From Amphirosellinia nigrospora (lineage: Eukaryota > Ascomycota > Sordariomycetes > Xylariales > Xylariaceae): a DNA stretch of 64,000 nucleotides. Below are positions 1 to 64,000 of the stretch, in pieces. The position numbers were made by a program, and so were the translations under genes. The first letter of the stretch is position 1; every line of letters begins with the position of its first letter. The notes under the pieces were generated by a model. It was not told where the DNA came from. It made no database searches and was given only the letters and a program-made list of their open reading frames with translations. The stretch spans positions 2,933,058 to 2,997,057 of the forward strand of contig SCHM01000003.1 in NCBI GenBank assembly GCA_004123355.1, written 5' to 3'.

Positions 1-1828
1 TCCAAGAATAGTTGCTGCCTGCCTCGCTCAAGCTCACGCCGCTCCGCTTGAAGGATGCCCTCCATTTCGTCGAAGTATTTGAGCTTCAATTCCATCTTTT
101 GGAGGGTAACATTGACAGCAGCAGATAGAAGGCGGGTCATTTCCCGTTCTTCATGTGACGCTAAGCCACCAGCCCTAGCACCCACGGCCGCTAGGGGTAT
201 GCTGGCAATCGCGTTGGTAGTTGTCGTAGTGGTGGTCGTAGTAGTCGTTGTTGTTTCTTGACGAATATCAATTTCCATTGAGTCGCTTTCTTTTTCCTTG
301 CCTTTTCCATTAACCTTGTCTGCGTCACCACCCTCGATTCGTTTACGAAGCCCCTTTTGAAGTTCCTCGACAGATTTCCTCGCGGCCGCTGCAGTCGTTT
401 TTGGATCTGCAAGACTGGCCAAGAAACCAATGACAGACATGACGGGGTTGTCAGCTTGGCTGAATGGGAGGAAGCCACCGTGGTTCCCTAGCATGGCTAA
501 GCCTGTGGGAGCTTGGACGGGAGCTTCTGTTTCAAGATATTTGTCTTCAATATCTAATTGAAGGAATTGCAACACGCATTCCTCCCTAGTCCGGGTTCCG
601 ACGTGATCAGCGATTTCGGACCAATCATCGTCATATTTCTCTAATCCCTCGAGAAGTCTTAAAATTTCCGAATCATCCCATGGAGAATCGCGGTCAAGAA
701 CAGCCGAGTAAGCCTTGTTTTCCGTGCGGACAAATTGTGTGTTCGCCTGGTTACTAGGTATACGCCCCTCCAAGTAGCATGTCGGACAAACGTCATGCTT
801 GGTTTTGTCCGTAGGCTTAGCTTCAGGGAGGTGATAGTAGACACGAGTGCAGTCAATCCCACAATTCTGGCAGAACACCTTGGCGATAGGTCCCTTTAGG
901 CTCTCATCTGTACCGGCAGCGCTCGAGGTACCGTTGGGAACGGATTCACCGTTGGATTTGCTGTCTGTCTTGCTGAGTTTTGTTCCTTTCGCACTGGCTT
1001 CGTAGATGTTACGGCCAATCTCAAGATTCCGGTCGCCAGCAGCCGTAACCGCGGCATGGGCCTTTTGATCTGTGTCCGGGTTCTTTTGGCCTTCAGACAA
1101 AATGGGATCGGACGTAGGTTGCCAAGGTTGAAGTCCCCGAGGTGTATCGCAGATTACTTTGAAATGGCCGGTGAATGGGGGCCCAACTTGCGAAGGCCGC
1201 TGATCCGCATCGACCTACATGATGTGAGTACGTGGCTGAAGACATATATGGCAGTAGATAGTACCTGGTAATTAATCAAACCCCATTGCTCCAGAAAGGC
1301 ATGCACACGCATTATAGCGCATACATCGCCAGCTAGATTGCGACGGCATGCCGTGACTGTTAGATATTCAACGGGGTTTAATCGATACGTGTTGATCATG
1401 AAGTCTCGGTAATCCTTATAAACGTGTGGTGTCTTGCTTCGATTCCGGTTGTTGAAGAATTCAGGCAGTGCCTTGCGCTCGATATTATTGGTGTCGTTCA
1501 TATCAAACCATGTACTGTAACTTGGCAGGACAATGGCGTGGGTTTGAGAGATGAGGTGTTCGCGGGCAGCATTTTCGATGCTTTCTTTGGACTTGGCGTC
1601 GGGCGCGACACCCTCGACGACCGATACGCCATTCGCCCCATCAGTCCCTGGTTGCTCTCCATCCTTGGGCACGGCAGGCGCCTCGCCCATCTCCTCGTCT
1701 TCCTTAGCTAGGGTGGATTCAGCGGGCGGTGCAGGAGGGGCATCGAGGGGGTTATCTGAGGTACCCGTAGGTGCAGGAGTAGAGCTGTCTTGCTTAATGA
1801 CGGGCTCAGTCGATGGAACCTCGGACAT
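1..1828 (-). CDS. RSC8: SWIRM/ZZ/SANT chromatin-remodelling subunit, Rsc8/Swi3-like (3' end outside window)
   Basis: Core scaffold subunit of SWI/SNF- and RSC-type nucleosome remodelling complexes, acting in the nucleus. Two exons are visible, 1828-1265 and 1214-1; the 50-bp intron (1264-1215, GTACTA...TAG) is phase 0. In order the protein has an acidic Ala/Pro-rich N-terminus; a SWIRM domain at about residues 85-185 ([27 protein letters not shown]); a ZZ-type zinc finger ([14 protein letters not shown]...CPTCY); a SANT/Myb domain ([20 protein letters not shown], then [19 protein letters not shown]); a run of 13 Thr; and a C-terminal coiled coil that runs off the edge. This is the usual fungal Rsc8/Swi3 order, with about 590 residues seen. 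MSEVPSTEP at 1828 was chosen as the start; an in-frame ATG at 1849 is possible. A GTAAGT at about 1906 suggests an intron in the 5' leader. The frame is intact throughout. Confidence 0.88.
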
Positions 1829-2660
1829 CTGGATGTCTAAGCGGCGCATAAGTCTCTATCTACTCCGTGCAGGTCGCAGCAACACCAAAGACGCGTGATA
1901 CTTACCATCAGCCTGTGCAGGCGCACCAGTGGCATCGGATTGCAGACCCGGCTGCGCTAGGATCGGGTTGCTATCTGGGAAGCTCCGTGTGCAGGAGAGT
2001 CGTAATTGACGTGCTCCTCCATCTTTGATGGCGATGAGGTAGGTGGGTCGAAATGAAGACGGGGTTAGGAGTCGCGGTCGGGTCGCGCTGTGTCGCGGCT
2101 GTCAAATCCTATCTGTGGCGAGTCATTAAGGAGCGAAACAGTTAGAGCGAGAAGAGTAGCCTTTGCCGGGGGCTGAAAACCGATGGAATTGTTGGACTCG
2201 GAATGCGATATGTAATGAGGCTGGATCGATCGCGTGTTTGGTTCCAGGTTAGGGAAATAATTTCGGCGCGCGCTTGGAGCAGCTGCAATGACAATGGCCC
2301 AGAGACCGATTTCTAGTCAAATAAGTAGTGGGGCATTGAGAGCTTGGACCACTCAAGCCTCTAGATCGAGGCACGCTAGCCTTCGCACTTGAATGAGCTA
2401 TGGTCACGTATCACGTGTGCCTTCCACTAGCGGCATACTGTACATATAAGGCACGATCCGCTAACCTCGGTGGCGCTACGGTGGGCCTACAGCAGCCGGA
2501 CGCGGGCCGTGGACAACCGCAGGTTCTTGGTTTGGTGCAGCAGCGCATCTAGCGATTCACCTGGGCAGTATTCAGTGCCGCTCGTCTCACAACCCGACCA
2601 ACTTCGACCTCGAAATCTGTAGGGTGAGGACGACAAAATTTCCTCCACCATCGGAGCAAG
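1829..2660. promoter_or_regulatory. Divergent intergenic region between the SWIRM gene and ETF alpha
   Basis: This 0.8-kb stretch separates two genes transcribed away from each other, so it should hold both promoters and both 5' leaders. A palindromic CACGTG (E-box, bHLH-type site) lies at 2412-2417 and a TATA-like CATATAAG at 2453-2460. A likely 5'-leader intron donor for the minus gene (GTAAGT read on the minus strand) is at about 1906. The motif assignments are by eye only. Confidence 0.4.
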
Positions 2661-3793
2661 ATGTTCTCAGCCGCCAACCGAACCGCCCTTCGTGGCGTTG
2701 CGTCATCGCTGCCCCGATCTGCCTCGGCCTTTACCGGCCCTTTTAGTCGACCGGCGCTCCAAAGATTACTCTCATCGCTCGCTATCCTCGAACAGCGTGA
2801 AGGCAAGCTGAACCACGGATCATTGAGCGCAATAACCGCGGCTAAGACTATTGGCGGACCGGTTCATGGATTTCTTGCTGGAAGCAATATTAAGGCCGTT
2901 GCCGAGGAAGCTGCTAAAGCAGAGGGCGTTGAGAAGATCATTGCTGTAGACAATGCGGCTTATGACAAGGTAAAGATGATTGGATACGCATCCACATGCA
3001 CCCGATCCGTTGGCTATTGGACGTAGGCTTATCCGTTTCCTCAAAGGGCCTGCCCGAGAACTTCGCTCTGCTGGTGGTTGAGAACATCAAGAAAGGCGGC
3101 TACACGCACGTCATCGCGGGGCACACGGCATTCGGGAAGAATTTGATGCCCCGTATTGCCGCACTGTTAGATTCTCAACAAATCTCCGACATCACTGCGG
3201 TTGAGAACGAGAACACCTTCGTGCGCCCGATATATGCAGGAAACGCCATTGCCACCGTCGAGTCCTCCGATGCCGTTAAGGTCATAACAATCCGAGGCAC
3301 TTCCTTCCCTGCCGTCGAGGCACAGGGCGGCTCAGCTACCGTGGAAGATGGTGCTGACCCCAAGTCGGAAGCCTTAGCCGAATGGGTGTCGGAAGATTTG
3401 GCTAAGTCAGACCGCCCAGATCTACCGACTGCTGGGAAAGTTGTTTCGGGCGGACGGGGTCTCAAGTCCAAAGAGGACTTCGATAAGATTATGCAACCAC
3501 TTGCAGATTCAATAGGCGCAGCCATTGGCGCGTCTCGCGCTGCCGTAGATAGCGGGTATGCGGACAATAGCTTGCAAGTTGGTCAAACGGGTAAAGTCGT
3601 CGCTCCTCAATTGTACATGGCCGTGGGCATCTCGGGTGCGATCCAACATTTGGCCGGTATGAAGGACAGTAAAGTCATTGCAGCAATTAACAAGGATCCC
3701 GATGCACCAATATTTCAAGTCGCCGACGTGGGGCTGGTCGGCGATCTATTTGAAAAAGTTCCAGAGTTGACGGAGAAGTTGAAGAGCTCTTAG
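2661..3793 (+). CDS. ETFA: Electron transfer flavoprotein alpha subunit, mitochondrial
   Basis: Alpha subunit of the FAD-containing ETF heterodimer. It takes electrons from mitochondrial acyl-CoA and related dehydrogenases and passes them to ETF-ubiquinone oxidoreductase. Exons 2661-2969 and 3047-3793; the 77-bp intron (GTAAAG...AAG) is phase 0 and joins AAYDK to GLPENF, as in other fungi. The 351-residue product matches the usual family length. The first ~25 residues ([20 protein letters not shown]) look like a matrix-targeting peptide. The N-terminal ETF domain is followed by the FAD domain, with [18 protein letters not shown], the QVGQTGK segment and the ETF-alpha signature [16 protein letters not shown]...[13 protein letters not shown]. 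It ends 61 bp from the convergent ARH1 stop. Confidence 0.95.
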
Positions 3794-3854
3794 TTTAAAA
3801 TTATAAGTTAAAGTACAGTATAAATGTAACATTGGTTTGTGACTATATATTTTG
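3794..3854. other. Short tail-to-tail spacer between ETF alpha and ARH1
   Basis: Only 61 bp of A+T-rich DNA separate the stop codons of two convergent genes, so their 3' untranslated regions probably overlap. No sequence-specific terminator can be identified. Confidence 0.6.
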
Positions 3855-5563
3855 TTACTTCTCGCGGCTGGCAGTTAACATGTCATCTATAGTCGTAAAC
3901 TTTTCCCTTTCTTTTCCGGCTAACAGGCCGCGTTCTCTTTCCGCCTTGTCGATCTTCTTCCAGTCTTCCCATTGAATAATTCGGCATTTATCCTTTTCAA
4001 CCTCGCTACGCAAGCCTTCCCAACCATAGTTATCTCCCGAGTTTAGAAATAGGGTTGTAGCGGCCCAGTCGGCGGCAATAGCATCACCAGTGGAGAACGC
4101 ATCCTCCATCGTCGATGCAATAACACCCGTAGGCCCTCTCTTCACCCATCCGGCACAGTATACGCCTGGCAGAGTCGTGGTTTGTACACCGTCTCCGGCA
4201 AGTCGCAAAACACGACCAAACCCATCGTTCTGAATAACGCCCTTCCTATCATCAAAGAGTATTCCTGCCTCAGTAAATCCGGGGAGGGCGACCGACTTAT
4301 AACCAATGGAGCGGAACACCACCGACGATGGGCTGTAGTTTGTCACCGATACTTTGGACGCTGGAAGTGGGATCAAAAGGTGAAGAAAGAGAGGTCCGCT
4401 CGAAGGTCGTGCTCTGCACCCTACCATCCGCTGTGCCGCTGAACTCGGTGGGCGATAGACAGAAATCAAGTGACCATGACTTATTTGAGTGCTCAGCCCG
4501 GCTCGTCGAGCCCTTCACTAGGACCTCCATTAACCGTCGTCGGGCGCGAGGTAGTTTGGATATTTCATCTGGTAAAAGGCTCATGTCGATGGGATGGAAA
4601 TGAACCGAATGCAATTTCATCAACTCCCGCACTTCCTTAATCGTAAATGCTGCTGGACAGTTGTTAGTCTCTGATGGAAAAGGAGTGCTTCACTAAATGG
4701 GTTCACACCTGCATCGGACCTCTCCTTCCGACTATATGTACTCGTTTAATACGGCTCTTCGATAACGTGTCTATGGCGGATTCGGTGATGTCTGACTTTC
4801 GCAGTACATCCAAGTTTTCCAGCATCATTCTCGCGACATCCAGCGCGACATTTCCCTGGCCAACGATAACTGCCTCCTCGCCCTGCGTCAGATCCGGGGC
4901 TAGGTCGGCGTACTCGGGCAAGCCATTATACCAACCGACGAACTCACGCGCCGAATAGATGCCACGCAGCTTAGACTCATTAGGGACCCCCAACTTCTTA
5001 TCCTTCGATGCGCCGTATGCAAAGACCACGGCATCGTAATGGCGCATCAGAGTCGCTAGCGGGATCGTGCATCCCTGGAAATGGCCACCCTGATTGCCGA
5101 TAGCCACATTCCCAATAAATGTAAAATCCGGTGAGCGAGCCACCTCTTCAAATTTGTCTTGGCAGTTCTAATACAAGTCCGAGGTTCGAGTCAACGGATG
5201 GCCGTGTTATGCTGTGAAGCGGGGATGTCGCAAATTGCATCATACCTTGACTTCGGGATGGTCCGGCGCGACGCCGAATCGCACCAAGCCAAAAGGCACC
5301 GGCAAGGCCTCAAACATGTCTATCTTAACTTGCTGTATCCTCGACATAGCTCTGTAAGCTGTATAGAAACCAGCTGGCCCAGAGCCGACCACGGCCATGC
5401 GGAATGGCTGGCCATTGCGAATTGTAGTGGTGGCATATGAGCGTTGAGTTGTGATGGATGACGATGGCGACTTAGTCAGCCAGCTGTTCCTACTCACAGT
5501 TTTCTGCAAGCAGGAGTTGCAAAGCCGCGACTTGGCAAAATATGTCATGGTCGACGGAAGCAA
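3855..5563 (-). CDS. ARH1: Adrenodoxin/ferredoxin-NADP+ reductase, mitochondrial; two reading-frame problems
   Basis: FAD enzyme that passes electrons from NADPH to mitochondrial ferredoxin for Fe-S cluster and heme A synthesis. Exon 1, 5563-5246, carries a targeting-like N-terminus and the FAD-binding motif VVGSGPAGFYTAYRA. A 78-bp phase-0 intron (5245-5168) follows. Exon 2, 5167-4709, has the NADP-binding VIVGQGNVALDVARM and HIVGRRGPMQ. Exon 3, about 4652-3855, has AFTIKEVREL, FRSIGYKS and GVYCAGWVKRGPTGVIASTM. Expected length is about 524 residues. Two breaks are seen. The GT-AG junction of intron 2 (4708-4653) leaves the sequence one base short of the frame needed for AFTIKE. Near 4335-4350 the frame must move by one extra base between SSPFDPTSSVQ and SSVVFRSIGYKS. 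A 64-bp GT-AG intron (4424-4361) could bridge the second site but would delete family sequence. Confidence 0.85.
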
Positions 5564-6148
5564 GGGCTAATCATAAGAATGAAGTGAGCCTCAAGGACCA
5601 ATCTAAGTCTTTTGACATAGGCAAGCTGAGATGTTAAAGCTCTCAATTCTTGAATTCTATATCCGCCGTACATAGTAGATAGTTGTCGAGCTCCATCGCA
5701 TTAATACGGTTTTCGCACTGTGTTTTTTTCCTTCTTCGCCTAACGGTTTGCAATTTGTTGTCCTTGAGCTGTAGCCCGAAGTCATGACGGTAGATCACGA
5801 CAATTCGACATAGCGCCCGGCACATCTCCATTCTTGGTTAGCCGTCTGTATTAAGAGCATCTAGCATTACGAACTGGGCAATGGAGTTGTTGCGTTGGTT
5901 GTATGCTATAATTAGCATAGTACCTGCATAAGGGCGGGATGGTGGCATGTTGCCATGGAGACCACACCCGACCCAATTAGGCACAATGTCTACTTCACAT
6001 AACGTCACTGTAGCTGAGCTGTTTCCCCGCCACTTAAACAGCTCTGTTTTCCGAAGTTGTTACAAACAATTAAACAACCCATTCCAACCAATCTATTCAC
6101 CATCTTGCGAGAAGAATCCAGTCTCGCTGGAGTTGGCCATACGCAAAA
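5564..6148. other. Divergent intergenic region, ARH1 / membrane protein
   Basis: About 0.6 kb between two outward-facing genes, so it presumably carries both promoters. I see no convincing gene or RNA in it. Small open frames here lack codon structure or recognisable motifs. Confidence 0.5.
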
Positions 6149-8155
6149 ATGGGGGCGCAACAACCGTATCTGTACGATGCGGTCCGTCGCGACTCACAGT
6201 TCCCAGAGAAAGAATTCGACCCGAAGGCTGTGACAAGGGCGAGCTGGGAGGTGAAGCCTAAGAAACCCAAAAAGAAGGGGCCGCTCGTGTCCTTCAACCG
6301 ACATCCCGAGTAAGTCTCTGATCTACTTTTAAATGTGCGGAATGGCCGCGAGATTGATAATCGATATGCTAACCTTGTAGTGCTCATATGGTGCCTACCG
6401 GCCGGACTTACAACTTTCGGCCTATGAGTGACACCACAAAATGGTGGATTAGATGGACAAGATACCTGCAGCTCGTTCTGCGTGCCTTGGAATTAATCGC
6501 CGGAGCTGGACTCCTGACCCTCATGATTCTCATCTCCAATGTACCAGCATTGGAGGCTTGGATCCTACGCGTTGCGGTATGTTTTTCTTAACTGTCCCGA
6601 CTATGAAGTGAATCTGACCGAGCTCATAGCCTGGCATCATCGTCATTTGTAGCGCATACGCTATCTTACACCTTGCTAGGCCCGCACGAGCAAGACCGCC
6701 TGCCTCCTCAGCCGCGTACCAGTTATTCGCTGGCATTACTGACTTGGCTATTTTGCCTTTCTACGCATTCGGGGCCATCACAGTATCTAAAGAAAACAAC
6801 AACTGGGACACGATCATAGAAAATAAGACCCTGCTCCCAATATTCATCCAGTCTGAGTACTATGGGCTTCTCTCTGCGATCGGCCTCCATGCCGTATCAC
6901 TTTTCATATCCTTATATTTGGGTCTAATGTTCAAACGCATAGCCGACATGCCACCTGATATGAATCCTCTAGAGAGTAATTTAACATCTCGCACAAAGCA
7001 TAAGCGCAACAAGTCTTCAATGGCAAGCAGCTATACCACTACGTCAGAGGACAGTAAGCGTTTGTCGACGCCTTTCGAGGACCACCGCCGCTCCGGGGCA
7101 CCATACGAAGATCTATCAAGGCCACCGAGTGTCCCTTTCATGCACACTCGTAGTGGCTCACAGGGTTCATTCACCTCTTCAAAGCGCGACTCCCGTGTCG
7201 ATCTACCCAGTAGGCATTACCAGATCACACCGGGCAACTCGCCTCGCAACAGTGTGGTGTCCCCCGCGGATCAAAAGCGCAAGTCGAACCTTGGCCGGCA
7301 CAGCGTGGCAGCTATATAGAAATCCCGCTCAACCAGACAGGCTCCCCGTCCTCCTCACGGCCAAGCAGTGTGGCGAATTCACAACCCGTCAACGTTTCGC
7401 CTGCGCGTACGACCAAATTCACAGAAGCTTGGTACGCTTCAGAGTCGCTCATTAACCGTACACAGCAGCGGCAGCGCGCCATGAACGCGAGTGAGCGGAT
7501 GGCAGCAGAGAGATCTAAGACTTACGAGGCGCTGAACCAGCGATATGGAGACGACGAATCGGACTCGGAACAGGAGAACGTGATGCGTCCCGACGACATC
7601 TCAGATTTCGAAGACGACGACGACCCGATCAACGTCTCACGCAATATGCGCCCCAACCCATTACGTCTGAATCCTCTCCCATCAACGCCCCCACGGGAGA
7701 GTAGGAATACGCCGCAGCAAAATCCCACTCCCAGGCTACGCGACTCCCAACAATCGCTGCCGGTTCTCGTAGAGGTGAGCGCGAACCGGCGCAGCGTGAG
7801 TGGCAGTCAGGATATTGTGGATGCGGAGCCCGCCCCTGCTCCAGCGCCCGCGCGTCGACCAACAATCCTCGGAGCCTGGGGTCGCGTCAAGGGGAATAGG
7901 AACTCGTCGATCCAGGCGGACGACCAATTCTATTCAAAGCCATACGGCGAACTAAAGAGTGCCACGCCGCCTATTCCATACGGCAACGAAAAGAAGGAGG
8001 TGAAGGGCTCAGAGGGCCGCCAGGTCTCATCTGGAAATGACTATGATCTGGGCAGTGCTGCGAATGCGGGATATCGTCGCAAAGCTAGCGGACGGGTCGC
8101 TGAGGAGGGCATGGCGGGCCCCAGGTACTCGCGATACAGCGTATTGGATGAATAA
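6149..8155 (+). CDS. Conserved fungal four-span membrane protein with long Ser-rich tail; apparent frameshift near 7300
   Basis: I do not recognise a named family. Exons 6149-6309, 6381-6576 and 6630-8155; both introns are GT-AG (71 and 53 bp) and in phase. A Lys-rich N-terminus is followed by four hydrophobic segments: around YLQLVLRALELIAGAGLL, ILRVAPGIIVICSAYAILHL, LFAGITDLAILPFYAFGAI and GLLSAIGLHAVSLFISLYLG. After these comes about 370 residues of low-complexity Ser/Pro/Arg-rich sequence, probably cytoplasmic. The frame of exon 3 ends at a TAG (7317-7319) after LGRHSVAAI, yet the next frame continues as YIEIPLNQTGSPSSSRPSS and stays open to 8155. A one-base loss at about 7300-7312 (GTGGCAGC) explains both halves, giving about 627 residues. 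It could otherwise be a truncated protein of about 350 residues. Confidence 0.7.
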
Positions 8156-8653
8156 GTTGCGGCTTACCGTTAGGAAAGGCACGGGGGGAATAGTTGGCAG
8201 AAAGGTGGATAAAAGGGCGTTGTTTTTTTGTTGTTTTCTGTTTTTAGGATTCCCAGTTGTGCGTATTTGATGCCGGGTGTTGGCATTGTGTAATATGTCT
8301 TGGGTCTGGATTCGGGCATGTCAGAAGATATGACGTGCATGTGCGGGTGGGCTTGTTCACTGTCCAACATATCGGCCGGCTGGTGGGAAGCATAAATGGC
8401 ATTATTATTGTAAATTGAACGAGATGTATTGATGAAAATAATGGGAGATGGCGGTCACGTAGAATGAATGGTCTCAATAAGCTCAGGAAAACCCCAATTC
8501 TATAAATCTCTATATTATTCGTCATCATACGTTCCCAGGTCCTCTAGTTCCACCTGCGTGATCTAGGCTCGTGGTGCTAACTTGCCTCGCTGCGCCGTCT
8601 ATCCTCGCCTCAACTATGCAATGTCTATATAAAAACGTAACACCACCCGTGAC
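8156..8653. other. Convergent intergenic spacer, no gene seen
   Basis: About 0.5 kb lies between the stop codons of the membrane protein and the DUF1275 gene and should hold both 3' untranslated regions. It has T-rich runs near 8220. Short open frames here show no recognisable motif. Confidence 0.5.
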
Positions 8654-9774
8654 CTAACCACCTATGCTTTTTTTCTCCTTACCACAGAAGAACCAAAAGA
8701 CCGTGATAGAAAGCTTAAGGGCTGCAACAAGCCACAAGCTGTTCTGTACTTGACCCGTAGCCTTAGATATGTAACCCCCCGCAATGGCACCGACAAGAGT
8801 GAGCGTGAAGGCGATGGCGCGCTTGTTCCGCTTCGGGTTCTTGGCGAACGGCGCGAAGATGTTGGGGTCGCTGACGAGGTCGCAGAGCAGCGTCGTGATG
8901 ACGACGGTCGGCACCTCGGCGACGCCCAGGCCCCGGCTGTTCACGATCTGCCCGGCCGCCTGGAAGGAGAGCAGGGCGATGGGCGCCAGCTCGGCGAAGT
9001 CGACGTCGGCCGGGTCCCGCCGCGACGGGTACCGTCCGTCGATCAGCCCGCCCTGGATGATGCCCGCCGCCAGCGACACGAAGATGGTCTGCGCCAGGAA
9101 CGAGACGAAGACGGTCCGCCGCTGCCGCCCCCGCCCGATCAGTGCGTGGAACCGCGAGAAGCACACGCAGCCTACTATGAAGGAGCCGATGGATGTCACT
9201 GCATTTCGCTGTGTCAGCATTGCTCTCACTAACCCTTTTACTTCTTATTTTATCCAATCCAGTGTTTTGATCCGCCTTTACATGACGTAAATTTCTTTCC
9301 TTTTTGAAAGTAAATAAATAGAAATGAGGAAAATCTTGATTACAAGAGCGACCCATCCGTAGGGTTTGTTGTTTTGCCCCGACGTACCCAGCGCTACAAA
9401 AACGGTGTTTCCTAGATAGATAGTTCCCGTCAGAGATTATGTCTTATTCTAGTTAGCTATTTCGGCGATAGGACTTACCAGTTTGCATGGATACGAAAGT
9501 GCCATACGCTAGAGAAATGTCAGTCAGTCAATTTCTATGTATCTCTTTTTTTTTTTAGTTTAGGTTACTCACCATTATAGAGTGTGCCATCAGTGAGACC
9601 GGTAGCGAAACAGCAGACGAGCAGAGGTATGTAGACGAGGCGTGGGTCGAGATCGTCCGAAAACTTGCTAAGAAAACTGGACCTGGGTTTTATTTCGTTA
9701 AGCTGCTCGGACGAACTGTTGTCCGAAGAGTTGTTTCCCATTTTTGGCGGCGCAGCCTTCTCTTCGTCCAGCAT
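8654..9774 (-). CDS. DUF1275 (YoaK-type) integral membrane protein; exon 3/4 junction out of phase
   Basis: Membrane protein of the DUF1275 family, whose biochemical role is not established. Exon 1, 9774-9573, encodes a hydrophilic head and the first span (YIPLLVCCFATGLTDGTLYN). Exon 2, 9508-9479, is a 30-bp micro-exon (AYGTFVSMQTG). Exon 3, from 9411 to about 9344, gives GNTVFVALGTSGQ...KPYGWVAL. Exon 4, 9198-8654, gives TSIGSFIVGCVCFSR and the remaining spans. The motifs TGLTD..LYN..GTFVSMQTGNTVF and PYGW...S.GSF..G are typical of the family. With the obvious GT-AG intron (9343-9199) exon 4 is one base out of frame. A donor GTACGT at 9387 restores the frame but removes the conserved GTSGQ...PYGW loop. 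Exon 4 is markedly G+C-rich, unlike exons 1-3. Confidence 0.75.
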
Positions 9775-12700
9775 TGTGAGTGCGGTATAAGACGCAGGAT
9801 TGTACAGAGCGTGGTATAAATGACAATTGAACTACACTAGACTAGAGGCTAATAGCTAGCAAAGTGTCAGGTCAATCAATGATTGATAAAGAATTATCAG
9901 TGAGCTGTAATTTTTTTCCCTTAACCCTGGTCAGAAAGGGAGGCGCCGAGACGGAATGAAATGAGGCGGCTGACGGAAATCGCGTGATCGACGCCAGGAC
10001 CAGCTGGGACTCAAGGGTGGGTTCTGAGAGACGAGCAGGTTTCTTACTATTATTTAGTTGAGAGCACTACATAGTAGACACGCGGAACACTGTACGGGAC
10101 ATTAGCGTCTTTGACAAATTATGAGAGAAAGAACCAATATGTCGTAACGCACGCCGGAAACCTATCATGTACATGCGTGACAGAGAGGCTGCCTGTGTGT
10201 GGTTTGGTTATACGGGAGATTGCCAGATAAGGACGCCACTGACATAGCAGCCAAGTTTCTTAGGCCGTTCCTAGCGTGCCTAAGGCTGATATATTGGCGT
10301 CGAGAAGAAGAAAAGAGGGTCTTATCCACCTTCCAAGACGCACCGGGGTGGCCTCGCTTGAGCTGCACTTTTCGCGAAGCGTTACCTCCCGTGCCCGGTC
10401 CTGGAGCCTCCTCGCAAGGGGCCCCTTATCATGAATGCCGCGTCCTACAGCGGCCCGCTGGCCCGACCCGGATCCGGCGCGCCGAGACCACGCCGAGATC
10501 GTGGAAAAGCAGTTTATTCGTGCTTGGCTGCATCAACCTTTGTGTTCCCATCCTGGACGGGACAACTTCGGCCGCCCTTGTTGATAAAGGTGGCTTGGCC
10601 CTCTGCAAGGTCTTCGTTTGTCCACCGGAATATACGCAGCTCGACAAGTGCTCGTGGTCATCATGACGAAGATCTCTGCATGCCTAGATACAGGGGTGCG
10701 GTTGATAGCATATCGGAGAAGGAAAAAGTAAAGACTACTGTAATGGCAGTAACACTGTTGGTGTCTTATTTTTCTGCATCATATTTCTCAACGGGCGATG
10801 GGCTTGTTTGGCATCGTAATACGGACGGACGATTCAGCGTGTGACAATGAACGCAGCAGTTACTGCAACCACACGAGAGGCCTCCAATGCCGCCCAGACG
10901 TAGATATCTATTTTCATGTGAGACGAGAGTTATCTGTCTGAATAGGCATGTGAGCCCATCTTCTAAGTTTATTCGGCTTACACGGGATCCCCGATTAAGT
11001 TCTTTCGCTTATGAGAATTTAGTATATCGTAGGTTGTACACTCTCGACCTCAGTTGTGTTAACCGCGATGAAGACCATCCCTGGTATCCATATCTATCTG
11101 GCGGACTTTTCTTTCGCCGCATCGACTCACTGATAGGTCACTTGGGCTTCAGACCACGCCAGCCACATGATCCTATGGCTTGAAATGTTCGGCAATTAGG
11201 CCGCATGCCCAGGTTGCCAAGGTGGCGGAGTCGAGATAATCCCTCTATTGACAAGGCATGGCTACATGGTGTACGAGTGGTTCGCTACGCACATCAATTA
11301 CAAACGACCAAAAAGTTGTACAAGGTGGCTTACATCCCAGCATCTTGGCTGTCTTGGGTGTTTGCATGTTAATTAACCATGACAGCGGATAGGCTATGCA
11401 GAGTCCGCTCGGACCAGGAGGCAGGCGGTAGGTACTGTGCTTCAGGGCAGCAAGCTGCAAAACAACGTTGACATTACGAAAAGTGCTTGGTACAGTCTGA
11501 GGAAAAGACTCTGTATGCTCTGAAGGGCTCCGTGTGGGTCTCTCTCCTTATTAACCGAAGTTATCTTGTGTAAAGGAAGAGGCCACGACACATTATATTT
11601 CGAACCGCTAACAAACTACTTCGCTGCCCAGGCACACGGCCGCGGTCAGCCTCGCTCCTGGAGAATAAGAAAGTTGCCCGTGATTAATAGGCGAGGTACG
11701 CCTGCATCCACGCAGGTTCTCATGTCGGATTTGTATTATTGCAACCTATTCATTTCGGCCTTGCCCCATGGAATCGGCGTGTTATCACCCGCTCTTGATT
11801 TAGACCCTTTCGGCCAGTTACGTTACATGAGGGCCCGATGATATTAGGCGTATCCGCAACCCCAGATCGTCTGATGGGGCCCAAAGAGTTCCTCCGAATT
11901 GGCCGTGGCAAACACCCTGCGGGTCGGTATCTAAAATCTCGATTCGATATCAAGGATTGCGAAGGTGTATCTGTCCGAAAAAGGCTACCCCCAACAGATA
12001 TGTTTGGTTACACAATATCGTGGTGTGTATACGAGGCGTCGAGACGGCGAGGACCGGCCAATATCTAGAGATAAGGTAGCAGCATCTTCTAATCCAGCAC
12101 GATGACAAAAATCCTGTGACACAGTGGCGCTGAAGTGTGCTGCTGTAGAAGCTGACCGAGAACGATCGAATCGGTTGAAAGCCAGCGTCAGGCAGTAATT
12201 ACGGCATCGTGGCTGTGCCAACTCCGGGTAGATCCGCTGCGATGCGACTTCGAAACAAGCCCACTCACAAATCCCACTTTAATAGTAGTATCTAAACTTA
12301 CTTGGGGTGCTCTTGATCTTTGTATACCTGCTTTACTCTTGTCTGGATTCCTGCAAAAGAATTTGACCTCTCTTTTATGAGAATATACAAAATATTTGGT
12401 ATAGTGAGCTTAGGAGCTTTTGAGGTAATCACAGTTTAGTAGACGCTCTTTGAGGCACTCTCTGTCTACAGGTGTACCGTAGCTATCAGTACTTACTATG
12501 TTGGTCTTCGAGACGGATGCAAAACCTTTTCCGAAGAGTGGCTACCTGAGATATCTTACGCTTCGGAAACCGAGTATCAGTGTGGATCGACAACAGGTTT
12601 ACCGATAATAGTGTTTCTTGGACTCACAAGTGACCTTGAGTTCTTGAGAATTTTTGTGAACCCCCCTTGGCGCATGATGCCGGTCTGCTTTTTGTGAGAG

Positions 12701-12998
12701 GCAGTCCACGACCTATGCGCCAAGTCAAATCGTTCATTTCGACCGACGATTACAGTAAGTAAGAGATATCTGCAAGAGGGAGGGGAGTACGGATGACTGG
12801 ATCGGAATGCCCCGTTCCTCCTTTGTTTTCTCGGCGTAGGAGAAATCCAATAAAGTTCAGAAATAAATATAAATAGTTGAGTGACCAAGTGATAAGTTTC
12901 AAACTACTACTGAACAACAACCCTCAGGTTTTCATTATTGCCCAAAACTTAAAGAACTCATCATTATATCTATTGTCGTTTTACTCTTATGATCAAAA
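9775..12998. other. 3.2-kb region without a convincing gene
   Basis: The composition is ordinary, but no open frame shows family motifs, sensible intron structure or sustained coding character. The longest, 10199-10666 on the plus strand (155 codons), lacks recognisable domains and overlaps equally long frames. The last ~150 bp should contain the promoter of the ICL/PEP-mutase-type gene; a TATA-like AATATAAATA lies at 12866-12875. No tRNA or repeated sequence was recognised. It could hold a decayed gene, a long noncoding RNA or regulatory DNA. Confidence 0.5.
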
Positions 12999-14368
12999 AT
13001 GGCCCCATCTGCTCTTTCAACAGACCCAGTGTCTCAGCTCGAGACCGAGTCTTCCATCGTGATTGAAGCCTCAAAGGCGGATGTCAAGTCTAACCCACAC
13101 TTTGAACCATTCAAATCCACCCTTGCACCCATCATTACTGAAGTCGACTCTGTCGAGTCTTCAGAGTCCTCCTCAGCATGTGATGGATTCGTAGACAGTC
13201 CATCAACAGGCCCTGCTCAACAGGGCACGGCTATCCAGTCAAACAAGTGGCTGACACTCAATGATGTTGTTCCCAGCGTCAGTGAGCCCACGTCTGGCGC
13301 CAAGAAGCTACGAAAGATGCTCTTCGAGACTGATGAGCTCATTATATGTCCTGGCGTCTATGACGGCCTATCAGCTCGGACAGCCATTGAACTAGGGTTC
13401 AATGCCATGTATATGGTATGTAATAATAACCTCCAGTTGAAACACTCCTTTGGCATTTCGGCTAATACTTAATTTCTTAGACTGGTGCAGGGACAACTGC
13501 CTCCCGTCTTGGACAACCCGATCTGGCTATTGCCCAGCTGCATGAGATGCGTGAGAATGCCGAGATGATTGCCAACCTCGACCCCTTCGGTCCACCTTTA
13601 ATTGCTGATATGGATACTGGCTACGGAGGTAAGACTACCCTCAGATAGAAACAATTCTCACATATATCATGGTTCATATCCCGGGAAATCCGCGCCATGC
13701 ACGACCACTAGTGAAGCAATACTAATTAATGGCTTCCTACCCTAGGTCCCATCATGGCTGCTCGCACCGTAGAACAATACATCCGCTCCGGTGTAGCAGG
13801 CGCCCACCTCGAAGACCAAGTACTGATGAAGCGCTGCGGACATCTCGGCGGAAAGAAGGTCGTGCCGGCCGACGAGTACATTGCCCGTATCCGAGCTGCC
13901 CACGGTGCCCGTGTCCGCCTCCAATCCGACTTCGTACTCATCGCACGGACTGATGCCCTACAAACACTTGGCTATGACGAGTGCATCCGTCGACTGCGCA
14001 TGGCACGTGACGAAGGTGCTGACGTCGGTCTGCTCGAGGGCTTCTCATCAAAGGAGCAAGCCGCACAGGCCGTGAGAGATCTTGCCCCCTGGCCCCTCCT
14101 GCTGAACTCTGTCGAGAACGGCAAAAGCCCTCTCATTACCGTCGAAGAGGCTCGTAAGATGGGCTTCCGCATCATGATTTTCAGCTTTGCCACCATAGCC
14201 CCTGCCTATATCGCCATCCGTGAGACACTCATGCGTTTAAAGAACCAGGGTGTTGTTGGTACTCCCGCCGATATCACGCCTGTCAAGCTATTTGAGGTGT
14301 GCGGCCTCAAGCACAGCATGGCCGTCGATATGAATGCCGGTGGTGCTTCTTTTGCTGGCGATTTATAG
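12999..14368 (+). CDS. ICL/PEP-mutase superfamily enzyme (oxaloacetate-hydrolase / CPEP-mutase-like)
   Basis: Mg-dependent C-C or C-P lyase fold, acting on a 2-oxo or dicarboxylic acid; the substrate cannot be fixed from sequence. Exons 12999-13415, 13481-13628 and 13746-14368; introns of 65 and 117 bp, both GT-AG and in phase. The product is 395 residues. The first ~105 are Ser/Glu-rich, weakly conserved and have no clear targeting signal. The barrel follows: LRKMLFETDELIICPGVYDGLSARTA, metal-binding IADMDTGYGG, AHLEDQ, the catalytic loop KRCGHLGGKKV, DFVLIARTDAL, LLEGF, LLNSVENG and ARKMGFRIMIFSFATIAPA. The KRCGH loop and DMDTGYGG resemble fungal oxaloacetate hydrolase and 2,3-dimethylmalate-lyase-like proteins. 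The gene is intact and is the last one before the transposon block. Confidence 0.88.
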
Positions 14369-15120
14369 GATTGGTAGGAGGTGTCAGGACCTCTGGTATG
14401 GGGGTAGGTAAGATTCTTGTTATTGCGCAAAGGGCCTACAACCTCTCCCGATGACTGGTCTCCATCTATATACACACGCACGTCCTTTTTCTATAAGATC
14501 GTGATAGGAGGTATCTTTTCGTCACTTTAATTTGAGTTTTGGGGACAGATATAATTTTCTTAGCTGTTTTGGCGGCTGTGCCGCTTATCATAAGATGTGT
14601 TGATTTACAATGAATTTAACCATTGAAATTTTGTGAAAGCGCACTCCTTACCAATCGATGTGACTTGTTATGATTTTCAGTTCGACTTATCCCTTTGGAG
14701 GCGGCAAACTAGGTATCATATCCTATAATAAAGCTAAAACACAAGCATACCATCATTGTGGTAACTATGCAATACCTAAGACCTAGAAGGCGGTTAGACT
14801 AGCAACCCTGAAAATACTACTAGAGCCTTAATTCTGCATAAGTTGGGGCACAAAAAAATAATGATGAGAAAAGATGCTCTAGGAACATTCTAGATATGCG
14901 GATTTAACTAAAGGCTTCGAATTCCCTTTTCCCCCGGATCTCCCGAGCCGTCTAACTGAGCCTCATGTTATGTTACTCCGTGGTGATGAAGCTATCGTAG
15001 AGTTGAGACATTTCTAGATGCAGTACAACTCGAGTGTCACAAGAGCCTGCGTAAGGGGCTTGGAAATGGCATCAATTGAGTAATATCCAACTATGGTTCC
15101 AAAGGTGGTATGGAAATCTA
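14369..15120. other. 3' flank and transition into A+T-rich DNA, no gene seen
   Basis: About 0.75 kb between the last gene and the left end of the Tc1-like element. It contains the 3' untranslated region and then single-copy-looking DNA of moderately high A+T. No open frame, RNA or known repeat was recognised. Confidence 0.5.
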
Positions 15121-15366
15121 CAGTGGGGCAGCAAAAAAACGAGTCAAAACGCGGGGTCGCGAATTTACGCGTTAAATTTCTAAATCACTTTTTACTACTA
15201 CTTTTTTTCAACCATGCCTAGCTAAGCTAATTTATTAGCAAATAATCGTAAAAAGCAATAAAATCCTTATAAAAAACGAAAATTAAAATATTATATATTT
15301 TAGGGTATTAACCTAAATATTTAACCCGGTTATTTAGGATCGTGCAGTACTATATACGGCTACTTT

Positions 15367-15567
15367 TGTTAGATTTAGTGATATATATATATTGATCTAT
15401 TTATATATTGCTGCCAAGCTTAATTAAGGCATTTTTAGTACAAAATACTTAACGGGAGGATTAGCTATTAGTTAAACCTCGGCGTATTATTATATATATT
15501 AAATAAGCAACCGGGTAATTTATCTAGTAATATATAAATAGATTATTAGTTAGTGCGTAATTTAATA
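15367..15567. repeat. LTR of element X, left
   Basis: 201 bp. Near-identical blocks recur at 38172-38370 and, inverted, at 42732-42931; shared landmarks are TATATATTGCTGCCAAGCTT, GGCGTATTA and AACCGGGTAAT. Differences between copies are mostly C/T and G/A. Confidence 0.8.
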
Positions 15568-15985
15568 TATTTTTTTAAAAAAAGTAAATTTAGTTGCTTT
15601 TTTTAGGTTTTAATTAATAGGCGTATAATTTATATAAAATATAATAAATAAATCGTTTATTAACATATTATAATAATAAATATTTATAATTTATATTTAA
15701 TAAAATATTATAAAATTAGTTTATTATATAACTAAATAAATATAAATAATTATATAAGTAGTAATAGTTAATTTATTTATATAAATATTAGCTGCTTTTT
15801 TTTTTTTTTTTTTTGTTTTTTAGCTATTATAATTTTAAAATTTATAAATAAATAATTATACGTATTTATATACATACTTTTTAAATAATAGCCGAAATTA
15901 ATATTAATTTATATATAGTTTAATTAAATAATTATAAGCTTTTAATATATATTTAAATTATTTTTAATAATATATATAATATTAA

Positions 15986-16154
15986 TATAAAAGGTTATAG
16001 CTTTAAAGCTAGGAAATACTATTTATTAACTATAATAAAAGAAAAAAATCTATGCGCGCTAGCGTATATAAAAAGGCTACTATATAGTAGCTCTAGCTTA
16101 GGGCTAGAGCTATAACCTAGGTTATAAGCTTATTAGCCTAGCTAACCTATAATA
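15986..16154 (-). repeat. LTR of Gypsy copy A (left, 3' LTR in element sense)
   Basis: 169 bp running from TATAAAAGG to CCTATAATA, corresponding to TG...CA before RIP. Internal landmarks are GCGCGCTAGCG and AACCTAGGTT. It matches 22976-23143 and both LTRs of copy B. Confidence 0.8.
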
Positions 16155-17969
16155 TTATTCCTTTTTTTACTTGCTTATAAACATAAGTATAGCTAATAGG
16201 GCGCAAAAAATAATTTTCTGCCGTTAGGCCTTACTTAATAATATATTGCCGCTTTATACCGCTTTTGCTTAACTATATAAAAAAAAAAGGTCTTCCTTTT
16301 AGTTTTTTTTTTTTTTTTTTTTTTAACTTATTACTTTTATAAATCTTACTATTTTTAAACGCTTAATTTATAATTAAAATATAAGTTATTTTTTATTTAC
16401 GTTAAAATAATAAAAAGTTATTCGTTTTTAATATATTTTAAAGCAAATATATATTTTAAACTAGTATAGCTATTAATTAGCTGTTTATTAGCTATTTTTA
16501 CTTTATTTTTGCTTTATTTTTACTTTTATTTTTAAAAAAAACTAATTATTATAAGCTTAAATAGTTTTTTTTTAGCTTATAAGCTATTTATTTACTTGTT
16601 TAATAAAGCTTAAGATTTTTTATACTATAAAATAATTATTTAGCTATTTTTATTTATTTAATATTTATTTATAGTAATATATAATATATTTTTTATTTAA
16701 CTAAAAACTTTTAAGCTTTTTATATTAACGCTAAAAATAAATAATAGTTCGTTTAATATTTTTAACCGCTTTTAAGCTTTATCTTTTTAAAACTGCTTTT
16801 TTTTTACTAACGCGCTATTAAATACTAATAAACGCTATAACGCTTGCGCTAGTTTAAATAAAAAATTAAAATATATATATATTTTTATAAATATTTTATA
16901 TTTATTTTTATTTTTTTATTATTAATAAACAACTTTATAACTATTTTATATTATTAATATAATTAAAGCTTTTAAATTATATAACGTTATATATAGTTAT
17001 AATAGCAAAAATATAAATATATTAATATATTATATTAATTTAATATTTGCTAATTTTTTGTTTAAATATTATTATAATTTAAAAAACTACTAGCGCGTTT
17101 ATTATATAAATTATAAGTTTTTATAGCTTTAAAACTATTTTTTTTTTATTAATAAATAATTTAAGCGCTAAAAAAAAACTCTTAGTTTTATATTTATTAT
17201 TTTTTATAAAATAATAGCTTAATATTTATAAATAAATAGCTTATTATAAGCTAAAAAATAAATAAATATTTATAAACTATTAATAATATTTTTTTTTTAT
17301 TAAGTATATATTATAAAATATATTTTTTTTGCTTAAAAACGTTAAGTTTTTTTTAAGCAAACTATTTTTAAGCTTGTTTTTTTAGTTAAAGTTTTTATTT
17401 AGTAAAAAAGCGGTATAAAAAATATTTTTAAGCTACGTAATTATAGCGCTAGCTATAATACTTTTGCTAATAATAATAGCGCTACGGATAAAAATATTAA
17501 TATAAAAATTAATTAATAGTTTTATTTTTATTTTATATAAGTTTATTAATAATTTTTTATTTTTTTTAGTAAAATAGTTTAAGTTTTTTATAGTTTAAAC
17601 TTTAGCTAATATAGCTATTTTTTCCCCGCGAACTACCCGCTTTTTTTTTATTTTTAAATAAAATAAACTAATTTATTATTAACTAAAATAAAAAAAATAA
17701 ATAAAAATAAATAAAAAAAAACAAATAATATATTTTATATAACCTACTATATATACTTAACTAATAAATTACTATTTAATTATTTTTTAATTATTTTTTA
17801 AGTATTTTTTAAAAGTATATTTTAAAAATATTTCTATTTTATTATTTAATAGCGCAAGCTTTTTTTTTTTCGCTATTAGTTTAGTATATTTATTTATAGC
17901 TTTATAATAGCGTTTAAATAGCTTTAACGTTTTTATTTTTTTAAAGTTATAAATTAGCTTTTATATAAG

Positions 17970-18175
17970 TAAGAAGAATATTATAGGTTATAAAGTAAAG
18001 CTTGATTAAGAAGGAAAAGAACCTATTATTAGATCCACGCAGTGGATCTAATAATAGATTCTTTAACTAGCAGTGTGCCAGCTGTCTATCTAGATATAGG
18101 TGTTGCCAGGTGGCTTCCCCTTGCGCTCCACGCAAGGAAGCCACTGGCAACACAGACCCCTTGGGGGCTCTATTA
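17970..18175. mobile_element. S1: 206-bp hairpin-rich LTR-like insert inside Gypsy copy A
   Basis: Copy B lacks this segment, so B serves as the empty site. Comparison gives a 5-bp duplication ATAAG (17965-17969 and 18176-18180). The core is far richer in G+C, CA and TG than its surroundings. It holds a GATCCACGCAGTGGATC palindrome and a stem of about 25 bp (GTGTTGCCAGGTGGCTTCC pairing with GGAAGCCACTGGCAACAC, inner arms CCTTGCG/CGCAAGG). Size, 5-bp duplication and TA...TA (formerly TG...CA) ends fit a solo LTR or a short non-autonomous element. A second copy is S2. Confidence 0.7.
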
Positions 18176-21100
18176 ATAAGCTATTAATAACTTTTTTATT
18201 TTATTAAAATTTATTAATAAATTAAGCTTTTTTTATTTTTTCTGCGCTTATTTTTTATTTAAAATATATTTTTTATTTAATATTCGTTTTATTTAAATAT
18301 TATTATTAAAAATTAAACGTTTAAATTTAATTATAAAAATAAAAATTAATAATAGCTTATTATAATAAATTAATATAAAAGCAGAAATATATTTTTTTAA
18401 AAATATTAAACTTTATTATATATAAATTAATAATTTTAATAATTTTATATTTAAAATATAATTAAACTAATTTTTAAAAAAGCTAGTTTATAGTAATATT
18501 TTTAAATTTAGCTATATTTAGTTATTTATTTTATAATATTTAATAAAAAATCGTTTAATATTAGTTATTTTTTTTATTTTTATTATATTATTATTATTGC
18601 TATTTAAACAAACTATTAAATATTTTATAACTTTTAAATAAAATTTTTATTAAAACTTTTAGTTTATAAGCATATAAATAAATATTTTATTTATTTTATA
18701 AGTTTAATATAATATTTATATTATATAAAAAAAAACTTAGCTTTATAATTAATAAGTTTTTATTATTAATTATAAATATTGCTTTTAAAAATAAATTTTT
18801 TTAGTTAAACTATATATAAGCTATAAAAACGTAAAAATAAACTAATATTTTTTAGTTTATTTATTTTATTGTTTTATTAGTTTTTAAATAATAAATTATA
18901 TTTAGTTTTTATTTAATATTAATTAATTTATATAATTATTATTAAAAGCTTTTTATTTAGTTTAATTTTTAATTATTTATAATATTTTTAAAAAATTTAT
19001 AAAAACGTTAAAAATAATTAATAAACTATTTAATATATATTTTTACGTTTATTAAGTTTATTATTTTTATTATAACTATTTTATTTAATTTATTTATAAT
19101 AATTATTATAAAAAATAAATTGTTTTTATTTTTATTAGTAAATTTATTATAAAATTTATTAATAGTTTATTTTAAAACTATTTTAATATTTAAAAGCTTA
19201 AAAATTTTTTTTTTTATATTTTTAAACGTTTTTTTACTATATATATTATAATTATTAATAAAATAATATATTATTTAATATATTTTTAGCTAAAAATAGC
19301 TTTTTAATAAAATAACTAAAATATTATTATATTTTAAATAATTAACTAATATAAAATTATAATAGTTTTAAATTAAACCGGTTTAAAATAATTTTTATTT
19401 TAATATTTATATTTAGCTTTAATATTTAAATAAATTATTAGTTCCGATTTTATATTTAAATATTAATATATTAAAAAGTTTTTTTTAATTTTAAAATTTA
19501 TAAAGAACTTTTTTTTATTATTTTTATAGTTTTTATAGCTAGCTAATAGTTTAAATATTATTTTATAGCTATATTTTATTTTTATTATAAGTTTTTATTT
19601 ATAAAAACGTTTTATTTTATAAAATTTTTTTATTTATTAGTTTTATAGCTATTATATAAATATTAATTTTTAGTTTTTTTTTATTTATTTTTTTTTTAAA
19701 AATTAAAATTTTTAGCCGAAAAATTGTTTATTAATCTTAAAAAATAAATTTTATTTTCGTTTAAAAAAAACGTTTAATCGTTTATTATTTATTTTAGCTT
19801 TATAAAATAATATAAACTTAAAATTTATAAAAAATTTAATTTATTAAATTTATTATTTAAAAAATCTTTTAGTTATTATAAAATATTTTAAATTTTTATA
19901 GTTTAATAAAATTAAAAACGTTTTTTTAAACTTTAAAATTTAATATTTTATATTTTTAAATAATTTATTATTATTAATAGTTTTTTATTATATATTTATA
20001 GTTAATTTTATAAATAAAAAACTTTCGAAAAAATAAATTATTAAACAAAAAATTTTTATTTATTATTAAATTAACTTTTATAAATTTTTAAATAATTAGC
20101 TTTTATAACTATAAGCTTATTTAAATTAAATTAAAAAATTAATTTAATATAAAAAAACTTTTAAACTTTTCGAAAATTATTTTTTTTATTTTTTTTTAAT
20201 AAAAAAAAACCTTTTTTTTATAAATAAAATAATATAATAATATTTAAATATTTAAAAATAAACTACTAATAAAATTTATAAATTTTAAAAAACTTTTTAT
20301 ATTTTTAAATAATTTAAAAGCTTTTTATTTTTAAATAATTTTTTTTTTTAAAATTTATATATATTTTAACGCTTATTTAATAATAATTAAAATATTTAGT
20401 TTTTATTTTTTAAATTTATATTTATTAATATTAAAATATAATTTTATAGTTTTAAAACGTTTAATATTTTTTTATTTTTTTATATAGTTTTTTTTTTATT
20501 AAACTATATTAAAATATTATTTATATATATAAATATAAATATATTTAAATATTAATATAAAATTAAATTTATATAGTATTAAAATATAGCTAAAGCTTTA
20601 ATAGCTTAAAAAAAATAATAATTATTTAAAAAGTCCGAACTAAATATAAAATGCTATTTTTTATTTATTTTTTTTTTAATATAAAGTTTATAAAAAATAG
20701 CTTTTATATTTAGTTTAAAAACTAATATATTTTAATAAATTTATTAACGTTTTTAAAATTAAAAAAAAAATATTTATTTATTTATATTATAATATTAAAC
20801 GTTTAATAATTAATAAAAATATAACTTTTTTTTTAGTTTTTTATAAATAATATTAAAGCTTTTATTAATAAACTATTAATATAAATATAACTTTTATTAA
20901 ATAGTTTTATAAATATTTTTTATAATATTAATAGTTTATTTTTAATATATTATATAATAATTTTTATAAAACTAAAAGTTTTTATTTTTATTATTTTATA
21001 TAATAAATTTATAATTTATTTTTTATAATATAAAAATAATTTTTTTTTTTTTATCGAATAGTTTTATTTAAAGTTTAAATTTTTTAATTTATATTTTACT

Positions 21101-22975
21101 TTTGTTATATTTTTTAGCGCAATATTTTATAATATTTATTAATATAATTATAAATATTAATATATTTATTATTTTAAAACGTTTTAATTTTTTAATTTTT
21201 TTTAAAAACTATTATATTAAACTATTTAACTTTTTATATTTATTATAATATTAAATTTTTAATATATAATTAACTTTTATATTTTAAAATAGCTAGTTTT
21301 TTTATATTAATTATATATTTATAAGCTATATATTATTTTTAATTTTTTTATTTATAATTTTTTAAAATTAAATTATATTATAAATAATTTATTATATACG
21401 TTAATATTTATTATTAAAAACTATTTATATTAGTTTTTACGTAAATTATTTTATTAATAATTTTTTGCTTTATTATTATTTTTTATAGTTTTTTAATATA
21501 ATATTAATATATAATAAATATAAACGCTAGGCTAATAAACTATTTATAATAGCTATATATTTATAATTTTAATTTATTAATATTTTAATAATTAATATTT
21601 TATTATAAATAAAATTTATAATAAAAAATATATTATTTATATTATTTTAGTTTAGCTTTTAAGCTTATAAAAATTAAATTTTTTATATATTTTTATTTAT
21701 AATTAAAAATAAAAATTTATTTTTTAAAGTTTATTAATAAATTTTTAGTATTTATTATTTATTTATAGCTTTTATTTTATTATTATATTATATTAGCGTA
21801 AAAAAATATTTATTAATAAAATAGCCCGTTTTTTTATATTTAAAGTATTATTTATTAGTTTTTTATTTATTTAATTTAATATTTAATACTTAATAAATTA
21901 AATTATAATAAACTAAAATAATATTAATAGCTTTAATTTTTATTATAATTATATTATTTTTAACGTTTATAATAAAAATAAAAATTAATAAATAAATAAT
22001 AATTATTATTTTTTTTTATTATTTTTATATTAGTTCTAGCGTAATAATTTTAGCTTTTAAAATAGCTAATTATAGCTATAATTTTATTAATTTATTTATT
22101 ATAATTTTTAAAAAATTACTTTAAAAAATTAAAACAAAAATAAACTATTTTTTAGTATTTTTTTTAATATAATTAGCTTAATTTTATTAGTTTATAATAT
22201 TATTTATATTTATAAATATATATTTTTATTTTAAAAAAAATTTAAAAAATAATTTTTTATTTTATATAAATAAAAATAGCTTTAAAATAATTTTTATAAG
22301 CAATTAATATTAAATAATAATTATAAAAAAACTATATAAATTTATAAAGTTATAAATTTAAAAACGTTTATTAATAATAAAAAATAATATAGTTATAGCT
22401 TTAATAATATTTTTAAATTGTTTATTAATTTAGTAAAACTTATTATAATTATTTTTATAAACTTAATATTTTAATTAAATTTTTATTTTATAATTATTTT
22501 TTTATAAAAAATTTCGTATAAATATTTATAAATTTATTTAGCTAAAATAAAAGTTTATTTTAATTTATTAAAAAAATTAACTATTTTTTATAAAATTTTT
22601 TATTTATAAATTTTATTATAAAAATAATAATATTAATATTAAATATTAAAATATAAAAATAAAAATAATATTATAATATATTTATTTATTTTTTATAGCT
22701 ACTATATATAGCTTAACGTTTAAATTTTATTAATTATTAAAAATAGTTTAAATTTATTTAAAAAAATTAATATTATTTAATTAATAATAATTATTTATTT
22801 TTATAGCTTTTATTAAAAACTATTTAATAAAGCTTAAATTATATTATTTAAGCTTTAAATTATTATAAAAAGTTTTATAAAAAACTTTTTTACTATTTAT
22901 ATATATTAGTTTTATTATTATATAACTAATAAATTATATATTTATTATTTAAAAATAAAATAATCGCAGTTAATA

Positions 22976-23143
22976 TATAAAAAATTATAGCTTTAAAACT
23001 AAAAAATACTGTTATTAACTACAATAAAAAAAAAAAAATCTATACGCGCTAGCGTATATAAAAAAGCTATTATATAGTAGCTCCGGCTCGGGCCGGAGCT
23101 ATAACCTAGGTTATAAGCTTACCAGCCTAGCTAACCTATAATA
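22976..23143 (-). repeat. LTR of Gypsy copy A (right, 5' LTR in element sense)
   Basis: 168 bp, partner of 15986-16154. The central palindrome GCTCCGGCTCGGGCCGGAGC (23077-23097) is better preserved here than in the other three copies. Confidence 0.8.
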
Positions 23144-23568
23144 ATTAATAGTTATTAAGTTTAATATTAATAATATTTAATTATTAATATATAAATAAAA
23201 ATTTTATTATATTGTTATTTTTTTTATAAGTATTATTTATATATTTATATAATTTATTATTAAATAGTTTAATAGTTTATTTTTTTTTGTTTTTATTTTT
23301 ATTTTTAAATAAAAAAAATATTTTTATTTGTTATTTTTATTATTTTTAGCTTTTAGCTAGCTAATTTAGGTTATATTAAATATATAGCGCTTATAAAGTT
23401 TTATTATTATTATTTTTATATATTAGTTTATTAAGCTTTAATTATTACTATTATAATTATTATTTTTTAAAATTGTTAATTTAACGTTAAACTTTTTAAT
23501 ATTTTTATTAATTTAATTAAGCAAATAATTTAAATAATATTAGTTTTTATTTTAGTTTTATTAAAATG

Positions 23569-23601
<33 letters not shown>

Positions 23602-24050
23602 AGCTGTTTTTTTATTATTATTAGCCCGGTTTATTATTTATATAATTATAAAAATAATATAAGTTATTATTACGTTATTTTTTATTTTAAACTAAAGTAT
23701 TTATTAGTTTATTATAAAATTTTATATTTTTAATATATTAAAAGCGTTTTTATAAATTATTTTAATAATAATTATATAAAAACAATTAATAATAAAATAT
23801 ATTATTAATATTATATTTTTAAATATATTTATAAAAAGCTATAAATAATTTTTATTTTAATAATTAATAATTATTTAATAATAATTAGTTTTAAAAATAT
23901 TAAGCGGCTTTTTTATACTTTATATAATGTTTTAATCGAACGTACTATTATTATTATATTTTTGCTATATGTTTTTTGCCGAGCTTATATATTAGTTTAC
24001 CGCTTTGCGTACTATAGTGCGTATTTTGTTAAAGCTTTTTAAAGCAGCAG

Positions 24051-24090
<40 letters not shown>

Positions 24091-25971
24091 GCTAGTTAAA
24101 ATTAAGCTCTAGCTATTTAAGTAGCAAAATCGCGGGCTTTTTAAACAGTTGTTTTTTTTAAATTATATATAATAGCTTTAAAGCTTTAAATAAAAATTAA
24201 TTAATTTTTTATTTATATATAAATATTTATAATTTAAATTTTAATATTTAATAAATAAAAAATAAAATATTAATTAATAATTTATTTAGTTAATTTTTGT
24301 TTATTAGTTAGTTTTTAATTTTTTTTAATATAAATAATTAGTTTGCTAGTATTATTAGCTTAATAAATAGTTTAGCTAATTTAGTTATTAAAAAACGTTA
24401 TTTATTATTAAATAAATAAAGCTTTAATAAAACTATTAATAATTATTTTTAATAAACATATATATTATTATTAAGTTTTATTTTTAACTTTTTAGCGTAA
24501 TTAATAATTATAAATATTAATATATTATAGCTTAATATATAAAAAAGCTAATTTTTAATAATTAGTTTTATAGTTTATTAGTTATTATATTAAATTTAAA
24601 TATATTATAAATATAAAATTATATTAAACTTAATAATAAGCTTATTAATATTATAGCTTTTTAGTAGTTTAAACTAGCGTTAATAATTTAGTTTTTATAA
24701 TAAACGTTATAATTATATTTTATTTATTAGCTTTTAGCTTATAATTTTATTAAAAAGCTTATAATATAGCTTAAAAGTTTTTTTTATTAATAGTATTATT
24801 AATAAATAATATATTATTAATTATTATAAAATTATTTTTATTGCTAAATTATAGTATATAATATTATATAAATAATAAATATAAAATATTTATTTATAGC
24901 TTTATAATATTTAAAAAAAAAGTTATAATTAAACTATAATAGCTTAAAAATAACGAACGTTATATTTAAACGTATAATAATAGTTATATATAAAATTAAA
25001 CTTATTTTTTATTAATATTATATATTTAAAAATAAAGCTATTTTTTTATATAAAAATAGCTTATTTGTTTTTATTAAAATAATATATATTATAATATTTA
25101 TATTTTAAAGCTTAGCGATTTTTTAATATAAAAAGCTTAAAATAATTATAATAGTTATTTATTTATTTTAAATTATTTTTATTTTAAAAACTATTATAAA
25201 TTTTTATTTTTAATTAATTTATACTAAGATTTAATATAATAACTATTATATTATTAATATAAATAAAAATAAATATTTTATTTTTTAAAAAATAATAAAG
25301 TTCGTAAAATATTAGTTTAAAACTAATTTCGTTTAATAATTTCGAAAGCTTTTTTATTATAATAAAAAAAATTCTTATAAACTATAAAAAGTTCGTAATA
25401 GTTTAATTATAATATTTGCTTTTTTATAGCTAAAAATATATATATATAAACTTTTTTAATAAGTTTTACGTTAATAAAAATATTTATAATATTATATTAT
25501 TTAAATTTAAAATTAAATTTAATAATAATTATTATTAAAGTTTTAAACGATTTTTTTAAAATATTATTAAATATTTTTTTATTATAGCTTAGTTTTTAAT
25601 TTTTATATATTATTAACCGGGTTTTATATTTATAATAATATTTATATTTATTAAATTTATATATATATTTATATATAATTAAAAACTAGTTTATTTAAAG
25701 TTAAACTTTTAAATATTTTTTTTAAGTTTTATTTTTAATAGTTTTATAAATAAATATTTTGTTTATTTAAAATAATTTTTTAATAAATATAAATTAAGTT
25801 TTTTATATTATTTTAGAAGTAAAAATAAATTTTAATAATATATACGTTTTTTTAAAATAATAGTTTTATAAATAAGTTTTAAAAAATAATTATTAGCTTA
25901 AAAGATTTTTTTATTTAGTTCGTAAACTTTATAAAAATATTTTTTTTTTATTTTATTTAAAGCTTTATTAA
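23144..25971. other. Internal part of element X between Gypsy A and insert S2
   Basis: 2.8 kb of A+T-rich RIP-decayed sequence with no open frame. It contains a TTA trinucleotide run near 23574-23601 and a 36-base A run at 24051-24086 next to a slightly G+C-richer patch (23940-24130). Assignment to X rests on its position between insertions with target duplications. Confidence 0.5.
24051..24086. repeat. 36-base A tract inside element X
   Basis: Uninterrupted poly(A) following AAAGCAGCAG in a patch slightly richer in G+C than its surroundings. It could be the tail of a non-LTR insertion or a simple-sequence expansion; no target duplication was identified. Confidence 0.6.
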
Positions 25972-26173
25972 TATAAAGAATATTATAGGTTGTAAAGTAA
26001 AGCTTGATTAAAGGAAAGAATCTATTATTAGATCCACGCAGTGGATCTAAAACAGATTCTCTAACTGGCAATGGTGCTAGCTGTCTAGCTAGATACAGGT
26101 GTTGCTAGGTGGCTTCCCCCTGCGCTCCGCGCAGGGAAGCCACTAGCAATACAGACCCCTTAGGGCTCTATTA
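25972..26173. mobile_element. S2: second copy of the hairpin-rich LTR-like insert
   Basis: 202 bp, colinear with S1, with the same GATCCACGCAGTGGATC palindrome and the long stem around CCCTGCG/CGCAGGG. The two copies differ at scattered sites. No clean target duplication is visible here (ATTAA on the left, ATTTA on the right), so the exact ends are less certain than for S1. Confidence 0.65.
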
Positions 26174-26792
26174 ATTTAGTATTTATAATTAATATAAGTA
26201 ATAAATAATAAGCTTTTATAAAAGTATTTTTTTTATTTAAAGCTTTTATTAATATTTAATATTTATAATTAAATAAATAATAAATAATAAGCTTTTATTT
26301 AAGTTTTATAAAAAAAGTACGACTAAGTAAAAAAAAAGTTTTTTTGTTGATAAAAAAATTTTTATTTTTTATATTTTAAATAAGAAATTCTTTTACCCGA
26401 ATTAAAAATCCTTTTTTTATTTATTATTATATATATTTAGTTTTAATATTTATTTTTTATTATATAAATAACTATAAATTTAATAAAATAATTTAAAATT
26501 AAATATTTATATAAAAATAATAAATAATATAAATAAATATAAAAGTTTTATTTTTAATTTTTTTTTATTATAAATTATATTAAATTTAATTATATTAAAT
26601 TTAATTTTATATTAAATTTAATTATTTAATAATTATATATTCTATTAAACTTAATTATTTATAATTATATATTATATTAAATATAATTATTTAATAATTT
26701 ATTTAATTATTATAGTATTTATTTTTTATTTTTTAATTTAATATTAATTTAAATATTTATTATTTTTAAGTTATAAATTAATATTATATTAT

Positions 26793-26960
26793 TATAAAGG
26801 GTTGTAGCTTTAAGGCTAGGAAATATTATTTATTAACTGCGATAAAAAAAAAAAAAATCTATACGCGCATATATATAGAAAGCTATTATATAGTAGCTCT
26901 AGCTTAAAGCTAAAGCTATAACCTAGGTTATAAGCTTATTAGCCTAGCTAACTTATAATA
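26793..26960 (-). repeat. LTR of Gypsy copy B (left)
   Basis: 168 bp starting TATAAAGGG and ending ATAATA; pairs with 33576-33744. A T-rich tract just inside (26963-26972) is the complement of a polypurine tract, supporting minus-strand sense. Confidence 0.8.
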
Positions 26961-27127
26961 TTACTCTTTTTTTTTACTTGTTTATAAGCGTAAATATAAC
27001 TAATAAAGTATAAAAATAATTTTCTACTATTAAGCTTTATTTAATAATATACTATTATTTTATACCGCTTGTTTATTAATATTGCTGCTTTATACCGCTT
27101 TTGTTTAACTATATAAAAAAAAAGGTT

Positions 27128-27163
<36 letters not shown>

Positions 27164-30100
27164 TTATTTTATAAATTTTATTATTTTTAAACGCTTAGTT
27201 TATAATTAAAATATAAGCTATTTTTTATTTACGTTAAAGCAATAAAAAACTATTTATTTTAATATATTTTAAGCAAATATATACTTTAAACTAATATAGC
27301 TACTAATTAACCGTTTATTAATTATTTTTATTTTATTTTTGCTTTATTTTTATTTTTATTTTAAAAAAAAACTAATCGTTATAAGCTTAAATAGCTTTTT
27401 TTCGGCTTATAAACTATTTATTTACCCGCTTAATAAAGCTTAAGATTTTTTATACTATAAAATAGCTATTTAGCTGCTTTTTATTTATTTAGTATTTATT
27501 TATAATAATATATAATATATTTTTCGTTTAGCTAAAAACTTTTAAGCTTTTTATATTAACGCTAAAAATAATAACGGCTTATTTAATATTTTTTAACTGC
27601 TTTTAAGCTTTATTTTTTTAAAGCTATTTTTTTTTTATTAATACGCTATTAAATACTAATAAACATTATAGCGTTTATGCTAGCCTAAATAAAAAGTTAA
27701 AATATATAATATTTTTATAAATATTTTATATTTATTTTGCTTTTTACTACTAATAAATAGTTTATAGCTATTTATATTATTAATATAATTAAAGCTTTAA
27801 TAAATTATATAATATTATATATAGTTTAATAATAAAAATATAAATAAATATTAATACGTTATATTAGCTTAATATTTGCTAATTTTTATTTAAATATTAT
27901 TATAACTTAAAAAATTATTAATATATTTATTATATAAATTATAAATTTTTATAGCTTTAAAACTATTTTTCTTTTATTAACAAATAGCTTAAACGCTAAA
28001 AAAAACTTCTAGTTTTATATTTATTATTTTTTATAAAAATAATAGCTTAATATCCATAAATAAATAGTTTATTATAAGCTAAAAATAAACAAATATTTAT
28101 AAACTATATTAATATTTTTGTTTTATTAAATATATATATAAAATATATTTATTCTTATTTAAAAGCGTTAAATTTTTTTAAACAAATTGTTTTTAAGCTT
28201 ATTTTTCCGGTTAAAATTCCCGTTTAATAAAAAAATAATATAAAAAATACTTTTAAACTATATAATCGTAACGTTAACTATAGCGCTTTTACTAGTAATA
28301 ATAGCGCTATAAATAAAGATATAATATAAAAATTAATTAATAGCTTTATTTTTATTTTATATAAACTTATTAATAACTTTTTATTTATTTTTTAATAAAA
28401 TAGTTTAAACTTTTTATAGTTTAAACTTTAGCTAATATAGCTATTTTTTTTTATAAACTATTTATTTTTTTTATTCTTAAATAAATTAAACTAATTTATT
28501 ATTAACTAAATAAAAAAAAAATAAATAAAAATAAATAAAAAAAAAATAAATAATATATTTTATATAACCTACTATATAATATTTAGCTAATAAATTATTA
28601 TTTAGTTATTTTTAGTTATTTTTTAAGTGTTTTTTAAAATATGCTTTAAAAATATTTTTGCTTTACTATTTAATAGCGTAGGTTTTTTTTTTTTTTTATT
28701 ATTAGCTTAATATACTTATTTATAACCTTATAATAACGTTCGAACAGTTTTAACGCCTTTATTTCTTTAAAATTATAGATTAGCTTTTATATAAGCTATT
28801 AATAACTTTTTTATTTTATTAAATTTATCGGTAAACTAAGCCCTTTTGTTTTTTTACGTTTATTTTTTATTTAAAATATATTTTTATTTAATATTTATTT
28901 TATTTAAATATTATTATTAAAAGTTAATATTTAAGTTTAATTATAAAAATAAAAGTTAATAATAGTTTATTATAATAAATAATATAAAAATAAAAATATA
29001 TTTTTTAAAAATATTAAGCTTTATTATATATAATTAATTTTTAATAACCTTATATTTAAAGTATAATTAAGCTAACTTTTAAAAAAGCTAGTTTATAATA
29101 ATATTTTTTAAATTTAGCTATATTTAGTTATTTATTTCGTAGCGTTTAATAAAAAATCGTTTAATATTAGTTATTTTTTTATTTTTATTACTTATTATTA
29201 TTATTGTTTAAACGAATTATTAAATATTTTATAACCTTTAAATAAAAGCTTTTATTAAAGCTTTCGGCTTATAAGTAAATATAATAATATTTTATTTATT
29301 TTATAAGTTCGGTATAATATTATATTATATAAAAAAAAGCTTAGCTTTATAATTAATAAGTTTTTATTATTAATTATAATATTATTTTAAAAATAAATTT
29401 TTTTAGTTAATATATATATAAGTTATAAAAACGCAAAAATAAACTAATATTTTTAGTTTATTTATTTTATTATTTATTAGTTTTTAAATAATAAATTATG
29501 CTTAGTTTTATTTAATACTAATTAATTTATATAATTATTACTAAAAAATTTTTTTTTAGTTTAATTTTTAATTATTTATAATATTTTTAAAAAATTTATA
29601 AAAACGCTAAAAAATAATTAATAAACTATTTAATATATATTTTTATATTTATTAAATTTATTATTTTATTATAACTATTTTGTTTAGTTTATTTATAATA
29701 ATTATTATAAAAAATAAGTTGTTTTTTTTTATTAATAAATCCGTTATAAAATTTATTAATAGTTTATTTTAAAACCGCTTTAATATTAATAAAAGTTTAA
29801 AAAATTTTATTTTTTATATTTTTAAACGTTTTTTTGCTATATATATTATAATTATTAAAATAGCGTATTATTAATATATTTATTAAAAATAGCTTTTTAA
29901 TAAAATAGCTAAAATATTATTACGTTTTAAATAATTAACTAATATAAAATATAATAGTTTTAAATTAAACTAGTTTAAAATAGTTTTATTTTAATATATA
30001 TTATTTATTTAAATAAATTATTAGCTCCGATTTTATATTTAAATATTAATATATTAAAAAGTTTTTTTTTAATTTTAAAGTTTATAAAGAACTTTTTTTT

Positions 30101-30939
30101 ATTATTTTATAACTTTTATAGCTAATTAATAGTTTAAGTATTATTTTATAGCTATATTTTATTTTTATTATAAATTTTTATTTATAAAAATATTTTATTT
30201 TATAAAGATTTTTTATTTATTAGTTTATAGCTACTATATAATACTAATTTTTAGCTTTTTTTTATTTATTTTTTTTTAAAAGTTAGAATTTTTAGCTAAA
30301 AAGTTATTTATTAATTTTAAAAAATAAGTTTTATTTTTATTTAAAAAAAATATTTAATTATTTATTATTTATTTAACTTTATAAAAAATAATTAAAATTA
30401 ATAAAAAATTTAGCTTATTAAACTTATTATTTTAAAAAATTTTTTAGTTATTATAAAATATTTTAAATTTTTATAGTTTAATAAAATTAAAAATTTTTTT
30501 TAAGCTTTAAAGTTTAATATTTTATATTTTTAAGCAATTTATTATTGCTAATAGTTTTTTATTATAATTTTATAATTAATTTTTAAATAAAAAGTTTTTA
30601 AAAAAAATAAATTATTAAATAAAAAATCTTTATTATTATATTAAAATAAACAATTTTTATAACTACTTTAAATAATTAGCTTTTATAACTATAAATTTAT
30701 TTAAATTAATTAAATAAAAACTAGCTTTAATATAAAAAAACTTTTAAACTTTTTAAAGCTACTTTTTTTATTTTTTTTAATAAAAAAAGATTTTTTTTTT
30801 ATAAACAAAATAAATAATATAATAATATTTAAATATTTAAAAATAAACTATTAATAAAAGTTTATAAATTTTAAAAAGCTTTTTATATTTTTAAATAATT
30901 TAAAAGCTTTTTATTTTTAAATAGTTTTTATTTGTTTAA

Positions 30940-32445
30940 AGTTTATATATATTTTAACGCCCGCTTTAATAATAAATTTAAAATATTTAATTTTTATTAT
31001 TTTAAATTTATACTTATTAATATTAAAATATAATTTTATAGCTTTTAAAACGTTTAATATTTATTTTATTTTTTTATATTTTTTTTTAATTTATTAAACT
31101 ATATTAAAACGTTATTTATATATATAAATATAAATATATAAATATTAACGCAAAGCTAAGTTATATAGCGTTAAAATATAGCTAAAGCTTTTAATAGCCC
31201 GAAAAAATAACTAGCTATTTAAAAAATCCGAACTAAATATAAACATTGTTTTTTATTTATTTTTTTTTTAATATAAAGTTTATAAAAAATAGTTTTTATA
31301 TTTAGCTTAATAAACTAGCGTATTTTTAATAAATTTATTAATATTTTTAAAATTAAAAAAAAAAAATATTTATTTATTTATATTATAATATTAACGTTTA
31401 ATAATTAATATAAAAATATAATTTTTTTTTTTTTTATAAATAATATTAAAGTTTTTATTAATAAATTATTAATATAAATATAGCTTTTATTAATAATTTT
31501 ATAAATATTTTTTATAATATTAATAGTTTATTTTTCGATATATTATATAAAAGTTTTTATAAAACTTAAAGTTTTTATTTTTTATTATTTTGCGCGAAAA
31601 ATTTTATAATTTATTTTTTTATAATATAAAAATAGTTTATTTTTTTTTTTTTATCGAATAGTTTATTTAAAGTTTAAGCTTTTTAATAATTATATTTTTA
31701 TTTTTATTATATTTTTAATATAAACGCTTTTATAATATTTATTAATATAATTATAAATATTAATATATTTATTGTTTTAAAACGTTTTAATTTTTTAATT
31801 TTTATTTTAAAAACTATTATATTAAGTTATTTAACTTTTTATATTTATTATAGCTATTAAGTTTTTAATATATAATTTAATTTTTATATTTTAAAATAGT
31901 CGGCTTTTTTATACTAATTATATATTATAAGCTATATATATTATTTTTAATTTTTTTATTTATAGTTTTTTTAAAATTAAATTATATATAAATAGTTTAT
32001 TATATATATTAATATTTATTATTAAAAATTATTTATATTAGTTTTTACGTAAGTTATTTTATTAATAATTCTTTGTTTTATTATTATTTTTTATAGTTTT
32101 TTTAATATAATATTAATATATAATAAATATAAGCGCCGGGCTAATAAGCTATTTATAACAGCTATATATTTATAATTTAATTTATTAATTTTAATAATTA
32201 ATTTTTATTATAATAAAAATATACTGTTTATATATTGTTTTAGTTTAGTTTTTAAATTTATAAAAATTAAATTTTCTATATATTTTATTTATAATTAAAA
32301 ACAAAAGTTATTTATTTTCCGATTTTTAAATTTATTAATAAATTTTCTATTTATTACTACGTTTTAGTTTTTATTTTTATTACGTTATATTAGCGTAAAA
32401 AATATTTATTAATAAAATAGCCCGTTTTTTTATATTTAAAACATT
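30940..32445 (-). pseudogene. Decayed Gag-Pol segment of Gypsy copy B (zinc knuckle to reverse transcriptase)
   Basis: Reading minus-strand frames and allowing RIP-type changes, the order is zinc knuckle (about 32443-32400), a possible aspartic-protease region (about 32180-32000), then reverse transcriptase (about 31150-30950). This Gag-PR-RT order agrees with Ty3/Gypsy. No frame is continuous. Confidence 0.6.
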
Positions 32446-33575
32446 ATTTATTAGCTTTTTGTTTACTTAGCTTAATATTTAATATTTAGCGGGCTTAAAG
32501 CTTATAATAAGCTAAAATAACGCTAGTAATTCTAACTTTTATATTAATATATGCTTTTAATATTTATAATAAAAATAAACTAATAAATAAATAATATTTG
32601 TTCTTTTTTTACTACTTTTTATATTAGTCCTCTTAATAATTTTAGCTTTTAAAATAGCTAATTATGTTATAACTTTATTAACTTATTTATTATAATTTTT
32701 AAAAAATTACTTTAAAAGATTAAAATAAAAAAAGCTATTCGTTTAATACTTTTTTAAGTATATTGCTTAGCTTTATTAGTTTATAATATATTGCTTATAT
32801 TTATAAATATATGTTTTTATTCTAAAAAAATTTAAAAAATAGTTTTTTATTTTATATAAACGAAAATAGCTTTAAAGTAATTTTTTATAAATAGTTAACG
32901 TTAAAATAATAATTATAAAAAAATTATATAAATTCTATAAAGTTATAAATTTAAAAACGCTTGCTAGTAATAAAAAATAATATAGTTATAGCTTTAATAA
33001 TATTTTCGAGCTATTTATTAATTTAGTAAAACTTATTACGGTTTTTTTTTATAAACTTAGTATTTTAATCGAGTTTTTATTTTATAGCTACTTTTTATAT
33101 AAAAAATTTTATATAAATATTTATAAATTTGTTTAGCTAAAATAAAAGTTTACGTTTTAATTCGTTAAAAAAATTAACCGTTTTTATAAAATTTTTTATT
33201 TATAATTGCTTTATTATAAAAAATAATAATATTAATATTAAATATTAAAGCATAAAAATAAAAACAATATTATAATAATTTGTTTATTTTTTATAGCTAC
33301 TATAATAGCTTAACGTTTAAATTTTATTAATTATTAAAAATAGTTTAAATTTATTCGGAAAATATTAATACTGTTTAATTAATAATAATTATTTGCTTTT
33401 ATAACTTTTATTAAAAACTATTTAATAAAGCTTAAATTATATTATTTAAGCTTTAAATTATTATAAAAAGTTTTATAAAAAACTTTTTTACTATTTATAT
33501 ATTTATTAATTTTTATTATATATAGCTAATAAATTATATATTTACTATTTAAAAATAAAATAATCGCAATTAATA

Positions 33576-33744
33576 TATAAAAAGTTATAGCTTTAAAGCT
33601 AAAAAATATTATTTATTAACTATAATAAAAAAAAAAAAATCTATACGCGCTAGCGTATATAAAAAGCTATTATATAGTAGCTCTAGCTTAAGGCCAAAGC
33701 TATAACCCAGGTTATAGGCTTACCAGCCTAGCTAACCTGTGACA
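33576..33744 (-). repeat. LTR of Gypsy copy B (right)
   Basis: 169 bp ending CCTGTGACA. The undecayed GTGACA gives the original terminus, read as TGTCAC at the LTR start on the minus strand. Confidence 0.8.
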
Positions 33745-33964
33745 ATTATAAACTTTATTTAAATATAATTTTTATTAAGTTATTTTTTAAAAAAACTATA
33801 ATTATTATAAAATTAGCTATTATATTAGCGTAATAAATATAGCGGTATTTTTTACGGGGTATTTATTTATAACTTTTTATTTATTTTTTTATTTTTTATT
33901 ATAATATTTTAAACGTAATTTTTAAGTTTTTAAAGATTTTAAAGCTTTAAATTAATTATAATAA

Positions 33965-34372
33965 ACGTATTTTTTAAGTTTTCGAATTTTTTTTTTTTAA
34001 ACGTTTTAATTAGCTTATAAAATTTTTTTTAAACTTATTAGTAAGCTTAAGCTTTTTTTAAAAAGTTTTTTTTTTAAACGTTTTAATTAGTTTATAAAGT
34101 TTTTTTTAGATTTATTAATAAGCTTAAGTTTTTTTTAAAAAGTTTTTTTTTTTTTACGTTTTAGTTAATTTATAAGGTTTTTTTTAAATTTATTAGCAAA
34201 TTTAAACTTTTTCGAAAAAAAAAAAATTTAATACATTATAAAAATTAATATATTTTATAATAACATTATTATTTAAAATATAAAGTTTATAATTATATTT
34301 AAAATTAAAAATAGTTTATAATTATATTTAAAATTAAAAATAGTTTATAATTATATTTAAAATTTAAAATAA
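33965..34372. repeat. Two tandem arrays inside repeat Y
   Basis: First array: three units of about 77-78 bp, marked by ACGTTTTA at about 34001, 34078 and 34156 and by T-runs. Second array: three units of about 29 bp (AATTATATTTAAAATT...) starting near 34291, 34320 and 34349. Both recur inverted in the Y copy at 43.56-43.93 kb, so they are part of the element. Confidence 0.75.
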
Positions 34373-34870
34373 TAATTATATTTATTAAAAATTTTTTTTA
34401 ATTTTATTTAGGTTAAAAATCGTTTTAAAAATTTTAATATTATAGTAAATTTTTTTATTTAAAATAAAAATTAATTATTTGCTATAATATTTAATTTTTT
34501 AATTTTATTTATAGCTTAAAATTATAATTTAATTATAAAATAATAATATAACTTTAATATATATTATTATTATTATAAAATAAATATATAAAAATATTAT
34601 ATATTAATATTTATATTTATAAACAAATTTATTATTATTATTAATTAAATAGCCGAATATTTTTATAATATAATTATATAGTTATATAAAAAATAATAAT
34701 ATTATAATAAAAAATTAAAATAAAATAATAAGTTTTACTATATATAACTTATTAAAAAAAAACGAACTAATATAATTAATAACTATAATTTATTTATTAA
34801 TTTAAATACGTAGTTTTTAAAAACTTAAGCATTTTTACTTTTAAATTAAAAAGCTTTTAATATAAAAGTA

Positions 34871-37800
34871 TTTTTTTATAAATTAAATTTTTTTTTTATA
34901 TTTAATATTTAAACTTAAATATTATAATATTTAAAAAAACTTTTTAATAGTTTAGCTTTTATATTTTAATAGTTATTTTTTATTTATAATAAATAATTTA
35001 TATAATTAAACTATATTAAAATATATAGTTTATAATTTAATAAATTAATTTAAAAATATAAATTTATTTTAATTTTAATATAAATAGCTAAGCTAATTAT
35101 AGCTTATATTTAAATTAATAAGTTTTAATTATATTATAATTAAATTAAATAATATAGCTTTTAATAATTTTAATAATATAAATATATTAAAAAAAATTCT
35201 AAATTAATATATAAATAATTTTTAATATATATTTTTTAAATTGTTTTTATAAGTTTATTATTATTTAAATTAATTTTTTATTCGGTTTAATTTAATAGTT
35301 TAATAAAGTTTTAATAATAAATTTTTTAGTTTATTATTTTTTTATTTATAAAAATATTAGTTATTATTTTAGCTATATTTTAATAATTAATTTAGTTAAT
35401 AAATTTTTTATAATTTTTCCGGTTTATTTTTAAAAAATCGTTTTTAAATTTATTTTTATTATTAAAAACTTATTTTTATTAAAAATAATATTTTTTATAA
35501 TAATTATTTTATTTTTACGTAATAATTAAATTTAATAAATATTAAAAAATTAATATTTTATTAAATATTTTATTTAAATTTTAAAATTAAACTTTTTATG
35601 CTTTTTTTTTATATTTATAATAATTATAGTAAAAGTTATATATTTATATACTATTAAATATAAAATATTCGAAATTTATTTAAAACTTATATAACTTTAA
35701 ATTATTAAAATATAAATAAAACTTTTTATAAAAAGCTTTTTAGCTATTAATATAATAAAAAGTTTAATTATATAAATATATATATATAAACTATTTTAAG
35801 CTATAAAAAAGTAAAAAGTTTATATTTATTTTTATTAAGCTTGTTTATTATTTAATAATAGTTTTAATTTATTTTATTTTTTATTAAAATTTTAAATATA
35901 TAATAAAAAATCGTAAATTTAATACTATAAATATTTATATAAATTTTATTAATTAAATAGTTTATTTATAATATTTATTAGCTTATTATTATATTTTATT
36001 ATAATTATATTATTTTTATAATAAAGCTAAATATAATATATATAGTTTTTAAAAACTATTTATATAATATTAACGCGTTTATTATTAGCGTAATAATTTT
36101 ATATATATTTAAATATTTATTAATAATTAATATTATTTTTATAAGCTATTATTTTTTTATATTAAAGTTTATTAAATTTATAAAATCGATTATTAGCTAA
36201 ATATTAGTTTTAAAAACTTTAAATTAAGTTTTTTATATTATTTTTAATAAGTTTTTATAAAACTATAGTTAATATATTTTATAGTTTTAATTTATTATTT
36301 TTTCGAAAAAATATTATTTTTTTAGTATAAATTAATAATTATTTTAATAGTTTAAAATTTATATATTTTAAACGTTAATACTATTTATATATATTAGCTT
36401 ATAATTAAAACTTTTATATAAAAGTTTAAAAAGTTTTTTTAAGTATAAAAAATATATTTTATTAAACGTACTAAAAAATATTTTATAATAAATTATTTAT
36501 ATATTTAGGTTAATAAATATAAAAGCTTTTTTATTAATATTTTAAAAAATTTAAATTAAGTTTATTTTTTAGTAAATATTTTTATAATTAAAAGTTTATA
36601 GTAAAATAAAATTAATAGCTATATTAAAGCAAAAAATTATATTATAAAGCTTATAAACTATAAGTTTTTTTAATCTTTATATTTAATATTAATTTTTTAT
36701 AGCTATATATTTTAATTATATTATTATTAGCTAGTATTTATATTTTTTAGGTTAATATTTTTAAAATTTAAAAAATAATTTATTTAATTAAAAATATATA
36801 TATTAAACTTAAAGTTTATTATATATAATTATATAATATATAATTTAATAAGCTTTTTATTAATTATAAAAAAGTTTATAATATATATTATTAGCGGCCG
36901 TATATATTAATTTTTATATTAATTTATAAATTAATTGTTAAATTTAACGCGTTTTTTTTATTAGTTTTTAATATGTTTTATTATTTTTTTAATGCTATTT
37001 TTAATAATTATTTATATATAATAATATATTTAAAATAAGTATTAGTTTTAAAGTTTTTAAAGCGAAGCTTTAAAAAAATAAACTAATAGCTTATAATTAA
37101 ATATTTTTTATAATAAACTATATAATTTATTATATTAAGGTTTTTTTTTTAGTTTTAGTTCGTATATTTATTTTAAAATGCTTTATAAAAATATTTAAAA
37201 AGTTCTTTTTAAAATTATTACGTTAATTATTTAATTAGTTTTAAGCTATTTAAGAATATATTTTTCGCTTTTAATAAATTTACTTAAGTTAATTTTATTA
37301 GAATAAGCTAAATAATTTTTATATTTTTTTTATTTATTAGTTTTATAATAATAAAAGCTTTTTTTTAATAATCTTTATAAATATTTATATTATATTTAAT
37401 ATAAAAGCTTTATATTAAAGCTTAATAGCTATTATTTAATAATTTAAAATATTGTTTAAAATTTTATTGTTATAAATTTTTTTTAATAATATAGCTTAAA
37501 ATAAATTAATATTACGTAAAATTTTTTTAAATTAATTATAAGCTTAAATAATTTAGCAATATTTAATTTTTTAATATTTATTTTAATAATTTTATTTAAT
37601 TATTTATTAATTTATTTAGCGAAGTTTTTAATAAGTTTTTTTATTATAGTATTAATAAACGCTTTATAATTGCTTTAATATTTATATTTAAAAACTTAGC
37701 TTATTATTTCGCTAAGTTTTTTAAATTATTATACTATTAATTAAAAATCTAATAAACTTTTATATAAGTTAATTTATAGTTCGAATTTATTATTTTTTAT

Positions 37801-38171
37801 ATTTATTTAAAAAGCTTAATAATTTTGCTTTAATAAATATTATATTATTTTAAAGCAATATTATAGCGTTATTAAATATTAATATATAAAGTTTGTTTAT
37901 TTATTATTATTAATATTTATAAATAAAAAAAATTAAATATATTTAGTATGTTTAGTTTTATAGGCTAAAAAAATCGCGTTTTTTTTAGTTATAAATATTT
38001 TTAAAAATTTTTTAAAATTATAAACGTTATAAAATTTTGTTTTTATAATAAAAAATTTTCTAACGAATTAAAAGTTATAATAATTAATATAAATATAATA
38101 ATAATCTTTCGGTATATATTTTTATAGCTTTATTTTTTAATAAAATATAAAATTATAATAAAACTTTTAAT
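34871..38171. other. Internal part of element X downstream of repeat Y
   Basis: 3.3 kb of A+T-rich decayed sequence without an open frame. The section 37.2-38.17 kb is matched in inverted orientation by 42932-43067 plus 44658-45373 in the second X copy, which confirms it belongs to X. Confidence 0.6.
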
Positions 38172-38370
38172 TATTAAATTTAATAATATATATATTAATT
38201 TATTTATATATTGTTGCTAAGCTTAATTAAAGTATTTTTAGTATAAAGTATTTAATAAAAATATTAGCTACTAGTTAAGCTTTAGCGTATTACTACATAT
38301 ATTAAATAAACAACCGGGTAATCTATTTAATAATATATAGGTAAATCATTAATTAATGCATAATCTAATA
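38172..38370. repeat. LTR of element X, right
   Basis: 199 bp, partner of 15367-15567. It is followed at 38371 by ACTTT, the right copy of the target duplication, and then by T1 transposase sequence. Confidence 0.8.
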
Positions 38371-38375
38371 ACTTT

Positions 38376-39432
38376 TGCGCTATAATATCTAGAAATTTAC
38401 TACTTCCTTTCTACGCCCCGGCCGCCCGTATAAACTAAATATCGGCACAAAAAATATATTATTAAGCTTATAAAAGCTAATCTTTTTATTTTTTTACGCA
38501 AAGTATGTAAAATTACGTGCTTATACGTATCTATAAATACGCTATAAAAGTAGCTTCGCCGCGGAGGCGTTTATAATACGAACAAGCATTTCGCCAGCCG
38601 TTTTTAACCCTAGAAATAGCTGCGCAAAAGCTCAAATAAGCTTTCGAGCACTAAAATAAACTATTCGAGTATTAAAAACGTGTTTTTTTTAGTAACGAAT
38701 TAACTATTAAGCATAGTTACAAAACCGCGTAGCGTAAACTTTTCGTCGAAATAATCCGTTTTACCTTTTTATTTCGAAATAGCAAATCTAGCTTAAAACT
38801 AACCTATAGCTATATAATAAAAAAATCGCGTTTATTATTTTAATACGTACAACTTTACTATAAAAATCCGGGCTTAAATAAATATTCTAAAATAAATTTC
38901 GCTATAGCTACTGCTTTTTTTATTATTGCTTTCGATAAAAACCCCGAAATAAAATAAAAAAGTATAATAAATAAAATTTACTAACGCTTTTTTTAACAAA
39001 TATTTAGTTAAAACTTTAATTATAATTTTATATTTATATATATATAATATTCCTATTTATATAACTAATATCGTTATAAAGTAGCTCGAAACATAAAACT
39101 TTAAAATTTTCGATTAGCCTTTATATTCGCCCGATTTAAAACCTTATAAAAAACGTATAAAAACTACTTAAAAAACAAATCTATAAAGCTTACTTTAAAC
39201 TACAAACATTTAATAATATATAAAAAGCATTAGATTTGCTTATATACATAATAATTAAACAGTAAAAAAATATTACAAAAAAAACGTTAAATAACCTAAT
39301 AAAAAATATACCGCAGCAGATCGTAGTAATTATTATAGCCCGCAAATAATATACAAAATACTAGTAAGGTTATTTAAAAGCTATATCGCTTACAGATAAT
39401 TTATACTTTTAAATTTTTTTTTCTATTTAATT
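38376..39432 (+). pseudogene. RIP-decayed Tc1-like DDE transposase (3' part)
   Basis: Translation on the plus strand, allowing stops made by C-to-T and G-to-A changes, shows Tc1 landmarks. These include TPRPxRP followed by a Lys-rich stretch near 38410-38450, CLYVSINTL with LRRGGVYNTNK near 38510-38580, and near 39060-39160 the C-terminal signature with PIYITNIV, WLET-like and YSPDLKPYKKR. The last corresponds to the conserved SPDLNPIE block before the final acidic catalytic residue. Many in-frame TAA/TAG codons make it non-functional. The N-terminal part lies at 15121-15366, on the other side of the X insertion. Confidence 0.7.
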
Positions 39433-40737
39433 AAATATATAATTAAAATTCTAAACGTAGGGTATATCTTGGGGTAATATAGGGTTTGATCGGTAGCTCG
39501 TTATTTTTGCAAACCCGACTGTATATTCTTTTTTTATCTCTAGGAAGGAGGATCTCTTACCCTTTATGCTCGAAAATATCCTCCCATCTGTCTTACAGCC
39601 TCGCGGAGCTCTGCAGACCTGGAGTTTTTGTGTCTCTCGGTGATTTTCTCGGTCTTCGGTGAATGACTGAGACTCGTGCGACTCCGTTAGCCTCGTAGGG
39701 TAGTATTCAGCGAGATCTTTGGGACAGGTATTGCGGCACAAATTATTCTCCGATAGATAGTTACCGACTTACTAATATTGTAAGCTTTATTGAACGCTCG
39801 AATCCACCATAAGCGCTTAACAGCCCACGAGTCTGTTCGTCCAGCTAGCTAGTAATGAGTGGCTCATACGATGACGGCTGAACCCACGGACAAAGCTCCC
39901 GATGCCTACCAGTCATCTTTTCGGTGCTTTTCTTCTTCAGCCTGTAAGATACTCTACATCTTATTGTCCGACGCGCACTGATTAAATTAGGGGGCGCCTG
40001 TCGGGAAATGCATGTACCACATAGAATGATTTGCTTTTGTGCTCAGTATCCGGATAAAACTTTAGGACTCGATGGCTCCTGATATAGGAAGAAAGCGAAG
40101 CATGACGTAATATGACATGAAAACTGTCCCAAAACCCTCCGCGGCGTACAAATCGCCGATTGTCTGCTGGTCTAGCGTGTTTAACGAGCATGGGATCGGA
40201 GTTCAGTTTATGAACTGAAACATGCAGCATCCGGCGTCGTAGTTGAGTGCGGGTCGGCGGCTCCCCCGATCCCTCGGGGAAGCCGTACGCTGCCAGCATC
40301 TACACCGGCCACTGCGGAAGATTATAGTGGGTGTCTCAGAATTTGTATGCTCTCTTACAAAACCTAATAGAGTAAAGAGACGATGTCAGCGAAAAACTAT
40401 CAGACGGCTGTTGTCGTGGCTCAAGAATTCAGTTCCAAATTCTTCATTAAGTAGGCCGAGCAACTCATAGCGTAGAAGTACCTACCTACTCTATTATATT
40501 CAGTTTTTTACAACTATCGCTTGCGAGCTCACTACATAGGTAGATATTTTATCTAGTTAACGTCTTATGTAGGATTTTATCGCTAGTTGCGGTGAACTGA
40601 ATCTACTCAATCAAACTTTTATTTAAACAGTACGACGGGTACATCTTAAAAGCTGTTCTGTTAATAGACCATGATGAATTATAGATTAGACATTACACAT
40701 TGAGCCCAAGTACCTCCCAACCAAACACATCTATAAA
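39433..40737. other. Left part of the 3.3-kb normal-composition islet, no gene recognised
   Basis: The composition returns to normal right after the Tc1 end. Two minus-strand open frames (39451-39741, 96 codons, and 39982-40299, 105 codons) show no recognisable motif and are not annotated as genes. The segment 40470-40730 is A+T-rich and probably holds the 3' end of the acyltransferase transcript. Confidence 0.45.
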
Positions 40738-42441
40738 TTAAGCCTCACCAAGTTCAGCGACAGATGCCCGCAAGTCGTCAACTAACTTCTCCACAAGGTC
40801 AACGTCCACAATACCGTCCTGCCAACCAATAGTTACGTAAATGCCATGTCCGGCGACGCCAGCAACGTTGAAGCACAGAGCCGAGCCGACAGCATTCGCC
40901 CCTTGCGTGAAGACGGAGCGATCAATGAACCAGCGCCCTGCATCTTCCACGCGCCTCCCGCTCTCGACCTTCAAAGGATCCCCCAGCCCAGCGATCCCCG
41001 AGTTAGCGGCGCTGAGACTGCCCAGGTTCGACAGTTCCCAGCTGCTGTCCCTCGCCTTCCCAAACTTGCCGCGGAGGTACTCGTGCCAGTCCCCGATGAG
41101 ATGCGAGAGAGCCAGGATGTCATCACGCGGCAGCGAGGCGGCCTTGCCGCGTAAGCGAGCCGTCATGTCCCGCGCGAATGCCCACACCCCCGCATCATCG
41201 GCGACTCGGGTGTTCCCGTCGTCGACCCGGCCGCGCTGCAGCCGCTGGATGGCCTCGAGATCATAATCGCACGTGAGGCCTGTGATGAGACAATGGATCG
41301 TCTCGCCGGGCGTGAACGTCGAGCCCGCGACACTGGGATCCGCGTACCCCTCAAGCGCGATAGGCGTCGTGGAGCGGAATGATTTGTCCCTCACGAAACG
41401 GGAGAGTGAGCGTGCGATTAGCGCATGCAACAAGCCTGTTAAGCTGGCCTTGTGGCTCCGACACTGCGCCAGGATCGTCTTGAGCTGCGCCTCGTCTACT
41501 TTGACTACTGTGCGAAGATGCACCTTCGGATTCGACCCGTCGACCGGCGCTCCCGTCCATGGGATGTCGGCCGCGCTCGGTTCTAGATATAATAGGCGCC
41601 TGAGGAAAGGAGGCACGAGGATTGGATATAAAAGCTCCGCCCAAACCATGCGCAAGATGAAAGCCCAAGACAGACTAAACGGGATGAGCTTATCCATGCC
41701 CGGCGCAAGGTTGGGGGTAGCTGGAAGATGGAGGACGTGGTTTTGGAGCTCTGGATGGCGGACGACATTGTTTAGGGCACGTTGGAGGTCTCCGTGGAAG
41801 ATGTGTCCACCTTTTCCATCTGAATAGGCATGATGGAAGCAGAATGATATGTCAAGAGACAACAGCGCGTCTTCTTTAGACTGGAGCGCGCCAAGTTGTC
41901 GCGGGTCATGGTGCACGATGATCTTCCAGCCCGGTTTGTCCGCAAGATCTTCCCAGAGCGCTTCGTGATATTTCTCGTGGAGTGTAAAAGGCCATCTTCG
42001 TAGGGCGTCTCGTATTCACTTTTGCCCTTGTTTGCTTGGGTTCCCGTGCTGGCTGTGGTAGCTGGTATAATGAGCTCCTTCCACTCGATCATGCGACGCA
42101 TATCGATCGTCTTCAGATGAACAAAAGCTGGCTCCTTGGTGTCTTCGCCCGCGATGCCGACGCGCAGCATCGCTTGCCGAAGGACCACGGCCGCCAGCGC
42201 ATTCTCGATCGTGTCATGTAGGGAGAGCGATTGTTGCCTCAGATGAGCGGTTGAGACCCTGTATCGACATGTCACGATGACAGCGCGGAGGATCCCCAAG
42301 CTGTGCCGCGTGGTATTAAACTTTGCTCTACAAGTAACTATCAGTTAGTTGTTATATAAGTACGGTATGCTGGGTAGGATGAAACTCGCTCACTTACTGT
42401 GGACCTACGCATCGCACTATATTATCAGCTGAAGCCATCAT
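40738..42441 (-). CDS. Acyltransferase of the alcohol-acetyltransferase/condensation type; one apparent frameshift
   Basis: CoA-dependent acyltransferase fold, probably acting on an alcohol or secondary metabolite; the substrate is unknown. Exon 1, 42441-42398, encodes MMASADNIVRCVGP. A 70-bp GT-AG intron (42397-42328) follows in phase, and exon 2 begins AKFNTTRHSLGILRAVIVTCRYRV, a typical N-terminal block. The catalytic motif HHAYSDG (HHxxxDG) is at 41835-41815. A long C-terminal acyltransferase half follows and ends VTIGWQDGIVDVDLVEKLVDDLRASV. The frame breaks at about 42000: SEYETPYED lies in one frame and TLHEKYHEALWEDL in another, across CCTTTTACA. One missing T in the run would join them, giving roughly 540 residues. 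It is the only gene between two transposon blocks. It could be a real pseudogene or a sequence error. Confidence 0.72.
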
Positions 42442-42731
42442 CTATCTAGGAACCGAGTTGCGTACGTGATAACTACTTCTTATTACCGTAATTGATTGCA
42501 TTCAAAAGATGAGCTCACTCCAAATCTGATTCACGTCAATGTCATCTTGAGCAGACTTAACTACGATAATTCTTGACGGATTTTTATGAGGGTACATTCT
42601 TGCTGCCTAACAATGGTATGGGGCGGGCCTCGGACCACCGCTACACACAGTAGGTACTTTATCTACTTACCTAGATTAGAAGATTGCCAATTATTCCTTG
42701 GCCGATCTATGCCGTTGTATCCCATTACAAG
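42442..42731. other. Upstream flank of the acyltransferase, up to the inverted X element
   Basis: About 0.3 kb of normal-composition DNA that should contain the acyltransferase promoter. The boundary with the transposon at 42732 (TGTTGGATTACG) is sharp. No specific motif is assigned. Confidence 0.4.
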
Positions 42732-42931
42732 TGTTGGATTACGCACCAACTGGCGATCTACCTATACATCACTAGATAGATTACCCGGTTGCTTACTTAA
42801 TATATGTAGCAGTACGCCGGGGCTTAATTAGTAGCTAGTGCTCCGTTAAGTATTTTATATTAGAAATGCTTTAGTTAAGCTTAGTAGCAATATATAAATA
42901 GATTAATATAAATATATTATTAAATTTAATA
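42732..42931. repeat. LTR of the inverted X copy, weakly RIP-mutated
   Basis: 200 bp. It is the best-preserved copy of this LTR and gives the likely original sequence at sites that are T/A in the other two. The outer half (42732-42850) is the least mutated. Confidence 0.8.
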
Positions 42932-43067
42932 ATTAAAAGTTTTATTATAATTTTTATATTTTATTAAAAAATAAAGCTATAAAAATATATATTAAAAAAT
43001 TATTATTATTTTATATTAATTATTATAACTTTTAATTTGCTAAAAAACTTTTTATTATAAACTAGAG

Positions 43068-44657
43068 GCCCTTTAATTTAGGGGCAAAAATGCTTGAGTT
43101 TTTAAGAACCACGTATTTAGGTTAATAAGTAAGTTATAATTGCTAGTTATGCTAGTTCGCTCTTTTTTAATAAGTATATATAGTAAAACCTGCTATTTTA
43201 TTTTAATTTATTAATTATAATATCCTGTTTTTTTATATAACTATATAATTATATTATAAAAATATTCGGCTATTTAGTTAATAATAGCAATAGATTTGCC
43301 TATAAATATAAGCGTTAGTATATAATATTTTTTATATATCCGCTTTATTATAGTAATAATATATATTAAAGTTATACTATTGTTTTATAATTAAATTATA
43401 ATTTCGAGCTATAAGCAAAATTAAAAAATTAAATATTATAGCGAATAATTAATTTTTACTTTAAATAAAAAAATTTACTACGATATTAAAATTTTTAAAA
43501 TAATTTTTAACCCGAGTAAAATTAAAAAATTTTTTTAATAAATATAAATTATTATTTTAAATTTTAAATATAACTATAAGCTATTTTTAATTTTAAATAT
43601 AACTATAAGCTATTTTTAATTTTAAATATAATTATAAACTTTATATTTAAATAATAGCGCTATTATAAAATATACTAATTTTTATAATATATTAGATTTT
43701 TATTTTTTTCGAAAAAAGTTTAAGCTTGCTAATAAATCTAAAAAAAACTTTATAAATTAACTAAAACGTTTAAAAAAAAAAAACTTTTTAAAAAAAGCTT
43801 AAGCTTATTAATAAATTTAAAAAAACTTTATAAGCTAGCTAAAACGTTTAAAAAAAAAAACTTTTTAAAAAAAGCCTAAATTTACTAATAAGTTTAAAAA
43901 AACCTTATAAGCTAGCTAAAACGTTTAAAAAAAAAAACTTAAAAACTTAAAAAACGTTTATTACGATCGATTTAAAGCTTTAAAGTTTTCGAAAATTTAA
44001 AAACTACGTTTAAAATATTATAATAAAAATAAAAAAACAAACAAAAAGGTTATAAATAAATACCCTATAAAAAATGCTGCTATATTTATTACGTTAATAT
44101 AACGGCTAATTTTATAATAATTATAGTTTTTTTAAAATAGCTTAATAAAAATTATATTTAAGCAAAGTTTATAATAGTAATATTAATTTATAACTTAAAA
44201 TAATAAATATTTAAATTAATATTAAATTAAAAAAATAAAAAAATAAAATAACTATAAATATAATTAAATAAATAATATTAAATAATTACGTTTAATATAA
44301 CGTATAACTATTAAATAATCAGGTTTAATAAAATATATAACTATTAAATAATTAAATTTAATATAAAATTAAATTTAATATAACTTATAATAAAAAAAAA
44401 TCAAAAATAAAACCTTATAATTTATTTATATTATATTATTACTTTTAATATAAATATTTAACTTTAAATTATTTATTAATTTATAATTATCTATATAATA
44501 AATACTAAAACTAAATATATATAATAGTAAATAAAAACAAAGGGGTTTTTAATTCGGGTAAAAGAATTTCCTATTTAAAATATAAAAAACAAAAAATTTT
44601 TTATCGATAAAAAAACCTTCTTTTTATTTAGTTGTACCTCCTTTATAAAACTCAAGC
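43068..44657 (-). mobile_element. Repeat Y, uninterrupted inverted copy
   Basis: About 1.59 kb, reverse-complement match to the split copy at 26298-26792 plus 33745-34870. It includes the 77-bp and 29-bp tandem arrays (43.56-43.93 kb). The outer end reads GGCCCTTTAATTTAGGGGC followed by AAAAATGCTTGAGTTTTT; the inner end (read inward) has GCTTGAGTTTTATAAAGGAGG. The end coordinates are good to within about 10 bp. Confidence 0.6.
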
Positions 44658-45373
44658 AAATAAAACTTTATAACGTTTATAATTTTAAAAAATTTTTAAA
44701 AGTACTTATAACTAAAAAAAACGCGATTTTTTTAGCTTATAAAACTAAGCATATTAAATATTTAACTTTTTTATATTTATAAATATTAATTTAGCGATTA
44801 TTATATTAATAAATTTAATAATAAATAATAAACTTTATATATTAATATTTAATAACGCTATAATATTATTTTAAAATAATATAATATTTATTAAAATAAA
44901 ATTATTAAGCTTTTTAAATAAATATAAAAAAATAAATTCGAACTATAAATTAACTTATATAAAAGCTTATTAAACTTTTAATTAATAATATAATAATTTA
45001 AAAAAACTTAACGAAATAATAAGCTAAGTTTTTAAATATAAATATTAAAATAATTATAAAGCGTTTATTAATACTATAGTAAAAAAACTTATTAAAAACT
45101 TCGCTAAATAAACTAATAAATAGCTAAATAAATTATTAAAGCAAATATTAAAAATTAAATATTATTAAATCGTTTAAGCTTATAATTAACCTAAAAAAAG
45201 CTTTATAAATATTAATCTATTTTAAGCTATATTATTAAAAAAAACTTATAATAATAAAATTTTAAATAATATTTTAAATTATTAAATAATAGTTATTAAG
45301 CTTTAAGCTTTTATACTAAGCATAATATAAATATTTATAAAAATCGTTAAAAAAGAAACTTTTATTATTTAAA

Positions 45374-45614
45374 TGGATATAATATAAATAAAAGGTTTAC
45401 TACTTTATATTAAAAGTTAATATTTATTTAAAAAAAAAAAAAAAAAATATTAATATATTAACCTATAAGTAATAATAAATATTTTAAATATATACTTTAT
45501 ACTTAGTATTACTACTATATACTGTTTAACCTAATATTACTATATATTTTTTATAAGGTAGCCATAGTGCAGCTATAGCCTTAGATAAATAGGTTAAAAA
45601 AGTAGGGCTATATA
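45374..45614 (-). repeat. 3' LTR of element E
   Basis: About 240 bp, reverse-complement match to the LTRs of element C (47771-48028, 54637-54899), including TAGCCCTACTTTTTTAACC. The outer edge is placed at TGGATATAATAT (45374) and is approximate. Confidence 0.7.
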
Positions 45615-47770
45615 ACCTTTCCTTTTTAAAAAGGATTCGACCCGAGTTTTTTTGCGTTTACGCGGGCTTTAAATCTATAGGCCTAGTTTATATTATTTAT
45701 ATAAAAAATTAAACTATAAGTTTTTTTAATCGATACTTTTAAGCTAAAAAGTTTTTTCGGTTTATAATAACTATTGTTTTATAAGGCTTTTTATATCTTT
45801 GTTATATTACTAGCTATTTAAATAAACAATTATATAATAACTATACTATTTAATATATTTTATTAGTTATTATATAGATTTTTTATTTTTTTTATATTTT
45901 TTATATATTTATTTTTATAAGTTATTATTATTTTTATATTTTTTTGCAAACTTGTTTTTTTTATAGCTTTTAGTTATTTGTTTAATTATAATAGTAAACT
46001 TATTATATTTAAATTTATTTTATAATATTTTTTTAGTTTTTTTATAAAGTTTTTAAATTTATAGCTAAATATTTATTATTATATTTTTAGTTTTTTATAT
46101 AATTTATAGTATAGTTTGTAGTAATAAATATACGAAAATAATATTTTTTCGATTTTTTTTTTTTTTTTAAAACTAAAGTTTACTATTTTTTTTTAGTTGT
46201 TTATATTTTTAGCTTAATAAAAAGTTGTTTAAATATTTATATAAACGATCGGCGTAAAATTATTTATTTTTACGCTAATTATTAAGCAATTATAATTAGA
46301 AAATATTAAAATTATTTAGTTATATTTTTTAATTTTATAATAATTTTTTATTATAAAATAATTTAGCTTATTATTAAAACGGTTAGTTTATTTATTTTTT
46401 TTGCGTAATATATAAATATAGTTTTAATAATAAAATTAAGATTTTTTTATGCTTATTAGTTTAAATAACTATTTTTTGCTATGTTTTTTTTATATTTATA
46501 TAGCGACTTTAATATATTTACGTATATATTATATAAATATTTAGGCTTTTTTTTTATTTAATTTTTTTTAGCTAAATAATCGACTAGTTTTTTAGCTTTA
46601 AATTTTTAATTAAATATTATTTTATTAGTTAGCTTATAAAGATTTTTTAACGTTAAACTATTAAATAATTTATAAAATAAAAATATTTATATTATATTTA
46701 AAATAAATAGCATTTTCGATTAATTTTTTTAAAAATAGTTTATAAAAAATTATAACTTTTAGTTTATTTATTAATATATAATTTTAATTTAGTTAATAGT
46801 TTATTTATATTTAATAAAAAAAAGTTTAGTTTTATTTATATATTTTAAAAAGTTCGTCCGTAAAATCGGCTATAAATTATAATTTTTAATTATTTATAAA
46901 CAATTTAAATTATTTAAAAACTTAATAAAAACTTTAGTAGTATATTTTAGTAGTTTTTTTAATAATAATTTTATTTTTATATAATTATTTAAAAAATTTT
47001 AATTAATCGATTAATAATATAAAAAATTATATTATTTTTATATTTATTTTTAAAAAAACTTTTAAAATTAATAATAATATATTATTAAAAATGCTTTAAA
47101 ATTTTTAGCAATATTAACTTTTTAAAAGTTTTATTATATAATATTTTAAATAGCTAATAATAATAGTTTATAATATAGCGTTTAATATTGCTATATAGCT
47201 TTAATTATTAATATTTTTAAAAAATTATATATATATGTTTTATTTTTATTTAAATACGCCGTTATTAATTATATATAAACTTTTTAATAATATATTTTTT
47301 AAATTATTTATTTTAATATATAAGTTTTTTTTATATAAAAATAAATTATTTAATAAATTAATTAAAATATATATTAGCGCAAGTTTAAATTTAATATTTA
47401 TTAAAGCTAATATTTTTATAATTAATTATTAAAATAATATTAATTAATACTATTTTTAATAATAATTATTTCGAAATCTTTAAAAGTATAAATTATTATT
47501 TTTTTAGTAGTTATACGTTTATAATAGTTTAAATAAAGTTATTATTTATTATTTATTTTAGATTTATTTTTATATTTTTATATTTTTATAAAGTTAAATA
47601 AAATATTAGCTATAATATTTTTTAATTTTAATTAATATATAATTATAAAGTTATATTAAGCGATTAATTTAGCTTATTTTATTTATTATAAGTTTAAGAT
47701 TTTTTTCGTATTAAAAATTTTAGCGTAATATAGTTAATAATTATATAAAAAGTTTTTATTTTTAAAGTTT

Positions 47771-48028
47771 TATTATAGCCCTACTTTTTTAACCCACTTA
47801 TCTAGGGCTATAGCTACACTATAGCTGCCCCATAAAAAATATATAGCAGTACTAGGCTAAATAGTATAAAGTAGTAGTATTAAGCGGTATAAAGTATATA
47901 TTTATAAATATTTATTATTATTTATAAATTAATATATTAGTATTTTTTTTTTTTTTTTTAAATAAAATATTAGTTTTAATATAAAATAAATTAAATATTT
48001 AAACTTTTTATTTATATTATTTATTATA
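47771..48028 (+). repeat. 5' LTR of element C
   Basis: 258 bp, TATTATAGCCC...TTATTATA (TG...CA before RIP). Includes AAGCGGTATAAAG and a T-run. Confidence 0.78.
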
Positions 48029-51000
48029 ATATTTTATTTCGATTATATTATTATTTAAAAAAATAATAAATTTTTATAAAATAAAAAAAATTAAATCGGT
48101 TAAATTTAGCTAATTTATAATAAAATGCTTAAAAAAGCTTTTAATAAAAAAACGATCGTTATAATTTAACGATTAATATAGTTTAATATAAATTATATAA
48201 TTAAAAAATATCCGCGTAAAATAAGCTTTATTAATAATAGCGTATTTAAACGCGATTTATTAAATAAGTTTTGTTAATTTGTTTATTAAAAAATAAATAA
48301 AATAATTAATTAAAAATATATTACAATTAAAAGCTACGAAAAAAAAAAAAACGATAATTAATTAAACTTAGAACTTATATATTAATATAATAAATATAAT
48401 ATTTTGCTAAATAATAAAACCGTAAAATATATAAATAATTTATTATTCTAATATAAAAAAGTAAATTTATATATATAAACTATTTAAAGTAAAAAAAAAA
48501 TAAAAAATAAAGTTAAAACGTTTATTAAATATTTATAACGAATAAAAAAACTATTATTTTTTTATTATATATTATATTAAAATAAAAAATATAGTTTATT
48601 TTAATTTAGTTATAATAGTTATTTAATTTATTAAAATATTTAAAAAAAACTTTAACGCTTTTTTCAACAAATATAAAGTTAAATTTTTTTTATTTATTAT
48701 AAAAAAATATTATTAAAAACTTATATATAATAAAAACTATAAGCGTTATTATATAAAATATAAAATATTATTTCGATAAAATAGCTTATTATTTTATTTA
48801 AATTAAAAAAAACTATAATTTAAATAAAGCCGAATTTTAGCAAATAAAGCTATAATATATAATATTATTTTAAAAAAAATAACCGAACTATTTGCGCTAA
48901 AATATAAAAAAATAAAAAAACTATTAATATATTTAAAAATAAAATAATCCGATTAGCTATTTTTATAAAACTTATAAAAATTAAACTTATTATTAAACGA
49001 TTTATAATTATTTTTATTATAATATATTTTAAGCGTAAAAATATTTCGGTAACCGTTTATACTAAAATAATTTATATAATAAAATATTTATAACTAATAA
49101 AACCGATCTATTAAAATTAAATATTTTTTTATTTTTATTTTTAATAAGCTTATAAATAATAAGCTTAAAGTTAAATTTAAATATTAGTTTATATTTTTAA
49201 AAAAAAAGCTTAAAAAAATATTAACTATTAATTAAGCGAAAAAAAGCAAATTATTATATTTATTAGTTATATAAAAAAAACTATATTTAAAAATTTAATA
49301 TTATTTATTTAAAGCTATAATTTTAATAGCTTATTTATATTAACGATTTATAATAAAGTTTTAAAATATTTATATAATTAATATAAATTTTAATAAATAT
49401 AAAAAATACGTTTATAGTATAAATATTTTATAATAAAAACTTTTAATAAGTTTTTTAAATTTAAAATTTAATTTATTTAATAAATTAGCTTAATATAAAT
49501 TAATAAAACTAAATATAAATATAATATATATATATATTATTTTAATGTTTAAATAAATTTATATTATTAAATTTAATAACCTAACTATATTTTTTAAAAT
49601 ATTATAATTATATATTATATATAACTATTTAATAAAAAACTTTTTAAAATATAATAAAATAAAAAAAAAAAAATAAAACTACTAATAAAATAAAAAAAAT
49701 ATTATAACTAATATAATACCCGGATTTATTTTAAAATAATAACTATTAAAAATTATATTTTAATATTATAATATTATTTAAATAAAAATTATTAATAATA
49801 AGCAAAAATATATATTAAGCTTAATTTTAAATAAATAAAATTATTAGTAATAAAAAACTAATGTTTTATTTATTATAAGTAAAATTATTATAATAACGTT
49901 TATTTTATAAAAATTAATTAAAAACGATTAAATTATTTATATTAATAAAATCGTTATAAAAGTTATAAAAATATTTATTTAAACAAATAGCTAAAAAATA
50001 ATGCTTAAAATAATTAGTTTTTTTTTTAAGATAACTAAAATATTAATATTAAAATAAAAAAATATAAAAAAATTCTATATAACTTTTTAAAAAAGCTTTT
50101 AAAAAAAACTTTTATTTATAAAATATAATAATAAATAATAAATTTATATTATTTATATTAGCTTTATTTAATATAAAAATAAACGTATATTTATTAATAA
50201 ATATAAACTTTATAATATAAATTATAAAATATTTAAAGTTAAAAAAATAATAAAGTTTAGCTTAATATAATTATTAAATATAATAAAAAAAACTTAAATT
50301 ATAAACCTAGTTTTTCGATTATATTTTAAGTTTAAAAATATATTATATTTAATATATTATTTTAATAATAAATATAAAATAATAATAAATTAAAAAATTT
50401 TTTAATTATTATAATATATTAATAAATAACCGCTAAAAAAAATTATTGTTTTTTTTAATTAAAAACTCGAGTATTATTTAAAAAATATACTTATAAATAA
50501 AATAAAGAATTTAATTTAAAACTTTAACTATTAATAAAATATAAATTATTAAAAACAAATAATAAAGTTTAAAAATAAACATTATTATAACGGTTATTTA
50601 AGTTAAAAATATTACGCGTAAAAAGCTATTAATATTGTTTTAAAACTATAGCTATTATTATTAATTATTAAAAATAAACTTAAAAAAAATATTTTATAAA
50701 CTAATAAAACAAAATAAAAATTTATTATAAATATACTTTTAAAAACTAAAAAGCTAAAAAATATATAAAATTTATATTTAAAATAATAATATAATTATAC
50801 GATAAAATTATAAAATTAAAATAAAAAACTAAAAAATTTCTAAAAAAGTTTTATTAAAAGCTTATTATTTTAAAATATTTATTATAATTTTATAACCTTT
50901 ATAAGCTAACTTTAACCTAAAAAACAATTATACGTAATAAAAAATTAATTATATAATAAAAGCTTTAAACGAAAATAATTATAAACTATTTATATAAAGT

Positions 51001-51689
51001 TTATTTTATATAAAAATTATAAATAAACTAATTAAAAAAATTATTAAAAACAAATATAAATTATATATTATAAAAAAAAACGCTATTAGCTAATATAAAT
51101 AAAAACTAATATAAATTATTACTATTAATATGCTTGTTTTTACGGTAATTTTATACTAAAATAATATAATAACGTATAATATTACGTTTTTATATAAAAT
51201 CGAAAAAATAGTTAATTAAAAAAAAAAAGAATTTTGCTTAAAAATAAAGCAAAATTATATAAGAAAGTTTATTATAAAATATTTAAATAATATTATAAAT
51301 TTAAACGTTTTTAATAAAATAGCTTTAAATAAACTTTTTTTTAGTAATTAAAAAATAAACTATAAAATTATTATTAAAAAAAACTAAAATCTTTAAGCTA
51401 TAATGCATTATATAAAATATTATTAAATAAAGCCGAAATATATTAGAAATATATATAAAAAACTTATTTAAAAACTTTATAAAGCTAATAAATATATTAT
51501 AAGCTATATTTATATTATTTACTATAAAAAATAATAAATTATTACGATTTTATATAAATTACTAAAAATTAAATAATATAACTTAAAAAATCGGTATTTT
51601 TTTTATTAGTAAAAAAAACGTTATTTTAATTAGCTAAAGCTAAAATCTATATTAAAATTAATATATATTAAGCTTTTTATTATATTTAT

Positions 51690-52350
51690 ATTATTAAAAT
51701 AATAAATAATTAATAGTTTTTATATTTAATAAATATTCATTAGTTTAAAATACTATTATTTAGATTTATTAATAGTTTGTTTATATTTTAACGTTTTATT
51801 AATAATATATTAAAAAAATATTTAAATATTTTTTATATAATATATATCGATAATATTTTAATTTATTTTAATAATAAGCTAAAATATAAAATATATATAA
51901 ATAAAATATTAGCTTGTTTTAAAAAACCGGACTATAAGCCGATTTAAAAAAATATAAATTTTTAATTATTCGAACGAAATTTTAAGCTTTATTATAAATA
52001 TTATAAATATTAAAGTTAACTAAAATAAATTAAAATTATCCGATATTAATAACTATTAATTAAAAATAATAAAACTATATTAAAAAAAGTTCGATTTTTT
52101 TTTAAATTTTATAACTTTTATAAACGCTTTATTAAAAATACAAATAAATTGCTAAGCTATTAAATAAATTAACTATAATAAAAATAAACCTAATATAAAT
52201 AAAAAATATTAATAGGTTTTAATACGTTAAAAAAGCACTAATTTTTATTTTTGTTTTTAATATTTTTTATATAAATTTAAAACTTAAATAAAAATTAATT
52301 TATTAAATAATATTACTATAAATATATTATTATAATATAATAAGCCTAAT
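51690..52350 (+). pseudogene. Decayed Gypsy reverse transcriptase/RNase H of element C
   Basis: Plus-strand translation shows RFINNILKKYLNIFYIIYID and NILIYFNN, where YIDN replaces YIDD by a G-to-A change. INKILACFKK and then KFYNFYKRFIKNTNK (the FYRRFI block after the connection domain) follow, and ILLQYNKPNN sits in the RNase H start. The order and spacing are those of Ty3/Gypsy Pol. Numerous stops are present. Confidence 0.72.
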
Positions 52351-54636
52351 AACTTTTAAAACTAATAGCTTTTTATTTAAAAACGCTATAAAATAAAAAA
52401 TTAAATTATAATATATTTAATAAAAAACTGCTAGTAATAATTAAAAGCTTTTTATATTAAAAAGCTAAGCTTATAAATTTAAAAATAAAAGCTTTTTATT
52501 ATAATTATTAATTATATTATATTAAAATATTTTAATACGAAAAAAGTTTTAAGCTTAAAATAAACTAAATAAACAAAACTAATTATAAATATAATTTTGT
52601 AATTATTTATTAGCTAAAATTAAAAAACATTATAGCTAATATTTTATCTTAACCTTATAAAAATATAAAAATATAAAAATAAATATAAAATAAACAATAA
52701 ATAATAACTATTTTTAAACTTATTATAAATATATAGCTACTAAAAAGTATAATAGTTTACGCTTTTAAAAATTTCGAACTAATATTATTATTAAAAATAG
52801 TACTAACTAACGTTATTTTAGCCGCTAATTATATAAATACTAGCTTTAATAAATACTAGCTTTAAGTTTATATTAATATATATTTTAACTAATAATATTA
52901 AATAATTTATTTTTATATAAAAATAAGCTTATAGTTTTAAAAACTAATAACTTAAAATATATATTATTAAAAAATATATAGCTAATTAATAATAATATAA
53001 AATAAAAATAAAACGTATTATTTAATATTATAAAAATACTAATAGCTAAAACTATATAATAATATTAAATATTATATTATAAACTATTATTATTAGCTGT
53101 TTAAAATATATACGATAAAACTTTTAAAAAGCTAATATTATTAAAAGTTTTAAAGTATTTTTAATAATATATTATTATTAATTTTAAAAGTTTTTTAAAA
53201 ATAAATATAAAAATAATATAATTTTTTACGTTATTAATTAATTAATTAAATTTTTTAAATAATTATATATAAAAGAAATTATTATAAAAAAAACAGCTAA
53301 AATATATTATTAAAGCTTTTATTAAATTTTTAAATAGTTAAAATTATTTATAAATAATTAAAATTATAATTTATAGCCGATTTTATAAATAAACTTTTTA
53401 AAATATATAAATAAAACTAAACTTTTTTTTTATTAAATATAAATAAACTACTAAATAAATCGAAATTATATATTAATAAATAAATTAAAAGCTACGGCTT
53501 TTTATAAGCTATTTTTAAAAAAATTAATCGAAAGCGCTATTTATTTTAAATATAATATAAATATTCTTATTTTATAAATTTTTAATAGTTTAACGTTAAA
53601 AAAGTTTTTATAAACTAATTAATAAAAATAATATTTAATTAAAAATTTAAAACTAAAAAACTAGTTAACTATTTAATTAAAAAAAAATTAAACTAAAAAA
53701 AAACTTAAATATTTATATATATATAAAATATATTAAAATTATTAAATAAAATATAAAAAAATATAATAAAAAATAATTATTTAAACTAATAAACATAAAA
53801 AAACTTTAATTTTACTATTAAAAATTATATTTATATATATATAAAAAAAATAAATAAACTAACCGTTTTAATAATAAACTAAATTATTTTATAATAAAAA
53901 TTATTATAAAATTAAAAAAGTATAACTAAATAATTTTAATATTTTTTAGCTATAGCTATTTAATAGCTAGCGTAAAAATAAATAGTTTTATGCTAATTAT
54001 TTATATAAATATTTAAATAACTTTTTATTAAGCTAAAAATATAAATAACTAAAAAGCAAATAATAAACTTTAGTTTTAAAAAAAAAAAATAAAAAATTAA
54101 AAACGTATTTTTTTATATATTTATTATATAGCTATACTATAAAATAGCGTAAAAAAGCTAAAAGTATAATAATAAATAATATTTAGCTATAAATTTAAAA
54201 AACTTTATAAAAAAACTAAAAAAACCTATAAAATAAACCTAAAAATAGCAAATCTACTATTATAATTAAATAAATAGCTAAAAGCTATAAAAAAAACAAA
54301 TTTATAGCAAAATATAAAATAATAATAAAACTATTTTATAAAAAATAAGCGTATAAAAAATACAAAAAAAATATAAAACTTATATAATAGCTAATAAAAT
54401 ATATTAAACAGTATAGTTATATAATCGATTGTTTAAATAACTAGTAATATAATAAAAATATAAAAAACTTTATAAATCCTATAGTTATTAAAAACCGAAA
54501 AAAACTTTCTAGCTTAAAAGTATTAATTTTAAAAACTTACTGTTTAATTCCCCGTATATAAAACGAACAAACTTATAATTTTAAAGCTTTATATATGCTA
54601 ACAAACTCAAGTCGAGTTTTTTTTAAAAAAAAAGGT

Positions 54637-54899
54637 TATTATAGCTTTACTTTTTTAACCTACTTATTTAAAGCTATAATTATACTATAGCTACCCTATA
54701 AAAATATATATAACAATATTAAACTAAACAATATAAAGCAGCAATATTAAGCGGTATAAAGCATATACCTATAAATACTTATTATTACTTATAGGTTAAT
54801 ATATTAATACTTTTTTTTTTTTTTTTTAAATAAAATATTAGCTTTTAATATAAAATAAATTAAATATTTAAACCTTTTACTTATATTATATTTATTATA
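54637..54899 (+). repeat. 3' LTR of element C
   Basis: 263 bp, partner of 47771-48028, with the same AAGCGGTATAAAG and T-run landmarks. Confidence 0.78.
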
Positions 54900-54904
54900 A
54901 GTTT

Positions 54905-55980
54905 TATAAGTTCGGCTTTTTAATATAAAAAGCTTTTTATAATAGCAGGCATTTTTTTATTAAAGATATTATAGTTAAATTTTTTTTTATAACGTTTTTA
55001 AATAAAAAGCGACTAGTTTTTAAAAATTATTAAGCTTATTATATTATAATAATATATTTATGGTTATATTGTTCGATATATTAGTTTTTATATAAGTTTT
55101 TAATTTATATAAAAAGTACTAGAAAATAAAAGCTAATATTAAAGCTTTTTTTAAAATATCGAAAGTTTACTAATATTATTTAATTTATATTAAGTTTACG
55201 CCCGTTATAATTAATTTATTTAAAAGTTTAACGATACGCTTATTTTTTCGATAAAACGTTTATAAAAGTTAAAAATTTTAAAAAAAAACGTATTTTTTAT
55301 AATATAGCTTTTTTATTTTTAATTAATAATTGCTAATATTAAATAATTTTTATTTTATTTTAGTTGATTTTTATATTTTTTGTTTTTATAATAAAGCTTA
55401 AAAATTTAGTTTAAATAATAAAAAATTTATATTTTTTTAAATCGGCTTATAATTTAACTTTTTAAAAGCAGGCTAATATTTTATTTATATATATTTTATA
55501 TTTTAATTTATTATTAAAATAAATTAAAATATTATTAATATATACTATATAAAAAATATTTAAATATTCGTTTAAAATATTATTAATAAAGCGTTAAAAC
55601 GTTAATAGTTTATTAATAAAATTAAATAGTAATATTTTAAACTAATAAATATTATATTATATATAAAAAACAATTAAACGTTTATTATTTTTTATAATAT
55701 AAATATAATAAAAAGCTTAACAAATATTAATTTTAGTATAAATTTTAGTTTTAGCTAATTAAAATAACGTTTTTTTATTAATAGTAAAAAATATCGATTT
55801 TTTTAAGTAATATTATTTAGTTTATAATAATTTATATAAAACTATAACGATTTATTATTTTTTATAGCAAATAATATTAGGGCGGCTTATAGTATATTTA
55901 TAAGCTCGATAAAATTTTTAAATAAGTTTTTTATATATATTTTTAATAAGTTTTAGTTTTATTTAGTAATATTTATAAAA
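54905..55980 (-). pseudogene. Reverse-transcriptase fragment of element E
   Basis: On the minus strand the block FINNILNEYLNIFYIVYINN and ILIYFNNKLKYKIYINKILA is readable at about 55640-55480 and matches element C. The fragment is cut on the left by C and on the right by D. Confidence 0.65.
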
Positions 55981-56266
55981 ATATTATAATTATAGTATTA
56001 TTTACGTATAAAGTTAATATATTAATATTAACTACGTATAATAGCTAATTATTAATTATAATATTAGCTATTTATATAATAAAGTTAAGCTAGTATATCT
56101 GCTTAATTTAGTTATATAATATATTATAGCAGAATTTTTTTCGTATAAAAAATTCTTTGTATAAAAGCCTAGTTTTTATATAAATAATAAAATAAATAAA
56201 TTAATATATATAAATATTTATTTTATTTTTTATTACGTATAATATTATATTTTTAGCTATTTAATA
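55981..56266 (+). repeat. 5' LTR of element D
   Basis: 286 bp; matches 63221-63508 through AGTTAATATATTAATATTAA, the doubled TTCGTATAAAAAATTCT block and the closing GCTATTTAATA. Confidence 0.78.
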
Positions 56267-59200
56267 CTAATTAATATTTTTAGCTAAAAAATATAAATTA
56301 GCAAAATAAAAACAAAATTTAAACTTAGTTATATAAACCGCGTTTTTTATATTATATTTTAATTCTTTTAATATTATATTAATAAAAAAAATTAATTATT
56401 TTAATATATTTTAATATTATATTTTTATATAAAAGTTTAATTAATAGCGTATAATTATATTATTTTTTAATTATTATTATATAAACTATATAAAAGTTTA
56501 TAATATAACTTAATAATTTTTTTGTCCGTAATATTTTCGAATATAATAAAAATAATAACTAATTATATAATAGCTAATATAGCTAAATATATAAAAACGC
56601 TATACTTTTAAAAAAGCAGCTAAAATAACTTTTTATTTTTTTAGCTAATATTTTATATAATAATATAGCCGAAAAAATCGCTTAAAAAACTAGTATATTT
56701 TTAAATTTTATATAAAAAACTATTAACCTCTGTACATATAAAAATACTTTATAAAACTTTAAAATAATTATTATAAAATAAATTAATATATAATAGTATA
56801 TTTATATATAAAATATAATTATATTTTATATAATTTAAAAACTTTTAAAAAATATTAATAAAAAACTTTAAAGCAATAAAACTTAAAATATTTAATAAAA
56901 TTAATATTTAAATTATTAAAAAATTTATAACGTTTTTATATAAAAACGTTTTAAATTAAAAACTTATAAAATAGTTAAAAAAAAACCGTATTATATAATT
57001 TATAAAAATAAATATATTTTAATATATAAATCTTAAATTTTTATATAATTATTTTAAATAATATTTATATTTTTATATTAAATTAATAATTTTAAAGTTA
57101 GTAAAGTTTTTTTATATAATAAAATAACTTTATGATTTTTTTTTTTAAATAAAAAAACAAATAAAAAAAAAAACAAAAAATAAATAAAAAAATAACTATA
57201 AAATAATTTATATATATAACTAAAAGCTAGCTTTTTAACTTTAAATAACAGAATATTATATAAAATAAAATATTAAAAATAAAGTTCTAAAAACTTTTTA
57301 CAACTATTAAATATTATTTATTATTTATTTTAATTAATAATTTATTTTTATATAAATAAAAAATATATTATATTTTTAACGTATAATAAAATACTTAGTT
57401 TTTTAAAATTTTTTTAAACTTTAAAGTAGCTTATTTATTATATATACTAAATATAAAAATATTCCTATTTAAAATTTAGATTTTTTTATATATAATATTT
57501 AAAATAAAGCTATTTTATTTATAAAATATTAAATTTTTTTAAAAATTTAGTAAAAAAAAAAAACTACTTTAAAAAGCTATATAACTTATTTTATAATAAA
57601 ATATAATAATTCGTTAATTATTATTATAAGCTTAAAATTATAAAAATTAGTTTTATATTATATTTTTTATAATATTAACTAATTATATAAAAAATTATTT
57701 ATATATTATATTAATTTTAATTATATATAAAAAAACGTATAATATTATAACTTATATTTTAATATAATTATAAACTATAATTAATATTAAATTAATTAAA
57801 CTAATATTATTTTTATATAAATATATAAATAAAAAAAAAACTTATTTTTATATAAAATATTAAAAGTTATAATTAATAAACTATTTAAAGCTTAAAAAAT
57901 ATTTAAAATAAAATATTTAAAAAAATTTATTTAAATATAACTGTTATATACGCGTATAAAAATATTTTAGAATTTAAAACAATATTTATTTTTTAAAAGT
58001 TTATATATAAAAAATTTTTTTTAAACTTTTGTTTATATTTTTAAGTTAAAAAAACCTAATAATTTAATATTTTATATAAAAAATAAAAAATTTTTATTAT
58101 ATAAATTAATAATATAATTAAATTAATTATTATTTTACGTAATATAAAAATACTATATAATATTTAAAAATTTTTAAAAATAATATATTAGCTAAAATTA
58201 TATAAATAGTTTTTTTAAAAAATTTATATATAAATAAAAATATTTTATTTATTAAAAAAAAAATACTAATTAATTAATTATATTTTTTAAAAAAATTTTG
58301 CGTAAAAAACTAATATTTTAATATATACGAAATAATATTCGAAAATAAACTAACCCCGAAGAATTTTTAATTTATTTAATTAAATATAAACTATTTAAAT
58401 ATATATAAAAAAAAAAAAAAAAATTCGGATATATAAAACAAAAACGTTATATAATATATTATAAATAATATATTTATATATTATATAACGAAAAAAAACA
58501 TTTAATTAATAATTATAAACTAGCTATTTAATTTATTTATATTTAATAATTAATATTATACAAAATATTAAAATATTATTTAAAATATAAAAGCTTCGAA
58601 ATTTTTTACTATAAAAAACTATAAATAAAAGCTTACGTATAAAAAAACCTAAAAACTAAAATTATTTAAACTTTTAAAATAATTAAAATTAGCTTTAGCA
58701 AAAACTATATAATAACTTTAATTAATATAATAAAAATTAATAATTAAATTAGCCGTATAATATTTTATATTTTAAATATTTTTATTTTATTTTTATTTTT
58801 TTTAAAAAATATAAACTGCTTAAAAAATATTTTAATAATATAAAAAATATTATCGTACGAAAAAATAAAAATAATATTTTTATTATATATAAATAAAGCT
58901 ATTTATTTTTTAATATTAGCCCGTATAAAATAACTAGCTATTTTATAAAAACTAAGCTACGTTATTTATATAAACGATTTAAATATTTTCGTATAAAAAA
59001 ATTATATAAAATATTATTTTATATAAAATATAAAATCGAATAATTTATTTTAAAAAAAATCTAAAAATTCTATTATTATTATTAAATATATAATAAAACT
59101 TTATAACAATTTAAATTTATAATTAAAAATAACTAAATTTAACTATAAAATAATTATAAACGTTATACGAATAAATAATTAAAATATATTATATATTATT

Positions 59201-59794
59201 AATATCGCTATATTATTTTAAACGGTAATTTTTTTAAAATTAATATCTATAAAATATATAAAAATATTATATAAATATTAAATTAATATTTATTAAAACT
59301 TTTAAAATTATATATAATTTAAAATAAATTTTTTATCGGATAAATTTAAAAAATACGTAAAAATAACTAGTATAATATTATAAAATATTTATTAAATATA
59401 CTAAATAATAAATAAATAAAATAAACATATAAACTATTTAAACGTATATATATTTTTTAAAAAAAAATTAATATATATAAATAATAAATTAATCTTATAA
59501 ATAATAATAAAATATTAAATAATACCGCTAAACCTAATAGTTTTATACTAACTTTTTTTATTTTTAAAGCTTATTTTTATATTAACGAAAAATCCTTTTT
59601 ATTTTTTTATTATATAAAAAATAACAACCGTTTAAAAAGTAATAAAAATATTATATAAAAACTATATAAAAATTAAATTAATTATATAATTAATAAATAA
59701 AATAAACTATTTTTATATAATATATTTATACTTTTTTTTCGAAACGAAATCTTAATATAAAAAAAAAAATAAAATAAAAAAAACCGTATAAAAT

Positions 59795-59957
59795 TGGTAA
59801 AGGATACCTTGGGTACTGTGTGAAAGTCATGATTAATCTGAGTTGTGGAGTGAATACACACAATGGTCAATGGACCATTGTGTTATATACCCCACCCACA
59901 GGGTGGGGCCACGCAGTGGGTCCCCATGAGTCATAGTGCCCATGCCCCACTGTGTCA
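59795..59957. mobile_element. S3: 163-bp unmutated solo LTR inside element D
   Basis: It starts TGGTAAAGG and ends GTGTCA, with exact AAAAT copies at 59790-59794 and 59958-59962. TG...CA ends plus a 5-bp duplication are the hallmark of an LTR left by recombination. It is rich in CA/TG and G+C, unlike everything around it, so it is not RIP-mutated. It holds two perfect stems: ACACAATGGTC/GACCATTGTGT and CCCCACCC/GGGTGGGG. No internal coding region is present. Confidence 0.8.
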
Positions 59958-62636
59958 AAAATTAAAACAATCGAAAAATTAAACATAATTATAGCTTCGA
60001 TTAATAAACTAATATATTTTTAATATATATAAATTAAACTATACTATTATATAAAAAATATTTAAATAAATAATTTAAATTAAAATAATATATAACTTAT
60101 ATAGTTAATAATTATTAAAAAAAATATAATCGGCTAAAAAAAAAAACTTAGCTTTATTATTATATAACGCCTAGATATACCTATTATATAATACTTAAAT
60201 CTTATAGATTTTTTTAATAAAAAAAAAAAAGCAAGCTTTTAAATTAATAACTAAGCTATATATAAATAAAATTATTATAACTTTTAATAAACCGTTTAAA
60301 AAGTTAAACATAATAAAAATTAATAAACTTATTATATAAAACGTTTTTAAATTTATTATATATAACTTAAATATTTATAAAAAAAATATATTTTTAAATT
60401 TTATTTTATATAAAAAATTAAAAAAAAAACTATAAAACTATATAAAAAGTTTAAACTTATTATATAAAATATAATATATAAAAAAATATTATTTTAACTT
60501 AATTATTAATAATTTAATAAATAAACTAATAGCTAATTTTAATATTTAGTTTTATTTTTATATAAAACTTCGGAGCTTTATATAAGCTTAAAAATATTAT
60601 TTAAACTTATATTTAGTTAAAAAATAAATTATCGCGCAATATTTATACCCGTTTATTTTTAAAGCTAAAAAAAAATACTTTTTAAAAACTATTTTATATA
60701 TCGTATAACTTTATATAGCTTAGCTAAATTTAAACTATATTAGTTTAAAATATATTATTAATATTATTAAAAAAAACTTAAAATATAAATATTTACGTAT
60801 AATTTATATTTATTAATTATATATATAGTTAAATATTTTTAAAATAATTAAAATATAAACAAATAATATATTAAGCTTTATTACGCTAGACTTTTTATTA
60901 CGTAAAAAAAAAAACTTAAACAAATAAAACTTCGTATAAAGTTTAAAAAAACTTTATTTTTTAAATATTTTTTTAAATTTAATAGTAAAAAAATCTTTTT
61001 ATATAAATAAAATATTATAATAATTTAAAAAACTAAGCTAAAAATTTAGCTAAAATTAACCTTTATATAAAAAAATTCGCTTAAGCTTATATTTTTTAAT
61101 AAGCTAAAAAAATATATTAATAATATATATTAATTTAAAACTATATATAATTTTACTATTATAGTTTAAATTATTAAGCTATAATTATATAATATTAAAA
61201 TATTAAATAAACGGATTAAATAGCAAAAATAACTTATTAAAAAACTTACGTTTATTTTTTTCGATTTTTATTATATAAAACTTTTTATTTTTATAAATAA
61301 ATATTTATAAACAATATAAATATAACTTTATAGTTTAAATTTATTATTAATTAAATCGAAGTTTATATAAAAAATAGCAAACTTAAACTTTAAAATTAAA
61401 AATAATATTATATACTAAAATTTAAAAAATATAAAAAATTATATAAAATATTTTAGCTAGCAAATTATATAATATAATTAATAGTTTTAATAGTATTATT
61501 ATTTTTCGTATAATATTTTAAAAAATTATAAAAATATTTAATTTATTTTTAATATTTACTATTTTATATTTAAATTTTAAATTATTATATAATTATTTAG
61601 TTAAGCTAAAAATAACTTAAAAAAAAAAATTAATAATAAATATTATATTTTTTAAAAATCGTACGAAAAAAAAAAAATTTTAAAATATAATAAAAATAAT
61701 AAAAACAACTTAGCTAATATATTTATTAAACATATATTAAACTAAACATTAAAAACTTTAGTTTTTACGAATAAATTATTTATATAAATTAAAATATTTA
61801 TTAAAAAACCGTAAAAAGTACGCTTATATAATAAATAATAGCCGGGCATATATAAAAATAATATATTATATATAAACATTTAAAAAAGCAAATATTATAT
61901 ACAAACAATAAAAAGTTAAAAATTATAGTAAAAATAACGACTAAAAATTCATACCCCGAAAAATAACGCGTACAACTAATTTCTTCCTTCCCCCTTTAAA
62001 CCTAAACTATATATAATAAAAATAATAATATTATACGATTGCCATATATAAGCGCTACAAGCGCTATTTTAAAAACTTAATACCGTATAATATTAATTAA
62101 ATAAAATATTTTAATAATAATATAATTACTATATAAACTATTTTAATATAAAATAATAATTTAGCTATAACTTTAAATAAAAATCGCATAAAATATTTTT
62201 CTTAACGTACGAACTTTGCTTATATATTAGCAAAAATAATAATTATATAATTTAAAAAAATAATCGTACAAAAAGCAAAAACGATCGTATTTTTTTCGTT
62301 TTATTATATAATAAAATAAATTAGCTAAAATATATATTAAAAATTATTCGTATAAAACAAATAAATAAAAATATACGTACGTTTATATATAACGCTAGTA
62401 TAAAAGCTTTATAAGCTTAACTTTTAATAAAAAACTATAAACTTTAGTAGCGCCGCTATTTTTTAAACGTACGAAGTTTTAAAACTATATAATACCGCGA
62501 AAATAAAAATATAAAGCGCGGGCAAAAACCCCGATAAAATTAATAAATCCTATAGTAGCTATTATTAATAACAATAATAATTCTACTTTAATTATTTATT
62601 AATATAATATTTAAAAAAACTTAAAAAACTTTACGT

Positions 62637-62730
62637 ATAATAATAATAATAGCAATAATAATAATAATATTACTACTATTGCTATTAATACTACTAGTAT
62701 TATTACTAATATTGCTATTAATATTACGAC
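62637..62730. repeat. AAT/ATT-type trinucleotide-rich patch inside element D
   Basis: Imperfect runs of AAT and then ATT/ACT with interspersed GCA/GCT units, partly mirror-symmetrical. Confidence 0.5.
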
Positions 62731-62847
62731 GCTTATATATAATAATTTAAACTTAATATAAATAAGTTTATAAAATTAATTAAAATATACGTACGAAATA
62801 TATAATATACGTATATATTATATATATATATATATAAATATATACGC

Positions 62848-62849
<2 letters not shown>

Positions 62850-62884
<35 letters not shown>
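62850..62884. repeat. 35-base A tract inside element D
   Basis: Uninterrupted poly(A) after a TATATA run and ACGCGT, close to the 3' end of element D. Probably simple-sequence expansion. Confidence 0.6.
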
Positions 62885-62885
<1 letters not shown>

Positions 62886-63220
62886 CAATATAAAAAAACT
62901 TAACCTATATATAATAATAGCAAATATAAAAGCAATATATTATTTAATCTTTTAAAATATTTAAATAAATTAAATAAAAAAATTACGTACAATAGTTATA
63001 TATAAATTAGCCCTTTTATCCGTACTTATTAACCCTTTTTCTTACGTATAATTATATAAACATTAGGCACCCTAAAAAACAATAATTTAATATACTATCG
63101 GGCGCTTTTTTATTTATACACTTATTATACAATATATTTAATATTTTCTTTACGTTTAGATTTTTTATATTAAAAAAAACAATCGTACGAAAGCACGCTA
63201 TAGCTAAAAAAAAAAAGCTA

Positions 63221-63508
63221 ATATTATAATTATAATATTATTTATATATAAAGTTAATATATTAATATTAACTACGTATAATAATTAATTATTAATTATA
63301 ATATTAATTATTTATATAATAAAGTTAGGCTAATATATCCGCCCAATTCGGTTATACAATATACTACAGTAAAATTCTCTTCGTATAAAAAAATTCTCCG
63401 CACAAAAGCCCAGCTTTCATATAAATAATAAAAATAAATAAATCAATATATATAAATATTTATCTTACCTTTTATTACGTACAATATTATACCCCTAGTT
63501 ACCTAATA
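63221..63508 (+). repeat. 3' LTR of element D
   Basis: 288 bp, partner of 55981-56266. It is clearly less RIP-mutated toward its 3' end (CCGCCCAATTCGG, CCCCTAGTTACC). Confidence 0.78.
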
Positions 63509-64000
63509 TAAAACGTTATATTTTAATAACTTTAGTTTTTTTTAATTATAATTTTATAGTTTATTTTTAGTTATTAAAAAGTAATTTATCCGAAATTATT
63601 TTGCTAAATATATTTAAATACTTATAATATTATTTAAATATTTTATAATAAGCTTTTTTATATAATTTTATTTTATTTTCGGATAATAGCTTGTTTTTTT
63701 TTTCGATAATTTTTTCGATTTTATATAACAAAATAAAGCTATATATAACTATATTATTTTAACGTAAAATTATAATAAAAATAAAAACGTTAATAATTAT
63801 AATTTATATAAGTTTTTATTTATATTAACTAAAAATATTCTATTTTATTATATATAGCTTATATTTATTTTTAGTAACTTTTTTTTTAAGTTTATTTATA
63901 ATTTTTATATAAAAAAAATTTTATATAAATAATTTATAATTATTTTTATTTAATATTTTTATTATATAATTAACTTTATTATATATAATTATTTTTTAAG

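Follow-up and report, generated by a model that had tools for sequence, protein, structure and literature searches.

The GC content per kilobase of the window, i.e., the whole stretch of 64,000 nucleotides from Amphirosellinia nigrospora that was analyzed (C5:2933058-2997057 of a 48.1-Mb genome in 11 contigs), falls from approximately 50% to 6-23% at 15-39 kb, and the question raised by this locus is which insertions built this stretch and in what order. Element pieces were located by comparing the window with itself, and element ends were then taken from the sequence. By direct observation, a Tc1-type transposon (T1) contains an LTR retrotransposon (X); X contains three inserts (A, S2 and Y); and A and Y each contain one more (S1 and B, respectively). 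The resulting nest spans 24.4 kb and comprises one small transposon with six later inserts, up to four deep. With a probability of roughly 95%, we interpret it as a Tc1-type copy that underwent successive insertions, as set out in full below. The sequence-only reading had placed the nest at 15121..39432; its location was correct but its right end was not, as T1 ends at position 39521.

The outermost host, T1 (15122..39521, plus strand), has its own sequence at 15122-15366 and 38376-39521 (1391 bp) and is flanked by TA on both sides (15120-15121/39522-39523). Its ends are CAGTGGGGCAGCAAAAAAACGAG and, as reverse complement, CAGTCGGGTTTGCAAAAATAACGAG; both the TA duplication and the terminal inverted repeats of Tc1/mariner elements are present, as read by eye. 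In a T1 relative (L042), with stops read as X, a DDE_3 domain (PF13358) scored 56.1 bits against a cut-off of 28.6, and an HTH_Tnp_Tc3_2 match scored 26.8 bits, under its cut-off of 31.5, with the strand co-linear with T1. It is through the transposase domains predicted in this relative that T1 is assigned to Tc1/mariner.

X (15367..38370) lies within T1 between two copies of ACTTT (15362-15366/38371-38375). Its LTRs measure about 200 bp and its own pieces occupy 15367-15985, 23149-25971, 26179-26296 and 34861-38370. It is placed on the minus strand by one weak domain match, to SH3_retrovirus (PF25597) on the minus strand of X locus L014 (23.6 bits, cut-off 27, E 5e-5). No protein domain was found in three forward frames of this locus or in three frames of a second (L002), and RVT_2 was found at 16 places, none of them inside a fetched X locus. 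With the integrase SH3 match, below cut-off, as the one domain hit, X is at most a candidate Ty1/copia element. A second X fragment (42734..45393, minus strand), which carries its own Y at a different position in X, provided a comparison copy outside the nest.

The two larger inserts, A in X (15986..23143, minus strand) and B in Y (26793..33744, minus strand), are flanked by ATTAA (15981-15985/23144-23148) and ATTAT (26788-26792/33745-33749), respectively. They belong to one family (82-85% identity), with lengths of 6947 bp for A, without S1 and its duplication, and 6952 bp for B; the LTRs of A measure about 160-170 bp. No protein domain was found in the six frames of B itself. In an A-family member at C4:8732652-8739721, however, an RT_RNaseH_2 domain (PF17919) scored 38.4 bits (cut-off 29.8) at C4:8735678-8735944, between the LTR matches of that copy and on a strand that puts A and B coding on minus. 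By this family member's domain, A and B are classified as putative Ty3/Gypsy elements. X, A and B all possess direct LTRs, ends of the TG..CA type and a 5-bp target duplication. Several of the TG/CA LTR ends now read TA after transitions.

Exact 5-bp duplications flank four of the inserts i.e., X, A, S1 and B, and S2 and Y are without a complete one. With 1.6% of random 5-mer pairs from the region agreeing by chance, a single duplication has little weight in such AT-rich DNA, and the case for the nest is carried by host copies that are uninterrupted at the insertion sites. We therefore compared the host flanks with fetched copies, comprising 20 X loci, 20 Y loci, three T1 relatives and nine stretches from A relatives, each surrounding the S1 site. 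The T1/X junction was uninterrupted in two of the three T1 relatives: L042 (82% identity to T1) runs through the X site in the strict script, and L043 (66-71%), which falls below the limits of that script, is continuous when read; L041 is without the left part in the fetched stretch. All 15 X copies holding the relevant part were uninterrupted at the A site (14 by the strict script and L015 by a joined search), a count that leaves out five X loci without that part. At the S2 site 17 of 18 X copies were uninterrupted, the exception (L018) having its own Y close by, and at the Y site this was true of 18/18 X loci with both flanks, using the final Y ends (looser ends gave 17). For B in Y, 23 of 26 Y flank copies were uninterrupted, with the other three unscored: two end at the edge of the fetched stretch and one has a deletion of approximately 50 nt there. 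Finally, the A/S1 junction was uninterrupted in 10/10 other A-family copies, B among them. At T1/X, X/A, Y/B, A/S1 and X/S2+Y, the uninterrupted sequence was followed one base at a time, and the alignment crossed the join with zero gap in 13 of the 14 X/A copies that were scored, in 17 of the 23 for Y/B and in all 10 for A/S1. The Y of L018 lies within the same short repeat stretch of X, at another position, and where the nest has its Y this copy runs on without a break.

Fragments of the same families do recur in the window, inverted ones among them, and AT-rich DNA gives spurious alignments at 63-70%, as would suit a patchwork of repeat fragments that segmental duplication, ectopic recombination or misassembly had joined into the semblance of a nest. 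Such a patchwork is extremely improbable, however, given that other copies align without a break across the two flanks of every junction and that the duplications lie exactly at element ends. Host copies sharing an insertion at the same place, which the sequence-only reading had named as the observation that would speak against the nest, were looked for among the fetched copies of T1, X, Y and A, and the nest's insertion was absent at the nest's base from all of them. The insertions that it had proposed, of X into T1 (ACTTT), A into X (ATTAA), S1 into A (ATAAG), B into Y (ATTAT), and S2 and Y into X, were all borne out, and with them the depths T1>X>A>S1 and T1>X>Y>B. So were the restored sizes of 1.3 kb for the Tc1 element and approximately 7 kb for the LTR element (T1 pieces sum to 1391 bp and X pieces to 7070 bp) and the growth of the target site by 23 kb (X plus contents, 23,004 bp).

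Containment places T1 before X, X before A, S2 and Y, A before S1, and Y before B, but cannot rank A, S2 and Y among themselves, nor S1 against B. The history, which had been called complete, is thus a partial order. Dating the layers from LTR divergence at sites that RIP does not change, as had been suggested, was run and failed. The LTR pairs of X (36 transitions and 1 transversion over 197 aligned sites), A (18 and 0 over 167 sites) and B (23 and 0 over 164 sites) diverge by 77 transitions and 1 transversion among 78 substitutions, and with zero or one event per pair, transversions cannot order the layers. Private purine/pyrimidine differences numbered 21/6415 in X, 12/1497 in Y and 0/577 in A near S1; a rate in Y above that in X contradicts the nesting, so this measure reflects the relatives sampled and alignment noise rather than age, and the transversion clock was discarded. 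The duplication flanking A was also considered as a sign that X was mutated before A landed; the nest has A as its first base on either side and five of the 15 X copies have G, which is uninformative.

A complete history had been called rarely readable in such DNA. Judged by the spacing of A-family LTRs and X pieces, nests look ordinary in this genome: where 6.3-6.8 kb would be usual between LTR matches of the A family, several on the same strand are separated by 8-30 kb, and the pieces of X show gaps of about 14 kb on C6 and of 8.4 and 6.8 kb on C4. Such spacings suggest interrupted copies. Nested TE insertions in TE-rich compartments are described for the RIP fungus Zymoseptoria tritici in the part of that report available to us (PMC9970103), and the present nest resembles them in its insertions within insertions, RIP-like mutation and TE-rich setting. 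It differs from them, as described in that part, in that its junctions were each checked against uninterrupted host copies. The nest is a good example of an already known type, rather than a novelty. An Rfam scan of the window gave no match at gathering thresholds.

The two short inserts are S1 (17970..18175, plus as LTR strand, 206 bp), which lies in A between two copies of ATAAG (17965-17969/18176-18180), and S2 (25972..26173, plus strand), which lies in X with a duplication on the right only (ATTTA, 26174-26178). Matches to S1 come in same-strand pairs spaced by 7.7-7.9 kb. In the four pairs that were read, the outer 5-bp duplications are TAGAA, AAACT, TAAAT and GCCTT/GCTTT (the last one transition apart), and different conserved sequence lies on the two inner sides. 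In a fifth possible pair (L053/L059 on C9, 5.0 kb apart), the outer 5-mers do not match. In addition, 11 solo copies with an exact duplication were found. Paired copies with outer duplications and distinct inner flanks lead us to read S as an LTR and S1 and S2 as solo LTRs. S1, with its own duplication and paired relatives, is identified on this sequence evidence as the solo LTR of an element of approximately 7.9 kb, and S2, which retains the right duplication only, is probably another. A deletion of approximately 6 bp at the left junction apparently removed the left duplication of S2 and the first bases of its LTR; the uninterrupted X copies are consistent with entry at ATTTA followed by such a deletion, the S2 LTR being full-length. 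An independent short element (MITE or SINE) might be suspected from a sequence of approximately 205 bp that is internally palindromic, present in many copies and little mutated. This reading is very unlikely given the direct pairs and their two inner flanks, and given that un-mutated copies start with TG and end with CA, and S as a MITE or SINE was rejected on the paired copies. As solo LTRs, S1 and S2 each represent an insertion plus a deletion, so that their earlier description as inserts stands and two deletion events are added to the history of the nest.

The long layers of the nest have a GC content of 5-16%, except for the X LTRs (0.25 and 0.16); T1 has 0.26-0.31, and S1 and S2 have 0.42-0.44. 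The ratio (CpA+TpG)/(ApC+GpT) is 0-0.3 in the long layers and 1.25-1.29 in S1 and S2. For a nest in a RIP fungus, 5-16% GC seems very low. Together with the transition-only divergence seen in the LTR pairs (save for the one transversion), this pattern fits RIP, which we infer to be the process at work. Of 40 S places scored, 38 were read i.e., S1, S2 and 36 loci. Eleven were classed as solo with an exact duplication and 23 as attached to the rest of an element, 22 through motif rules and one, L059, by inspection; S2, with its left duplication lost, the unclear L076 and L081, and L083 were left out of the classes. L083 had been flagged by the script as duplication-flanked, but its left side resembles element interior (GC 0.29). 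Median GC was 0.47 for solo and 0.32 for attached S LTRs. A GC of at least 0.42 was found in 10 of 11 solo copies (10/12 with L083) versus 2 of 23 attached copies (Fisher P 5e-6, without L083), or versus 1 of 18 attached copies when one LTR was taken per known pair (P 6e-6, without L083), P values that are only indicative because the sample is the top of the S1-similarity ranking and the classes were assigned from simple motifs. This level was reached by S1, S2 and nine of the 10 other duplication-flanked solo copies (9/11 with L083).

A similar contrast is reported for crapaud in the Podospora anserina complex, in which the LTRs of full copies are mutated and solo LTRs mostly spared; the available part of that report leaves open whether recombination preceded RIP or gene conversion restored the solo LTRs (PMC10787394). 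The contrast between solo and attached LTRs is common to S and crapaud, and its cause is equally puzzling in both. S LTRs are 206 bp in length versus 339-443 bp for crapaud and, unlike crapaud as far as that part describes it, S1 and S2 lie within elements themselves mutated to 8-16% GC (PMC10787394). Short length alone was considered as the cause of this escape and set aside: in Neurospora, according to the part of the source consulted, perfect homology over 155 bp can be enough to set off RIP in close repeats, with substantial promotion at 220 bp (PMC4858203), which puts 206 bp near the limit rather than safely under it. Dispersion and divergence of the S copies may matter.

The remaining insert, Y (26297..34860, plus strand; 496 + 1111 bp without B), lies in X between T and T, with no target duplication. 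In aligned Y copies, (T)GCTTGAGTTTTATAAA at the left and CCTCTAG at the right mark the limits beyond which the sequence varies. The terminal inverted repeat is asymmetric, with TGCTTGAGTTTT at the left end and AAAACTCAAGCA approximately 31 nt inside the right end. T was found on both sides in 23/23 scored Y copies (24 were tried and L034 was dropped); for the left T the script gave 22/23, L036 having been anchored on an earlier motif and proving T-preceded on re-reading. Duplications of at least 4 bp occur in at most 1 of these 23. In 15 of 18 X loci, the nest's two Y flanks overlap by exactly one T, which means either that there is no target duplication at Y or that this T is Y's own first base; the T at 26296 may thus belong to Y. 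The 3' end of Y has 114 occurrences in the genome at no more than one mismatch, against 0 for a reversed control. From its inverted-repeat asymmetry and fixed target without duplication, Y is likely a non-autonomous Helitron2-like element. A 3' hairpin did not stand out above shuffles (z -0.11); we do not take it as defining Helitron2, since FoHeli3-5 are reported without one in the part of the source at hand (PMC5148889). A search for a partner with the Helitron Rep domain (PF14214) gave no match, and the same search was silent in control genomes too. The hairpin result and the Rep search, together with the presence of a 12-bp inverted repeat near both ends, would also suit a conventional TIR DNA transposon or other non-Helitron element. 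This alternative is unlikely, if worth keeping in mind, given how far the right repeat lies inside its end, the constant T on both sides with at most one duplication, and the X sites without duplication. The view of Y as a repeat inserted in X and hosting B holds, with a Helitron2-like nature and insertion without target duplication now added.

As a Helitron2-like element, Y may be compared with FoHeli3-5 of Fusarium oxysporum, as these are described in the available part of their report (PMC5148889). The features seen in Y are among those given there for Helitron2. Both start with TGC-, are without a 3' hairpin and have an inverted repeat inside the 3' end (20-40 bp inside in FoHeli3-5). The 3' ends themselves read CTCCTGT in FoHeli3-5 and CCTCTAG then T in Y. 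The sizes differ (9-11 kb versus 1.6 kb, with no gene recognized in Y). Y lies between T and T, whereas no target preference was found for FoHeli3-5, according to the same part, which lists a TT target for Helentrons and calls Helitrons in fungi little investigated (PMC5148889).

The history that we propose would have begun with the entry of X into T1, duplicating 5 bp. Gypsy-type A, an S-family LTR retrotransposon (now S2) and Helitron2-like Y would then have entered X, a second S-family element (now S1) A, and Gypsy-type B Y. The insertions of A, B and S1 would each have duplicated 5 bp, and Y would have slipped between T and T without duplication, presumably by a rolling-circle mode. Both S elements would have lost their interior, most simply via LTR-LTR recombination, and this collapse to a solo LTR would have preceded mutation of the S elements. 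RIP-like C-to-T mutation would have driven the long elements to 5-16% GC, sparing the 0.2-kb solo LTRs. A broader proposal takes the solo LTRs as their own time marks relative to mutation: the S elements would have collapsed before RIP, with recombination outrunning it, and Y would represent a Helitron2-like family, possibly undescribed, that spread to more than 100 termini. This proposal is tentative, and we rate it somewhat below even odds.

The nest provides a clean worked example: despite a GC content under 16% in most of the DNA, uninterrupted copies allow every join to be checked. It also points to a Helitron2-like family of high copy number. For the question left open for Podospora in the part of that report consulted, i.e., collapse ahead of RIP or later repair by gene conversion (PMC10787394), the solo LTRs of the nest are relevant. 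If the former is true, recombination would leave short unmutated islands inside saturated AT-rich DNA.

Within X, the LTR retrotransposon lodged in the Tc1-type element T1, three insertions lie in one stretch a few hundred bases long: the solo LTR S2, the nest's copy of the Helitron2-like element Y, and the Y of L018, another genomic copy of X (25972-26296 in the window; L018:3337-5161). The stretch of X that took these insertions is composed of tandem units of approximately 86 bp each, and may represent an insertion hot spot. A second, inverted fragment of X within the window (42734-45393) carries its own Y at a different X position, near 38042 in the nest copy; like the nest's Y, it has a T on both sides.

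The nest is flanked on the left by a PEP-mutase/isocitrate-lyase-like frame (13754-14368, forward strand) and on the right, inside a GC-rich island, by an alcohol-acetyltransferase-like frame (40738-41916, reverse strand). The remainder of the window (45357-63998) is another AT-rich block, in which self-comparison matched large segments that are repeated or inverted, 45357-47772 with 52472-54912 and 51415-52489 with 54891-55974. This block is possibly a further nest.

Among the matches listed for the source genome, all five stop-free matches to RVT_2, the copia-type reverse transcriptase domain, were located on C9 or C11, which are small contigs, as were 11 of the 18 to the Gypsy-type RT_RNaseH_2 domain. 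Six Gypsy matches on C1, C4 and C9 shared an identical score of 93.2 bits and had long open frames. These matches possibly reflect a compartment, or a family, that escapes RIP.
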